Shown here in pieces: positions 1 through 64,000 of a stretch of DNA of 64,000 bases. This DNA is from Pseudomonas sp. LS44. GTDB taxonomy: Bacteria > Pseudomonadota > Gammaproteobacteria > Pseudomonadales > Pseudomonadaceae. Made by a program: the position numbers and the translations under genes. How positions within the stretch are numbered: position 1 is the first letter of the stretch; the number at the start of each line of letters is the position of its first letter. The notes below the pieces were generated by a model, which was given only the letters and a program-made list of their open reading frames with translations, searched no databases and was not told the origin of the DNA. The stretch spans positions 1,550,001-1,614,000 of the forward strand of contig NZ_CP102830.1 in the NCBI RefSeq assembly GCF_024730785.1, written 5' to 3'.

Positions 1-651
1 GCATTCCCAGCGGTAGACGGTGTAGGAGAGCATTTCCGCCGCCGCATTGGGCAGGATGCCGTAGGCGAAAGCCGTCAGCCGGCCGCCGCCGGCGAGCATC
101 AGCGCCTGGGCTGGCCGACGATCCACCGACTCGAAGATTTCCGCATAAACCTTGCCAAGCATGCCGCTGTAGGTGATGGCGATGGCCAGCACCCCGGCGG
201 TCGGGCCGAGGCCGACGGCGCGCACGAACAGCAGCGCCCAGACGATCTCCGGCACGCTACGCAGGAAGATCAGCAGCGCGCGCACCGGCCAGCGCAGCAG
301 CCGCGTCCACCACACCGGCAGGCCGCCGCGCGGCAGGGCCGACAGCGACAGCGCGCGGCTGACCAGCAGAGCGGCCGGCACCGCGAGGAGCAGGGCGAGC
401 GCCATACCGGCAGTGGCGATGGCCAGGGTTTGCAGGGTCGCTTGCCAGAGCAGGAGAAGGAAATCGTGGTCATGCGCCGGCGGCCAGAAACCGGATAGGA
501 AGTTGGCCATGCTGGCGGCGCTGTCGCCGTCGAGCAGCACGCCAAGGTCCAGTTCGCTGAGGCGCACCCCCGGCCACAGCAGGGCCACAGCTAGAACCGT
601 CAACAACAGGCGGGACAGGCTGGCGGGGTCGCGGGTTGCGGTGTTCAGCAT
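1..651 (-). CDS. PhnE-type ABC transporter permease, C-terminus cut by window edge
   Basis: Reading the minus strand from an ATG at 649-651 gives 217 open codons running off the left edge. The product is very hydrophobic, with an N-terminal membrane segment (residues 9-23), a second around 57-76 rich in Leu/Ala, and a sequence near 117-135 (EIVWALLFVRAVGLGP) that resembles the cytoplasmic coupling loop of PhnE-type permeases, followed by a GMLGKVYAE stretch. It would form the membrane channel for the ATPase and binding protein encoded just upstream. The start overlaps the end of the ATPase gene by 7 nt (ATGCTGA), so the three genes are a tight operon. Substrate is not readable from the permease; the neighbouring selD-mnmH pair suggests a selenium oxyanion, but phosphonate or phosphite remain possible. 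Confidence 0.85.
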   Translation of the reverse strand, partial: MLNTATRDPASLSRLLLTVLAVALLWPGVRLSELDLGVLLDGDSAASMANFLSGFWPPAHDHDFLLLLWQATLQTLAIATAGMALALLLAVPAALLVSRALSLSALPRGGLPVWWTRLLRWPVRALLIFLRSVPEIVWALLFVRAVGLGPTAGVLAIAITYSGMLGKVYAEIFESVDRRPAQALMLAGGGRLTAFAYGILPNAAAEMLSYTVYRWEC

Positions 652-1451
652 CGAGGAATTTGCACGCTCACCGGGGCCGCCGACAGTGCAAGGGGCGGCG
701 ACGCGTTCAGCTGCTCATTGGCGTACAGCGCATCGAGCAGCGCCTGGTCGACCTCGCCAGAGGGTTTATCGAAGGCGATGCGGCCGTCGCGCAGGCCGAT
801 GATGCGCGGGAAATGGGCCAGCGCCAGTTCCACCGCATGCAGGCTGGCGACCAGGGTGATGTGCTGTTCGCTGGCATGCCGGCAGAGGATGCCGAGGGTG
901 TGCCCGGCGAGTACCGGGTCCATGGCCGATACCGGCTCGTCGGCCAGCAGCAGTTGCGGCGCCTGATACAGCACGCGGGCGATGCCGACGCGCTGCAATT
1001 GGCCGCCAGAAAGTTGCTGGCATTGGGCGAACAGCTTGTCGCCCAGGTCCAGCTTGGCGAGTGCCGCCTGCGCGCCGGCCAGATCGAGCGGGTGCAACAG
1101 ATTCAGTAGGGCCTTGGCCAGGCTCCATTGTCCTATCCGCCCGGCCAGCACCGCCGTCACCACCCGCTGGCGGGCGGGCAGCGGCGGTGCCTGGTGAATC
1201 AGGCCAATGTTGGCCCGCAGGCGTTGCCGCAGACGACCGGAAAGCCGCCAGGGCTGGGCATCGAGCACCTCCACCGCGCCGGCGCTGGGGCGCAGGGCGG
1301 TGGCCAACAGGTGCAGCAGGCTGGTCTTGCCGGCGCCCGAGGGGCCGATGATGGCGACGCGTTCACCGCTGGCGATGTGCAAATCGATGCCGTCCAGCGC
1401 GATCACATCGGTGCCGTGGCTGAGCGTCGCCTGGGTCAAGCGCAGGGTCAT
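645..1451 (-). CDS. PhnC-type ABC transporter ATP-binding protein
   Basis: A 268-residue ABC ATPase. Walker A is GPSGAGKTS at residues 36-44, a Q-loop glutamine lies near 86 (IGLIHQAP), the ABC signature LSGGQ is at 147-151, and Walker B LLLADEP is at 167-173, so all nucleotide-binding elements look intact. It should power import with the PhnE-type permease (7-nt overlap downstream) and the periplasmic binding protein (4-nt overlap upstream). Overlapping starts and stops imply translational coupling of the three subunits. Family membership is the phosphonate/phosphite PhnC group; the substrate is inferred from context only. Confidence 0.9.
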   Translation of the reverse strand: MTLRLTQATLSHGTDVIALDGIDLHIASGERVAIIGPSGAGKTSLLHLLATALRPSAGAVEVLDAQPWRLSGRLRQRLRANIGLIHQAPPLPARQRVVTAVLAGRIGQWSLAKALLNLLHPLDLAGAQAALAKLDLGDKLFAQCQQLSGGQLQRVGIARVLYQAPQLLLADEPVSAMDPVLAGHTLGILCRHASEQHITLVASLHAVELALAHFPRIIGLRDGRIAFDKPSGEVDQALLDALYANEQLNASPPLALSAAPVSVQIPRC

Positions 1452-2299
1452 TTCAACAAGCCGGCCGCGCGCGCTGCTTCCTCGGTGCCCTTGTAGTTTT
1501 CCGGCTTGGTCTCGATAAAGCGGCTGGCGGCCTGCAGATCGAGGATCGCCTTGTGCTCCGGATTGGCCGGGTCGAGGGCGAGGAAGGCCTGCTTGATCTT
1601 CTCGGTTAGCGCCGGGTCGAGGGTTCCGCGCACCGTCCAGTTGTAGTCGTAATAGGTCGGCGTGGTGGCGAACACATGGACCTTATCGAGATCGACCTTC
1701 TTGGCGTCGACCAGCTTCTGCCACACCGAGGCATTCAGTACCCCACCGTCGACCTTGCCGGCCTGCACCCAGGCCACCGTGGCGTCATGCGCGCCGGAGT
1801 AGGCGACTCGGCTGAAGTAGTCCTCCGGCTTGATGCCTTCTTTCATCATGAAGTAGCGCGGCATCAGGCTGCCGGAAGTCGAGGAAACCGAACCGAAGGC
1901 GAAGGTCTTGCCCTTCAGGTCCTGCAGGCTGTTGATCTTCGGGTCGGAGCTGATGAACTTGCTGGTGAACTTCTCGTCCTGCTCGCGTTGCACCAGGGGA
2001 ATGGCGTTACCGGTCTTCAGGCGCACCTGGACGAAGGTGAAACCGCCCAACCAGGCGAGGTCTAGGCGGTCAGTAGCCAGCGCTTCGACCACTGCCGGAT
2101 AGTCGGCCACCGGCACGAACTCGACTTTCATGCCGAGTTGTTGTTCCAGGTAGGCACCGAGCGGCTTGAACTTGCGCAGCAGTTCGGTGGGCGCCTCGTC
2201 GGGGATGGCGCTAACCCTGAGCGTGTCGGCGGCGTGGGTGATAACTGCGGATAGAGACAGGGCAAAGCCGGCGGCGAGCGCCAAGGATCGTTTGAGCAT
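1448..2299 (-). CDS. PhnD-like periplasmic binding protein, putative selenate/selenium ABC importer
   Basis: A 283-residue solute-binding protein. The chosen ATG at 2297-2299 follows a good GGAG; a longer frame starting at 2317 is possible but has no better ribosome site. Residues 1-23 form a signal peptide (Lys-Arg, hydrophobic core, ALSLSAVITHA before AADTLRVS). The mature part has the PhnD fold signature: ELLRKFKPLGAYLEQQLG and a DLAWLGGFTF loop that lines the anion site in this family. A subfamily of these proteins is known to sit beside selenium genes and is annotated as putative selenate-binding. Here it is divergent from selD-mnmH across 130 bp, which supports that reading; phosphonate or phosphite binding cannot be excluded. 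Confidence 0.82.
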   Translation of the reverse strand: MLKRSLALAAGFALSLSAVITHAADTLRVSAIPDEAPTELLRKFKPLGAYLEQQLGMKVEFVPVADYPAVVEALATDRLDLAWLGGFTFVQVRLKTGNAIPLVQREQDEKFTSKFISSDPKINSLQDLKGKTFAFGSVSSTSGSLMPRYFMMKEGIKPEDYFSRVAYSGAHDATVAWVQAGKVDGGVLNASVWQKLVDAKKVDLDKVHVFATTPTYYDYNWTVRGTLDPALTEKIKQAFLALDPANPEHKAILDLQAASRFIETKPENYKGTEEAARAAGLLK

Positions 2300-2429
2300 G
2301 AGGGTTCTCCGGTTCAATAGCGGAAAAAGCTCGCGAATTATAGGTGTTTGCCCGCGCCGATGGGCAGGAAGGTGAGTCCGGTCGCGACTTTGTTAGAATC
2401 CGCCGCCACACCATTGCGAGGACTGCCCG
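2300..2429. promoter_or_regulatory. Divergent promoter region, ABC importer / selD
   Basis: This 130-bp gap separates the divergent importer operon and selD-mnmH. A -10-like TTAGAAT lies at about 2393-2399 on the plus strand, some 30 bp before the selD ATG, and GAGGA precedes that ATG. No clear operator palindrome was found. The arrangement allows co-regulation of selenium uptake and use, but no direct evidence for a regulator is visible. Confidence 0.35.
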
Positions 2430-3464
2430 ATGAGCGAACCGATCCGCCTGACTCAATACAGTCACGGCGCGGGCTGTGGCTGCAAGATTTCCCCCAAGGT
2501 GCTGGATGTGATCCTCGCCGGCAGCGGCGCGCAGACCCTCGATCCCAAGTTGTGGGTTGGTAACGCCTCGCGCGATGACGCGGCTGTCTACGCGCTGGAT
2601 GAGGAGCGCGGGGTGGTGTCGACCACTGACTTTTTCATGCCGATCGTCGACGATCCCTACGACTTCGGCCGCATCGCCGCCACCAACGCCATCAGCGACA
2701 TCTACGCCATGGGCGGCGAGCCGTTGCTGGCCATCGCCATTCTCGGCTGGCCGGTCAATGTGCTGGCCCCGGAAGTGGCGCGCGAGGTGATCGCCGGTGG
2801 TCGCGCGGTGTGCGAAGCGGCGGGCATTCCGCTGGCCGGCGGGCATTCGATCGACGCCCCCGAGCCGATCTTCGGCCTGGCCGTCACCGGGGTGGTGGAC
2901 AAGCGCCACCTGAAGCGCAACGACACCGCCAAGGTCGGCGACCGCCTGTACCTGACCAAGCCGCTGGGCATCGGCATCCTCACCACCGCCGAGAAACAGG
3001 CCAAGTTGCGTGCCGAAGACGTGGGTCTGGCCCGCGACTGGATGTGCACCCTGAACAAGCCCGGCAGTCGCTTCGGCAAGCTGGCCGGCGTGACGGCGAT
3101 GACCGACGTCACCGGCTTCGGCCTGCTCGGCCACCTGATCGAGATGGCCGAGGGCAGCGGCCTGACCGCGCGCATCGACTACGCCCGCGTGCCGCGTCTG
3201 CCTGGCGTCGAGCATTACTTGGAGGCGGGCTGCGTGCCCGGCGGCACCCATCGCAACTTCGATAGCTACGGCGACAAGCTCGGGCCGTTGAGCGACGAGC
3301 AGAAACTGCTGCTGTGCGACCCACAAACCAGTGGTGGTCTGCTGGTCGCGGTCAGCGCCACCGGCGAGGCTGAGTTTCTCGCCCTGGCCAGCGAACTCGG
3401 CCTGAGCCTCGAGCCGATTGGCCAGTTGCTCGAACGCCAGCGCCATGCGGTCGAGGTACGGTAA
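2430..3464 (+). CDS. selD: Selenophosphate synthase (selenide, water dikinase)
   Basis: SelD makes selenophosphate, AMP and phosphate from selenide, ATP and water; selenophosphate is the selenium donor for selenocysteine and for 2-selenouridine in tRNA. The 344-residue protein has normal family length. The N-terminal loop HGAGCGCK carries the catalytic cysteine at Cys16 and lysine at Lys19 (equivalent to E. coli Cys17 and Lys20); there is no in-frame TGA, so this is the cysteine form, not the selenocysteine form. Glycine-rich loops such as [12 protein letters not shown] and the C-terminal DPQTSGGLL are typical of the PurM/SelD fold. The stop overlaps the mnmH start (TAATG). Confidence 0.97.
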
Positions 3465-4564
3465 TGCGTGACAACACTGCGGACTACCGCGCACTGTTTC
3501 TCGGCGACGTGCCGCTGCTGGATGTGCGCGCGCCGGTGGAATTCGGCAAGGGTGCCTTCCCGCATACCGTGAATCTGCCGCTGATGAATGATCTGGAGCG
3601 GCAGAAGGTTGGCACCAGCTACAAGCAGCACGGTCAGCAGGCCGCCATCGAACTCGGGCACCGGTTGGTCTGTGGCGAGATCAAGGAACAGCGCATCGCC
3701 ACCTGGGCGGAGTTCGCCCGCCGCCACCCCGAGGGTTATCTGTACTGCTTCCGCGGCGGCCTGCGCTCGCAACTGGTGCAGGAGTGGCTGATGAACGAGG
3801 CCGGCATCGCCTATCCACGGGTGATCGGCGGCTACAAGGCGCTGCGCAATTTCCTGCTGGAGACCATCGAGCAGGCCGTCGAGCAGTGTGATTTCGTTCT
3901 GGTCGGCGGGCTGACCGGCTGCGGTAAGACCGATGTGATCCTGCAGCTGGCCAACGGACTGGATCTGGAAGGCCACGCCAATCACCGCGGCTCCAGCTTT
4001 GGCAAGCGCGCCACCGCGCAGCCGGCGCAGATCGATTTCGAGAACCAGCTGGCCATCGACACCCTCAAGAAACGCGCAACCGGGATCGAGCAGTTCGTAC
4101 TGGAAGACGAGGGGCGCAGCATCGGCAGTTGCTCGATTCCCTTGGAGCTATACCAGGGCATGCGCAGCTATCCGCTGGTGTGGCTGGAGGACAGCTTTGA
4201 GGAGCGCGTCGAACGCATCCTGCGGGATTATGTGGTTGGTCTATGCGGCGAATTCACCGCCGAGCATGGCGAGGAGGTGGGCTTCGCGCGCTTCAGCGAA
4301 CGCATGCAGCAAAGCCTGGCGAACATCGTCAAACGCCTGGGCGGAGAGCGCTATCAGCGCCTCGCCGAACTGATGCAGCAAGCGCTCGACGAGCAGCAGC
4401 GCAGCGGCGCGGTGGAGCTACATCGAGGCTGGATCGAAGGGTTGCTGGCCGAGTATTACGACCCCATGTACGCCTTCCAGATGGAGAGCAAGGGCGAGCG
4501 TATCGAGTTCCGCGGCACCCAGGCCGAGGTGCTGGAGTACCTGCGCACCCGGACTCGGCGCTGA
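3464..4564 (+). CDS. mnmH: tRNA 2-selenouridine synthase
   Basis: MnmH (SelU/YbbB) replaces sulfur by selenium at the wobble 2-thiouridine of certain tRNAs using selenophosphate from SelD. The 366-residue protein has an N-terminal rhodanese domain whose active cysteine is Cys95 in [11 protein letters not shown], followed by a P-loop GGLTGCGKT at 148-156 typical of this two-domain enzyme. Length and both motifs are intact. It is translationally coupled to selD by a 1-nt overlap, so the two enzymes are made together. The next gene downstream is on the opposite strand behind a repeat-filled gap. Confidence 0.96.
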
Positions 4565-4575
4565 AGGACGCTTTT

Positions 4576-4676
4576 GTAGGTTGGCGTTGAGCGCAGCGAT
4601 ACCCAACAAGCGGCCGTGCGGGTAAACGCGATGGGTATCGCTCTGCGTTCAACCTGCGCGGCCCGACCCATCCTAC
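4576..4676. repeat. REP-like inverted pair, family A
   Basis: An imperfect inverted pair: gtaggttggcg...gcgatacccaac on the left and gatgggtatcgc...cccatcctac on the right. A related pair lies at 17021-17112 behind acsA. Both are extragenic, which fits the bacterial interspersed palindrome class found at the 3' ends of transcription units. Confidence 0.6.
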
Positions 4677-4709
4677 GGGCTGGTACGGCACATCGGGATG
4701 ATCCAATAG

Positions 4710-4770
4710 GTAGCCCGGATGCAATCCGGGGAGCGAGGTATTGGCTGTCCCCGGATTTCATCCGGGCTAC
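4710..4770. repeat. REP-like hairpin, family B
   Basis: Arms gtagcccggatgcaatccgg (from 4710) and the complementary sequence ending at 4770 pair over 22 bp with one mismatch, separated by 17 nt. A second copy with the same left arm is at 16945-17003. It is extragenic and could form a strong RNA hairpin after mnmH. Confidence 0.7.
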
Positions 4771-4792
4771 GGGCCGCAAGCCCAGAAACACA

Positions 4793-4815
4793 GAGCCCGG
4801 CGCAGGGCCGGGCTC
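4793..4815 (-). terminator. Hairpin terminator of the CigR-like gene
   Basis: GAGCCCGGC (4793-4801) pairs perfectly with GCCGGGCTC (4807-4815) around a 5-nt loop. On the minus strand it is followed by a moderately T-rich stretch (TGTGTTTCT) about 20 nt past the stop of the CigR-like gene. The T-tract is weak, so efficiency is uncertain. Confidence 0.5.
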
Positions 4816-4834
4816 GTTGGCGGGCGGACGTAGC

Positions 4835-5254
4835 TCAGTCGAGCACGTTATGCAGCACTTCGTAGATGATCCCCGTGGCGATGGTCACCAACACGGCATC
4901 CGCGCCGGCCTGCTGCCATTCATAGCCATCGTAATGCGGCAGCTTGCCGTTCAGGCGGCTGTCGAAACGCTTGGCGATGCCCGGCGGGAGCGGCTTACCA
5001 CGGGCCAGGTTTTTCTGGATGCCGGGAGGCAGTCCTTTGACCGGGCCGATCAGGTCGCGGTTGTCGCCGAGGATGATGCGTACCTGGCCAATATCGATGC
5101 TCGGCCCGCGCGGGTCGATGCGCACGCTGTCGTCGGAATAATTCTGGCCGCCCTTGTTTCCGGAGTTGCCGTGCTCACCCTTGGGCGCGGCCGTTGCGCT
5201 GCCCATGGCGGCGGCCAAGACCAGAGTGAGGAAGGTTGCTAGTCGAGCATGCAT
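4835..5254 (-). CDS. CigR/RcnB-like small exported protein
   Basis: A 139-residue protein from the ATG at 5252-5254, chosen because AAGGAG lies 9 nt upstream; a longer frame to 5308 lacks a signal-peptide-like start. Residues 1-24 form a cleavable signal peptide (LATFLTLVLAAAMGSATA). The mature protein is Gly/Asn/Lys rich at first, then has the family motif LPPGIQKNLARGKPLPPGIA and a C-terminal hydrophobic segment (DAVLVTIATGIIYEVLHNVL). This matches proteins annotated as anti-virulence regulator CigR family, related to RcnB. Location is probably periplasmic or membrane-attached. Its exact role is not established here. Confidence 0.7.
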   Translation of the reverse strand: MHARLATFLTLVLAAAMGSATAAPKGEHGNSGNKGGQNYSDDSVRIDPRGPSIDIGQVRIILGDNRDLIGPVKGLPPGIQKNLARGKPLPPGIAKRFDSRLNGKLPHYDGYEWQQAGADAVLVTIATGIIYEVLHNVLD

Positions 5255-5381
5255 GCGGTGACTCCTTGGGAGATTGTCCTTCAACGGCGCCAGCCTAGCC
5301 CGATTCAAGCTTGCGGGTCATGTATTGGGGCGTGCATTTGTGCATGCCATCAAGGCCTGCTTCAAACCCGCGACAGGCCGC

Positions 5382-5735
5382 TCACTTGCGCCCTTCGGCC
5401 GTGGCGGCGAGCTCGTCGGTACGCGCGGCCAGGATGAAGTCGTTGCGGTGCAGACCCTTCATTTCGTGGCTCCACCAGGTCACGGTGACCTTGCCCCATT
5501 CGGTAAGCAGCGCCGGGTGATGCCCTTCGGCTTCGGCGATCGCGCCGACCGCGTTGGTGAAGGCCAGCGCGTGGCGGAAGTTCTTGAACAGGAATAGCCG
5601 TTCGAGCTCCATGTGGCCGTCGCGCACTTCGATGTTCCAGTCGGGGATCTCACGGATCAGCTCGGCCAGCTCCTCGTCGGTCACGTGGGGGGCGCCGGCG
5701 CGGCAGGCTTCGCATTGGGCTTGGGCGAGGGACAT
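5382..5735 (-). CDS. phhB: Pterin-4a-carbinolamine dehydratase
   Basis: PhhB dehydrates the 4a-hydroxy-pterin released by phenylalanine hydroxylase, regenerating the cofactor. From the ATG at 5733-5735 (GGAG eight nt upstream) the protein is 117 residues, the usual size; the longer frame upstream runs into a repeat. The conserved pattern [20 protein letters not shown]...GLHRND carries the catalytic His pair and the tryptophan. A small cysteine pair (CEACRAG) lies near the N-terminus. It is downstream of phhA on the same strand, separated by 113 bp that hold a REP element. Confidence 0.95.
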
Positions 5736-5766
5736 GGGCGTTCTCCAAGGCGTTCGTGGTTTGATT

Positions 5767-5844
5767 GTAGGAGCGGATTTATCCGCGATGGCCGGCGGCG
5801 CCAAGGTTCAGGTGGACACGCATTGCGAATGAATTCGCTCCTAC
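5767..5844. repeat. REP element between phhA and phhB (family C)
   Basis: GTAGGAGCGGATTTATCCGCG on the left and CGAATGAATTCGCTCCTAC on the right form an outward inverted pair. A sister pair is at 14680-14748. Placement between two co-directional genes of one operon could set different mRNA stability for phhA and phhB. Confidence 0.7.
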
Positions 5845-5848
5845 GCGC

Positions 5849-6634
5849 TCAAGCGGCTTTCGGTGGAAACTTCGGCGCGTGCAGGCCGAGCTGCATGGCC
5901 TGGTGGACCAATGCCATGATGTCCTGATGGGCCAGCTCGAACAGCTGCTTGAGTTCGGGCAGGACGAAATATAGCGGCTGCAGGATGTCGATGCGGTACG
6001 GCGTGCGCATTGCCTCCATGGGGTTGAACGGCTGGTGCTCGGGCTGCTCGGACAGGCAGTACACGGTTTCCTTCGGCGAGGAGAGGATGCCGCCGCCGTA
6101 GATGCGCCGGCCCTGGGCGGTGTCGACCAGGCCGAACTCAATGGTCATCCAGTACAGCCGTGCCAGGTACACCCGCTCCTCCTTGCTCGCGGTGAGGCCG
6201 AGCTTGCCGTAGGTGTGGGTGAATTCGGCGAACCAGGGGTTGGTGAGCAGCGGGCAGTGGCCGAACACTTCGTGGAAGATGTCCGGCTCTTGCAGGTAGT
6301 CCAATTCATCCGGGCGACGGATAAAGGTGGCGACTGGGAAGCGCTTGCTGGCCAGCAGTTCGAAGAAGGTCTGGAACGGAATCAGCGCCGGCACCCGCGC
6401 GAGGTTCCAGCCGGTGGTGCGCTCGAGCACGCGGTTAAGTTCGCTGAGTTGCGGGATGCGTTCGTGGGGCAGGGCGAGCTGTTCGATGCCGTCCAGATAT
6501 TCCTGACAGGCGCGGCCTTCGAGCACCTTGAGCTGACGACTGATCAAGGTGTACCAGACCTGATGCTCGGCGTCTGGGTAATGGATGAAGCCATCGGCAT
6601 CGGGTTCCCGGGCGACATACAGCGAGCTCTTCAT
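5849..6634 (-). CDS. phhA: Phenylalanine-4-hydroxylase
   Basis: PhhA converts L-phenylalanine to L-tyrosine using oxygen, Fe(II) and tetrahydropterin. The 261-residue protein is the short bacterial form, with the catalytic domain only. Iron ligands are His121 and His126 in DIFHEVFGHCP and Glu166 in YWMTIEFGLV; all three are present. GAGGAG lies just before the ATG. It is followed by phhB (pterin recycling) and is divergent from phhR, the expected activator that responds to aromatic amino acids. Confidence 0.97.
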   Translation of the reverse strand: MKSSLYVAREPDADGFIHYPDAEHQVWYTLISRQLKVLEGRACQEYLDGIEQLALPHERIPQLSELNRVLERTTGWNLARVPALIPFQTFFELLASKRFPVATFIRRPDELDYLQEPDIFHEVFGHCPLLTNPWFAEFTHTYGKLGLTASKEERVYLARLYWMTIEFGLVDTAQGRRIYGGGILSSPKETVYCLSEQPEHQPFNPMEAMRTPYRIDILQPLYFVLPELKQLFELAHQDIMALVHQAMQLGLHAPKFPPKAA

Positions 6635-6739
6635 CGCGACTCCTCAAAGACCGGCGTTGTCGTTGTTTGACCCACAGATAGCGCGAATGCGGGGCCTGTG
6701 GGCGGCGCGACGGGTGGTTTGAGGGGATGGCGCGGTGGT

Positions 6740-6830
6740 GATTTCGTAAAGAAAGGCTGACGAGTGATGCCGGGTCACGCGAAATCGGCGTGGCGGCGAA
6801 GGGGGTTGGCACATATTCTTTACGGAAATC
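6740..6830. promoter_or_regulatory. Candidate PhhR operator pair between phhA and phhR
   Basis: GATTTCGTAAAGAA at 6740-6753 and TTCTTTACGGAAATC at 6816-6830 are inverted copies differing by one inserted base, 62 bp apart. The core GTAAA/TTTAC resembles TyrR-family half-sites (TGTAAA-N6-TTTACA). They lie in the 362-bp divergent gap, which otherwise holds C/T-rich repeats at about 6862-6958. A sigma-54 promoter was looked for and not seen clearly. Confidence 0.4.
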
Positions 6831-6996
6831 GGGCGGTAAAACCAAAAAATCAACCGTATACGTCCCCTCTCCCACGCGTGGGAGAGGGCTAGGGAGAGGG
6901 TGTGTGGGCTGACCTGGCCCTCTCCCCCGGCCCCTCTCCCTCTCTTCATGAAAGAAGGGCGGGCGAGGGGAGCCACTAAGCCGCAGCGAGGCCGCC

Positions 6997-8559
<1,563 letters not shown>

Positions 8560-8621
8560 AGGTTTGGGCAGTCACGCCGCCGCCGTTGCGGGGTCGGCGG
8601 GGCGTGGCCAGGGCTGTGCGA

Positions 8622-8885
8622 TCAGCCTTCTTGGCAGCCGTTGCCCCAGATCATGTATTCGACGATGTGACGCTTGCCCTGCGAATCGTCATAGGTCATG
8701 CGCGTCGGCACGATGCCGCACTCCTTGGAGGTGTCGGTGATCGACACCACGTGGGCGACATCCAGCTTCATGTCGTAGTTGTAGGTAACGACGTCGAGCT
8801 CCTGAGCTTGGTCGCTGGCGGTGGCCTGTTCGGCGAAGGCGACTGAAGAGAGACTGGCAAGCGTGAGGATGACAAAGGCTTTCAT
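8622..8885 (-). CDS. DUF2790 small exported protein
   Basis: An 87-residue protein with a clear signal peptide (MKAFVILTLASLSSVAFA) and a mature part holding a Cys pair (KECGIVP...GNGCQ), likely a disulfide. The pattern YDMKLDVAHVVSI followed by ARMTYDDSQGK-like and EYMIWGNGC is that of DUF2790, a family common in Pseudomonas; members are induced under various stresses, but function is unknown. It stands alone, converging on phhR with a 62-bp gap. Confidence 0.75.
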   Translation of the reverse strand: MKAFVILTLASLSSVAFAEQATASDQAQELDVVTYNYDMKLDVAHVVSITDTSKECGIVPTRMTYDDSQGKRHIVEYMIWGNGCQEG

Positions 8886-9137
8886 TGCATTGCTTCCTTA
8901 TCTGCACCGTGTCAGATGACCAAAATCAGGGCGCACGAGGGCCCGGATGAAGAATTTCGGCTTCATCTGTTTGTACGGTAAGAGGGGCGGTGGAGGGGCG
9001 GTGGATGGAGTGGAGAGTCAGGCTTCGTGAGTGGCTAATCGCGCGTTTTCAGCGCAGGGAAATGGTACGGATTGGCCCCCGGCGCTTATATGGCTGGGCG
9101 CCTGAAAGACTCTGTACTGAATGGGCAACAATGGCCG

Positions 9138-11297
9138 TCATCGCGCAGCACCGCAGGCCAGCGGCGACTGCGGATCGAGCAGCGAGGTGCGGATGAAATG
9201 CAAATAGCTGAGTACCCGGCGCAACGGTGACATATCGAAATGCGCCGGGCGTTGTTCATCGGTGCTTTGCGCGCTGTGAATGGCATGTTCCACCGCAGCC
9301 AGCGCGCGCTGCCGATTGCTCGCGTCGGGTTGGATGAACAGGCGAATCAGGGCCCGGCCCATGGCACGGATCGCCCGGCGCCACGGCATGGGCTCCGCAT
9401 AGCAAGGCTCATGGGGCAGGCACGCCTGCTCGCGGCGTAGTTCGATGATCGCGTGGCCGATTTCCTGAACCGTGAACATCCAGCCAAGGAGCCGTCGCTG
9501 AGCGTCCGCCCGGCCGACTGCAAGCCCGTAAGCCTGATTGAACACGTCGCGGGTGCCGCTCTCGAAACCGGCGGCCAAACCCGGTAACGGATTGCGGATG
9601 CTATCGACCACGCCCAAGCGCAGTTGCGCTTCCAGGCGCCGCCACAGCCATGGCCGGTTGGGCGGCAGAATCAGCAGGGTGGCGAGGCAGGTCAAACCCA
9701 TGGCGAGAAGCTGCGCGAGGTATTCGTTGATGAATAGATAGGCGTCGTAATGGGTCAGGTTGGCGGGCAGCGACGTCAGCGAAAACCACATCAGTAGGCC
9801 GATTCCGTAGCCATTCCAGTGCGGCCGGGTGAGCAGCCAGGCGCCGATGGCGAAGACCGGGGCGAGTACCCAGCACAGCAAGGGAAAACCATCGAGCAGC
9901 GGCAGAGCGCGGAAGTTCAGCGCGAAACCCAGCGCCGCGCCAGCCAGCGCGCCCACCGTCAATTGCCGGGCTAGCCGCTGCGGATTGGGCGAGACCGAGG
10001 CCAGCGCGCAGCTCAACACGCCGGTCAGCGTGAAGGTGGCGCCGCTGGACCAGGCGCTCTCGATCCAGATCAGGCCGCCGCCCAGCACCATCAATGCGCA
10101 GCGCAAACCGGCGACGGTGGCGGCCAGGGCGTTGGCTTTGGGTGTGAAGCGTTCGGGCCACTGCTCGCGTTCATGCTGATCCGCGGCAAGCGAGGCATGG
10201 GTTTGCGCATAGTTGTGCACGTCGCCGGCAAAGCGGAACAGCAGTTCGGTGAGGGTATCGAAATCCAATTGTTCGGCGCTGCGGGGCTGCGTGGCGAGCA
10301 GCTCCGCGCGGCTTTGCCGGATGCGTTGCATCAGGCTCAGCGTGCCGCTTTCCAACTGACGGGCCAGTTGTGCGGCATCGGTTTCGTTGAGTGGGCGGCC
10401 TTGCCAGGGGGCGAGGAGTTCATTGACCAGCAACAGGCAAGGCATCAGCGTTTCCAGCAGCGTCGCGGCCCGCTGTTCGCGCAGCCGTTCGAGCAACCGA
10501 TAGAGGGCGTGAAAGCGCGTGGTCATGAGCATGAATTCGCTGTTCAGGCGGCCCAGTCGACCGCTGCGCAGGCGCATCTGCGGGTCTTCGAAGGCGCTGC
10601 TGCTGCGTAGACTTTCCAGGCCCACCGCCTCGGCGGCGAAGCGCGCGCTGAGCTGTTCGAAGCGTGGGGCGGTGAGGCTGCCATCCAGACCGGCGCACGC
10701 CAGTCCGGCAAACTCGCCCAGACGATTGTTGATGACCCGGCGCAAGGCCGCGCTGCTGGTTTGCGGCAGGATCAAAGCACTCACCAGGCCGGAGCAGACA
10801 ATCCCCAGACATATTTCCAGCACCCGCCAAAGCGCCTGCATAAAGGCGCCATCTGGATGCAGGGTGGCCGGAATGCCGATGATCGCCGTGGTGTAGCCGG
10901 CGAGTAGGCAGGCATAGGCGCGAAAATCCCGGTAGCGTGCGGCGCCGGCGGTGCACAGGCCCACCCACAAGGCCACGCTGAGCAGGAACAGCACCGGTTC
11001 GTTGGCCAGCAGCGCGATCATCACCAGCGTCGCGCCCAGGCCGACCAGGGTGCCGATGAGGCGGTAGAAGCTCTTCGCCAAGACCTGGCCGCTCTGCACC
11101 TGCATGACGATGAACGCGCTGACCAGCACGGTCCCCGGCTGCGGCAGTTCCAGGCGGTAGGCCAGCCACAGCGCGCCGAAAGCGGTGAGCAGCGCCTTGC
11201 CGATGAACGCCCACACCAACCCGTCGCTCTGCGCCCATTGGGTAAGGGCGCGGCGCAACTCGGCCGTGGTTGGCCAAGCCAGTGATACATCGCTCAT
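9138..11297 (-). CDS. FUSC-family (AaeB/YccS-like) membrane efflux protein
   Basis: A 719-residue membrane protein built as two similar halves, each a cluster of five to six hydrophobic segments (about 30-180 and 390-530) followed by a soluble region, the architecture of fusaric-acid/p-hydroxybenzoate exporters. The motif VGLGATLVMI and the second-half LTGVLSCALASVSPNPQRLARQL are typical of the family. It stands divergent from a LysR regulator at 11499, an arrangement common for aromatic-acid efflux pumps under LysR control. The membrane-fusion partner (AaeA-like) usually found beside such pumps is not present here. Substrate unknown. Confidence 0.85.
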   Translation of the reverse strand: MSDVSLAWPTTAELRRALTQWAQSDGLVWAFIGKALLTAFGALWLAYRLELPQPGTVLVSAFIVMQVQSGQVLAKSFYRLIGTLVGLGATLVMIALLANEPVLFLLSVALWVGLCTAGAARYRDFRAYACLLAGYTTAIIGIPATLHPDGAFMQALWRVLEICLGIVCSGLVSALILPQTSSAALRRVINNRLGEFAGLACAGLDGSLTAPRFEQLSARFAAEAVGLESLRSSSAFEDPQMRLRSGRLGRLNSEFMLMTTRFHALYRLLERLREQRAATLLETLMPCLLLVNELLAPWQGRPLNETDAAQLARQLESGTLSLMQRIRQSRAELLATQPRSAEQLDFDTLTELLFRFAGDVHNYAQTHASLAADQHEREQWPERFTPKANALAATVAGLRCALMVLGGGLIWIESAWSSGATFTLTGVLSCALASVSPNPQRLARQLTVGALAGAALGFALNFRALPLLDGFPLLCWVLAPVFAIGAWLLTRPHWNGYGIGLLMWFSLTSLPANLTHYDAYLFINEYLAQLLAMGLTCLATLLILPPNRPWLWRRLEAQLRLGVVDSIRNPLPGLAAGFESGTRDVFNQAYGLAVGRADAQRRLLGWMFTVQEIGHAIIELRREQACLPHEPCYAEPMPWRRAIRAMGRALIRLFIQPDASNRQRALAAVEHAIHSAQSTDEQRPAHFDMSPLRRVLSYLHFIRTSLLDPQSPLACGAAR

Positions 11298-11498
11298 GGG
11301 GGTTATCCGTTAACGGCTGGCAGGTAGCCACGCTGCGAGCGGGCGTCCCTGATTGGGCGGGGCTGGGGCGGCGATTCTAGGAGGCGTTCAGGCGGAAGAT
11401 AAGCTGACGAATGAGTGATTCATTGTTGTCTGAACAGGCAATAATCAAGCGTTGCGGATATGTGAGAATCCGCGCCTTTGAGGCCCCTGGGGAGCGCG

Positions 11499-12467
11499 AT
11501 GGATCTATTGCACAATATGCGCACGTTCGTGTGCGTCGCCGAGGCTGGCAGTTTCACGGCGGCGGCGCAGCGCATGGACCTGACCACCGCCTACGTATCG
11601 CGCACGGTGGCCAAGCTGGAAATGCGCCTGCATACCCGCTTGCTGCATCGCACCACGCGGCGGGTGGCGCTGACCGAGGCTGGTGAGCGCTATCTGCAGC
11701 GCTGCCAGCACATCCTGCGTTCCATTGAAGTGGCCGAAGCCGAGGCAGGTGAAGCGCAAGCGCTGCCCACCGGCACGCTCAAGGTGCACGCCATGACCGG
11801 CATCGGTCACCACTACCTGATCAAGGCCATCGCCAGTTATCAGGAGAGTTATCCGGAGGTCAGTTTCGACTTGAGTCTGACCAATCGCACCATCGATATC
11901 CTCGACCAGGGCTTCGATGTGTCCGTGGTGATCGCCGCCGAGCTGCCGGACTCCGGCTTCGTCTCCAAATCCCTCGGTCAGACCTTCAGCGTGCTCTGCG
12001 CGTCGCCCGACTACCTGCTCAAGCACGGCGCGCCCAGCACTCCGGCGCAGCTCAACGAGCATCGTTGCCTGCGCCTGGTCAACGCGGCGATGTCGCTGGA
12101 CAAGTGGCTGTTCAGCGGGCCGCAGGGCGAAGAGCTGGTGACCATTCGCAAGACGCCGTTTCAGGTCAACACCGCCGATGCGATGACCGAGGGCGTGCGC
12201 GCCGGCATGGGCATCGGCGCGCTGCCGATCTATACGGCGACCAGCGGCCTGCGCGATGGCAGCCTGGTCCGCGTGCTGCCGGGCTACAGCCTCAACCACC
12301 TCACCGTGTTCGCGCTGTATGCCTCGCGGCAATACCTGGACGCCAAGATCCGCACCTGGGTCGACTTCCTACGCAAAGCGATGCCCGACTTGCTGGCCGC
12401 CGACGAGCGCTGCATCACCGAATTCAGCGGCTTGTCGCACACCGCTATCGCCAATAAATTGCGCTAG
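11499..12467 (+). CDS. LysR-family regulator with a TyrR-like C-terminal tail
   Basis: From the ATG at 11499 (GGGAG 7 nt upstream) the protein is 322 residues. Residues 1-60 hold the LysR winged HTH (FVCVAEAGSFTAAAQRMDLTTAYVSRTVAKLE), followed by a substrate-binding domain. The last residues, LSHTAIANKLR, are not LysR-like: they match the DNA-recognition helix of TyrR/PhhR, and at the DNA level 12433-12483 matches 44 of 51 positions of the phhR 3' end (8495-8545), with the match continuing past the LysR stop. The gene seems to have gained its 3' end from a phhR-like copy. It likely regulates the divergent FUSC efflux gene. Confidence 0.88.
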   Translation: MDLLHNMRTFVCVAEAGSFTAAAQRMDLTTAYVSRTVAKLEMRLHTRLLHRTTRRVALTEAGERYLQRCQHILRSIEVAEAEAGEAQALPTGTLKVHAMTGIGHHYLIKAIASYQESYPEVSFDLSLTNRTIDILDQGFDVSVVIAAELPDSGFVSKSLGQTFSVLCASPDYLLKHGAPSTPAQLNEHRCLRLVNAAMSLDKWLFSGPQGEELVTIRKTPFQVNTADAMTEGVRAGMGIGALPIYTATSGLRDGSLVRVLPGYSLNHLTVFALYASRQYLDAKIRTWVDFLRKAMPDLLAADERCITEFSGLSHTAIANKLR

Positions 12468-12488
12468 CACGGGTTGGGCAAGGAGTAG
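12433..12488 (+). pseudogene. Remnant of a phhR/tyrR 3' end fused to the LysR gene
   Basis: Codons read SHTAIANKLR, then TAG where phhR has CAG (Gln), then HGLGKE and a second TAG. phhR reads SHTTIANKLRQYGVGKGE in the same register. A single C-to-T change would explain the stop that now ends the LysR gene. This supports a partial duplication or recombination of phhR-type sequence rather than chance similarity. Confidence 0.65.
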
Positions 12489-12565
12489 CGGGGAGGTGTT
12501 GCGCTGCGTATTCGCCGCTAGTAGTGTCGCTCCCGCCACGCAATTGAGCCGCAGCAAGGATTGCC

Positions 12566-13642
12566 ATGCCCACCCTAAACCGCAGTGATGCCCAGCAACG
12601 CGCCGATGATATCGGTGTGTTCAACCGTGAGCTGGCCCGTCTCGAGACGGAGCAGGTGTTGCAACTGACGCCGGCACAGCACGCCAGCCTGCGCTGCCAT
12701 CAGCAGCAGTTGCTCAGCAGCTACCTGGCCGCTTTCGATATCGATCACAGCCTGCAGGCCCGGCAGCTTTCGCTGGGCATGCGGATCGCCTCTTTCCTCG
12801 GCGCGTTGGCGCTGGCGGCGAGCGTGTTCTTTTTGTTCTATCAGTTCTGGGGCTTGTTCGGCGAATTCAGTCAGGTGGCGATTCTGCTGAGCGCCAGCCT
12901 CGTCTCGTTCGGCCTGACGCTGTGGGTGCAGCGCCGCGACAGCTCGGGCTATTTCAGCAAGCTGGCGGCACTGGTGGCGTTCACCTGTTTTGTTTTGAAT
13001 ATCGTCATGCTCGGGCAGATCTTCACTATCACCCCTTCGGACAAAGCGCTGCTGCCTTGGGCCGTTTACGCGCTGTTGTTGGCCTATGCCTGCGGGGCGC
13101 GGTTGCTGCTGGCGGCGGGGATTATCTGCTTGCTGGCGTTTATCGCCGCCCGTGTCGGTATTTGGAATGGCATCTACTGGCTGGGCTTTGGTCAGCGTCC
13201 GGAGAACTTCATTCCGGCGGCTTTGTTGATCTTCGCGGTGCCGCTGCTGATCGATCAGCGCCGCTTCGACGGTTTCAGCGTGATCTACCGGGTGTTCGCG
13301 CTGCTGGCGTTGTTCTTGCCGGTGCTGCTGTTGGCGCACTGGGGTGAGGGCAGCTACTTCGATTACCCCTCCAGCCATATCGAAAGCGCTTATCAGTTGC
13401 TGGGTTTCATGTTGGCGGCTGCGGTGATTTGGCTCGGCGTACGCCGTGAGTGGCCGGATGTGGTGAATACCGGGCTGACGTTCTTTGTGATCTTCCTCTA
13501 CACCAAGATGTTCGACTGGTGGTGGGAGAACATGCCCAAATACTTGTTCTTCCTGGTGCTGGGGTTGAGCGCGGTAATGATTCTGCTAGTGCTGCGCCGT
13601 TTGCGCAGTCGCCATGGCCTGCTTGCCGGAGGTGTGCGATGA
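12566..13642 (+). CDS. DUF2157 multi-pass membrane protein
   Basis: A 358-residue protein with a soluble N-terminus (1-70, Gln-rich, LETEQVLQLTPAQHASL) and about ten hydrophobic segments from residue 75 to the end (for example ASFLGALALAASVFFLF and YFSKLAALVAFTCFVLNIVML). This is the layout of DUF2157 proteins. GCAAGG precedes the ATG. Its last codons overlap the next gene by 4 nt (ATGA), so the two are a translational unit; families of this type are usually found with a DUF4401/DUF4824-type partner. Function unknown, location inner membrane. Confidence 0.75.
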   Translation: MPTLNRSDAQQRADDIGVFNRELARLETEQVLQLTPAQHASLRCHQQQLLSSYLAAFDIDHSLQARQLSLGMRIASFLGALALAASVFFLFYQFWGLFGEFSQVAILLSASLVSFGLTLWVQRRDSSGYFSKLAALVAFTCFVLNIVMLGQIFTITPSDKALLPWAVYALLLAYACGARLLLAAGIICLLAFIAARVGIWNGIYWLGFGQRPENFIPAALLIFAVPLLIDQRRFDGFSVIYRVFALLALFLPVLLLAHWGEGSYFDYPSSHIESAYQLLGFMLAAAVIWLGVRREWPDVVNTGLTFFVIFLYTKMFDWWWENMPKYLFFLVLGLSAVMILLVLRRLRSRHGLLAGGVR

Positions 13643-14493
13643 ACTGGAGTCGCAGTCATTATCTACTTGCCGGCCTCGGCCTGATCGGTCTGGTCAACGC
13701 CATTGCCCTGGCTGGGGTTTACTGGAATCGCCAGGAGCCTGCCGACAGTCGCCTGCAGCTGTCCAAGCGCGAACTGGACACCAGCTATTTCTCCTGGCGC
13801 AAGGAGAACAGCAGCGTCGCCCTGCGCCTGGCTTACCGCTGGCCCAGTCGCGGCGAGGATAACGGCTACTACCCGCCGATCAGTGCCGAGAAGATGGCGG
13901 AGTTGGGCTTCAGCGTGCCCAGTGAGGTGAACGAAGACAGCGTGCGCCGTTATCGCCATCAACTGGACCGCGATGCGCTGCTGGTACTGGAACTCGACGG
14001 GCCGGCCTATCAACGCGAGCTGGAGCTGGTTCGGGCGGAGTACGCCGAGGCCCAGCGTTTGCACAGCTTGGCCCCGGATAACCAGAATGCGAAGGATGCC
14101 GCCGAGCACGCGCACGATGCCCTGCTGCGTGAGCAGCAGATTGCCAGTCGCTTGCTGGTGGTCGATGTCGGCCTGGACCGGCAGGCTCTGCGCACGCGTT
14201 ATCCCGACCGGCTGCGTTACGCCATCGTGCGTGGCAGCGTACGGGTGTATGCCAATCGGCAGTTGTCGGAGTGGCCGGGCGAAGGCGAGGACTCGCGTTC
14301 CGAAGGCCAGCGCTGGGTCTGGCAGCTCGGCGGCTCGGCAGATACCCCGGGCGTGCAGAGCATTAACCTGCCGCAGCGTGGTCAGCAGACCGGCCTGGAC
14401 TACGCGAGTACCGACAAGCTGTTCAGCGCCGAAATTACCTTTGGCCGGCGGCTGGAACCCTGGGTTACCCAGTTGCAGGCGCGACAACCTTAG
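13639..14493 (+). CDS. DUF4824-like membrane-anchored protein
   Basis: A 284-residue protein starting at the ATG that overlaps the DUF2157 stop (13639). One N-terminal membrane anchor (HYLLAGLGLIGLVNAIALAGVYW) is followed by a soluble domain with the GDYXXLXY-like SKRELDTSYFSWRKENSS block and a Leu/Arg-rich C-terminal half. It resembles DUF4824 proteins encoded next to DUF2157 membrane proteins. The soluble part probably faces the periplasm. No enzymatic motif is visible; role unknown. Confidence 0.68.
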   Translation: MNWSRSHYLLAGLGLIGLVNAIALAGVYWNRQEPADSRLQLSKRELDTSYFSWRKENSSVALRLAYRWPSRGEDNGYYPPISAEKMAELGFSVPSEVNEDSVRRYRHQLDRDALLVLELDGPAYQRELELVRAEYAEAQRLHSLAPDNQNAKDAAEHAHDALLREQQIASRLLVVDVGLDRQALRTRYPDRLRYAIVRGSVRVYANRQLSEWPGEGEDSRSEGQRWVWQLGGSADTPGVQSINLPQRGQQTGLDYASTDKLFSAEITFGRRLEPWVTQLQARQP

Positions 14494-14627
14494 GCCAATA
14501 GCGTTTCACGCACCTACGACCTTGGTTGAATGGTCGGCCGGCGCTGCCAGGCGTACAACATGGCTCATTCAACTCCTGCGTTGGTTTTGAAGTAGTTGAT
14601 CGCATTCCACTCTCCGGAATGATTTGG

Positions 14628-14654
14628 GCGGCCGCCAAGGCCGCTTTTTTTTTT
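14628..14654 (+). terminator. Rho-independent terminator
   Basis: GCGGCC (14628-14633), 5-nt loop, GGCCGC (14639-14644), then ten T residues. It lies 135 nt past the DUF4824 stop and ends the DUF2157/DUF4824 transcript. The rest of the 390-bp gap before acsA holds only the REP pair at 14680-14748. Confidence 0.85.
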
Positions 14655-14679
14655 GCCTGCGAAAAAGCCCCCACGGCAT

Positions 14680-14748
14680 GTAGGAGCGAATTCATTCGCG
14701 AAAGGATTGGGCCGGTTTATCGAGCCTTCGCGGATAAATCCGCTCCTG
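14680..14748. repeat. REP inverted pair (family C)
   Basis: GTAGGAGCGAATTCATTCGCG on the left and CGCGGATAAATCCGCTCCT on the right, the same two arm types as at 5767-5844 but in swapped order. It lies between the terminator at 14628 and acsA. Confidence 0.7.
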
Positions 14749-14883
14749 CAAAACGCACAGTCCAGGCAGGGCGGTACAAAACCGGTCGCCTAGGGCGGTA
14801 AGACGATGGTCGAATTGTTGGTGAAAGCAGGGGTGGTACAAATGTCCGCACTCACAAGAACAACTGTCACCGAGGTCTAACCC

Positions 14884-16839
<1,956 letters not shown>

Positions 16840-16855
16840 CCGGCGCCTGTTGACG

Positions 16856-16888
16856 ACGCCCCGTCCGGCCACAAGCTGGGCGGGGCGT
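16856..16888 (+). terminator. acsA terminator hairpin
   Basis: ACGCCCCGTCC (16856-16866) pairs with GGGCGGGGCGT (16878-16888) with one mismatch, followed by TGTTCTTT. It starts 17 nt after the acsA stop. Confidence 0.65.
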
Positions 16889-16944
16889 TGTTCTTTCCGG
16901 CCGAAGCATCTGCGTAGGATGGGGCGGACCGCGCAGCAAGCGTT

Positions 16945-17003
16945 GTAGCCCGGATGCAATCCGGGAGGCCGGGCGGATGTCCCCCGGATTACATCCGGGC
17001 TAC
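16945..17003. repeat. REP-like hairpin, family B
   Basis: GTAGCCCGGATGCAATCCGGG (16945-16965) pairs with CCCGGATTACATCCGGGCTAC ending at 17003. Same left arm as the element at 4710-4770. Confidence 0.7.
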
Positions 17004-17020
17004 GGGCAGCCGTACAGCCG

Positions 17021-17112
17021 GTAGGATGGGTTGGGGCGCGTAGTCTGAGCTTGCGATACCCATGTAGGGGCGAGGGTGATGGGTATTGCTTCGCTCAACC
17101 CATCCGAGCTAC
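17021..17112. repeat. REP-like inverted pair, family A
   Basis: GTAGGATGGGTTGGGGC...GCGATACCCAT and GATGGGTATTGCTTCGCTCAACCCATC form an inverted pair related to 4576-4676. It is part of the 688-bp gap between acsA and aotJ, in which I see no gene. Confidence 0.6.
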
Positions 17113-17344
17113 GGAGCTGCCGAAGCGCGGGGTAACACCATCCCAAGCACAGCAATGGGGCATACGGGAACGTTATCGGTGCTGGAAAGCACGGCGTCCT
17201 GTGATCGGTCCCATTAAAGCGGGCCGGCGGGCATGCGGTTCGAATATTGCTTCACTCATTGGTTCGCAATTCTTCCCTGTTTCGGCACTTTCCTGCCGGA
17301 CTGTCAAGGCCTCGCGCCCGCACACCAGTGCTTCTGTAATTAGT

Positions 17345-17360
17345 TGTCGCATTGAGGAAA
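17345..17360 (+). promoter_or_regulatory. Candidate ArgR half-site upstream of aotJ
   Basis: TGTCGC-N8-AA at 17345-17360 matches the half-site consensus reported for Pseudomonas ArgR. A weaker TGTCG lies 29 bp downstream (about 17378). The position, about 170 bp before aotJ, fits an ArgR-activated promoter for the aot operon with a long leader. Confidence 0.5.
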
Positions 17361-17527
17361 TTTCGGCTCAGGGGCTGTCGTTAGAATGCCGCTCACTCAG
17401 CCGGAACCCTTTGCAGTCCGCTTCTTATCCTGCAAATCCGCCGCTGCTTTCTACAATTCATGCACGGGCCGAGCGAAGTCGTCGGTTGCCGGCCGCACGC
17501 CCTAGCTAATTCGCAGGAGTCAGAAAA

Positions 17528-18307
17528 ATGAAGAAGATTGCACTTCTCGGCGCAGTGGCGCTTTCCGTCCTCTCGGTATTCGCCATCGCGGACGATGCCA
17601 AACCCCTGCGTATCGGTATTGAGGCGGCCTACCCACCGTTCGCTTCCAAGGCGCCGGACGGCAGCATCGTCGGCTTTGACTACGACATCGGCAACGCGCT
17701 GTGCGAAGAGATGAAGGTCAAGTGCAAATGGATCGAGCAGGAGTTCGATGGCCTGATCCCGGCGCTGAAAGTCCGCAAGTTCGACGCCATCCTGTCTTCC
17801 ATGTCGATCACCGACGAGCGCAAACGCTCGGTCGATTTCACCGGCAAGTACTACGCCACCCCGGCCAAGCTGGCGATGAAAGCCGGCAGCACCATGAACG
17901 ACCCGGCCACCGACCTGAAAGGCAAGAAGATCGGCGTGCAGCGCTCCTCGGTGTATGACCGTTACGCCACCGACATCTTCGCCCCGGCCGGCGCCGAGAT
18001 CGTGCGCTACACCTCGCAGAACGAAGTGTTCCTCGACCTGGCTTCCGGTCGCCTCGACGGCACCATCGCCGACTCGGTGAACATCGACGACGGTTTCCTG
18101 AAAACCGCCGCTGGCAAGGGCTTCGTCTTCGTCGGTCCGGACTTCACCGACGAGAAATACTTCGGCGAAGGCCAGGGCATCGCCGTGCGCAAGGGCGACA
18201 AGGCGCTGCAAGAGAAGATCAGCGCCGCCATCCTGGCGATCCGTGCTAACGGCAAGTACAAGGCGATCCAGGACAAGTACTTCAGCTTCGACGTCTACGG
18301 CAAGTAA
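17528..18307 (+). CDS. aotJ: Arginine/ornithine ABC transporter binding protein
   Basis: A 259-residue periplasmic solute-binding protein of family 3. Residues 1-21 form the signal peptide (KKIALLGAVALSVLSVFAIA). The mature start LRIGIEAAYPPFASKAPDG, the GFDYDIGNALCEEM motif and SMSITDERKRSVDFTGKYY are the classic amino-acid binding signatures. A strong GCAGGAG precedes the ATG. It begins the aotJQMP-argR cluster; however a 284-bp gap with a hairpin and a MITE-like element separates it from aotQ, which may let the binding protein be made in excess. Confidence 0.94.
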   Translation: MKKIALLGAVALSVLSVFAIADDAKPLRIGIEAAYPPFASKAPDGSIVGFDYDIGNALCEEMKVKCKWIEQEFDGLIPALKVRKFDAILSSMSITDERKRSVDFTGKYYATPAKLAMKAGSTMNDPATDLKGKKIGVQRSSVYDRYATDIFAPAGAEIVRYTSQNEVFLDLASGRLDGTIADSVNIDDGFLKTAAGKGFVFVGPDFTDEKYFGEGQGIAVRKGDKALQEKISAAILAIRANGKYKAIQDKYFSFDVYGK

Positions 18308-18319
18308 GCCGCGCAACGT

Positions 18320-18341
18320 CCTCTCCCATGCATGGGGGAGG
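18320..18341 (+). terminator. Hairpin after aotJ
   Basis: CCTCTCCC-ATGCAT-GGGGGAGG starts 13 nt past the aotJ stop. There is no T-tract, so it is more likely an mRNA-stabilising or attenuating hairpin than a strict terminator. Confidence 0.4.
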
Positions 18342-18361
18342 GCAGAGAGGGTAGCCCGGCC

Positions 18362-18513
18362 GGCTAACAGGCCGTTGAAGAATGTAGGCGAGGCAGCCGA
18401 GACAAGGCAAAAACGGCCGAAAAAGCGCAGTTTACGTGTTGTAAATGAGCATTTTGAGGCCGTTTTTAACGCCGTATCGGCAACGTAGGTAGTTTTTCAA
18501 CGGCCTGCTAGCC
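18362..18513. mobile_element. 152-bp MITE-like element between aotJ and aotQ
   Basis: The ends GGCTAACAGGCCGTTGAA (18362-18379) and its inverted copy ending at 18513 match at 17 of 18 positions. The inside holds a second pair of inverted blocks (AACGGCC...GGCCGTTTTTA). It has no coding capacity. A degenerate copy in reverse orientation lies at about 28741-28880 between the 96-residue gene and aruE. This fits a non-autonomous miniature element or a long REP-type hairpin inserted inside the arginine transport operon. Confidence 0.6.
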
Positions 18514-18591
18514 CTCTTCGCCGGCTCCACTCCCATAGGCGGGGATGGCGCAAAATCCCGCCCGGCACCAGGCTCTTCCGAGGATTGATTA

Positions 18592-19281
18592 ATGCTTCAC
18601 GGCTACGGCTCGACCATTCTCGACGGTGCCTGGCTCACCCTGTTGCTGGCTCTGTCGTCGATGGCTATGGCGATTGTGCTCGGCTTGCTCGGCGCGGCCT
18701 TTCGGTTGTCGCCGATCAGATGGCTGGCGCTGCTCGGCGAAACCTATGCCACGGTGATTCGCGGGATTCCCGATCTGGTGCTGATCCTGCTGATCTTTTA
18801 CGGCGGTCAGGACATCCTCAACCGCGTGGCGCCGCTGCTCGGTTACGAGGATTACATCGACATCAACCCGTTCGCCGCCGGCGTATTCACCTTGGGCTTC
18901 ATCTTCGGTGCGTACCTCTCGGAGACCTTTCGTGGTGCCTTCATGGCGATCCCCAAGGGCCAGGCTGAAGCGGGCGCCGCGTATGGCATGAGTGGCATGC
19001 AGGTGTTCTTCCGCGTCCTCGTGCCGCAGATGATCCGCCTGGCGATTCCCGGCTTCACCAATAACTGGCTGGTGCTGACCAAGGCCACCGCGCTGATTTC
19101 CGTGGTCGGGCTGCAGGACATGATGTTCAAAGCCAAGAATGCCGCCGACGCCACGCACGAGCCGTTCACCTTCTTTCTTGCCGTGGCCGCGCTGTATCTG
19201 GTCCTGACCAGTGTCTCGCTGCTCGCCCTGCGCGCGCTCGAGAAGCGCTATTCGGCCGGCATCAAAGTCGCCGAATTCTGA
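18592..19281 (+). CDS. aotQ: Arginine/ornithine ABC transporter permease
   Basis: A 229-residue HisQ-type permease with about five membrane segments and the EAA coupling motif EAGAAYGMSGMQVFFRVLVPQMIRLAIPG (split between residues 123-151; the invariant Glu-Ala and Gly are present). It pairs with AotM to form the channel. GAGGATTG precedes the ATG. Followed after 13 bp by aotM. Confidence 0.94.
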   Translation: MLHGYGSTILDGAWLTLLLALSSMAMAIVLGLLGAAFRLSPIRWLALLGETYATVIRGIPDLVLILLIFYGGQDILNRVAPLLGYEDYIDINPFAAGVFTLGFIFGAYLSETFRGAFMAIPKGQAEAGAAYGMSGMQVFFRVLVPQMIRLAIPGFTNNWLVLTKATALISVVGLQDMMFKAKNAADATHEPFTFFLAVAALYLVLTSVSLLALRALEKRYSAGIKVAEF

Positions 19282-19294
19282 CCGGAGAACCCGC

Positions 19295-19993
19295 ATGATT
19301 TTCGATTTCTCCGTGATCTGGGACAGCCTGCCGTTGTACTTCGGCGGCGTGCTGGTGACCCTCAAACTGCTGCTGATTTCCCTGGCCATCGGCCTGCTCG
19401 CCGCCTTGCCCTTGGCGCTGATGCGGGTGTCCAAGCGGCCGGCGATCAATTTCCCGGCCTGGCTGTACACCTATGTGATTCGCGGCACGCCGATGCTGGT
19501 GCAGCTATTCCTCATCTATTACGGCCTGGCGCAATTCCCGGCGGTGCGTGAGAGCTGGCTGTGGCCGTATCTGTCCGACGCGACGTTCTGCGCGTGCCTG
19601 GCGTTCGCCATCAACACCAGCGCCTACACCGCGGAAATCCTCGCCGGCAGCATCAAGGCCACGCCGTATGGCGAGATCGAGGCGGCCAAGTCGGTGGGGA
19701 TGTCGCGCTTCAAGCTGTACCGCCGCATCCTCCTGCCCTCGGCGCTGCGCCGGGCGCTGCCGCAGTACAGCAACGAAGTGATCATGATGCTGCACACCAC
19801 CAGCCTGGCGTCGATCGTCACCCTGATCGACATCACTGGCGCGGCGCGCACGGTCAACTCGCAGTTCTATTTGCCGTTCGAAGCGTTCATCACCGCCGGG
19901 GCCTTTTACCTCTGCCTGACTTTTATCCTGGTGCGCCTGTTCAAGCTGGCCGAGCGCCGTTGGCTGGCCTATCTGGCCCCCCGCAAGCACTGA
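19295..19993 (+). CDS. aotM: Arginine/ornithine ABC transporter permease
   Basis: A 232-residue HisM-type permease. The ATG at 19295 is chosen over an upstream frame because GGAG lies 8 nt before it and the product then starts with the typical MIFDFSVIWDSLP. The EAA loop (GEIEAAKSVGMSRFKLYRRI, near residues 125-144) and the IRGTPMLVQLFLIYYG motif are conserved in polar amino-acid permeases. It forms the channel with AotQ. Confidence 0.94.
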   Translation: MIFDFSVIWDSLPLYFGGVLVTLKLLLISLAIGLLAALPLALMRVSKRPAINFPAWLYTYVIRGTPMLVQLFLIYYGLAQFPAVRESWLWPYLSDATFCACLAFAINTSAYTAEILAGSIKATPYGEIEAAKSVGMSRFKLYRRILLPSALRRALPQYSNEVIMMLHTTSLASIVTLIDITGAARTVNSQFYLPFEAFITAGAFYLCLTFILVRLFKLAERRWLAYLAPRKH

Positions 19994-20008
19994 GCGAGAG
20001 CTGATTCC

Positions 20009-20773
20009 ATGTACAAACTCGAAGTTCAAGACCTGTACAAGCGCTATGGCGATCACGAAGTGCTCAAGGGCGTGTCGCTGGCGGCCAAGGCCGGCGACGT
20101 GATCAGCATCATCGGCTCCAGCGGCTCGGGCAAAAGCACCTTCCTGCGTTGCATCAACCTGCTCGAGCAACCGCACGGCGGCAAAATCCTGCTCAACAAC
20201 GAAGAGTTGCAGCTGGTCGCCAATAAAGACGGCGGGCTCAAGGCCGCCAACCCCAAGCAGCTGCAGCGCATGCGCTCGCGGCTGTCGATGGTGTTCCAGC
20301 ACTTCAACCTGTGGTCACACATGAGCGCGCTGGAAAACGTCATCGAGGCGCCGGTGCACGTGCTCGGCATGTCGAAGAAAGAGGCGCTGGAAAAGGCCGA
20401 GCATTACCTGGCCAAGGTCGGCGTGGCGCACCGCAAGGATGCCTATCCGGCGCACATGTCCGGCGGCGAACAGCAGCGCGTGGCGATTGCCCGCGCCCTG
20501 GCGATGGAGCCGGAAGTGATGCTGTTCGATGAGCCAACCTCGGCGCTCGATCCGGAGCTGGTCGGCGAAGTGCTCAAGGTTATGCAGGATCTGGCCATCG
20601 AAGGCCGCACCATGGTGGTGGTCACCCACGAGATGGGCTTCGCCCGCGAGGTGTCCAATCAACTGCTGTTCCTGCACAAGGGCGTGGTCGAGGAGCGCGG
20701 ATGTCCGAAAGAAGTACTGGCCAATCCGCAGTCCGAACGGCTCAAGCAGTTCCTGTCTGGCAGCCTGAAGTGA
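20009..20773 (+). CDS. aotP: Arginine/ornithine ABC transporter ATPase
   Basis: A 254-residue HisP-type ATPase. Walker A is GSSGSGKST (residues 36-44), the signature is [15 protein letters not shown] (near 150), and Walker B is [14 protein letters not shown] (near 170), followed by the H-loop [12 protein letters not shown]. All are intact. It powers AotJQM uptake of arginine and ornithine for the catabolic genes downstream. No extra gene lies between aotM and aotP here. Confidence 0.95.
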
Positions 20774-20796
20774 ATGCGAGCGACTAGACTGCCGAC

Positions 20797-21777
20797 ATGA
20801 CTGCCCATCGAATTGCCTTCCTACTCTGGCCCAGTACCAAGCCGCTGACTCTGGCTCTGGCCGAAGAAGCGCTGCGTGTTGCCCAGCGCGTGCATCCGGA
20901 CGTCAGCTACGAGGTGTCGTTCCTGCAGGCTGAGCCGACCGAGGAGGGCGCCTGGCGTCTGCCGGGCGAGGCGTGGGCGGGCAAACTGGAGGGCTATCAG
21001 AAAATCTTTCTGGTTGCCGATGAACCGCCGGCGCCGTTGGCCAATGCATTGGCCAATGCGCTCAAGCAACTGGCGCGTTCCGGTTGCGTGGTCGGTGGTC
21101 TATCCGCGGGGGTCTATCCGCTGGCGCAGCTGGGCCTGCTCGACGGTTATCGCGCCGCCGTGCACTGGCGCTGGCAGGACGATTTCAGCGAACGCTTCCC
21201 CAAGGTCATCTGCACCAGCCACCTGTTCGATTGGGATCGGGACCGGCTGACCTCGTGCGGCGGCCTGGCGGTACTCGATCTGCTGCTCGCCGTGCTGGCC
21301 CGTGATCACGGTGCCGAATTGGCCGGCGCGGTCAGCGAAGAACTGGTGGTTGAGCGCATCCGCGAGGGCGGCGAGCGCCAGCGTATTCCGTTGCAGAATC
21401 GCCTCGGTTCCAGCCATCCGAAGCTCACCCAGGCGGTGCTGCTGATGGAAGCGAATATCGAGGAACCGCTAACCACCGACGAGATTGCCCAGCACGTGTG
21501 CATGTCGCGGCGCCAGCTGGAGCGGATCTTCAAGCAATACCTGAATCGCGTACCAAGCCAGTATTACCTGGAGCTGCGCCTGAACAAGGCACGCCAGCTG
21601 TTGATGCAAACCAGCAAGTCGATCATCCAGATCGGCCTGTCGTGCGGTTTTTCCTCCGGCCCGCACTTCTCCAGCGCCTACCGCAACTTCTTCGGCGCCA
21701 CCCCGCGCGAAGACCGCAACCAGCGGCGCAGCGCCAGCCCCTTCGAGCTCAGCCCGGCGGTCGTCGAGCGCGGCTGA
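20797..21777 (+). CDS. argR: AraC-family arginine regulator ArgR
   Basis: A 326-residue regulator with an N-terminal DJ-1/PfpI-like (glutamine amidotransferase fold) domain, seen in GGLSAGVYPLAQLGLLDG and TSCGGLAVLDLLLAVLARDHGAELA, and a C-terminal AraC-type double HTH (TTDEIAQHVCMSRRQLERIF and IIQIGLSCGFSSGPHFSSAYRNFFGATP). Pseudomonas ArgR of this type senses arginine and activates arginine transport and the succinyltransferase pathway while repressing synthesis. It lies at the end of the aot operon, 23 bp after aotP, so it probably controls its own expression through the aot promoter. Confidence 0.93.
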   Translation: MTAHRIAFLLWPSTKPLTLALAEEALRVAQRVHPDVSYEVSFLQAEPTEEGAWRLPGEAWAGKLEGYQKIFLVADEPPAPLANALANALKQLARSGCVVGGLSAGVYPLAQLGLLDGYRAAVHWRWQDDFSERFPKVICTSHLFDWDRDRLTSCGGLAVLDLLLAVLARDHGAELAGAVSEELVVERIREGGERQRIPLQNRLGSSHPKLTQAVLLMEANIEEPLTTDEIAQHVCMSRRQLERIFKQYLNRVPSQYYLELRLNKARQLLMQTSKSIIQIGLSCGFSSGPHFSSAYRNFFGATPREDRNQRRSASPFELSPAVVERG

Positions 21778-21993
21778 GTCCAGCATCGGCGTACTGCTGC
21801 GCGAGTACGCCCTACCACGTGGCCTTGCGTAGGGCGGACCGGAACGCCGGCCGCTTGAACAGGCGTGTAGGGCGGACTCAGGAGCGTCAGCGAACAGTCC
21901 GCCACGGGCTCGCCGTGACATGCGTGCAATTTTCTCTTGCGTCCCGCGCCACGTGCATCACCTGCGTTTAAACTGCGCCTTTCCGTCGTTTTG

Positions 21994-22060
21994 TGTCGCA
22001 TCGATGCAAGCCTCGGGAAAATCCGGGTGGGCGCTATAAGAAGTTGTCGCATCGCGGTAA
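21994..22060 (+). promoter_or_regulatory. Two ArgR-type half-sites upstream of aruC
   Basis: TGTCGC-N8-AA occurs at 21994-22009 and again at 22045-22060, in the same orientation, 51 bp apart (about five helical turns). Both match the Pseudomonas ArgR half-site. They lie 80-145 bp before the aruC start in a 361-bp gap that also has short GTAGGGCGGA repeats near 21829-21880 and no gene. This fits ArgR activation of the aru operon. Confidence 0.65.
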
Positions 22061-23359
<1,299 letters not shown>

Positions 23360-23480
23360 CGGCAAGGGGCGCAAGGACGCGCCAAAACTCAAGTTCTGTG
23401 TGTGCCATGCCCCTCAGGCATGGCTTTCTCTGGGCAGTTCCACGTGAGTGGCCCAGAGCTTTTCTTCCAAGGAGTACACC

Positions 23481-24497
23481 ATGCTGGTGATGCGTCCCGC
23501 GCAAATGGCAGATCTGCAAGATGTACAGCGTCTCGCCGCGGACAGCCCGGTGGGTGTCACTTCGTTGCCCGATGACGTCGAGCGTCTGAGCGACAAGATT
23601 GTCAGCTCTGAAGCCTCGTTCGCCGCTGAAGTCAGCTTCAATGGCGAGGAAAGCTACTTCTTCGTCCTTGAAGACAGCAGCAACGGCCGCCTGGTCGGCT
23701 GCTCGGGAATCGTCGCCTCGGCCGGCTATTCCGAACCGTTCTACAGCTTCCGCAACGAGACCTTCGTGCACGCCTCGCGGTCGCTGTCGATCCACAACAA
23801 GATCCACGTCCTCTCGCTGTGCCATGACCTCACCGGCAACAGCTTGCTGACCAGTTTCTACGTCGAACGCCCGCTGGTGGACACCACCTACGCCGAGCTC
23901 AACTCGCGCGCTCGGCTGCTGTTCATGGCCAGCCATCCCGAGCGCTTCGCCGATGCGGTGGTGGTGGAGATCGTCGGCACCAGCGACGAACAGGGCGATT
24001 CGGCGTTCTGGGATGCCGTGGGCCGCAACTTCTTCGACATGAGTTACAGCGAGGCCGAGCGTCTGTCCGGGCTGAAGAGCCGCACCTTTCTCGCCGAACT
24101 GATGCCGCATTACCCGATTTACGTGCCGCTGTTGCCGGATGCCGCTCAGGAAGCCATGGGCCAGGTGCATCCGCGGGCGCAGATCACCTTCGACATCCTG
24201 ATGCGTGAAGGCTTCGAGACCGACCATTACATCGACATCTTCGACGGCGGCCCGACCCTGCACGCGCGCGCCTCGGGCATCCGCTCCATCGCCCAGAGCC
24301 GCGTGGTGCCGGTACGCGTGGAAGAGGGCGGTCGCGGCGGACGTCCGTATCTGGTTGCCAACGGCCAGTTGCAGGATTTTCGCGCGGTAGTCCTCGAGCT
24401 CGACTGGGTGCCCGGCAAGCCAGTCAGCCTCAGTGCTGAAGCGGCTGAACTGCTCGGAGTCGGCGAAGGCGGCAGCGTGAGATTGGTCGCGGTTTGA
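23481..24497 (+). CDS. aruF: Arginine/ornithine succinyltransferase, alpha subunit
   Basis: From the ATG at 23481 (AAGGAG 9 nt upstream) the product is 338 residues. It belongs to the AstA family, and with AruG it forms the heteromeric enzyme that succinylates the alpha-amino group of arginine and ornithine. Conserved blocks include VMRPAQMADLQDVQRLA at the start, LCHDLTGNSLLTSF, GDSAFWDAVGRNFFDMSY and AQEAMGQVHP; the same blocks recur in AruG. The two subunits clearly arose by duplication. A 108-bp gap with GC-rich repeats follows. Confidence 0.95.
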   Translation: MLVMRPAQMADLQDVQRLAADSPVGVTSLPDDVERLSDKIVSSEASFAAEVSFNGEESYFFVLEDSSNGRLVGCSGIVASAGYSEPFYSFRNETFVHASRSLSIHNKIHVLSLCHDLTGNSLLTSFYVERPLVDTTYAELNSRARLLFMASHPERFADAVVVEIVGTSDEQGDSAFWDAVGRNFFDMSYSEAERLSGLKSRTFLAELMPHYPIYVPLLPDAAQEAMGQVHPRAQITFDILMREGFETDHYIDIFDGGPTLHARASGIRSIAQSRVVPVRVEEGGRGGRPYLVANGQLQDFRAVVLELDWVPGKPVSLSAEAAELLGVGEGGSVRLVAV

Positions 24498-24605
24498 GTT
24501 TTTGAGCCTTCTCCCCGCGAGAAGGTGGCCCGCTGGGCCGGGTGAGGGCGCTGCCCTCGCTGCCGTCCGCTCTCCGTCGGGAGAGGGAGAGTCTCTGGAG
24601 GCAAC

Positions 24606-28434
<3,829 letters not shown>

Positions 28435-28447
28435 GAGTACTTACACC

Positions 28448-28738
28448 ATGTCCGATGCCCTGCAACTGATCCTCGAAGATACCGACGGCACTCAGCTGGA
28501 AACCTCCTGCACCCGCTTTGCCGTCATGTGGCAGGGCAAGGAACTGTGGTTTCAGCAAGACGGCAGCGGCCAGCTGATCATCGGCGTCGATGTCGCGGAA
28601 GGCGATACCGAGTACGCCAACCTGCTGCTGCGTCCGCTGGCTACCAACCTGGTCAGCCTGCAGCTGGAAATGGAGCCGGCCGATGCGGGCGACGATGACG
28701 ACCACGTGCATGGTCCGGACTGTAATCACGACCATTGA
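28448..28738 (+). CDS. Conserved small protein of the aru operon, His/Asp-rich tail
   Basis: A 96-residue protein starting at the ATG at 28448, 13 bp after aruB. The body (LQLILEDTDGTQLETSCTRFAVMWQGKELW) is conserved in Pseudomonas at this place in the arginine cluster. The C-terminus is a short acidic and histidine-rich tail (DDDDHVHGPDCNHDH) with one cysteine, suggestive of metal binding. No catalytic motif; function unknown. Its constant position inside the operon suggests a link to arginine catabolism. Confidence 0.75.
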   Translation: MSDALQLILEDTDGTQLETSCTRFAVMWQGKELWFQQDGSGQLIIGVDVAEGDTEYANLLLRPLATNLVSLQLEMEPADAGDDDDHVHGPDCNHDH

Positions 28739-28740
28739 AA

Positions 28741-28880
28741 GCTGACTTCAAAATGCCTGCGCGTGCTGAAGCTGCGTTAAAAATGACTTTGAACTGCTCA
28801 TTTACAGCTCGTAAATTCCGCGTCCTCAGCCATTTTTGCCTTGTCTCAGCTGCGCTCGGCTATTTTGAAAAAAGCTTTCT
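28741..28880. repeat. Degenerate, inverted copy of the MITE-like element
   Basis: Blocks such as TGCTCATTTACA...CGTAAA and TTTTTGCCTTGTCTC align with the reverse complement of 18362-18513. The ends are diverged (ACTTCAAAATG and TTTTGAAAAAAGC), so this looks like an older insertion. It fills the 157-bp gap before aruE. Confidence 0.55.
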
Positions 28881-28895
28881 GAAAGAGGTAGCGCG

Positions 28896-29897
28896 ATGTT
28901 AGCCCTCGGCAAGCTGCTTGACCTGACTCTGGCCGGACATGAGCCGGCCGCCAAAGTCCAGCTCACCAGTGAGGGCGCACGCTTGCGCTGGCTGGCCGAG
29001 GGCGTACTGGAAGTCACCCCGCCCGCCGATGCCGACAGCGGCCTCGACCTGCTGTTGTCCGCCGGTGTGCATGGCAACGAGACGGCGCCGATCGAGCTGC
29101 TCGATCGCTTGTTGCAGGATATCGCCCGCGGCGCCTTGAAGCCGCGCGCGCGGCTGCTGTTCCTGTTCGGCAATCCCGAGGCGATGCGCCGCGGCGAGCG
29201 CTACATCGAGCAGGACATCAACCGTTTGTTCAACGGCAAGCACGAGCAAACCAGCGGTTTCGAAGCGCTGCGGGCCGGCGAGTTGGAGCGCCTGGCGGCG
29301 AATTTCTTCAGCAAGGCGGAACGCACCCGCCTGCATTACGACCTGCATACCGCCATCCGCGGCTCGAAAATCGAGCAATTCGCCCTCTATCCCTGGGCCG
29401 AAGGGCGCGCGCACTCCACTCATGAGCTGGCCCGCCTGTACGCCGCGGGAATCGAGGCGGTGCTGCTGCAGAGCAAGGCCTCGATCACCTTCAGCTCCTA
29501 CACCTACGCCCGCCTCGGAGCCGAAGCCTTCACTCTGGAGTTGGGCAAAGCGCGGCCGTTCGGGCAGAACCAGGTGGTCAGCCTCGATCGCCTGGACGCG
29601 CGCCTGCGCAGTTTGATCAGCGGTACCGAGCCGGACGTGGCGAAGAGTCTCGATGGCTTGCAGCTGTTCGCCGTGGCGCGCGAGGTGATCAAGCGTAGCG
29701 ATGAGTTCAAGCTGCACGTCCCGGCCGATATCGAGAACTTCAGCGAGCTGCCGCAAGGCTATTTGCTTGCCGAAGATATTGCCGGCATGCGCTGGGTCGT
29801 CGAGGAAGAAGGCGCTCGCCTGATTTTTCCCAATCCCAAGGTCAAGAACGGCTTGCGCGCGGCGATTCTGGTCGTCCCGGGCAGCTTACCGGCCTGA
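28896..29897 (+). CDS. aruE: Succinylglutamate desuccinylase
   Basis: AruE (AstE) releases glutamate and succinate in the last step of the pathway. The 333-residue zinc hydrolase of the aspartoacylase family shows the metal ligands His and Glu in [13 protein letters not shown] (near residue 53) and the third His in [11 protein letters not shown] (near 152). AAAGAGGTAGCG precedes the ATG. It ends the aru operon; no strong terminator was seen in the 322-bp gap behind it. Confidence 0.95.
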
Positions 29898-30219
29898 CGC
29901 CCAGGTTCGGGTTGGGCGTCCTAGATAGATTTTGGAAGGCCTTAGCTTGGCTTTCCGACTCCCCCGAAACTTCCGAACGTGCAAGTTAGCCGACGAAGCA
30001 TGCGAAACGGGCGTGTTCGCCGCAAAAAACTGTGACATTCTCCACCAAAAATCTAAGTCGGACGTTCGTGCAGGATGTACCGATCAGGAGTAGTTGCGTG
30101 GGGCGATGCGGGCAGGGCGGGGATAGCCGATTTCTCTCGATATTGAGGGGATCACAACTGGGGCTTACGGGGGTGCAAAGCCTGTCGGCGTATTCAGACT
30201 ATGCAGACGGGGTGCAGGG
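29898..30219. other. Gap before the autotransporter gene
   Basis: This 322-bp stretch has no convincing gene, repeat or strong hairpin. A GCAGGG sits just before the autotransporter ATG. Promoter elements could not be assigned with confidence. Confidence 0.4.
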
Positions 30220-33200
30220 ATGAACCGCATCTTCAGTCTGGTCTGGAAGCCTGGGCTGGGTGGCGTTGTCGCCGCCAGCGAGCATGCGCGGCGCGGTACT
30301 GGCCCAGCAGGTGCCAACCCCGCCAATCGACTGAAGACAGTCGGCCTGCTCAGCTTGTTGTTGCTGGAGGGACTGGCCGGATCGTCGGCGTTGGCCGCCA
30401 CTCGTCACTGGGACAGCAACACGGCCGCGGCCGGCCTGGGTGGTAGCGGAGCCTGGAACGCCAGCAACAACCTGTGGGGCGGCATGGATGGCGTCAATGG
30501 TCCCTTCGCCAGTTGGAACAACGCGGCCTTGGACGATGCAGACTTTCGCGGTACCGCCGGCACCGTCACCCTGAGCGGAGCGCTCACCGCTCATAACCTG
30601 ATATTCAATACCCCCGCTTATATCCTCACCGGCGGCACCCTTACGCTGGGCGGCAGCACCCCGACCATCAACACCGCCGCCAACGCCACGATTAACTCGG
30701 TGGTCGCGGGCAGTGCCGGACTGACCAAGGACGGCGCGGCGACCCTGACCTTGGGCGGCGTCAGCACCTACACCGGGGCTACCACCATCAGCGGCGGTGT
30801 GTTGCAGTTGGCCGCAGGCAACAACCGTTTGCCGACCGCGACGGATGTGAATATCGCCAATGCCGCTGGCGTTGCGCTCAATCTCAATAATCGCAACCAG
30901 CAGATTGCTTCCTTAACCGGTGGCGGTGCCGCCGGGGGCGCGGTGACGCTGGGCAGTGGCACGCTGACCATCAACAAAGCCAGCGGCAGCAGTGCCTTTG
31001 CCGGGATTATCAGCGGCACGGGCGGGCTGACCAAGGCCGGCGCTAGCACGCAGATTCTCTCTGGCAGCAATACATACAGCGGGCTTACCACGGTGAGCGC
31101 CGGCATTCTCAATATTCAGAACAATACGGCGCTGGGTGCCACCAGCGGCGCGACTACAGTCGCCGTTGGTGCCGAGCTGCAACTGCAGGGCGGCATCACA
31201 GTTGGTGCCGAAGCGCTGACCCTGAACGGTACGGGGATCGGCAACGGCGGTGCGCTACACAGCGTGTCCGGCAACAACAGCTATGCCGGCGCGGTGACCT
31301 TGGCCGGCAACAGCCGGATCAATTCGGATGCCGGTCTGCTTACCCTCAACGGCGCAACCATCAGCGGCGCAACCCGCAGCCTTACGGTTGGCGGCGCGGG
31401 CGACACCACGATCAACAATGTCATCGCCACCACCACCGGTGGCTTGACCAAAGACGGCAGCGGCACCTTGATCCTGAATGGCGCGAATACCTATAGCGGG
31501 GCGACCACGATCAATGCCGGAACGCTGCAACTGGGTACTGGCAACAACCGCTTGTCGACCGCGACCGCAGTGACCATCGCCAATGTGGCTGGCGCCACGT
31601 TGAATCTGAACGGTTTCAATCAGCAAGTGGCTTCATTGGCTGGCGGTGGCTCTACTGGCGGCGCAGTGGCGTTGGGCAGCGGTACCCTGACCATCAACAA
31701 AGCCAGCGGCAGCAGCAGTTTCGCCGGCACTATCGGCGGCACGGGCGGGTTGACCAAGACCGGTGTCGGCACGCAGATTCTTTCCGGTACCAACACCTAT
31801 GGCGGCGCGACCACGGTCAGCGCCGGCATTCTCAATATTCAGAACAGCAATGCCCTCGGCACCACCAGCGGCGCGACCACCGTGGCCAGCGGTGCGGAAC
31901 TGCAACTGCAAGGCAACATTGCAGTGGGTGCCGAAGCGCTGACCCTGAATGGTACGGGGATCGGCAACCGAGGTGCGCTGCACAACGTCTCCGGTAATAA
32001 CAGCTATGCCGGTGCGGTGACCCTGGGTAGCAACAGTCGGATGAATTCGGACGCCGGCTTGTTAACCCTGAACGGCGATACCGTCAGTGGCACGACTCAG
32101 ACCCTGACGGTCGGTGGTGCCGGCAATACCCTCCTGAACAACAGCATAGCGACCACCAGCGGCGGACTGACCAAGGATGGCACCGGCAAGTTGACCCTCA
32201 CCGGCGCCAGCACCTACGGCGGCGTCACCACGGTGAGCGCCGGGGCGCTGAACATTCAAAATAGCCTTGCTCTCGGCTCCACCAGTGGTGCGACGACCGT
32301 CGCCACGGGCGCCGAACTGCAACTGCAGGGTGGGATCAGTGTCGGGGCCGAAGCGCTAACTTTGAACGGCACGGGGATCGGCAACGGCGGGGCGCTGCAC
32401 AATATTGCCGGCGACAACAGCTATGCCGGTGCGGTGACGCTGGCCGGCAATAGCCGGATCAATTCGGATACCGGCCTGTTGACCCTGAACGGCGCGACGC
32501 TCAGCGGTGCTACCCGTACATTGACGGTCGGTGGCGCGGGCAATACCGCGATCAACAACGTCATCGCCACCACCACGGGCAGTCTGACCAAAGATGGCAG
32601 CGGTACGCTGACGTTGATGGGGGCGAATACTTATAGCGGTGTCACGACGGTGAGTGCCGGCATTCTCAATATCCAGAACGCTGCGGCGCTGGGCGCCACC
32701 AGCGGCGCGACCAGCGCGACCAGCGTGGCCAGCGGTGCCGAGCTGCAGCTGCAAGGTGGTATCACGGTCGGCGCCGAAGCGCTGACCTTGAACGGCACCG
32801 GCGTCGGCAATGCCGGCGCGTTGCATAACGTATCTGGCAACAACAGCTATGCCGGTGCGCTGACCTTGGCCGGCAATAGTCGGATCAATTCGGATGCCGG
32901 TCTGTTAACCCTGAACGGCGCGACCATTGGCGGCGCTACCCGCACCCTCACGGTCGGCGGCGCGGGCAACACCACCATCAATAATGTAATCGCCACAACT
33001 ACCGGTGGTTTGACCAAGGATGGCAGCGGTACGCTCATTCTCAACGGGGCCAGTACGTTCACCGGGGCGACCACCATCAATGCCGGGACGCTGCAGCTGG
33101 GCACTGGCAACAATCGGCTGTCCACCTCGACCGCCGTGAGCATTGCCGATGTGGCCGGCGCCACGTTGAATCTGAACGGCTTCAACCAGCAAGTGGCCTC

Positions 33201-36200
33201 GTTGGCTGGCGGCGGCGCTACGGGTGGTTCGGTGGCTTTGGGCGGCGGCACGTTGACGGTCAACCGAGCCAGCGGCAGCAGCAGCTTCGCCGGCGACATC
33301 AGCGGCACGGGTGGTCTGACCAAGGCTGGTGTCGGCACGCAGATTCTCGCGGGTAACAACACCTACAGCGGTGCTACGACGATCAACGCCGGGGCGCTGA
33401 ACATTCAGCATGGCAACGCGCTCGGTGCCACCAGCGGCGCGACCAGCGTGGCCAGTGGTGCCGAACTGCAACTGCAGGGCGACATCGTCGTGGGTGCCGA
33501 AGCGCTGACCCTGAATGGTACGGGGATCAGCAGCCGTGGTGCGCTGCATAACGTCGCCGGCAATAACAGCTACGCCGGTGCGGTGACGTTGGCCGGCAAC
33601 AGCCGAATTAACTCGGATGCCGGCTTGTTGACGTTGAGCGGTGCGACCCTCGGCGGTGCTACTCGCACCCTGACGGTCGGCGGGGCAGGCAACACCACGA
33701 TTAACAACGTCATCGCCACCACTACCGGTGGTCTAACCAAAGACGGCAACGGCACGCTGACCCTGGTCGGGGCGAATACCTACAGCGGCTTGACCACCAT
33801 CAGCGCCGGAGCGCTGAACATCCAAAATGGCAACGCGCTTGGCACAACGAGCGGCGCGACGACCGTGGCCAACGGCGCTGAACTGCAACTGCAGGGCGAC
33901 ATCGCGGTGGGTGCCGAAGCGCTGACCTTGAACGGTACCGGCATTGGCAGCGCCGGCGTGCTGCACAACGTATCCGGCAACAACAGCTATGCCGGTACGG
34001 TGACCTTGGTCGGCAATAGCCGGATAAATTCGGATGCAGGCCTGTTGACCCTGAACGGCGCGACCCTCAGCGGCGCCACTCGCACCCTCACGGTCGGCGG
34101 GGCGGGTAATACCACCATCAACAACGTCATCGCGACCACCACAGGCGGCCTGGTAAAAGAAGGCAGCGGCAATCTGAGCCTTAACGGCCTCAACACCTAC
34201 ATCGGTGTCACCTCGATCAGAGGCGGTAATCTGCAGATCAGCACCCTGGCAGCTGGCGGGGCGACCAGCGCCATCGGCGCCTCCAGCAGTGCGGCCAGCA
34301 ATCTGTTGATTGATGGCGGAGCGCTGCGCTATATCGGCGGCGCAACCGCGACCAACCGCAACTTCACCATCGGCGCTGGCGGAGCGACGCTCGATGCCAG
34401 TGGTAGCGGCGCTTTGACCTGGAGCGGTGGTCCCGCTTACAGCTTCGCCAACACCGCCGCCAACCTCACGTTGACCGGCACTGCGGCGAGCAATGTGTTT
34501 TCCGGAGCATTGCTGAATAACGGCTCCGGCGGTTTGGCCGTAACTAAAGCTGGCAGTGGCAGTTGGAACTTGACTGGCAGCAGTTCCAACTTCGCCACCT
34601 TGCAGATGCAGCAGGGCATGCTGGGGGTTAATGGCTCGGTTGCAGTCACCAATACCAGCTTCTTGGGCGCGGATACGACCCTGAATATCGCCAGCGGCGC
34701 CACCTTGCAGGCGAGTGCCACTACCGCCACCAATCTGCTCGGCAGCACCGGCCAGGACACCATCAATGTCGCCACTGGCGGCTTGTTGCGGGCAGCGGGC
34801 GACTTGGCGGATGGTGATGACCAACTGCTTCTCGCGGGTGCTCTGGATACCGGTACGGGCGGCCTGAGCATGGGTGCCGGCAATGACTGGCTAACCCTCA
34901 GGGACGGAGCTTCCTTAAGCGGCCTGCTGGATGGCGGCTCGGGCGACGATACGGTGCTGCTGGACAATGTGCTGGCCGTGTCGATTTCTGGTGCGGGTCT
35001 GATCGGCTTCGAACATTTGAGCAAACAGAACGTAGGCACCGTGAGTTTCACCGGCAGCAGCACGATTGCCGCCATGGATATCGCGGTAGGCACCTCCGCT
35101 ATTGGCGCGGCTGACAGCGTCACGGGGGTACAGAACACTAACGTGGCCAGCGGCGCGACCTTACGGGTCGACGGCAGCTACAGCGGCAGCGCGGGGGCGG
35201 ACAGGCTGGTCGTCAGCGGTACGATCAGCGGCAGCGGCAGCGTCGACCTAGGGGCTGGCGACGACAGTCTGACCCTCAACGACGGCGCTGATTTGTCAGC
35301 GCTGAGCGCCGGTTTGAGTGCCGGGGCTGGCGACGACAGTCTGATCGCCAACTTCACGGGTGACGCCACGCTGGGTGGGGTGAGCGATTTCGAGCGGCTG
35401 AACAAAACCAACAGCGGCATCCTGCACATCGACGGTACGGCGCCTTCTGACTTCGTTGAGGTGGCCATCGATGCCGGCACTCTCGCGATCGGTCCGGCCG
35501 GCAGCGTTACGGGCGCGCAAACCACCCGCGTAGCGAGTGGCGCCACCTTGCAGGTCGATGGTAACTACAGCGGCAGTGCAGGAGCGGACAGCCTGCTCGT
35601 CGGCGGGGTGGTCAGCGGCAACGGCACTATCGATCTAGGTGATGGCGATGACCGTCTAGCCGTTACCGACGGCGCCGATCTATCCGCGCTGAGTTCGGCC
35701 CTGATGGGTGGTGCCGGTAACGATATCGTGGTGGCCGACATTGCCAGTAGCGCGCGCCTGGGCGCGGCAGTGGGCTTTGAATCGCTCGAAAAGTTGGGCG
35801 TGGGTACGCTCGGTATCTACGGGCCGGTCACTTCGGTGTTCGATCGGGTGCAGGTCAGGGCCGGGACATTGCTGGTGGCCTCCGGGGTGACTGTCGATCC
35901 GCAGGCTACCGTGGTCGCCGGCGGCGCGACGCTGCAAGTGGATGGTAATTACCTGGGCACGCTGGGCGATGACACCTTCGATGTGAGCGGCGCGGTGACG
36001 GGCAGTGGGAACATCGATTTGCTTAGCGGCGCCGATGTACTGACGCTGCGCAACGGTGCCAGTCTGATCGGTTTCACTGGTCCGTTGGATGGCGGCAGCG
36101 GTGTCGATACCGTTCGCCTCGATGGATTCCAGGGCTCGCTGCCCAGCTTGATCAACTGGGAAGGCGTGCTGCTGAATAACAGCGCGCTCACCCAGCGCGC

Positions 36201-37617
36201 AGCATTGGATCTCGGTCAGGGCACGCTGGACATTGGCTCCGGGTCCAGTTGGCAGCCGGGCAGCTTTGCCCTGGCTGGCAATGTGAACAATGGCGGGGTA
36301 ATCCATGCGGCGGCGAATCGGGTAGCGATCAGCGGCAATTACCGTTCACCCAACGATCAAGGGCGGCTCGAGGTGCTGGTATCGCCTGCCACGCAGAGTG
36401 CCGGTGGTTTAGCGGTGGCAGGGGACGTGCAGGGCAGCACGCAGGTGCTGTTCGGCAGTGATAACTCTCAGCAAACCAGCCCTGGCGAGATCTTAGTCAT
36501 CTCCAGTCCCAACGACGACTTGGCGACTGCCGCTAGTTTCGTGCCGTCCACGCTGGATAGCGGCATGGTCCGCCTCAACGGCAGCCTGACGCCCTGGAAC
36601 TTTGCCCAGCAGGCCGATCGGAACTGGTACCTCACGCCACTGAGTGGACAGAGCTTGCCAGAAGTCTCCGGCTACAGCGGCACTACGACATTGGGCAGTG
36701 TGTTGGCCGAGCAGGCGCTGCATAGCTCCGACGAGCGCTTTGCCGAAGTCCGTGCCTGCCAGCAGGGTGTGCGTGAAGGGCGCTCCAGTCAGGCATGCGG
36801 CCGCAGTTGGTCACAAGTCAGCTACAGCGACGCGAATCTGGCCAGCTCAGGGGATGTGCTGGACGGCAATGTGAGCACCGCTTATCTCGGTTATGACCAG
36901 TTGCACCAGGGCCAGACGGGCGAGGTGGATGTGCTGCTGGGCGCCTACTTCGGTTATCAGGATGCGGATTTTGATGCCCGATCTCCTGGGGCGAGCAGCG
37001 CGCAAATTGACGTTTCCGCGCCCACTGCGGTGGTCTATGGCAGCTTGTCGTGGGCCAACCAAACGTATCTGGACCTGAGCCTGAGCAGGGCGTGGCTGGA
37101 TTCGCAGATTAAAACGCCGGATGCCTTCAGTCAGACGTTGCATGGCCGTTCCTGGGGCGCCAGCGCGAAACTTGGTCGGCATTTCCCCATGCGTGGCAGC
37201 TGGTCGCTGGAGCCGCAAGTCGAGTTGGATCTCAGTCACCAGGATTGGGATTCCGGCACCGATCCCAGTGGTAAGCGCGTTGAACTGGATACCGATTTGC
37301 GCAGCCGTCTGGAGACCAGCCTGCGGGTGGACAACCGGCTCGACGCCTCTGCTGGCATGACGCTACGGCCATGGGCGAAAATCGGCGCGAGCTACGTGCT
37401 CAGCGGCGAGAGCGGCACGGTGCAGCTCAGCGCCGGCAACGACCAGCAGCGTATCGATGGGCTGGATCTCGGCGGAGCGCTGAGCTTGTCCGCTGGGATG
37501 TTGCTGGAGTTGAACGAGCAGCTAGGCGTTTTCGCGTCGGTCAGCCATAGCGAGGAGCTCAGCGGCGCCGATTATCAGAGCACCGAAGGCCGAGTCGGTG
37601 TGCAGCTGAGCTGGTAA
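30220..37617 (+). CDS. Giant type V autotransporter with repeat-built passenger
   Basis: A 2,465-residue protein. It starts with an extended signal peptide (MNRIFSLVWKPGLGGVVAAS, then a hydrophobic core ending SSALAA), typical of large autotransporters. The passenger is made of autotransporter-associated beta-strand repeats (GGLTKDGSGTLTL...NTYSGATTI). A longer unit around GNSRINSDAGLLTLNGAT recurs six times between residues 360 and 1300, so 31.1-34.2 kb of DNA is highly repetitive. From about residue 1490 come three larger repeats with VASGATLQVDG and LGAGDDSLTL. The last ~280 residues form the beta-barrel, ending in aromatic Trp (VGVQLSW). Two cysteines (ACQQGVREGRSSQAC) lie just before the barrel, unusual for this class. 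Likely a surface adhesin or biofilm factor. Confidence 0.92.
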   Translation: MNRIFSLVWKPGLGGVVAASEHARRGTGPAGANPANRLKTVGLLSLLLLEGLAGSSALAATRHWDSNTAAAGLGGSGAWNASNNLWGGMDGVNGPFASWNNAALDDADFRGTAGTVTLSGALTAHNLIFNTPAYILTGGTLTLGGSTPTINTAANATINSVVAGSAGLTKDGAATLTLGGVSTYTGATTISGGVLQLAAGNNRLPTATDVNIANAAGVALNLNNRNQQIASLTGGGAAGGAVTLGSGTLTINKASGSSAFAGIISGTGGLTKAGASTQILSGSNTYSGLTTVSAGILNIQNNTALGATSGATTVAVGAELQLQGGITVGAEALTLNGTGIGNGGALHSVSGNNSYAGAVTLAGNSRINSDAGLLTLNGATISGATRSLTVGGAGDTTINNVIATTTGGLTKDGSGTLILNGANTYSGATTINAGTLQLGTGNNRLSTATAVTIANVAGATLNLNGFNQQVASLAGGGSTGGAVALGSGTLTINKASGSSSFAGTIGGTGGLTKTGVGTQILSGTNTYGGATTVSAGILNIQNSNALGTTSGATTVASGAELQLQGNIAVGAEALTLNGTGIGNRGALHNVSGNNSYAGAVTLGSNSRMNSDAGLLTLNGDTVSGTTQTLTVGGAGNTLLNNSIATTSGGLTKDGTGKLTLTGASTYGGVTTVSAGALNIQNSLALGSTSGATTVATGAELQLQGGISVGAEALTLNGTGIGNGGALHNIAGDNSYAGAVTLAGNSRINSDTGLLTLNGATLSGATRTLTVGGAGNTAINNVIATTTGSLTKDGSGTLTLMGANTYSGVTTVSAGILNIQNAAALGATSGATSATSVASGAELQLQGGITVGAEALTLNGTGVGNAGALHNVSGNNSYAGALTLAGNSRINSDAGLLTLNGATIGGATRTLTVGGAGNTTINNVIATTTGGLTKDGSGTLILNGASTFTGATTINAGTLQLGTGNNRLSTSTAVSIADVAGATLNLNGFNQQVASLAGGGATGGSVALGGGTLTVNRASGSSSFAGDISGTGGLTKAGVGTQILAGNNTYSGATTINAGALNIQHGNALGATSGATSVASGAELQLQGDIVVGAEALTLNGTGISSRGALHNVAGNNSYAGAVTLAGNSRINSDAGLLTLSGATLGGATRTLTVGGAGNTTINNVIATTTGGLTKDGNGTLTLVGANTYSGLTTISAGALNIQNGNALGTTSGATTVANGAELQLQGDIAVGAEALTLNGTGIGSAGVLHNVSGNNSYAGTVTLVGNSRINSDAGLLTLNGATLSGATRTLTVGGAGNTTINNVIATTTGGLVKEGSGNLSLNGLNTYIGVTSIRGGNLQISTLAAGGATSAIGASSSAASNLLIDGGALRYIGGATATNRNFTIGAGGATLDASGSGALTWSGGPAYSFANTAANLTLTGTAASNVFSGALLNNGSGGLAVTKAGSGSWNLTGSSSNFATLQMQQGMLGVNGSVAVTNTSFLGADTTLNIASGATLQASATTATNLLGSTGQDTINVATGGLLRAAGDLADGDDQLLLAGALDTGTGGLSMGAGNDWLTLRDGASLSGLLDGGSGDDTVLLDNVLAVSISGAGLIGFEHLSKQNVGTVSFTGSSTIAAMDIAVGTSAIGAADSVTGVQNTNVASGATLRVDGSYSGSAGADRLVVSGTISGSGSVDLGAGDDSLTLNDGADLSALSAGLSAGAGDDSLIANFTGDATLGGVSDFERLNKTNSGILHIDGTAPSDFVEVAIDAGTLAIGPAGSVTGAQTTRVASGATLQVDGNYSGSAGADSLLVGGVVSGNGTIDLGDGDDRLAVTDGADLSALSSALMGGAGNDIVVADIASSARLGAAVGFESLEKLGVGTLGIYGPVTSVFDRVQVRAGTLLVASGVTVDPQATVVAGGATLQVDGNYLGTLGDDTFDVSGAVTGSGNIDLLSGADVLTLRNGASLIGFTGPLDGGSGVDTVRLDGFQGSLPSLINWEGVLLNNSALTQRAALDLGQGTLDIGSGSSWQPGSFALAGNVNNGGVIHAAANRVAISGNYRSPNDQGRLEVLVSPATQSAGGLAVAGDVQGSTQVLFGSDNSQQTSPGEILVISSPNDDLATAASFVPSTLDSGMVRLNGSLTPWNFAQQADRNWYLTPLSGQSLPEVSGYSGTTTLGSVLAEQALHSSDERFAEVRACQQGVREGRSSQACGRSWSQVSYSDANLASSGDVLDGNVSTAYLGYDQLHQGQTGEVDVLLGAYFGYQDADFDARSPGASSAQIDVSAPTAVVYGSLSWANQTYLDLSLSRAWLDSQIKTPDAFSQTLHGRSWGASAKLGRHFPMRGSWSLEPQVELDLSHQDWDSGTDPSGKRVELDTDLRSRLETSLRVDNRLDASAGMTLRPWAKIGASYVLSGESGTVQLSAGNDQQRIDGLDLGGALSLSAGMLLELNEQLGVFASVSHSEELSGADYQSTEGRVGVQLSW
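31090..34215. repeat. Intragenic repeat region of the autotransporter
   Basis: The block beginning GTGCCGAA...CTGACC and including AATTCGGATGCCGG (codons for NSDAG) recurs at about 31321, 32041, 32461, 32884, 33609 and 34026. Spacings of roughly 420-725 bp show units of two lengths, one with an added NNRLSTAT block. Such DNA can expand or contract by recombination. Confidence 0.85.
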
Positions 37618-37818
37618 TCCGCGCCGGTCATCTAGCGCGGACGAGCTGCGTGCCGGTTGAATTTGGCGCTGCAATCGACTTGGCCCCGCGACCGGTCGGC
37701 TGATGACAGGCGCTGGCCGCCAGGTTATCTGGCAGAAACCCCCTATACCCGAGCTCCAAGGCCGATATAATGCGGCCCTTTGCCGGCGATTCGTGGCCGC
37801 AGTTCCGTGGAAAACACT

Positions 37819-40458
37819 ATGAAAAGCGCTGAAATCCGTGAAGCCTTCCTCCGCTTCTTCGAAGAGAAGGGGCATACCCGAGTCGCCTCCAGCTCGCTGA
37901 TCCCGGCGAACGACCCGACTCTGCTGTTCACCAACGCCGGGATGAACCAGTTCAAGGACTGTTTCCTCGGCCTGGAAAAGCGCGCCTACACCCGCGCCAC
38001 CACCAGCCAGAAGTGCGTTCGAGCCGGTGGCAAGCACAACGACCTGGAGAACGTCGGTTACACCGCACGTCACCACACGTTCTTTGAAATGCTGGGTAAT
38101 TTCAGCTTCGGCGACTATTTCAAGCGCGATGCAATTACCTTCGCCTGGGAATTTCTGACCTCGGACAAATGGCTGAATCTGCCCAAGGAAAAACTCTGGG
38201 TCACCGTCTACGCCACGGATGACGAGGCCTACGAGATCTGGAACAAGGAAGTCGGTATCCCAGCCGAACGGATGATTCGCATCGGTGATAACAAGGGCGC
38301 GGCTTACGCATCCGACAACTTCTGGGCGATGGGCGATACCGGTCCCTGTGGTCCGTGCACCGAGATTTTCTTCGACCACGGCGATCACATCTGGGGCGGC
38401 CCACCTGGCTCGCCGGAAGAAGATGGCGATCGCTACATCGAGATCTGGAACAACGTCTTCATGCAGTTCAACCGCACCGCTGACGGCGTGATGCATCCTC
38501 TGCCGGCGCCGAGCGTGGACACTGGCATGGGTCTCGAGCGAGTCAGTGCGGTGCTCCAGCACGTCAACTCGAACTATGAGATCGATCTGTTCCAAAGCCT
38601 GCTGGCGGCATCTGCCAAGGCCATCGGTTGTGCCAATGACGGCGCGCCATCGTTGAAAGTGGTGGCGGATCACATCCGCTCCTGCGGCTTCTTGATCGCC
38701 GATGGCGTCACGCCGTCCAACGAAGGTCGCGGTTACGTTCTGCGTCGCATCATCCGCCGCGCTTGCCGTCACGGTAACAAGCTGGGCGCCAAAGGCGCGT
38801 TCTTCCACAAGATCGTTGCCGCTTTGGTTGCCGAAATGGGTGAAGCCTTCCCGGAACTGAAGCAGCAGCAAGCGCACATCGAACGCGTGCTGAAAATGGA
38901 GGAAGAGCAATTCGCCAAAACCCTTGAGCAGGGTCTGAAGATCCTCGAACAGGACTTGGCGGAGCTGCAAGGTACGGTGATTCCTGGCGACGTGGTGTTC
39001 AAGCTGTATGACACCTACGGCTTCCCGGTCGACCTGACTGGTGATATCGCCCGCGAGCGCGAGCTGACGCTCGACGAGGCCGGTTTCGAGCGTGAGATGG
39101 AAGCCCAGCGCGAGCGCGCGCGTTCCACCAGCTCGTTTGGTATGGATTACAACAGCCTGGTCAAGATCGACAGCGACACCCGTTTCCTGGGCTATGAAGG
39201 CACCAGCGGCACCGGACAAATCATCGCACTGTTCAAGGATGGCAAAGCCGTCGACGTGCTCGGCGAAGGCGAGGAGGGCGTAGTGGTGCTCGATCAGACG
39301 CCGTTCTACGCCGAGTCTGGCGGGCAGATCGGTGACTGTGGGTTTCTTAGTGATGAGGCGGGGTCAGGCGCCGGCGTTCGCTTCGATGTGCGTGACACCA
39401 CTAAGGCTGGCGGCGCCTATCTGCACCATGGCGCAGTCGTTAAGGGCAGCTTGAGCGTTGGCGCTTCGCTGGCAGCTGAGGTCGACGCTTCGGTACGCCA
39501 GGCCACGGCTCTCAACCATTCCGCCACGCACTTGCTACATGCGGCCTTGCGTCAGGTACTCGGCGAGCACGTGCAGCAAAAAGGTTCGTTGGTCGACAGT
39601 CAGCGCCTGCGTTTCGATTTCAGCCACTTCGAGGCGATCAAGCCCGAGCAACTGAAAGAACTGGAAGACATCGTCAACGCCGAAATTCGCAAGAACAGCG
39701 TCGTCGAAACGGAAGAGACCGATATCGAGAGCGCCAAGAATAAAGGCGCGATGGCCCTGTTCGGCGAGAAATACGGCGACGAAGTGCGCGTACTGAGCAT
39801 GGGCGGCAGCTTCTCCGTCGAGCTGTGCGGCGGTACTCACGTGGCGCGTACCGGCGATATCGCGCTGCTCAAGATCACCAGCGAAGGCGGTGTGGCTGCC
39901 GGCGTACGGCGTATCGAAGCGGTCACTGGTGCTTCGGCATTGGCCTATCTGAACGGTGCCGAAGAGCAGTTGAAAGAAGCGGCGGCGCTGGTCAAGGGCA
40001 GTCGCGACAATCTGTTGGACAAGCTCTCCGCAGTACTTGAGCGTAACCGCCAGCTGGAGAAAGAACTGGAGCAGATGAAGGCCAAGGCCGCCAGCGCTGC
40101 TGGTAACGATTTGGCTGGTTCGGCGGTGGAGGTCAAGGGTGCGAAGGTGCTTGCCGCGCGTCTCGATGGCCTGGATGGCAAGGCGCTGATGGCGCTGGTC
40201 GACCAATTGAAGAACAAGCTCGGCAGCGCCGTAATTCTGCTCGGCGGCGTGCAGGACGATAAAGTCGTGTTGGTCGCAGGCGTCACTCAGGATCTGACCG
40301 GCCAGCTGAAAGCCGGTGAATTGATGAAGCAGGCCGCTGCGGCGGTCGGCGGAAAGGGTGGTGGTCGCCCCGATATGGCCCAGGGTGGCGGCACCGATGC
40401 CGCTGCCGTGGACGCCGCTTTGGCACTCGCCGTACCGTTTGCCGAGCAAGGTCTGTAA
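37819..40458 (+). CDS. alaS: Alanyl-tRNA synthetase
   Basis: Start at 37819 gives the canonical N-terminus [19 protein letters not shown] and 879 residues, the full length. The catalytic core shows [16 protein letters not shown] and the class-II motifs; the editing domain has the zinc-binding HSATHLLH (near 564) and the C-terminal partner [11 protein letters not shown] (near 670). The C-Ala domain ends [12 protein letters not shown]. Essential core gene; lysC follows 99 bp later. Confidence 0.98.
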
Positions 40459-40557
40459 ACCTAGTGCAGCTGGGTCGCGGCTAAGTCCGGCGGCCCTTGG
40501 CAGTCTGGTGTGTTAACTGTTTAATGGGCGCCCTTCGCGGGCTGAGGCGGCTTTGAA

Positions 40558-41793
40558 ATGGCTTTGATCGTACAGAAATTCGGAGGCACCTCCGTCGGCA
40601 CCGTCGAGCGAATCGAGCAGGTTGCTGAGAAGGTGAAGAAATTCCGTGAAAGCGGCGACGATATCGTTGTCGTCGTCTCCGCCATGAGTGGCGAGACTAA
40701 TCGGCTCATCGACTTGGCTAAGCAAATCGGTGATGAGCCAGTGCCGCGTGAGCTAGACGTGCTGGTGTCCACTGGTGAGCAGGTGACCATCGCGTTATTG
40801 GCGATGGCGCTGATCAAGCGTGGTGTACCGGCGGTGTCCTACACGGGCAATCAGGTGCGCATTCTTACCGATAGCGCGCACAACAAAGCACGAATCCTGC
40901 AAATCGATGACCAGAAGCTGCGCGCCGACCTCAAGGCAGGTCGCGTCGTGGTAGTCGCCGGTTTCCAGGGCGTGGACGAGCACGGCAATATCACCACGCT
41001 TGGTCGTGGTGGTTCGGACACCACCGGTGTAGCCCTTGCGGCGGCTTTGAAAGCTGATGAGTGCCAGATCTACACCGATGTCGATGGCGTCTACACCACA
41101 GACCCGCGAGTGGTGGCCAAGGCTCAGCGACTGGATAAGATTACCTTCGAGGAGATGCTGGAAATGGCCAGCCTCGGCTCCAAGGTATTGCAGATCCGAT
41201 CTGTCGAGTTCGCCGGTAAGTACAACGTTCCGCTGCGCGTGCTGCACAGCTTTCAAGAGGGGCCGGGCACCCTCATTACCATTGATGAAGAGGAATCCAT
41301 GGAACAGCCGATCATTTCCGGCATCGCCTTCAATCGAGACGAGGCCAAGCTGACAATCCGTGGCGTGCCGGATATTCCTGGCGTGGCCTTCAAAATCCTC
41401 GGGCCGATCAGCGCCACGAATATCGAAGTCGACATGATCGTGCAGAATGTCGCGCACGATAACACCACCGATTTCACTTTCACCGTGCATCGCAATGACT
41501 ACAAGAGTGCGCTGCAGGTGCTGGAGCAGACCGCACGCGAAATTTCGGCGCGCGAAGTCAGCGGTGATATCAATATTGCTAAGGTTTCCATTGTGGGTGT
41601 TGGTATGCGCTCCCACGCGGGCGTCGCCAGTCGGATGTTTGAAGCATTGGCGAAGGAAGGCATCAATATCCAGATGATCTCTACCTCGGAAATCAAGGTA
41701 TCCGTGGTGATTGAGGAGAAATATCTCGAGTTGGCTGTACGCGCATTGCATACGGCTTTTGAGCTCGACGCCCCCGCCCGTCAGGGCGAGTAA
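40558..41793 (+). CDS. lysC: Aspartate kinase, with a possible internal start for a short subunit
   Basis: A 411-residue aspartokinase, first enzyme of the lysine/threonine/methionine route. The kinase domain starts with the invariant KFGGTSVG (residues 7-14) and holds [18 protein letters not shown] [11 protein letters not shown] near 150; two ACT domains (265-411) give feedback control by lysine/threonine. An in-frame ATG at 41299 (codon 248, [12 protein letters not shown]) follows AGAGGAATCC, a good ribosome site, just before the first ACT domain; in some bacteria such a start makes a separate beta subunit. That is inference here. Confidence 0.97.
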
Positions 41794-41807
41794 GGCAGGT
41801 AGCCCGG

Positions 41808-41842
41808 AAAGGCGCGGTTTTGACCGCGCCTTTCGTCTTTTT
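41808..41842 (+). terminator. lysC terminator
   Basis: AAAGGCGCGGT (41808-41818) pairs perfectly with ACCGCGCCTTT (41823-41833) around a TTTG loop, then CGTCTTTTT. It begins 15 nt after the lysC stop. Confidence 0.85.
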
Positions 41843-41986
41843 GGCCGTAGGAGCAGAACTTTCTTTCTGCTCACACTAGTCAATACTGGGGTGAGGGTCG
41901 TTGCACTTGAGAAACGTGACGGTCGTCACCATCTTATTTTTGCAGACTGTTGTTGTCCTGAACTGTTTATCCGTGAGGAGAAAGGA

Positions 41987-42172
41987 ATGCTGATTCTGAC
42001 TCGCCGGGTCGGAGAGACCCTGATGGTAGGTGACGATGTCACCGTCACTGTACTGGGTGTGAAAGGTAATCAGGTGCGTATCGGAGTTAATGCCCCGAAA
42101 GAGGTGGCCGTGCATCGCGAAGAGATTTACCAACGCATCCAAAAAGAGAAAGACCAAGAACCAAGCCACTAA
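41987..42172 (+). CDS. csrA: Carbon storage / post-transcriptional regulator CsrA (RsmA)
   Basis: A 61-residue RNA-binding protein with the canonical sequence [20 protein letters not shown]; Arg44 in VAVHREEIY, needed for RNA binding, is present. It binds GGA motifs in leaders and controls secondary metabolism, motility and biofilm traits. GAGGAGAAAGGA precedes the ATG, itself rich in GGA. Upstream, between the lysC terminator and the gene, a perfect 14-bp palindrome GTGACGGTCGTCAC lies at 41916-41929 and may be a regulator site. Confidence 0.97.
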
Positions 42173-42191
42173 TTTTTCTCAAATTTTTGAC

Positions 42192-42220
42192 TTTGCAAAC
42201 CGGGAAAACATGGGTATCAT
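42192..42220 (+). promoter_or_regulatory. tRNA-Ser promoter
   Basis: TTTGCA (42192-42197) and TATCAT (42215-42220) with a 17-bp spacer, followed by a GC-rich stretch (GCGCCCCG) just before the tRNA, typical of stringently controlled stable-RNA promoters. Confidence 0.55.
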
Positions 42221-42234
42221 GCGCCCCGTGTTGC

Positions 42235-42325
42235 GGAGAGGTGGCCGAGTGGCCGAAGGCGCTCCCCTGCTAAGGGAGTACATCTCACAAGGGTGTCGGG
42301 GGTTCGAATCCCCCCTTCTCCGCCA
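42235..42325 (+). tRNA. tRNA-Ser (anticodon GCU)
   Basis: A class-II tRNA of 91 nt including CCA. Acceptor GGAGAGG pairs with CTTCTCC (one G-U), anticodon stem CTCCC/GGGAG with loop CTGCTAA, a long variable arm, and T-arm GGGGGTTCGAATCCCCC. Anticodon GCT. Confidence 0.95.
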
Positions 42326-42392
42326 TTATTTAGCGTTACAGAGAGTGATGTTCGTAAGGCCGATAAGTTATTGAAAATAATCGGATTAACGC

Positions 42393-42420
42393 TTGAACAT
42401 CATATAAAGCTCTCTATAAT
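42393..42420 (+). promoter_or_regulatory. Promoter of the first tRNA-Arg(ACG)
   Basis: TTGAAC (42393-42398), 16-bp spacer, TATAAT (42415-42420), then a GC-rich discriminator GCGCACGC before the tRNA at 42434. Confidence 0.65.
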
Positions 42421-42433
42421 GCGCACGCTCAGT

Positions 42434-42510
42434 GCACTCATAGCTCAGCTGGATAGAGTACTCGGCTACGAACCGAGCGGTCGGAGGTTCGAATCCTCCT
42501 GAGTGCACCA
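42434..42510 (+). tRNA. tRNA-Arg (anticodon ACG), copy 1
   Basis: A 77-nt tRNA with acceptor GCACTCA/TGAGTGC plus discriminator A and encoded CCA, D-arm TAGCTCAGCTGGATAGAGTA, anticodon loop CTACGAA, T-arm GGAGGTTCGAATCCTCC. The A at position 34 is normally changed to inosine. Confidence 0.96.
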
Positions 42511-42584
42511 TTTTAAGTTGGTCTCTAGCGATAGAAAATCAACGGTTTTAACCAGTGGCGACCTGGTATATAAGTCACCAAATT

Positions 42585-42661
42585 GCACTCATAGCTCAGC
42601 TGGATAGAGTACTCGGCTACGAACCGAGCGGTCGGAGGTTCGAATCCTCCTGAGTGCACCA
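42585..42661 (+). tRNA. tRNA-Arg (anticodon ACG), copy 2
   Basis: Identical to copy 1 over all 77 nt; 74 bp of unrelated spacer lies between them. No strong promoter of its own, so it is probably processed from the same transcript. Confidence 0.96.
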
Positions 42662-42670
42662 TATAAAGAA

Positions 42671-42698
42671 AGGCCTGCAGAAATGCAGGCCTTTTTTT
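42671..42698. terminator. Bidirectional terminator after the tRNA cluster
   Basis: AGGCCTGCA-GAAA-TGCAGGCCT followed by TTTTTT. It ends the tRNA transcript and, on the other strand, lies 12-40 nt past the stop of the DUF4124 gene with its own AAAG/CTTT-type tract. Confidence 0.85.
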
Positions 42699-42709
42699 AT
42701 TTCGGCTTT

Positions 42710-43225
42710 TTATTTTCGCATACCACGCACGCAGCCATTTTCATCAAAGCTGACCTGCCGGCTGTGGCCTTGCTTGTCGTTGTACTGATAGCGCGTTTGG
42801 CCGTTCTGGCTGCTGACTTTGTCAGGCTTGCCGAGTGTGCTTTCGATGTCCGAGCGTGTCATGCCTGCGCGAACCTCTTTGCGGATAATCGCTTGGCGTC
42901 GCGCACTTCCGGTGACTTGGTTTCCGCATCCATCCTGACGCTCAGCGATTACTGCAACATTTTCCTTCTTTTTTGTTTTCGCTGATTTTGAGTGGCTTTT
43001 CTTGGTGGCTGCCATGGCGACGGGCTTGCCACTGCCTGGTGTTGGGTTGTGGGCGTCTTGCAGGCTTTGCGCTTGCGTGTCGATGCAGCCCTGCGAGGTA
43101 AAGGTCACCTTGCCGCTGGCGTCCTCACAACGAAAAACTGTTGCGGCCAGGGTGGGTTGGATGGTGGTGGAAAGCGCTGTGTAAAGCAGTGCTGCAGAAA
43201 AAGATGCACAGGTTTTCTTAAGCAT
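42710..43225 (-). CDS. DUF4124-type exported protein
   Basis: A 171-residue protein from the ATG at 43225 (GGAGGAC upstream). Residues 1-27 form a signal peptide (KKTCASFSAALLYTALSTTIQPTLA). A DUF4124-like block (ATVFRCEDASGKVTFTSQGC) follows, then a Lys/Ser-rich linker, and a C-terminal block (IRKEVRAGMTRSDIESTLGKPDKV) that resembles the SmpA/OmlA (BamE-like) fold. Cys residues are paired in each domain. Probably periplasmic; function unknown. Confidence 0.75.
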   Translation of the reverse strand: MLKKTCASFSAALLYTALSTTIQPTLAATVFRCEDASGKVTFTSQGCIDTQAQSLQDAHNPTPGSGKPVAMAATKKSHSKSAKTKKKENVAVIAERQDGCGNQVTGSARRQAIIRKEVRAGMTRSDIESTLGKPDKVSSQNGQTRYQYNDKQGHSRQVSFDENGCVRGMRK

Positions 43226-43545
43226 AAAGACGTCCTCCATGACGATCGTTGGCTAGCTTAGCTGTTCCTCTTTTTTCAGTGCTATTAGTGTCCTGTGGAA
43301 TGCGATCGCCGTCGCAGGTAAGCATTCCGTGATGTTTAATTTTGATGCGCAAATGCTTGTTCTTGCCAAGATTTGGTCACATACAGCAGTGCTAGCGGTG
43401 GTATCATTTTGGCCGTCAGCCCCGTCGGGGCTTGTTGGGCACCACCATGGACTTACCCAGTAGTTACTCAATTTTCCGATTGTCCAATCACGTACTGACT
43501 GATTGATCCCCTATGGTGTGCGCCGCCGGTGGGGTGGAGCGCGCC
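43226..43545. other. Divergent gap DUF4124 gene / mgtE
   Basis: This 320-bp region carries promoters for both sides. A hairpin AGCCCCGTCGGGGCT lies near 43419-43433, about 110 nt before mgtE, and could be a leader structure. No known Mg2+ sensor RNA was recognised. Confidence 0.35.
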
Positions 43546-44988
43546 ATGACTGAAGTTGAAGCCAAAAAGCCGCAAGAAAGTCTGCAAGAACGCCTGGCTC
43601 AGGTTGTTGACCTGCTGCATCGGCATAAGCTGGTCGAAGACCTGACTCATCGTCAGGATGGCCAGAACCACCAGCGGGTGGAAAATTTAGTCCACCGTCA
43701 GAATCTCGCCGAACTCCAGCGCAAGCTCGACGAACTGCACTCCGCTGACATCGCCCATATTCTCGAAGCATTGCCTCTCGATGATCGTTTGACCGTATGG
43801 CAAATGGTCAAAGCCGAGCGCGATGGCGATATCCTGCTCGAAGTTTCCGACTCGGTACGAGAGACGCTGATCGCCGACATGGACGATCACGAAATTCTGG
43901 CGGCAACCAGGGATATGGATGCCGACGAATTAGCCGATTTGGCGCCCGAGCTACCGCGAGATGTCGTCCATGAGTTGATGGAAACGCTCGATGCGCAGCA
44001 GCGCGAGCGGGTGCGTTCTGCGTTGTCCTACGAGGAGGATGAAGTCGGAGCACTGATGGACTTCGAAATGGTCACCATCCGGGAGGATGTCAGCCTCGAA
44101 GTAGTGTTGCGTTACCTGCGTCGTTTGAAAGAGCTTCCGGGCCATACCGACAAGTTATTCGTAGTCGACTATGACGGAATTCTTAAGGGTGTTTTGCCTA
44201 TCAAGCGGTTGTTGGTTAATGACCCGGACAAAGATGTGTCGGAGGTGATGGCGAGCGATCCAGTCAGTTTTCATCCCGATGAGGATGGCTATGATGCAGC
44301 GCAAGCGTTTGAGCGTTATGACCTTATTTCTGCTCCGGTGGTGGACAAGAGCGGCAAGCTAATTGGTCGTTTGACCATCGACGAAATGGTCGACCTCATT
44401 CGTGAGGAAAGCGAAAGTGAAGTACTTAACATGGCTGGTCTACGCGAGGAGGAAGATATCTTCGCCTCGGTGTGGAAGTCCGTGCGCAACCGTTGGGCCT
44501 GGTTGGCAGTGAATCTAATCACCGCCTTTGTTGCCTCGCGGGTAATTGGCCTGTTCGAGGGCTCGATCGAGAAGCTTGTAGCGTTGGCGGCCTTGATGCC
44601 AATCGTGGCGGGCATCGGCGGTAACTCTGGCAACCAGACGATTACGATGATCGTCCGTGCGATGGCGTTGGATCAACTGGGCACGGGCAATACGACCAGA
44701 TTGCTTCGCAAGGAGCTGGGCGTTTCGTTGATCAATGGTTTGGTTTGGGGTGGGGTGATCGGTGCTGTGGCCTATTGGCTCTATGGCAGTTGGTCGCTTG
44801 GTGTGGTGATGACCAGTGCGATGACCCTCAATCTGCTACTGGCAGCGCTTATGGGGGTTCTTATCCCGATGAGTCTTACTCGGCTGGGTAAAGATCCGGC
44901 GATGGGTTCGAGCGTAATGATTACTGCGATGACGGATAGTGGGGGCTTTTTTATCTTTCTGGGTCTAGCCACGCTCTTTCTGCTCTGA
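43546..44988 (+). CDS. mgtE: Magnesium transporter MgtE
   Basis: A 480-residue MgtE channel; the ATG at 43546 (GGAG upstream) gives the typical MTEVEAKK start. The N-domain (HSADIAHILEALPLDDRLTVW), two CBS domains (about 160-290, VSFHPDEDGYDAAQAFERYDL) that sense Mg2+, the plug helix and five membrane helices are present; the pore motif PIVAGIGGNSGNQ is near residue 350. It mediates gated Mg2+ entry. Own terminator follows. Confidence 0.96.
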   Translation: MTEVEAKKPQESLQERLAQVVDLLHRHKLVEDLTHRQDGQNHQRVENLVHRQNLAELQRKLDELHSADIAHILEALPLDDRLTVWQMVKAERDGDILLEVSDSVRETLIADMDDHEILAATRDMDADELADLAPELPRDVVHELMETLDAQQRERVRSALSYEEDEVGALMDFEMVTIREDVSLEVVLRYLRRLKELPGHTDKLFVVDYDGILKGVLPIKRLLVNDPDKDVSEVMASDPVSFHPDEDGYDAAQAFERYDLISAPVVDKSGKLIGRLTIDEMVDLIREESESEVLNMAGLREEEDIFASVWKSVRNRWAWLAVNLITAFVASRVIGLFEGSIEKLVALAALMPIVAGIGGNSGNQTITMIVRAMALDQLGTGNTTRLLRKELGVSLINGLVWGGVIGAVAYWLYGSWSLGVVMTSAMTLNLLLAALMGVLIPMSLTRLGKDPAMGSSVMITAMTDSGGFFIFLGLATLFLL

Positions 44989-44990
44989 AC

Positions 44991-45018
44991 AAAAAAACCG
45001 CCAAAAGGCGGTTTTTTT
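44991..45018. terminator. Bidirectional terminator mgtE / amrZ
   Basis: AAAAAAACCGCC-AAAA-GGCGGTTTTTTT, symmetric, so it works in both directions for the converging mgtE and amrZ genes. Confidence 0.9.
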
Positions 45019-45030
45019 ATTTCCAAAGAA

Positions 45031-45357
45031 TCAAGCCTCTTCGGCGTTCATTTCCACATCGTGAGCAATCAGCGCGACCAAGGCGTTTTGTTGGCGACGT
45101 GAAAGTTGGCGGAAGCGTTGCAGTAGCTCGCGTTCATGCAGAGATAGCTCTGGACGATCCAGGCGCATGCTTAGATCGTCGTCCAGGGCGCCCTCCTGCA
45201 ACATGCTTTGTTCAAGGCGCGCAATGATTTCAGAGTTCATGCTGCGATGATGGCCGCGGGCTACATCGGCAATGCGCTCGCGCATACCATCAGGGAGTCG
45301 GACCACGAATTTGTCAGCTGTACGGCTGGAATAAATAGCCTGTTTCATAGGGCGCAT
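45031..45357 (-). CDS. amrZ: Arc-type ribbon-helix-helix regulator AmrZ
   Basis: A 108-residue protein. The ribbon-helix-helix domain ([25 protein letters not shown] then [14 protein letters not shown]) matches AmrZ/AlgZ of Pseudomonas, which controls alginate, motility and c-di-GMP genes, and the C-terminal tetramer domain ([16 protein letters not shown]) is also present. Residues 17-23 (DKFVVRL) form the DNA-contacting strand. Start at MRPMKQ is chosen to match family starts, though no good ribosome site is visible. Located between mgtE and a tRNA. Confidence 0.85.
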
Positions 45358-45679
45358 ACATTAAACCGGTTAGTTCAAGGGAACGATGCTGGCACTGAGC
45401 TGCATGATTGTCACCGGTTCGACAGCCTGTCGCGCTAACCGTTCAGCCAGCATTGCAATTGTCGTCTCAAGTTTGAATATTTGACGTCAAATACGTGTCG
45501 TATTCTGGGCGTGTTGAAGGCTTTTTGCCAGCAAGATTTATCCAAAGTGGCTATTGCCAATCAAATGCTGCTGCGAACAGCATAGATCGCTCTGAATTGG
45601 CTGCTGATCGTGATTGCAAATAAGGTTTGGGAGGATAGCGGAGATAGGGTTGTCAGCAGATGCTTGCGGCGCCTTCCGA

Positions 45680-45900
45680 TGAGCGGAATGTTGAAGTCAT
45701 CCGCTCAATCGAGCTGACCCCGTGAGGCTGGAACCCATCGCATATAAAAGCGATGAGTTTCGACACGCTCTTGCTGGGCCAGTGTTCGATCAGATTGAGC
45801 GTACAGATGCCGAGTAATTGGCCATCTCGCTCCGCCGCCAGCACGATTCCTGGGGGGGGCAGCCAACGCAACGTCAGCAGGGTAATGTCGGGAGCGGGTC
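45680..45900 (-). pseudogene. GNAT acetyltransferase remnant
   Basis: On the minus strand one frame reads GIVLAAERDGQLLGICTLNLIE, a GNAT beta-strand core; the neighbouring frame reads ERVETHRFYMR and the first frame resumes with GFQPHGVSS, the usual end of GNAT enzymes (THRFYxRxGFxPHGV). The acetyl-CoA binding loop between these blocks is missing. At least one deletion and one frameshift are needed, so it is a decayed gene. The rest of the 773-bp gap 45358-46130 holds a 15-bp tandem repeat (GCAGTACGCACGTTT) at 45925-45953 and no other gene. Confidence 0.5.
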
Positions 45901-46130
45901 ACCAGGCTCAAGCTGCTGCAGCATGCAGTACGCACGTTTGCAGTACGCACGTTGCAGTCAGTGAATACAGCGTCAGGTGTTTCGCCGGCTTTCGAATCGG
46001 CCATGACGACGCTCCGTTACTCCGTCGAGTCTACTGTTGGCGGGCATGACGGTTGGCGGCATGACAAACGCTGCTGCGCTCGCTAACATGCCGCCCCGTT
46101 GTGTCGTCACAACAACCCTCGCAACAGAAT

Positions 46131-46207
46131 GTCCCAGTAGCTCAATTGGATAGAGCATCCCCCTCCTAAGGGGAAGGTTGGCAGTTCGAACCTGCCCTGG
46201 GACACCA
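46131..46207 (+). tRNA. tRNA-Arg (anticodon CCU), island attachment site
   Basis: A complete 77-nt tRNA: acceptor GTCCCAG/CTGGGAC, D-arm TAGCTCAATTGGATAGAGCA, anticodon loop CTCCTAA, T-arm GGCAGTTCGAACCTGCC, CCA encoded. Its 3' half from the anticodon loop is repeated at 61599-61643, marking it as the integration target of the following island. Confidence 0.95.
46163..46181 (+). other. attL core
   Basis: CTCCTAAGGGGAAGGTTGG, spanning the anticodon loop and the start of the variable/T region, is identical to 61599-61617. Past this point the two copies differ at scattered bases up to the CCA. Confidence 0.85.
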
Positions 46208-46253
46208 TATAAATCAATTGCTTAGCGCGACACTAACTTTCCAAATTCACATT

Positions 46254-46272
46254 GGGCTAGCGCCGGGCTAGC
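46254..46272 (+). repeat. Left arm-type repeat of the island
   Basis: GGGCTAGCGCCGGGCTAGC is found here, 47 bp past the tRNA, and again at 61459-61477 in the same orientation near the integrase start. Each holds two GGGCTAGC units. Identical sequences inside both ends of an integrated element are expected for integrase/excisionase arm sites. Confidence 0.65.
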
Positions 46273-46315
46273 GTTAGGCGGAAAACGCCCCCCTACTTTC
46301 CCACCACCCGAATAT

Positions 46316-46343
46316 GAAAAAGCCCGGCTCGATAACCAGGCTT
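46316..46343 (-). terminator. Possible minus-strand terminator
   Basis: On the minus strand AAGCCTGG-TTATCGAG-CCGGGCTTTTT forms a hairpin with one mismatch and a short T-tract, about 200 nt past the YedK-like stop. Confidence 0.4.
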
Positions 46344-46397
46344 GGCGGTAATTGCTGTGCAATTGCCCAGACAAAGTAGTGCGAAATTGCATCTGAC

Positions 46398-46490
46398 TTG
46401 ACCACGCAGTTGCGTTGGTCTTGACCAGCGCTTGCGCTCGCCCTGACCACCGCCCCTCAATCGTAATCGGCAGAGAACGGCCAATTGCAG
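46398..46490 (+). repeat. 22-bp repeat array 1
   Basis: TTGACC/CTGACC starts at 46398, 46421 and 46443 (spacing 23 and 22). The units share TTGACCAC-N3-TTGC. They are followed by GGCAGAGAACGGCCAATTGC at about 46469, a tail also found after arrays 2 and 3. Lies between the tRNA and the YedK-like gene. The remaining 331-bp gap holds the arm repeat and a hairpin, no gene. Confidence 0.6.
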
Positions 46491-46538
46491 CCATCCCATT
46501 TTACCGCTTAGGCCAAATCGGCAGATGTCTTGAGGTAG

Positions 46539-47237
46539 CTATGATTCGCTATCGCCCAAGGGATGAATCAACGCGTCACCTTGATTGCGGACATTTCCTA
46601 CCGCTTTATCGACTGCATACCATTCGAAGTCTTCGGTCGGTCGGCCGCAGATCAGCACGATTTCTTCGGCGCGGGCGAGAGTGGTATCCGGGTCGATCCA
46701 CTCTCGCGCCAGGCTTGGCTCCAATACCACTGGGCGTCGATCATGGATGTCGACCATGCCGCCCTGGCTGTCGGCGGTGATGATCACGAATCCATCGCCC
46801 TCGCGCAGCTCACCTTCGTGCGGGAGCTGGCCGATCGCGGCGAAGAACATCGCGCCGCCATCTCGCAGCCGAATAAAGTAAGGCTGTTTGCGCTTCGGGG
46901 CCGCCTCATCCTTGACCCACTCATACCAGCCGTCTGCAGCGACCAACGCGCGGTGCGGCCAAATCTGCTTAAAAAACTTTCCGCTGGCCACCGTTTCGAC
47001 CCGAGCGTTGATCGGTGGCGGCATCCTCCCCTGCGCCCAATGCGGCGCCCATCCCCACTTCACAGCGGCGATTGTTAGCCCGCAGCCTTCGGCGTGCAGC
47101 AACTGAACCTTCGTAGTCGGCGGCACGTTGTAATGATCGATCGGCACGTTGTCGTACCCGCTGATCACGTCCTGCTCGCTGTCCAATTCCCGCAGGTAGT
47201 CGGCCATGCCCTGATACTGGGCAAATCGTCCGCACAT
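46539..47237 (-). CDS. SOS-associated YedK/HMCES-type protein
   Basis: A 232-residue protein that forms a stable thiazolidine crosslink with abasic sites in single-stranded DNA, shielding them from error-prone bypass. The nucleophile Cys2 (MCGRFAQY), Asn of PPPINARVE, Glu of DGWYEW and His of DIHDRRPVVL are all present, so it should be active. It is divergent from umuD/umuC around a LexA box at 47296, which would place all three under SOS control. It is an accessory copy carried by the island. Confidence 0.93.
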   Translation of the reverse strand: MCGRFAQYQGMADYLRELDSEQDVISGYDNVPIDHYNVPPTTKVQLLHAEGCGLTIAAVKWGWAPHWAQGRMPPPINARVETVASGKFFKQIWPHRALVAADGWYEWVKDEAAPKRKQPYFIRLRDGGAMFFAAIGQLPHEGELREGDGFVIITADSQGGMVDIHDRRPVVLEPSLAREWIDPDTTLARAEEIVLICGRPTEDFEWYAVDKAVGNVRNQGDALIHPLGDSES

Positions 47238-47295
47238 GCCTGACGCCTCATTCCGTCTGTCTGGCTCTATTGTAGGCTGTGGATTTTATCGGATA

Positions 47296-47311
47296 CTGTA
47301 TTTATATACAG
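47296..47311. promoter_or_regulatory. LexA (SOS) box
   Basis: CTGTATTTATATACAG, a full CTGT-N8-ACAG palindrome with the A/T-rich centre of the consensus. It lies 17 bp before the umuD ATG and 58 bp before the YedK-like start, so it can repress both directions. Confidence 0.88.
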
Positions 47312-47328
47312 TTTAATCCGGGTGACTC

Positions 47329-47763
47329 ATGTCCTACACCATCCTCGGGCCGCTCGCGCTAGGCGGTCAGGCTCTGCCGCTGTACTCCTCATTGGTCTCC
47401 GCTGGGTTTCCCTCGCCAGCGGCTGACCACATCGAGGCCGAAATCTCCCTGGATGAATTGCTCAACCTGCGCGCGCCACACATGTACATCGCCCAGGCGG
47501 TCGGCGACAGCATGATCGGTATCGGTATTTTTGACCGCGACTGGCTGGTGGTCGATCGTTCGCTTGAGGTGGTCTCGGGGGACATCGTCATTGCCGCTCT
47601 AAATAACGATCCGCTGGTGAAGCGGTTCCATCGGCATGGCCAGCAGATCATCCTGCATGCCGAAAATCCCGCGTACCCGCCGCGCTACATCCTGGAAGGT
47701 GATGAACTTCGTATCTGGGGAGTGGTGACCGACAGCATCCGGCGCCATCGCCACCATGGCTGA
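47329..47763 (+). CDS. umuD: UmuD-like self-cleaving SOS protein
   Basis: A 144-residue UmuD/RulA-type protein. The RecA-stimulated cleavage site is AGF (residues 26-28, SAGFPSPAAD), the nucleophile Ser in GDSMIG (near 60) and the lysine in DPLVKRF (near 97) make the Ser-Lys dyad. Processed UmuD' joins UmuC to form DNA polymerase V. It lacks the N-terminal HTH of LexA, so it is not a repressor. Its stop lies inside umuC (8-nt overlap). Confidence 0.93.
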   Translation: MSYTILGPLALGGQALPLYSSLVSAGFPSPAADHIEAEISLDELLNLRAPHMYIAQAVGDSMIGIGIFDRDWLVVDRSLEVVSGDIVIAALNNDPLVKRFHRHGQQIILHAENPAYPPRYILEGDELRIWGVVTDSIRRHRHHG

Positions 47764-49033
47764 ACAGGTACTGGCGCTCGTCGACTGCAATTCGTTCTAC
47801 GCGAGCTGCGAACGAGTGTTCCGGCCAGACCTGACGCATACCCCCATCGTGGTGCTGTCGAACAACGACGGCTGCGTGATAGCCCGTTCGGCCGAGGCCA
47901 AGGTGTTGGGCATCAAGATGGGCGAGCCATATTTCCAGATCCGCGACAAACTTCGGCGCCATGGCATTCTGGCGTTCTCCAGCAACTACGCCCTCTATGG
48001 CGACATGAGCCAGCGCGTGATGACAACGCTCGAAGGTATGGTGCCTGCGATCGAGGTGTACAGCATCGATGAAGCGTTCGCCGACCTGACGGGCATGCCT
48101 GGTGATATGGAGGCGTTGGGTCGTGCAATGCGCGCGCGGGTGTTGCGCTGGACGGGCATCCCGGTCGGCGTTGGCATCGCCACAACCAAGACCTTGGCCA
48201 AGCTCGCGAACCATTCTGCCAAACGCTGGCAGCGACAGACCGGAGGGGTGGTGGATCTGCGCGATCCGGATCGGCGCGACAAAGTGCTGAAGGTCACCGA
48301 TGTCAGCGAGGTCTGGGGCATTGGCCGGCGTATGACCGAGCACCTGGCCGAGATGAACATCCGCACTGCATTGGATCTCGCCCAGGCTGACGCCTGGACC
48401 CTGCGGCAGAAGTTCAGCGTGGTGGTGGAGAAGACCGCCCGCGAACTACGCGGCACGCCTTGTCTTGAACTGGAAGAGGCAACGCCGCCTAAGCAGGAGA
48501 TCTGTTGTAGCCGGATGTTCGGCAAGCGGTTGCGTGAGCTGCCGCCAATTCGGGAAGCAGTGGCCACCTATGCAGCGCGCGCCTGCGAGAAGCTCCGCGC
48601 GCAGCAATCGATGTGCAAGCGGGTGCGGGTCAGCATCCGTACCGGCATGTTCAATCCAGACGAACCGAAATTCGCCAAGGGTGTGGTGGTCGAGCTGCCA
48701 TACCCAACCGACGATACCCGCCTGATAAGCAAGGCGGCCGCCGATGGGCTGGAGCTGATCTACCGGGAGGGTTTTGCGTTCAGTAAGGCCGAGTTGCTGC
48801 TGCTTGATCTGCGCCAGCATGGCGAGTTCACTGACGACCTGTTCGCCACCACTCAGCCAGAAGCTGCGGAGAAGGTGATGAGGGTTCTGGATGCAATCAA
48901 TGCGAGATGGGGAAGGGGAACCCTGCATCCAGCCAGCGTGCCGGCGGCGCCGGACTGGGGCATGCGTCGGGAAATGAAGAGTCCGAGCTACACGACTCGG
49001 TTGGATCAGTTGTGGACCGTGTCGTGTCGGTAA
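47756..49033 (+). CDS. umuC: UmuC-like Y-family DNA polymerase subunit
   Basis: A 425-residue catalytic subunit of polymerase V. Palm motifs: LVDCNSFYASCERVF (metal-binding Asp8) at the N-terminus and YSIDEAFADL (near 101) with the catalytic Asp-Glu pair. The thumb/HhH region (EVWGIGRRMTEHLAEM) and little-finger domain follow. Full-length and intact. Coupled to umuD by an 8-nt overlap. As an island-borne copy it may raise SOS mutagenesis in the host. Confidence 0.94.
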   Translation: MAEQVLALVDCNSFYASCERVFRPDLTHTPIVVLSNNDGCVIARSAEAKVLGIKMGEPYFQIRDKLRRHGILAFSSNYALYGDMSQRVMTTLEGMVPAIEVYSIDEAFADLTGMPGDMEALGRAMRARVLRWTGIPVGVGIATTKTLAKLANHSAKRWQRQTGGVVDLRDPDRRDKVLKVTDVSEVWGIGRRMTEHLAEMNIRTALDLAQADAWTLRQKFSVVVEKTARELRGTPCLELEEATPPKQEICCSRMFGKRLRELPPIREAVATYAARACEKLRAQQSMCKRVRVSIRTGMFNPDEPKFAKGVVVELPYPTDDTRLISKAAADGLELIYREGFAFSKAELLLLDLRQHGEFTDDLFATTQPEAAEKVMRVLDAINARWGRGTLHPASVPAAPDWGMRREMKSPSYTTRLDQLWTVSCR

Positions 49034-49084
49034 TCTGGTTATGCCGCACTGGGGCCTGAATGGCGACTGTTTTTCCGCGTCTAC

Positions 49085-49270
49085 TTGACCCTTGCTTGAT
49101 TGCACTGACTTGACCACCCAATTGCATTGCCACTGACCACCCAATTGCATTCGTGCTGAGCACCGTTTGCATGCAGCTTGACCAATACACGCAGCAGTGA
49201 CGACCGGCTGCATACGACCCGAAGCTGCCTGTCGGGACCGGCAAAGAACGACCAAAAGCGGACTGTGCAG
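49085..49270 (+). repeat. 22-bp repeat array 2
   Basis: TTGACC/CTGACC-like starts at 49085, 49110, 49133, 49156 and 49178 (spacings 25, 23, 23, 22); the best units read CTGACCACCCAATTGCATT. A tail CGGCAAAGAACGACCAAAAG at about 49239 matches that of array 1. It fills the 432-bp gap between umuC and the STAND gene; no gene is seen there. Together with array 3 in reverse orientation it brackets the cargo at 49.4-56.2 kb. Confidence 0.65.
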
Positions 49271-49465
49271 AGCCCGACATTCAACTTGTTGACAGCCGAT
49301 GCAGCGATTGTGCGAGTTGGACAGGCGCGTCAATGGGGCGCGTCTCCCAAGACAGCGACAGCTTCCCTGCTTCTCCGCTAAACGCAGGCACACGCCATAT
49401 CCCGACTCACTGGGATGGTGGGGCAAAATGCTATCTTGTCTGCTGCATAAGGAGCGGGTAAGCCA

Positions 49466-51706
49466 GTGAACGACTACGATTTTTCACGCCTGAACGACAA
49501 AGAATTTGAGGTGCTCTGCAATGACCTCATAGGCGCCAAGGAAAAGGTAACCTTTGAGCGCTTTAAGCCTGGTCCGGACAAAGGTGTCGATGGACGACAC
49601 TTCACGTCTACCAAAGCTGAATGGATTCTTCAGGCCAAGCACTGGGTCTCCACTTCTTTCTCGCAGTTGGTACGCCACATCAGAGATTCTGAGGCGGCAA
49701 AGGTCGGGAAACTTAATCCTGAACGGTACATCTTGGTGCTATCGCACAAGCTGTCCAGAGCCAACAAGACTGAAATCACGGATATTCTTGGCGCTCACGC
49801 GTCGTGCCGCGTTGATATCTATGGCCGAGAAGATCTGAACGATCTCCTCGCGCAACATCCCACCGTTGAGCGGCGGCATTTTAAGCTTTGGATTAGCAGC
49901 AGTTCGGTGTTGAGCAATCTCTTAAATAACGCAATCAATGGTCGCAGTGACGCGATGATGAGAGACATTGTCGAAAAATCGAAAATCTATGTCCAAACAA
50001 GTAATTTTACATCCGCTCTAGAAACCTTGGACAGGCTTGGTACGGTAATCATTACGGGCCAGGCCGGCATTGGTAAAACGACGCTTGCTGAGCAGATCAT
50101 CCTCCACTACGCCAGCGCAAGGTTCGAGCTTCTTTGCATCAGCGACGACTTACGGGAGGCAGAGCAAGCCTATGACCCGGAGCGGCCCCAGCTTTTCTAT
50201 TTCGACGATTTCCTCGGCAAAAACTACCTCCAGGCATTATCAGGTCATGAAGGCAGCCAGATCGTACATTTCATCAAACGAATTGCTCGCGAAAAATCAC
50301 ACAAGCGCTTTTTGCTGACATCCCGATCGACCATTTTAAATCAGGGGCGGATCCTAAATGATGCGTTCGATAACGCCCATATCAGCCGCAATGAAATGGA
50401 GATCAAACTGGCATCACTCTCCAGCCTAGACAAAGCGCATATTCTCTACAACCACATATGGCACTCCAATCTCGGTCCTTCTTTCGTCGACGAGTTGTAT
50501 TCGGAGAAGAGATACCTGCAGGTCATCGAACACAGAAATTTCAACCCGCGCATAATCGATTTTATTACTGACTCGCAACGCTTGCTCGATGTCGACGCTA
50601 ATGAATACTGGGAACATATCAGCGATTTGCTGGAGAATCCGTCCAAAATATGGGAGCACCCATTTGATGCACAACTCGATGATTTTGGCCGTTTTATCGT
50701 TCTTCTTGTGGCATTTAATAAGCAAAACATTGAGGAAAGCGATCTGGCTAGAGCGTACGCCCGGGCGATTTCAATGCCGCAACACGCCAATTTCAACGGC
50801 AAGCGCGATTTCAATGTCGCAACCCGTCACCTGACAAACTCCCTGCTTACCCGTGTGATCATTCAGGACAGCGTCCGGTACCAGCTCTTCAATCCGTCGT
50901 TGGGTGATTTTCTGTTGCATCGGTACGCAAAGCTTCCGGCGGCCCTTGAAATTGTTTTGAAGTGCTTGCACAGCCAAGGCGCTATTGACGTGCTGCTGGA
51001 TATGTCCCAGAACAAATTCATCGACAAAGCGACCACACGCAAAATTTTGGAGTCTTTGTTTGCTCACGAAGAGTCAACGAATTTCCAAGACAGTGATTCA
51101 GAATACGTTTCCAAGCTCTGTCATGCTATCGCAAAGCTATCACGACACAGCGAAGGCTTCGAGCGGCTCAGGAAAACGGCAACTTTCGTGCTCAACGGTT
51201 CTTTCCCAACCCATTACTCGCACTGCTTAAGAGTTCTCCAAGCAGCCCTTCATCGCGGATTTGTCGAGCCTCAGAACATCCTTTCCTTTATCGAAGACGC
51301 GATCGAAGTAGGCGCCAATGACAGCGAGCTTCCCTTGCTCGGAGAATTAGTGGCAGCGCTTGAGCTCGCTGACATCCACACGGCCACCGCCGCTTTCGTC
51401 GACCTCGCACAAGCTCATATGGCTGACTCCCTGGATGATATTTTTGACGAAGGGGACATCTTCTATAACGGCGAAAATCTTGCTACAGCGAGAAAAGCGT
51501 TAGAGCGACTTATCGAGGAGAAGCTAACGACTTGGAACGTTTCTCCCACGCCAAGCTTCATTGATGAAATGGTGGATGCCTATGAACTGTCGGACAGAAT
51601 GAAAAATTTCTTTGAACCGGAGAGTTCCTACTACCCGCCGTCTCGGCCTGCACAGAAGATTATCGATATCGCCAGCATTGATGACCTATTTCAGAGAGAT
51701 CACTAG
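49466..51706 (+). CDS. Mrr-like nuclease fused to a STAND-type NTPase (candidate defence protein)
   Basis: A 746-residue protein starting at GTG behind AAGGAG. Residues 1-130 resemble an Mrr-type PD-(D/E)XK nuclease: an EFEVLCNDLIG helix, then Asp42 in GVDGRHF and Gln56-x-Lys58 in ILQAKHW. Residues 180-420 form a P-loop NTPase: Walker A GQAGIGKTT (198-206), Walker B QLFYFDDF (242-249), and an arginine-bearing RFLLTSRS sensor. The C-terminal 320 residues are helical and probably a sensor region. This nuclease-STAND-sensor order is that of Avs-like and nSTAND anti-phage proteins, though shorter. AT-rich compared with the core. It faces the protease gene end to end. Confidence 0.8.
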   Translation: MNDYDFSRLNDKEFEVLCNDLIGAKEKVTFERFKPGPDKGVDGRHFTSTKAEWILQAKHWVSTSFSQLVRHIRDSEAAKVGKLNPERYILVLSHKLSRANKTEITDILGAHASCRVDIYGREDLNDLLAQHPTVERRHFKLWISSSSVLSNLLNNAINGRSDAMMRDIVEKSKIYVQTSNFTSALETLDRLGTVIITGQAGIGKTTLAEQIILHYASARFELLCISDDLREAEQAYDPERPQLFYFDDFLGKNYLQALSGHEGSQIVHFIKRIAREKSHKRFLLTSRSTILNQGRILNDAFDNAHISRNEMEIKLASLSSLDKAHILYNHIWHSNLGPSFVDELYSEKRYLQVIEHRNFNPRIIDFITDSQRLLDVDANEYWEHISDLLENPSKIWEHPFDAQLDDFGRFIVLLVAFNKQNIEESDLARAYARAISMPQHANFNGKRDFNVATRHLTNSLLTRVIIQDSVRYQLFNPSLGDFLLHRYAKLPAALEIVLKCLHSQGAIDVLLDMSQNKFIDKATTRKILESLFAHEESTNFQDSDSEYVSKLCHAIAKLSRHSEGFERLRKTATFVLNGSFPTHYSHCLRVLQAALHRGFVEPQNILSFIEDAIEVGANDSELPLLGELVAALELADIHTATAAFVDLAQAHMADSLDDIFDEGDIFYNGENLATARKALERLIEEKLTTWNVSPTPSFIDEMVDAYELSDRMKNFFEPESSYYPPSRPAQKIIDIASIDDLFQRDH

Positions 51707-51879
51707 GCCCGCCCAATGCATATCAGTTTGAGTGGCGGTGGATAGCTGCCTGTCAAAGCCGACCGATTTCGGCCAGGAGCGGGCATTTAGATTGAAAAAT
51801 AGATCAGCCTTCTTTTCTCGTACAAAAAATCTGTCTCCGTTCTGCTCTGGCCCAAATGCTAGAAATAGAACTCCACAAG

Positions 51880-54408
51880 TCAGACAAGCTCTACCGGGAA
51901 GTCCAGACTCCATTGATTAGTGTCTGCTATCTGGGTCAGTCGCCCATCAGTAGTAACGACGTAGATCGATTTTTCATTTGCGCTTGCGTTGATGGGGAAG
52001 ACGGCGACATCACCTTGAAATTTCAAGTCTGCGAACCCGGAACGTTCCGCCGGAAAATCGAGGTTCCACTGGTTCGTGTCCCAAAGCTGAGCCAGCCGTC
52101 CATCGGTCGTGATAACAAAGATCGATTTCTTGTTCGCACCTGCGATGATTGGGAAGACAGCAATGCCGCCTTGGAACCTCAAGTCGGCGCGGCTAGCGAG
52201 AATCGCCGGAAAGTCAAGATTCCACTGGTTGGTATCCCAGATTTGAGCGAGTTGTCCATCTGTGGTGATGGCGTAAATCGATTTCTTGTTTGAGCCTGCG
52301 TCGGTAGGAAAAACCGCAATGCTGCCTTGGAATTTCAAGTCCGCGAACCCGGAACGTTCCGCTGGAAAATCGAGGTTCCACTGGTTAGTGTCCCAAATTT
52401 GAGCGAGTCGTCCATCAGTCGTGATGGCGTAAATAGATTTTTTATTTGCCCTTACATCGGAAGGAAAGACAGCGATGCCACCTTGAAATCTCAAATCGGC
52501 GAACCCAGCGAGTTCCGCCGGAAAGTCAAGATTCCATTGGTTCGTGTCCCAAATCTGAGCAAGTCGTCCATCGGATGTGATGGCGTAGATAGATTTCTTG
52601 TTCCCGCTTGCGTTGGTAGGAAATACCGCAATGCTGCCTTGGAATCTCAAGTCGAGATTCCCAGCGAGTTCCGCCGGGAAATGAAGGTGCCACTGATCGG
52701 TGTCCCAAATCTGAGCCAATCTTTTATCTACAGTGATGGCGAAGATAGACTTTTTGTGTACGTCTGCCCCGGTGGGAAATACTGCAATACCACCTCGGAA
52801 CCTCAAATTAGTGTGTCCGGCGAGTTCCGCTGGAAAGTCAAGATTCCATTGGTTTGTATCCCAAATCTGAATCAGTCGTCCTGTTGTCGTGAGGGTATAG
52901 ATAGATTTTTTGTTACCACTCGGATTGGTCGGAAAGACAGACAGGAAGGAGCTGAAACGTACTGCCCGATGTACAGCCTTACTAGCATTGACTCTCCCGA
53001 ACCCAAAAAAGAAACTCCATCCATTCGCATCATAATGAGCGCTCGCTGGATCGATTTTTTCTGCGGTTGCATTCAGAATCGTCCGAATGTTTTCCGGAGT
53101 TAGCGTGGGGTTTACACTTAACATCAGTCCAGCTATTCCTGCAGCGAGCGGCGCCGCCGCCGAGGTCCCACTAAAGCTACAATAGTCGCCTTCAGGTGAG
53201 TTTTGTTTGCTAAAACCATTAACGCCTTGTATGTCGGTTGTTAGTATTGAAGTTGTAAGATCACCGCCCGGCGCAAGAATATCAAGTCCGTTACCATATC
53301 GACTAAAAAAGGAAGCGGTATCCCGGTGGTCACTTGCGCCCACGGCAATTGTTTCTGGCAGGCTTGCAGGATACCCTATTGATGGAGTGTGAAAGTTGCC
53401 AGTTGAGCAAAATACTGAAACTCCATTGCTGACGGCTCGAGTAATTGCTGCGGTAACAGTGTTGCTTGGTATCATGGTAAAAGAACAACTGATAATACGT
53501 CCGCGCAATGCGGCCCAATCGAAGGCAGATGCCCATGTATCGACTAATCGAAAGTCTGTTAATTTTATTGGGATAATTTGACAGTTTGGCGCAATCCCTA
53601 CCACTCCCAGGCCATTTATGGCTGCGGCTATAATTCCAGCGCATGCTGTTCCATGTGCATCAAATTTATTAGAAGGATCGTCGTCATTGGTATCGAAATT
53701 CCATCCAGCCGCGATATTGAGGAAAAGGTCTGGATGAGTAGTATCGATGCCAGAATCAATAATAGCGATCCCAATGTCGGGTGACCCAGTTGTTAAAGTC
53801 CATGCGCCAAGTGCACTTACGTCTGCCCCTGGCGTGCCGGATCGTTGACCGGTGTTTCGAAGGTGCCATTGATCCCCAAATCGCGGCTCATCTTGTGGTA
53901 GTTGATTAAATTTTGCTGCCTGAAGAAAATTTGGTTCGGCAAATTTTACAATCCTCTCGTTTGAAATCTCGCGAGAGAGTACAAGCGGAGCATCCTCGTT
54001 TGGCTCTGTCACATAGATTTTCCAGAAGGTCGCAGTCTTTTCAATAACCTTTCCGTCAAATTTCTTGATTAACTTTTTTCTATCACCGTCGCTGGATTCG
54101 TCGTCGAAGCTGATCAGAATTTCGTTTGTTAACACGAGTAGGTTGCCTTGGCTGTCTTGGTAGGCGGATCGAGTGTTTTGGATATCTCGATAATTACCGA
54201 CTTCCTTCAGCTTCTCCTTATCGCCCCATACGACGAGGAACTCTGGTGGAAAGGCCCTGTCAAGTGCCAACCTCGTTGATCGTGCAAGGCGCGCTGCAAC
54301 TGTGGCTGGGTGCTCGCCTCGCACTGGTGTGATCAGGCGTATGTTCTCAATTAGCATGAGAGGTATCAGCGACCCATTTACGATTAGTGAATAATCTCCA
54401 CTTTCCAT
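51880..54408 (-). CDS. Subtilisin-like protease with C-terminal seven-bladed propeller
   Basis: An 842-residue protein without signal peptide. Residues 1-170 are an unfamiliar N-terminal region, perhaps an inhibitory prodomain. Residues 190-475 are a subtilase: Asp218 (IAIIDSGID), His252 (AHGTACAG), oxyanion Asn338 (CSTGN) and Ser416 (SFSGTSAAAP), all intact. From about 480 to the end are seven near-identical repeats of about 52 residues with NKKSIYAITTDGRLAQIWD and TNQWNLDFPAEL, fitting a closed seven-bladed beta-propeller similar in pattern to PLL-type lectins. Clearly AT-rich. A target-recognition role for the propeller is inference. Confidence 0.83.
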   Translation of the reverse strand: MESGDYSLIVNGSLIPLMLIENIRLITPVRGEHPATVAARLARSTRLALDRAFPPEFLVVWGDKEKLKEVGNYRDIQNTRSAYQDSQGNLLVLTNEILISFDDESSDGDRKKLIKKFDGKVIEKTATFWKIYVTEPNEDAPLVLSREISNERIVKFAEPNFLQAAKFNQLPQDEPRFGDQWHLRNTGQRSGTPGADVSALGAWTLTTGSPDIGIAIIDSGIDTTHPDLFLNIAAGWNFDTNDDDPSNKFDAHGTACAGIIAAAINGLGVVGIAPNCQIIPIKLTDFRLVDTWASAFDWAALRGRIISCSFTMIPSNTVTAAITRAVSNGVSVFCSTGNFHTPSIGYPASLPETIAVGASDHRDTASFFSRYGNGLDILAPGGDLTTSILTTDIQGVNGFSKQNSPEGDYCSFSGTSAAAPLAAGIAGLMLSVNPTLTPENIRTILNATAEKIDPASAHYDANGWSFFFGFGRVNASKAVHRAVRFSSFLSVFPTNPSGNKKSIYTLTTTGRLIQIWDTNQWNLDFPAELAGHTNLRFRGGIAVFPTGADVHKKSIFAITVDKRLAQIWDTDQWHLHFPAELAGNLDLRFQGSIAVFPTNASGNKKSIYAITSDGRLAQIWDTNQWNLDFPAELAGFADLRFQGGIAVFPSDVRANKKSIYAITTDGRLAQIWDTNQWNLDFPAERSGFADLKFQGSIAVFPTDAGSNKKSIYAITTDGQLAQIWDTNQWNLDFPAILASRADLRFQGGIAVFPIIAGANKKSIFVITTDGRLAQLWDTNQWNLDFPAERSGFADLKFQGDVAVFPINASANEKSIYVVTTDGRLTQIADTNQWSLDFPVELV
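51900..52960 (-). repeat. Seven 156-bp tandem repeats in the protease gene
   Basis: The block with GTGTCCCA(A/G)ATCTGAGC (plus-strand view) recurs at about 156-bp steps through 51930-52870. The outermost copies are the most diverged, the inner ones almost identical, typical of repeat expansion or gene conversion. Confidence 0.85.
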
Positions 54409-54734
54409 TTTGGTGGTCCGTAAGCCTTAGATGATTTAGGGAAATTAAAAAGCGCAATCTTATGCTTTGATAATTTGAGTGGGAACACAGCCTAAATTTA
54501 AAGCCACTTCCATTCGCATTAACTTTAATAGCCCCTCAAAACTGGATAGTTCTTAAATACATAACTCTAGCGCGTTTGGATTATGTGCTTAGATCAAGTG
54601 GAGATTTACATTCGAACGTCAGAATCTATAGGAGCGAATGTAAGCGTGCACTGGCCAACGTGTTTGATAGGAGTCCTCTGTGAAGAGCATTTAGTGCTCG
54701 CTTTTGCTTCGTATGGCATGTCTTTGAGTTTGTC

Positions 54735-54902
54735 CTAAGTTTTGTTTTGAAATGCCGTATCTGAGCAGAGTAAATCTGGGTAGCCTTTTAGGTAGCGATC
54801 GAAGGCCCAAGATTGGTTTTCCGTGAGTGAATCGCCCCAGATCACGTAGACGGCTCCAAGCCTCAACGGAGGACTGCTAAGCCACTGCGGAATAGTCCAC
54901 AT
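54735..54902 (-). CDS. Small ORF or gene fragment, 55 residues
   Basis: ATG at 54900-54902 opens 55 codons with natural-looking composition (MWTIPQWLSSPPLRLG, then VYVIWGDSLTENQSWAFDRY and a short tail). No ribosome site is clear, and the DNA directly upstream is a GC-rich spacer repeat (54905-54956), so it may be the C-terminal fragment of a lost gene. Not recognised. The gap 54409-54734 to its left holds the protease promoter region and nothing else I can name. Confidence 0.35.
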   Translation of the reverse strand: MWTIPQWLSSPPLRLGAVYVIWGDSLTENQSWAFDRYLKGYPDLLCSDTAFQNKT

Positions 54903-55016
54903 TTGGCCGGAGGCGGACGCCTGCGACCGCAGCCAACGGCCAGAAGCGGCCGGTCTGCTTTATAAATAAATCTATCCCCCTTTTCCTTCTGCAAACAGGG
55001 GCGGGAGGTAGATGAA

Positions 55017-55121
55017 ATGCAACTGTTTAAGGGCCGGATCTATAAGCGCGTTTACGCTGGGGCCAGCGAAGCGCTACCGCAAATGCGTGAATCCTATACG
55101 CTTTACGGCCCGGTCCATTAG
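55017..55121 (+). CDS. 34-residue ORF coupled to the NucS-like nuclease gene
   Basis: ATG at 55017 follows GGGAGG at 9 nt; the product (MQLFKGRIYKRVYAGASEAL, then a 14-residue tail) is basic and its TAG is followed at once by the ATG of the next gene. This is the layout of a leader or small partner protein translated together with the nuclease. A competing frame at 55012 gives a less protein-like product. Function unknown. Confidence 0.5.
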   Translation: MQLFKGRIYKRVYAGASEALPQMRESYTLYGPVH

Positions 55122-55958
55122 ATGAACCTAGAATACGAACAAGGGGTACAAATAGTGAGCAACGGTAACCGCCCGCCGGTATGGCAAATGGTTAGGGAAG
55201 CAGCCCAGCAGTTGAATGGAGAATGTACGTATCAAGCGATTAAAGCAAAAGTGCGGTCGATGTATGGCGATGAGATCAACGACAGTTCGATGACATGCAG
55301 CATTATCTCGGGGGCGGTGAATCACCCATCGCGTATCCATTACAGCGAGAACAAAAAACCACGGCTCACCGACACAACCTACGACTACCTGTTCAGCACT
55401 GGGCGCGGTCGGGTTGTTTGGTACCAGCCTGAGAAACACGGCGTATGGGAGATAGCACATTCTGCCGACGGCGCATTGATCGTCCGCCTCGCAGACGGTG
55501 TGGGCGACAATCCAGCGCAGATCGCCGAAGCCGTAGAAGCAACCGATGATGCGTACGACATGTTCGCTCTAGAGGCGCACCTTCGCGACTACCTCGCCAA
55601 GAAGCTTCCCAAGCTGCCAGGTCACAATGCGCCGCTTACCCTATACCGCACGGACGATCGTGATGGTGTGGAATTTCAAACCGACGTTGGTCCCATCGAT
55701 ATCCTGGCGACCGGCAAGGGCGACTTCTACGTACTCGAACTGAAAGTCGGCCGCGGACCAGACGCGGCTCTGGGACAAATTCTTCGTTATATGGGCTGGG
55801 TTAAAGAGCACCTGGCGGGCGACAAGAACGTGTATGGCATCATTATCGCGTCGGACATCGGCCAGAAACTGCGTTACGCGGCAACGCAGGTTCCGAATGT
55901 CCGGCTGATGGAGTACGACCTCGCCGTAACGCTTCGCCAGGTGGCCCTGCATGCTTGA
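55122..55958 (+). CDS. NucS-like (DUF91) nuclease with N-terminal winged-helix-like domain
   Basis: A 278-residue protein. The C-terminal third has the NucS/RecB-like nuclease core: GVEFQTDVGPIDIL (Asp193), VLELKVG (Glu206, Lys208) and GQILRYMGWV (Gln219, Arg222, Tyr223), the QxxRY motif of NucS. Residues 18-105 look like a small helical DNA-binding domain (VWQMVREAAQQLNGECTYQA). NucS proper cuts mismatches in actinobacteria and archaea; isolated DUF91 nucleases in islands are more often linked with defence. The ATG directly follows the 34-residue ORF stop. Confidence 0.78.
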   Translation: MNLEYEQGVQIVSNGNRPPVWQMVREAAQQLNGECTYQAIKAKVRSMYGDEINDSSMTCSIISGAVNHPSRIHYSENKKPRLTDTTYDYLFSTGRGRVVWYQPEKHGVWEIAHSADGALIVRLADGVGDNPAQIAEAVEATDDAYDMFALEAHLRDYLAKKLPKLPGHNAPLTLYRTDDRDGVEFQTDVGPIDILATGKGDFYVLELKVGRGPDAALGQILRYMGWVKEHLAGDKNVYGIIIASDIGQKLRYAATQVPNVRLMEYDLAVTLRQVALHA

Positions 55959-56159
55959 GGGGGCGCCAGTAGCGCGCAGGCCATGACAGGTCGTTACCGC
56001 CCCTTCAATTGAGCGACAGACTCTCCGTCTCATTATTGCCGGCTTCTGCCAGCGAGGTAGCCTGGATGACCATTGGTGGAAAACGCTCTGCGGTTTTTCA
56101 CCCTACGCGAACTTGAGAGCTATGTAGGGTGGACAACGCTTTCTTGTCCACCAGCTTCT

Positions 56160-56285
56160 GCGAGTGGCAGCAATGGGTCGATCTCTGCCAGTCACATCAC
56201 TGCCGTCTACTGGTCAAGTCGGATGCAATCAGTGGTCAGCACCGATGCAGTTGGCTGGTCAGATGGGTGCAATTGCGCAGAGTAG
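56160..56285 (-). repeat. 22-bp repeat array 3 (reverse orientation)
   Basis: On the minus strand units start at 56262, 56239 and 56217 (plus-strand GGTCAG/GGTCAA at 56257, 56234 and 56212; spacings 23 and 22) with CTGACCAGCCAACTGCATC as the best unit. The tail GGCAGAGATCGACCCATTGC, also on the minus strand, matches array 1. The remainder of the 788-bp gap 55959-56746 has a GTAGGGTGGACAACG-type repeat near 56125 and no convincing gene. Confidence 0.62.
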
Positions 56286-56746
56286 GACGGCGGCCATTTT
56301 TCCTGGCCGCGCCGAAAATCAGCGCGGGGCTGGCTGGGGTTTTGCACCTTTTCCAGCGTGCAGACCCTTGATTTGATTAGCAAATACAGAACTGGGTACA
56401 CACGGTTTGCACCCAGTCAGTTTCGGCAATGCGGAAAAATGAATATTCCCAATTAGCCAACCCGCTACAAACAGCGTCCTAGCGCGCGTAACGCGCATAT
56501 CTTTCTCAACCAGCACGGACGCGAAACACATAACCATAAAACCATCCCGGCGCGTCTAAAACGCACCTCTCGGGCGAATTAGATTTTTATAGAGCCTCAA
56601 CATCCCCAAAACATACCCCCTAAAAGCACTCAAAAAACTCCACTTTGAAAACCTCGTTCACAACCGAGAATTCCACTCCCCTACAAACACACCACAGCCG
56701 AGCCAGCCCGCCACGCCCAGCGCTCATGCTTTCTCAAACAGTCTGT

Positions 56747-57955
56747 TTACACCAACGCCAACCACCCGCCCAAGTTCAACCCCGCGAAACGCGCGCCCCC
56801 CTCACCATGCCACCGCTCCAACGCCTCTCGCTTCAACGCTTCCAACTCCGTTTGCACATACGTTGCCGTCAGCAACGGCGAAGCATGGTTTAACAACAAC
56901 TCTCCCGGCAGCCAATCCACTCCAATCTCAGCCCAGCAGGCCCGCGCCAGCTTGCGCAAATCATGACTTGTCCACTCTCTTTCGCTCAGGTTCATGAATA
57001 GTCCCGTCACTGCCTGCGCGCTCAGCGGTTGCCCGCACTCACCAGGGAACAGGTACTCCCCAGGATCATCACCACAGGTCGCCCGATAACGCTTCAATAG
57101 CGCCAACATCTGCGGCGTTAGCGGTAACTCATGCTGTGTCCGCGTCTTGGTTTTCTCAGCCGGAATGATCCATAACCGTTCGGCTTCATGAAAGTCAGAC
57201 CAGCGCGCTTGCCGCGTCTCACCCACCCGCGTTCCGTGGCACAACATCAGCAGCGCCAACATGCCCACACGCGGATCGCGCTCGAAACGCTCGACTAACT
57301 TCGGCAACAGGTCGACCAGTTGCCCAGGACGCAACCGCGCTACCTTTGGCTTGATCTTGGCTAGCCCAAAGTCAGTGAACTTAACGCCTATCAGCGGATT
57401 GGAAGCCAACAACCCAAGGCCCACAGCGCAGCGAATAGCAGCCACCAACAAGCCATAGACCTGACGAATGTACGCGGGCGTCACCGCCTCCTGCATCGGA
57501 TGGATCAACAGCCGGTCAAGCAACACCTTGTCCAGATCAGCGACCGGAACCGCGCTCAGGCGCGGCAAAAGCCAAGTCTGCATAACCGACTTGCAGTTGC
57601 TTTTACGGACGCTTGATAGCGTGCGCGTGCGCAATTGCCGCTCCGAAAACCACGTCAGTAACTGCCCCGTCATCACCAACATGCCCGCCGACACGACTGG
57701 CCGAGCGCCCCCCTTAAGCTGTTCGATCACACGAGGCAGACGCTCCAGCATGGTCGGACAATTCAGCTCGGGATAATTGCCGACCTTGCGCCAACGCCCG
57801 CCCTGGAACACATCCCAAGTGCCCCTCGTTCTGACTGTCCGGTATCGAAAACGCAACGCCGGATAATGATCGTCCCGTAAATAGCTGGCGTCCGTATCCC
57901 GGCGCAGCCTGCCTATCATCGTTTCGCTTAACCGTGTGTAAACCGTGTCACCCAT
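56747..57955 (-). CDS. Tyrosine recombinase (second integrase of the island)
   Basis: From the ATG at 57955 (the first frame start is 57982) the protein is 402 residues. Catalytic residues: first Arg in HGTRVGETR (near 249), Lys in EKTKTRTQHELPL, the HDLRKLAR box (His-x-x-Arg), LLNHAS (His) and Tyr in ATYVQTE near 370. All are present, so it should be active. It differs strongly from the P4-type integrase at 60069, so the island carries two recombinases, perhaps from two nested elements. Confidence 0.88.
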   Translation of the reverse strand: MGDTVYTRLSETMIGRLRRDTDASYLRDDHYPALRFRYRTVRTRGTWDVFQGGRWRKVGNYPELNCPTMLERLPRVIEQLKGGARPVVSAGMLVMTGQLLTWFSERQLRTRTLSSVRKSNCKSVMQTWLLPRLSAVPVADLDKVLLDRLLIHPMQEAVTPAYIRQVYGLLVAAIRCAVGLGLLASNPLIGVKFTDFGLAKIKPKVARLRPGQLVDLLPKLVERFERDPRVGMLALLMLCHGTRVGETRQARWSDFHEAERLWIIPAEKTKTRTQHELPLTPQMLALLKRYRATCGDDPGEYLFPGECGQPLSAQAVTGLFMNLSEREWTSHDLRKLARACWAEIGVDWLPGELLLNHASPLLTATYVQTELEALKREALERWHGEGGARFAGLNLGGWLALV

Positions 57956-58162
57956 AGACCACCTCTCACCGAGAATGACCACTTGCCCACCTCCTTACGG
58001 CGCTTCGCACCTCTACTCCGTGGATAACTGCACAGAGCAAAAGCAGGCTCAACCCCGCAAGCGGGGCCCCATTCGCCCAAAGCCAAAGCAGGTCATTTCT
58101 GACCTAGGCAAAAGCAACAGCAACAGCATTTGCCAGGCTCCGTCTGGTATATCTAAGAAGGA

Positions 58163-58287
58163 GTACAGTTTCTGTACCAAGTGAACCCCTCCCATGCGTA
58201 CAGTTTCTGTACCGATGGAGCCTGAAAAGAAGGCTCCTAGACCGTCATCGGTACAGTTTCTGTACGCAGTGGGTACAGTTTCTGTAC
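58163..58287. promoter_or_regulatory. Four copies of a perfect 15-bp palindrome
   Basis: GTACAGTTTCTGTAC (arms GTACAG/CTGTAC, centre TTT) occurs at 58163-58177, 58198-58212, 58251-58265 and 58273-58287. Two copies lie inside the 3' end of the HTH gene (encoding VQKLY and TETV), two lie beyond its stop. A hairpin GGAGCC-N9-GGCTCC at 58217-58237 sits between them. They look like an operator or iteron cluster for the HTH protein or for replication of the element. Confidence 0.7.
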
Positions 58288-58704
58288 CGGGTTTTTTGCT
58301 CTTTCTAGGCTGAACTTGCGTGGCGGAGTGATGGTGGACGAAACCTCCAGCTTGCCGCCGCATTCGTCGATGGGCTGCCAGGTGACCGCATACAGCGCAC
58401 AGCAGCCCCCTGGCTTGATGAATCGACCCTGACGGGTGCAGGTGATCAGGTCGCGCTCCTGAAGCTCATTCAGGGCCTTAGTGAGCGTTGACTTACTGCC
58501 GATCCCCCAGGGCTTGGCTTGAGTGAACGAGGCTGACAGGTCACCGTTGTTACCGCCTTTGTACTGCCTAAGCACGCACATCAAGACTTTCATGGCACTG
58601 CCTGAGAGTGACTTGTAATCGTCATGATCCATCACGATATGGGGGAGCGCGGCGAAGCTGCCGGACTCCTTTCTTCCATTCGCCTTGGGGCGTTTCCGCG
58701 CCAT
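58237..58704 (-). CDS. Winged-helix DNA-binding protein of the replication module
   Basis: A 155-residue protein. The middle (YKSLSGSAMKVLMCVLRQY and GIGSKSTLTKALNELQERDL) is a winged-HTH of the kind found in phage and plasmid replication proteins. The C-terminal tail overlaps two of the GTACAG palindromes. Its ATG lies 2 bp past the stop of the primase fragment, so both are co-translated. Possible roles are autoregulator or origin-binding protein; not proven. Confidence 0.65.
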   Translation of the reverse strand: MARKRPKANGRKESGSFAALPHIVMDHDDYKSLSGSAMKVLMCVLRQYKGGNNGDLSASFTQAKPWGIGSKSTLTKALNELQERDLITCTRQGRFIKPGGCCALYAVTWQPIDECGGKLEVSSTITPPRKFSLERAKNPVQKLYPLRTETVPMTV

Positions 58705-58706
58705 GT

Positions 58707-58943
58707 CTAATCCTTACCTGCAAAGGATCGTGGCGGAGCACCTAGGCTGGGGGCAGGCCAAACACCTGAGCCGTGAGGGTATGGCGAACCCCAACAGCCG
58801 TGGCCGTCTGGAAAGAGCAAATACCACCCGCTGTCTTGGCCTGGCCGGTCGCCGTGGGCATGGATTCGGTGTGGTTTGCCATCAGCCACAGGCTCGCCAT
58901 CAATCAGCCCGCATCGGGCCTGTAAAGCATCCTTGAAGCTCAT
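58707..58943 (-). CDS. Truncated primase-like N-terminal domain
   Basis: A 78-residue protein. GLIDGEPVADGKPHRIHAHGD and SGWYLLFPDGHGCWG resemble the start of phage/satellite DNA primase-helicases, which are normally several hundred residues long. Only this domain is left, followed directly by the HTH gene. GAGGGTAGCCC-type upstream sequence gives a weak ribosome site. It may be a functional small protein or a deletion remnant. Confidence 0.55.
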   Translation of the reverse strand: MSFKDALQARCGLIDGEPVADGKPHRIHAHGDRPGQDSGWYLLFPDGHGCWGSPYPHGSGVWPAPSLGAPPRSFAGKD

Positions 58944-59026
58944 AAGGGCTACCCTCGATCATTGTCGAAGGCCAGACCGGGTGCGACAATCAGCGCGCTT
59001 GCCACTGCTTGCTCAGTGATCGGCAC

Positions 59027-59055
59027 AGCCGGACGCGCCTACGTCCGGCTTTTTT
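59027..59055 (+). terminator. Strong rho-independent terminator
   Basis: AGCCGGACG-CGCCTA-CGTCCGGCT followed by TTTTT. It points rightward, though no plus-strand gene is evident to its left; it may stop antisense transcription into the AlpA-like gene, whose stop lies at its edge. Confidence 0.7.
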
Positions 59056-59251
59056 ATGCACTGGTGGTTTTGCGAGTGCGCGAGTCCAACCATGCATCAA
59101 GATCGGACAGGCGATAGCGAACCTTGCGGCCCACTTTCAGGAAGGGGAGTTGATAGCGGCCAGTGCTGCGCCATACGGACAGCGTGCCGGGGCTAACGTC
59201 GAGGTGCTTGGCGGCTTGAGCTTCGTCAAGCATGGGGCTGGCTGTTTTCAT
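59054..59251 (-). CDS. AlpA/excisionase-type HTH protein
   Basis: A 65-residue protein from the ATG at 59251 (GGAG 10 nt upstream). The MerR-like winged helix (MLDEAQAAKHLDVSPGTLSV then GRKVRYRLSDLDAWLDS) is that of AlpA/Xis proteins, which bend DNA at attachment sites or switch on the integrase. Located between the primase fragment and the GGACAGT repeats, 800 bp from the integrase gene. Likely the excisionase or integrase regulator of the island. Confidence 0.82.
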   Translation of the reverse strand: MKTASPMLDEAQAAKHLDVSPGTLSVWRSTGRYQLPFLKVGRKVRYRLSDLDAWLDSRTRKTTSA

Positions 59252-59340
59252 CTTGTAAGGCTCCATTTACTACCAACGAAGCACGTTGCTTTGCGGTGTA
59301 GATGGTTAATCTATGCAGCAGCTTGGATAGCGTAAGGGGC

Positions 59341-59432
59341 TTAACTGTCCTGACTTGCTTCAGGACAGTTAAAGCCGTTCATTGCGCGGCCTTCAGGAAG
59401 ATGTAGTGAATTAAGTCAGGACAGTCGGGACA
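59341..59432. promoter_or_regulatory. GGACAGT operator-like cluster
   Basis: TTAACTGTCCTGA (59341-59353) and TCAGGACAGTTAA (59360-59372) are perfect 13-bp inverted arms. Two more direct copies, TCAGGACAGT and GGGACAGTT, follow at about 59416-59435, overlapping the 3' end of the next gene. They lie 90-180 bp upstream of the AlpA-like start and probably bind a regulator of that gene. Confidence 0.55.
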
Positions 59433-60069
59433 GTTGCATTCTGTAATAGCTGCTCGACCTGGCACCGGAACGGAAGGCACAAATGCCGCTTAGGTCGTTC
59501 TTGAACACTGATTCGGATATAGAAAACGCGCTCTGATGTAGCTTCCGGCATAACGCCTGCAGATCAGCGCGAGTGCCTGGCATAGCGCTAGTGTCTAGGT
59601 TTGGGTCGACAGTCTTGAGTTGCTCGACAACCTGCCGCAGCAGGTCTTGTCGGTGCTTGCGGTGCTGGCGGGGTTTGCCTGGCTTGTCCAAGTAATCACA
59701 AAGCCAGTGTTTGACCTCTTCGCTCAGCGTGTCTGGTGTTTCCCCTATATCTTTAAGCCATTGCGCCGCGACAGCAGGCGTAACCTTGGGTAGCAGCAGC
59801 AGATCTATATAACGGGTGTCATTTCCTTCTTTGTTCGCTTTGTTCTGACGATACTCATTGGACCAGAGCTTTAAGTCATCAGGATACCTTTTGCCCTCCG
59901 TCGACCAACCCCACACCATGCCTGTCCATTCCCAGTGTTTGGGGTTTTCCCTGTCCTCAGTACCTGCCAATAGGTTAATTAAACCGAGTCGTGATACTTC
60001 GTGGGGATAGCCACTGTCAGACAGCTCCTTGCAAACCTTTGTCATCCGACCATTGCCTTTCCCAGTCAT
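59416..60069 (-). CDS. Hypothetical island protein, 217 residues
   Basis: The start overlaps the integrase stop by one base (TGATG), so it is translated with the integrase. It is hydrophilic, with WEWTGMVWGWSTEGKRYPDDLKLW in the first half (no more than a tryptophan-rich pattern can be named) and a basic helical C-terminal half (KPRQHRKHRQDLLRQVVEQL). No membrane segment or known catalytic motif. Not recognised; its link to the integrase suggests a role in maintenance or excision of the island. Confidence 0.55.
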   Translation of the reverse strand: MTGKGNGRMTKVCKELSDSGYPHEVSRLGLINLLAGTEDRENPKHWEWTGMVWGWSTEGKRYPDDLKLWSNEYRQNKANKEGNDTRYIDLLLLPKVTPAVAAQWLKDIGETPDTLSEEVKHWLCDYLDKPGKPRQHRKHRQDLLRQVVEQLKTVDPNLDTSAMPGTRADLQALCRKLHQSAFSISESVFKNDLSGICAFRSGARSSSYYRMQLSRLS

Positions 60070-61439
60070 CAGCGTTTTCCTCTCGGGCGCAGCTCCAGAA
60101 CTTCGGCTGTTTTTTTCAGGCCGCCCGCCGCCATCATTGCAGCAGTAGCGGTATTCACCGACTGCCGCACCGGATCGTCATCGAGGCGCGCATAGATGCG
60201 GGTTGATTGCGTGGTTTTGTGGTTCAGGCTCTTGCCGATGATCACCAGTGACGCGCCAGTCTTAGCCTGCCAGCTTCCAAGTGTGCGGCGCAGGTCGTGA
60301 ATGCGAATGTCGGTCATGTCATAGGCTGTCGGGCTGATCTTGAGTGCTTCTGCAATGGAGCGGCAATGCTCAAGTGCTTGGGTGGGGGCGTGGGCCAATA
60401 GATCGACGGCCTGTTGGCGATTCGCGTCGGTTAGCTGCCCCATCTCATCAAGAACTTCCAGCAGGCGACAGGTTGTCGCTCGGTTCAGGATGGTCGCCCA
60501 TGAGGTTTTGGGTTCGACTAGATGCCCGGTCTTACCGGTTCCTGGGAATACGAAGGGCGAGCCGTTAGCTGCTTGTTTGCGGGCTTTCAGTATTGCTAAT
60601 GCTTCGGGCGAAAGGGTGACATTCTGAGGGGTGCCATTCTTGGTCATGCCGATGCGCCAAATGCCCGCCTCTTGGTCTATGTCATGCCATCCCATTTCCT
60701 GAACGTTTGAGCGTCTTGCGCCAGTCAGTAGCGAAAGCAGGAAGAAGTCACCAATGGCAGATGTGGCAATAGCGTCGAATAAGTGCGGCAACTCGACACG
60801 CTGAACAAACCTGTCGCGCTCGACTGCTGGGTTCTTCTGGATGCGTGCCGCTGGGTTGATCCCGTCGAATATTCCTAGGTCGCCCGCGAAATTGAAAACA
60901 GCAGAGACGATGCGGACGGCTCTATCGGCTTGAGCATGGCTTTTCTTGGATGCCTTGACATGGATGGCTTTCAGATCGTCCCGGCTAATCTCGGCCAGTT
61001 TCTTGCCGGTTATCTTGCCCAGGTACAGCCGCAGTACATCTGAGTAGTTGGTTCGGGTCTTGGCGGTAAGCGTGGTTCCATCGCGCTTTTTCTTATCGAT
61101 CAGATAGCTTGCGAATACGTCACCAAAGGCCATCTGCTCGCGGACGGCTCTACGGGCCTCTGCCGGGTTGGCTCCGCTGGCGAATTCGCCCAGGACTTTT
61201 GCTGCTTCGTTTCTGGCCTGCTCGACTGTCATTTCTGGAAAGGAGCCGAGCTTTAGCCACGTCATCGCCGCGCCGGTACGCTTCACGACATAGAAGGTCT
61301 TAGCCCCTGCCGCCGTCGCTCGCAAAGCTAGCTTCTGGCACTGGCTGTCATAGACGGTTCTGCGCTTTCCTTGCGGGGGTAGCTCCAGCTTTAGCAGGTC
61401 GGTTTTTGTGAACTTGAATCGTTCGGTTGCTGGCTGCAT
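60069..61439 (-). CDS. P4-family tyrosine integrase
   Basis: A 456-residue integrase. The N-terminal DUF4102-type arm-binding domain (LELPPQGKRRTVYDSQCQKL) is followed by the core-binding and catalytic domains. Catalytic residues: Arg in LTGARRSNVQEM, Lys in MTKNGTPQNV, IHDLRRTLGSW (His-x-x-Arg), LNHKTTQ (His) and the Tyr nucleophile in STRIYARLD. All intact. It lies 160 bp from the right attachment site and is the likely enzyme for integration in tRNA-Arg(CCU). Confidence 0.93.
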   Translation of the reverse strand: MQPATERFKFTKTDLLKLELPPQGKRRTVYDSQCQKLALRATAAGAKTFYVVKRTGAAMTWLKLGSFPEMTVEQARNEAAKVLGEFASGANPAEARRAVREQMAFGDVFASYLIDKKKRDGTTLTAKTRTNYSDVLRLYLGKITGKKLAEISRDDLKAIHVKASKKSHAQADRAVRIVSAVFNFAGDLGIFDGINPAARIQKNPAVERDRFVQRVELPHLFDAIATSAIGDFFLLSLLTGARRSNVQEMGWHDIDQEAGIWRIGMTKNGTPQNVTLSPEALAILKARKQAANGSPFVFPGTGKTGHLVEPKTSWATILNRATTCRLLEVLDEMGQLTDANRQQAVDLLAHAPTQALEHCRSIAEALKISPTAYDMTDIRIHDLRRTLGSWQAKTGASLVIIGKSLNHKTTQSTRIYARLDDDPVRQSVNTATAAMMAAGGLKKTAEVLELRPRGKR

Positions 61440-61458
61440 TGGCTCACCTGTCTATATC

Positions 61459-61487
61459 GGGCTAGCGCCGGGCTAGCATGGGCTAGC
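61459..61487 (+). repeat. Right arm-type repeat of the island
   Basis: GGGCTAGCGCCGGGCTAGC at 61459-61477 is identical to 46254-46272, with a third GGGCTAGC unit at 61480-61487. It lies just upstream of the integrase start, so it may also autoregulate that gene. Confidence 0.65.
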
Positions 61488-61598
61488 AAAAATGGTTAAT
61501 TTTAGTGCTGGCCGGTTAAGGTGAGAGTACGCTGAAGCCCTTGATTTGTATAGGTTGGTAGGGGATTGTTAAGGTCTGGTAATGCGTAGACCTTAAAA

Positions 61599-61643
61599 CT
61601 CCTAAGGGGAAGGTTGGTGGTTCGAACCCACTCTGGGACGCCA
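61599..61643 (+). other. attR: 3' fragment of tRNA-Arg(CCU)
   Basis: The 19-bp core at 61599-61617 is identical to attL; the rest (T-arm GGTGGTTCGAACCCAC and CTGGGACGCCA) is a valid tRNA 3' end with a different T-stem and discriminator G instead of A. This is either the original chromosomal 3' end or the one from an older insertion. It is not a functional tRNA alone. Confidence 0.85.
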
Positions 61644-61680
61644 AAAAATCAATGACTTATCAATTTTTTGGTTTCTTTTT
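61641..61680 (+). terminator. Terminator after the attR tRNA end
   Basis: CCAAAAAAT...ATTTTTTGG forms a stem followed by TTTCTTTTT. It probably served the tRNA before the island separated them by 15 kb. Confidence 0.5.
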
Positions 61681-61724
61681 AGCTTTCGGTCTTCCAGATT
61701 TTCCCCGTTCGTTCCCCGTTTTTT

Positions 61725-61832
61725 TGGACTTGCCCCTATCAAACCGGACACCGGCACCCCGTTAAGTTGAGGTTCCTGCCAGGCGCCTGAACTCTCGTGG
61801 TGAGCGGTATTTCAGGGTGCTCGTTCAGTGAT
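61725..61832 (-). mobile_element. IS3-family transposase 3' remnant
   Basis: The minus strand reads STLKYRSPREFRRLAGTST then a stop, the usual end of IS3-family OrfB, followed by a terminal-repeat-like GGTGTCCGGTTTGATAGGGGCAAGTCC. The rest of the transposase is missing. The region 61833-62025, between it and the next gene, shows no intact gene. Confidence 0.55.
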
Positions 61833-62038
61833 CAACCTAGAACACTCCTGCTACGACCGTTCGTTCAACCAGAGCGGCAAGGTCTAGCTGTTCGGCACGT
61901 TTAACGACATCTCCGCTGTATGGCGCCGATAGCCTGAATGAATCGCCCCTCATTTTGTAGATATCTGGTTTAGGCCCGCTCGCGTAGCTCACCCAAGGTG
62001 GCGTTCATAGACTCCGGCCCATGGTTCCGGAGGACTCT

Positions 62039-63064
62039 ATGGACGTTGCAGTATCACTCAATCTCGACAAGGTCGAGGTTTCCACCCCCTTCATCAGGGA
62101 TGCGGACGTCGCTGCCTTGGCCGAGTGGCCCAAGGTCGTGGCGGCGCTGGCGGCAGCCTATGCCCAGCCGATCAAACCAACCATGGTGCCGCCGCGCACC
62201 ATGGCGCGTGGCGACGGTTTCTGGCTGCGCAGCCTGAGCGCGATCTCGCCGTCGGGCGAGTACATGGGCTGCAAGCTGATTGCCGCCTCGCCGAAGATCA
62301 AGCGCGCCAGCTACCTGATCTCGCTGTTCAAGCAAGAAACCATGGAGCTGGCCGCGCTGGTCGACGGCAATCGCATCACCGACCTGCGTACCGCGGCCAC
62401 CGCCGTGGTGGCGGTCAACGCGGTTAAGCCGAACGGTGCGCTGCGGGTCGGCGTGATTGGTTCCGGTTCGGTGGCCAAGAGCATGCTGACCGCATTGCTG
62501 TCGGTGCGCGAAGTGGCCCAGGCGCGGGTATTCAGCCCGACGCCGGCGAGCCGCGAGAAGTTCGCCGCGAGCTTTCACCTCTCGCACGACCTGGCCATCG
62601 AGGCGGTCGACAGTCCGCAGGCGGCCATCGATGGCGTCGACGTGGTGATGTGCGCCGCGCGTAGCCGCGACGAGTCGCCGGTGCTGCTGGGCGAATGGCT
62701 GCAGCCGGGGATGATCGTGCTGTCCATTGGCTCGACGCTGCCCGAGCAGCGCGAAGTCGATTCGACCGCCATGGCCCGCGCCGATCTGATCATCGCCGAC
62801 ATGCCCGAGGAAGTGCTGCACGAGACCGGCGACGCGCTGGTTGCCATCCGTGACGGCGTGGACGTGGCGGGCAAGACCGTCGGCCTCGATCAGGTCATGT
62901 CCGGCCAGGTGCCGGCACGCCGCTCGCCCAGCGACATCGTCATCTACAAGTCGGTCGGCACTGCCCTGCAAGACGTGGTGACCGCCGAGATGCTGCTGCG
63001 CGAAGCGCTGGCCAGCAACCAATACCAATTGATCCCTGCGGGCGTCGTGACGATCGACCGCTGA
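62039..63064 (+). CDS. Ornithine cyclodeaminase / mu-crystallin family protein
   Basis: From the ATG at 62039 (GGAGGAC upstream) the protein is 341 residues. It has the family's substrate domain (KLIAASPKIKRASYLISLF) and a Rossmann NAD(P) domain with GVIGSGSVAKSML (near 142), followed by DVVMCAARSRDESPVLLGEWLQPGMIV. Members deaminate ornithine or reduce cyclic imines/ketimines. The next gene, 26 bp downstream, is a dihydrodipicolinate synthase-family enzyme, which suggests a catabolic operon for an amino acid or hydroxyproline-like compound; the true substrate is not readable. Confidence 0.85.
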   Translation: MDVAVSLNLDKVEVSTPFIRDADVAALAEWPKVVAALAAAYAQPIKPTMVPPRTMARGDGFWLRSLSAISPSGEYMGCKLIAASPKIKRASYLISLFKQETMELAALVDGNRITDLRTAATAVVAVNAVKPNGALRVGVIGSGSVAKSMLTALLSVREVAQARVFSPTPASREKFAASFHLSHDLAIEAVDSPQAAIDGVDVVMCAARSRDESPVLLGEWLQPGMIVLSIGSTLPEQREVDSTAMARADLIIADMPEEVLHETGDALVAIRDGVDVAGKTVGLDQVMSGQVPARRSPSDIVIYKSVGTALQDVVTAEMLLREALASNQYQLIPAGVVTIDR

Positions 63065-63090
63065 AGCATTGCACTAGGAGAGCAACAAAA

Positions 63091-64000
63091 ATGGCCAACT
63101 ACAAACGCCAAGACGCCCGTGCCTGGGCCAGCGAGATGCTGGTCGGCTGCTCGGGTGTGACCATCCCCAGCTACAGCGCCGACCTCAAACGCCTGAACGA
63201 GCAGGGCATCCGCCACGACATCCAGAAGGTCTCCGACCTGGGCTTCACCTACACCCTGCTGTGCACCGAAGTGGCGATCACCCCGGAGGAGAACGCGCAG
63301 TTCACCGCCTGGGCCAAGGACACCACCGGCGACAAGCTGGGTCTGTTCTTCCATGCCGGCTTCGGCACCCTGGCCGAGAACATCGAGGCGGTGAAACTGG
63401 CCGAGAAGGCTGGCGCCGATATCGTCCTGCTGTCCTACCCGTCGAACTTCTGGCCGACCAGCGAGAAGGAAATCTACGACTACACCAAGACCTTCTGCGA
63501 CGCCACCGACCTGGCCGTGATGCTGTTCCCGATCCCGCTGTGGGGCTTCGAGCGCGTGCACCCGCAGGGCATGTCGCCGGAGCTGATCCGCCGCCTGCTC
63601 GACGACTGCCCGAACGTCGTGGCGATCAAGGCCGAGCAGGGCTTCCCGCATGTTGCCGGGCTGATCGAGACCTACCACCGCTTCGGCAAGGAAACCATCA
63701 TCAGCTGCCCGATCGAGAGCGATGTGATCCCGCTGATGAAGTTCATGGATCTGCAGTTCTCCGGTACCAGTTACACCCAGTGGATGGGCGACCACTTCAC
63801 CAAGACCTTCGACCTGGCCCGCAACGGCAAGTGGGAAGAGGCGATGCAGCTGTACTGGCAGGTACAGCCGGCGCGCGGTGCCGTGGGCGCGGCCACCGGT
63901 GCCTACATGCCAGGTTCCAACTACATCAACCGTGCCCACTGGAAGTACATGGACTGGCTGGCCGGTTTCAACGGCGGCCCGCTGCGTGCGCCGGTCGGCC
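63091..64000 (+). CDS. Dihydrodipicolinate synthase-family lyase/aldolase, cut by window edge
   Basis: ATG at 63091 behind TAGGAGAGC opens 303 codons without a stop to the right edge. It is a (beta/alpha)8 class-I aldolase: the Schiff-base Lys lies in NVVAIKAEQGF (near 176) and the general-acid Tyr in IVLLSYPSNF (near 116). The family splits or joins 2-keto acids. Probably nearly complete, since the family has about 300-320 residues. In an operon with the OCD-family gene. Confidence 0.85.
   Translation, partial: MANYKRQDARAWASEMLVGCSGVTIPSYSADLKRLNEQGIRHDIQKVSDLGFTYTLLCTEVAITPEENAQFTAWAKDTTGDKLGLFFHAGFGTLAENIEAVKLAEKAGADIVLLSYPSNFWPTSEKEIYDYTKTFCDATDLAVMLFPIPLWGFERVHPQGMSPELIRRLLDDCPNVVAIKAEQGFPHVAGLIETYHRFGKETIISCPIESDVIPLMKFMDLQFSGTSYTQWMGDHFTKTFDLARNGKWEEAMQLYWQVQPARGAVGAATGAYMPGSNYINRAHWKYMDWLAGFNGGPLRAPVG

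What the first reader, a model, noticed from the sequence alone, without database searches (positions are those of the whole stretch)
49085..56285. Nuclease/STAND/protease cargo bracketed by inverted 22-bp repeat arrays
Array 2 (five units, plus orientation) and array 3 (three units, minus orientation) face inward around a block with an Mrr-like nuclease-STAND NTPase, a subtilase-propeller and a NucS-like nuclease. Inverted arrays of about 22 bp are the end structure of Tn7-like and IS21-like elements. No transposase is inside, so the block could be a non-autonomous mobile defence cassette. The repeats and gene order are seen; the transposon and defence roles are inferred.
Basis: partly seen in the sequence, partly recalled or inferred. 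Interest (0 to 1): 0.78.

Follow-up and report, generated by a model that had tools for sequence, protein, structure and literature searches.

The report
Transposase-less transposon carrying candidate defence genes
A 10-kb block of DNA-repair and candidate anti-phage genes in a Pseudomonas chromosome sits between end sequences that elsewhere belong to a known class of jumping gene (IS21), so it looks like a passenger cassette that can travel only when another element supplies the enzyme.

Summary
The arrays are real. They are the ends of a transposon family found mainly in Pseudomonas. The same ends border some IS21 elements (istB-istA plus a conserved third gene) and many cargo blocks without istAB (24 of 28 pairs). 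Facing ends carry exact 5-6 bp target duplications in 14 of 28 pairs, against 1 of 756 mispaired controls. At one site elsewhere in the genus, 12 of 26 loci hold such an element, 11 are clean empty sites with one GAGCC, and 3 are unclear. There, 19 loci show 13 different interiors, one with an 88% identical copy of the window's NucS-like gene. In the window the better pair is array 1 to array 3 (46380-56279; flanks AAGTAG/GAGTAG, one mismatch), not array 2 to array 3, so SRAP-umuD-umuC is cargo too. This genome has no clear IS21 istB, so the element is non-autonomous. Family cargo includes Avs3, Mokosh, DRT, CBASS and GmrSD-like systems, but also arsenic, cadmium, tartrate and other genes. The window's genes match only candidate defence families. 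Mobility is well supported for the family and likely for this copy; defence is untested. A Tn7-like reading is not supported.

The parts
46374..46379 (.). left flank AAGTAG, imperfect partner of 56280-56285
   Evidence: sequence, (5 of 6 equal)
46380..46452 (+). array 1, outer left end, tip TGCGAAATTGCA intact
   Evidence: profile E 3.6e-13; 84% over 70 bp to the istB-side end of the Rms149 IS21 element
46539..47237 (-). SRAP (SOS response-associated peptidase)
   Evidence: PF02586 8.2e-49
47329..47763 (+). UmuD-like S24 peptidase
   Evidence: PF00717 2.3e-29
47756..49033 (+). UmuC (polymerase V subunit)
   Evidence: PF00817, NF002955 over cut-off
49093..49190 (+). array 2, internal left-type end with a degenerate tip (TGCTTGATTGCA)
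   Evidence: profile E 4e-20; no flank match with array 3
49466..51706 (+). Mrr-like nuclease + nSTAND3 NTPase, PADLOC candidate PDC-S73
   Evidence: nSTAND3 1.1e-46; PDC-S73 4.8e-276
51880..54408 (-). subtilase with C-terminal repeats of 156 bp (about 5.8 copies), weakly similar to beta-propeller lectins
   Evidence: PF00082 4.6e-50; tandem repeats; NF052348 1.9e-14, below cut-off
55122..55958 (+). DUF7669-NucS_C nuclease, PADLOC candidate PDC-S02-like
   Evidence: 88.4% over 267 aa to a gene in another array-bounded element, L252
56199..56279 (-). array 3, outer right end, tip intact
   Evidence: profile E 5.5e-16
56280..56285 (.). right flank GAGTAG
46131..46207 (+). tRNA-Arg(CCT), left border of the island that holds the element
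   Evidence: homology of three relatives stops 10-19 bp past it
56747..57982 (-). tyrosine integrase of the island, outside the element
   Evidence: PF00589 2.7e-18
60069..61439 (-). second tyrosine integrase, with Arm-DNA-bind_3 domain
61599..61628 (+). probable att repeat of the tRNA-Arg gene (28 of 30)

Best explanation
Window 46380-56279 is a 9.9-kb non-autonomous transposon of an IS21-type family found mainly in Pseudomonas. Its ends, tandem 22-23 bp units facing inward with tips near TGCGNAATTGCA, are most likely the binding sites of the IstA transposase of one IS21 subgroup (inferred from their place beside istB). This copy has no istAB and moves, or moved, only when such an element in the same cell supplies IstA/IstB in trans, making a 5-6 bp duplication (duplication shown for the family; supply in trans inferred). 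Array 2 is the left end of an older inner unit (array 2 to array 3); the last move used array 1 with array 3, so a SRAP-umuD-umuC module travelled along (inferred from tips and flanks). The unit landed in a tRNA-Arg(CCT) integrase island. The cargo is SOS mutagenesis genes plus three genes of kinds linked to phage defence; protection against phages is the likeliest benefit and is untested.
For: Same ends 30-80 bp from istB of one IS21 subgroup: Rms149, NZ_CP017887, pPma4326F (two copies), G037, and a broken istB in G030. Exact 5/6-bp duplications 14 of 28 pairs vs 1 of 756. Filled and empty states of one site with a single GAGCC in the empty state. Window array 1-array 3 flanks agree in 5 of 6 bases; one or fewer mismatches in 1 of 420 mispairs. 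Array 1 and array 3 tips intact, array 2 tip degenerate. The window NucS gene recurs, 88.4% identical, between such ends at another place in Pseudomonas sp. TH15. Cargo matches PDC-S73 and PDC-S02.
Against: The window's own duplication is imperfect (5 of 6) and was judged after seeing it. No empty site was found at this locus: the right flank matched nothing in 56 other genomes, and no right backbone was found for three relatives. No IS21 istB at E<=1e-10 in this genome; the two weak matches over the family cut-off (E 4.6e-6 and 2.9e-5) were not examined. 14 of 28 pairs have no exact duplication, among them the compact istAB elements L071 and L100 and the Avs3 element. Only 2 of 37 IstB matches in 18 genomes lie beside an array, so most IS21 elements are unrelated to these ends. 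0 of 8 PDC-S73 relatives are array-flanked.
Confidence: 0.78

Rival explanations
1. The unit is array 2 to array 3 (7.2 kb, the first reader's block): an IS21-type cassette inserted beside umuC; array 1 is a leftover end of another element.
For: Array 2 is the strongest profile hit and is of the extended type seen in many cargo elements. On two plasmids (GLE121, pAd12) an element of this family starts 5 and 9 bp after a umuC stop; in the window array 2 starts 59 bp after it.
Against: Array 2 tip is degenerate and its flank has no partner beside array 3. In 0 of 29 other umuC loci is there an end within the 1.5 kb read on each side.
Confidence: 0.15
2. The ends are only relics or general recombination tracts: cargo between them is exchanged by ordinary homologous recombination, with no transposase acting now.
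For: At the GAGCC site position, flank and adjoining end type stay the same while interiors change, and similarity stops mostly 56-374 bp inside. This host has no clear istB.
Against: Different sites with their own 5-6 bp duplications need transposition at some time; two such elements hold related NucS genes at unrelated places.
Confidence: 0.25
3. The cargo is not a defence set but a mixed passenger load (DNA repair, protease, nuclease) with no common role.
For: Other members carry arsenic/cadmium genes, a globin and T6SS VgrG-Rhs genes, tartrate genes. No phage test exists here, and enrichment for defence was not measured.
Against: Strong PADLOC candidate match for the STAND gene; several family members carry known systems: Avs3, Mokosh, DRT, CBASS.
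Confidence: 0.3

Closest known systems
IS21 family (IstA/IstB); passages of PMC11208146 seen
   Same: Ends of two or more repeated units each side; the same ends border istAB elements whose IstA passes NF033546 and resembles the solved IS5376 IstA.
   Different: No istAB inside this element; cargo of up to 28 kb in relatives; the array-linked istAB elements carry a third conserved gene without a Pfam or NCBIfam match.
TIMEs, Tn3-derived non-autonomous elements of Pseudomonas; abstract and section list of PMC4133298 seen
   Same: Transposase-less elements that mobilise DNA between shared ends and make 5-6 bp duplications.
   Different: TIMEs have 38-bp Tn3 repeats; here the ends are multi-unit IS21-type arrays.
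Tn7-like transposons with defence cargo; passages of PMC8649781 seen
   Same: End arrays and cargo that often includes defence systems.
   Different: Tips and linked transposase are of IS21 type; that text names IS21 once, and the word non-autonomous does not occur in it.
Pseudomonas island defence hotspots; passages of PMC12629846 seen
   Same: Changing defence cargo at fixed island positions.
   Different: 'Inverted repeat', 'insertion sequence' and 'non-autonomous' do not occur in that text; the hotspots in the passages seen have other neighbours.

Membership tests
IS21-family transposon | multi-unit inverted ends shared with istAB elements | tested here: met
IS21-family transposon | istA and istB inside the element | tested here: not met
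   six main ORFs scanned; hence filed only as non-autonomous, end-sharing relative
IS21-family transposon | short target duplication | tested here: inconclusive
   window 5 of 6 bases; family 14 of 28 pairs vs 1 of 756; empty sites
IS21-family transposon | movement by IstAB | not testable with these tools
   needs a transposition assay
Tn7-like transposon | TnsB/TnsC/TniQ genes linked to the ends | not tested
   no search for these families was run in the genomes; none turned up in the window ORFs scanned
Tn7-like transposon | ends linked to a Tn7-type rather than another transposase | tested here: not met
   arrays border IS21 istB in five intact places and one broken one
anti-phage defence system | sequence match to a described or candidate defence family | tested here: met
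   PDC-S73 4.8e-276, PDC-S02 2.4e-26; both are candidate families
anti-phage defence system | protection against phage | not testable with these tools
   needs plaque assays

The most novel reading that the evidence does not exclude
Pseudomonas has a genus-wide cassette system in which standard IS21-type ends act as sockets: transposase-less units move between sites by borrowed IstAB, and at fixed island sites their cargo, often anti-phage systems, is exchanged between conserved ends, so that one site has held at least 13 different cargos. The window is a stacked member that also picked up a mutagenic SOS module.
Probability: 0.4. Interest if true: 0.82.

Novelty: new variant of a known kind. 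Interest (0 to 1): 0.68.

Why it matters
Defence genes are known to move, but for small systems without their own recombinase the vehicle is often unknown. Here a recognisable end sequence gives borders, empty sites and duplications, so cassettes can be delimited by computer and unknown cargo ranked as defence candidates by the company it keeps. It also makes testable how a transposase-less unit finds a helper and how cargo is swapped at a fixed site.

Tried and rejected
Rejected: (1) Arrays as chance repeats: profile hits, duplications, empty sites. (2) Tn5042 as a member: its array lies inside the outer inverted repeats, near merR (I recognised those repeats as IS66-type from memory), so it is a captured end. 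(3) QKH54 as an autonomous member: one array end, an IstB about 7 kb away, and the gene I took for its third gene has no similarity to the others. (4) umuC as a preferred target: two plasmids and the window fit closely and two more loci loosely, but 0 of 29 other close umuC loci do. (5) The empty tRNA-Arg site in relatives: left homology stops just past the tRNA in three relatives, no right flank matched. (6) Using the 411-aa integrase to place the island: 24 relatives at 43-48% identity showed one tRNA nearby, tRNA-Arg(TCG). (7) PDC-S73 as a fixed companion of the ends: 0 of 8.

Counts and dropped rows. The first set of 20 pairs had tips placed by hand from the profile. Of the 15 pairs printed (two of them the window's), three were not carried on (L083, L084-L085, an alternative pair in L071); I saw no exact duplication in their printed flanks; with them the count would be 14 of 31. 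In the automatic second set (10 pairs) L251 was dropped as a copy of pAd12 and L266 as a suspected copy of L252; one search then showed that L266 has other cargo, and it too has the 5-bp repeat. L245 and L252 in that set share one insertion site, so the 14 are at most 13 independent sites. Single-ended loci were not counted. With small shifts allowed, one search gave repeats of 5 bp or more in 11 of 22 pairs (window array 1-array 3 included) vs 3 of 460 mispairs. In one search three loci are identical to another locus over the 1500 bp compared and may be the same genomes met twice; L229 was too short and left out. The cargo list is of elements I opened, chosen by hit strength, not a random sample.
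Full report
What is there. The window is bases 1550001-1614000 of a single 4.46-Mb contig, Pseudomonas by its relatives. Three arrays of 22-23 bp units stand at 46380-46452 (+), 49093-49190 (+) and 56199-56279 (-). Units read roughly CTTGACCAC-NNN-ATTGCATT; each array has an outer tip like TGCGTAATTGCA. A profile from 61 ends outside the window hits just these three places. Between array 1 and array 3 lie SRAP, UmuD, UmuC, an Mrr-nSTAND3 protein (PADLOC PDC-S73), a subtilase with a repeat domain and a DUF7669-NucS_C nuclease (PDC-S02-like).

What the arrays are. Similar DNA occurs at 8 places in this genome at E<=2e-7, array 2 included, in 18 of 59 sampled genus genomes, own included, in 32 plasmid records, 30 of them Pseudomonas, and in no phage record. 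A degenerate, exact-match end pattern gave 64 stretches in one-genome-per-species contigs, 59 of them titled Pseudomonas, the others two Pseudomonadaceae, one Stutzerimonas, one Undibacterium and one gammaproteobacterial record, and one viral contig. On Rms149, on pPma4326F (two copies), on NZ_CP017887 and in G037 the array lies within 80 bp of istB of IS21, and in G030 of a broken istB. By contrast only 2 of 37 IstB matches in 18 array-bearing genomes are array-linked, so this is one IS21 subgroup. The four linked elements share IstA at 61-73% and IstB at 71-84% identity, and a third gene of 344-358 aa, interrupted in NZ_CP017887, that matched nothing in Pfam, PADLOC or NCBIfam where scanned. 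The NZ_CP017887 IstA passes NF033546 (IS21 transposase) and resembles the solved IS5376 IstA. Two compact istAB elements measure 4.4 and 4.2 kb (L071, L100), but their istB-side tips are degenerate and they show no exact duplication.

Movement in the family. In 14 of 28 pairs of facing ends the five or six bases outside one tip equal those outside the other; mispaired tips do so in 1 of 756 (choices and dropped rows under Tried and rejected). Examples: AGGCGC for the 20.5-kb Rms149 element with istAB, AAAGCG for a 28-kb arsenic-cadmium element on pPniHBP1_1, and GTCCAT, TCAGAC, TATCGC for transposase-less ones. Of the 28 pairs, 4 enclose istB (Rms149, NZ_CP017887 15 kb, pPma4326F, G037) and 24 do not. 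A site about 218 bp past an integrase gene (Arm-DNA-bind_3 type) gave a natural control: in 368 genomes, 25 had the flank (26 loci); 12 loci hold an element ending exactly at GAGCC, 11 show both flanks meeting in one GAGCC, 3 are unclear. Over 20 filled loci from two searches, 19 long enough to compare, there are 13 interiors without shared DNA beyond the end region; similarity reaches mostly 56-374 bp inside. Whether this is repeated insertion at one exact place or exchange of cargo between fixed ends is open: the end next to the integrase was of the same type in the loci printed, which fits exchange, or insertion in one fixed orientation.

Cargo. With exact duplications: MkoA-MkoB (Mokosh, L253), FRG/PDC-S15 with PDC-S31 (L077), a kinase-phosphatase-phosphorylase set (L101), EcsC/PDC-S29 with HNH and NucS (L252), a TIR-domain gene (L245), a globin (L089), arsenic-cadmium genes (L301). 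Dropped from that count but with GAGCC repeats: a UG5-nitrilase reverse transcriptase (L266). Paired ends without an exact zero-shift duplication: Avs3a/Avs3b (L098), GmrSD (L090), arsenic genes (L105), VgrG-Rhs with istAB (L074), and an NucS/PDC-S11 nuclease in this same genome (L024, a 9-bp repeat if a shift of two is allowed). One end seen only: CBASS genes (L055), GmrSD-like gene (L265), Mrr nuclease (L221). Weak right end: tartrate genes (L058/L083). Whether defence genes are enriched was not measured.

Back to the window. The window's NucS-like gene has an 88.4% identical relative over 267 aa inside a GAGCC-site element of Pseudomonas sp. TH15 (L252), with 82.6% DNA identity over 909 bp: the same cargo gene between the same kind of ends, at a different place in another species. 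Which arrays pair? Arrays 1 and 3 have intact tips and flanks AAGTAG/GAGTAG; one or fewer mismatches occurred in 1 of 420 mispairs. Array 2 has a damaged tip and no matching flank. So the element most likely spans 46380-56279 and array 2 marks an older inner unit. The SRAP-umuD-umuC trio has relatives at up to 77% DNA identity in four other genomes, and none of 29 umuC loci read shows an end nearby, so it is best read as captured. The element lies in an island that begins at tRNA-Arg(CCT), where homology to three relatives stops 10-19 bp past the gene, and probably ends at a 28-of-30 repeat of that tRNA at 61599, with two integrase genes.

Mechanism. Shown: the ends, their sharing with istAB elements, duplications, empty sites, cargo turnover at one site. 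Inferred: IstA binds the arrays, IstAB act in trans, the window unit itself moved, the cargo protects against phages. This genome has no IS21 istB at E<=1e-10; two weak matches over the family cut-off were not examined and may be other ATPases. The copy is probably stranded unless a helper enters.

Known or new. IS21 ends of repeated units (PMC11208146, passages), transposase-less composite elements (TIMEs, PMC4133298, abstract), and defence cargo in Tn7-like elements (PMC8649781, passages) and in Pseudomonas islands (PMC12629846, passages) are known; Tn5042 was looked up in PMC13391042 (passages). In eight paper searches (listings seen) I met no description of IS21-type non-autonomous cassettes with defence cargo or of the GAGCC site. 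The library lacks most subscription papers, and the Rms149 and QKH54 papers, which I only recall, may describe parts of this.

Noticed in passing
L221, L225, L229, L244, L245, L252, L265, L266 and L275-L300: One chromosomal site about 218 bp past an integrase gene is filled with array-bounded elements in many Pseudomonas and empty in others, with 13 different interiors among 19 loci.
   Followed up: partly
L063:11069-12103, L071:11325-12401, L100:4444-5484, L074 (interrupted), L241:2520-3506: A conserved third gene of about 345-358 aa without a family match accompanies array-linked istAB; a role in target choice or regulation is possible but untested.
   Followed up: partly
L060:8001 and L088:15057: On plasmids pGLE121P3 and pAd12 an element of this family starts 5 and 9 bp after a umuC stop codon; at pAd12 with duplication TCAGAC.
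   Followed up: partly
L074:1381-16650: On the Pseudomonas frederiksbergensis plasmid an istAB element with the same ends encloses VgrG and PAAR-Rhs genes of a type VI secretion system.
   Followed up: no
58163-58297: Four copies of the palindromic unit GTACAGTTTCTGTAC in the island beside the integrase and two small ORFs; looks like operator sites.
   Followed up: no
30220-37617: A 2465-aa ORF with long internal repeats of 417 bp, not studied.
   Followed up: no
L082:12058-12131: The mercury transposon Tn5042 on pQBR103 carries one captured array end inside its own inverted repeats, next to merR.
   Followed up: partly
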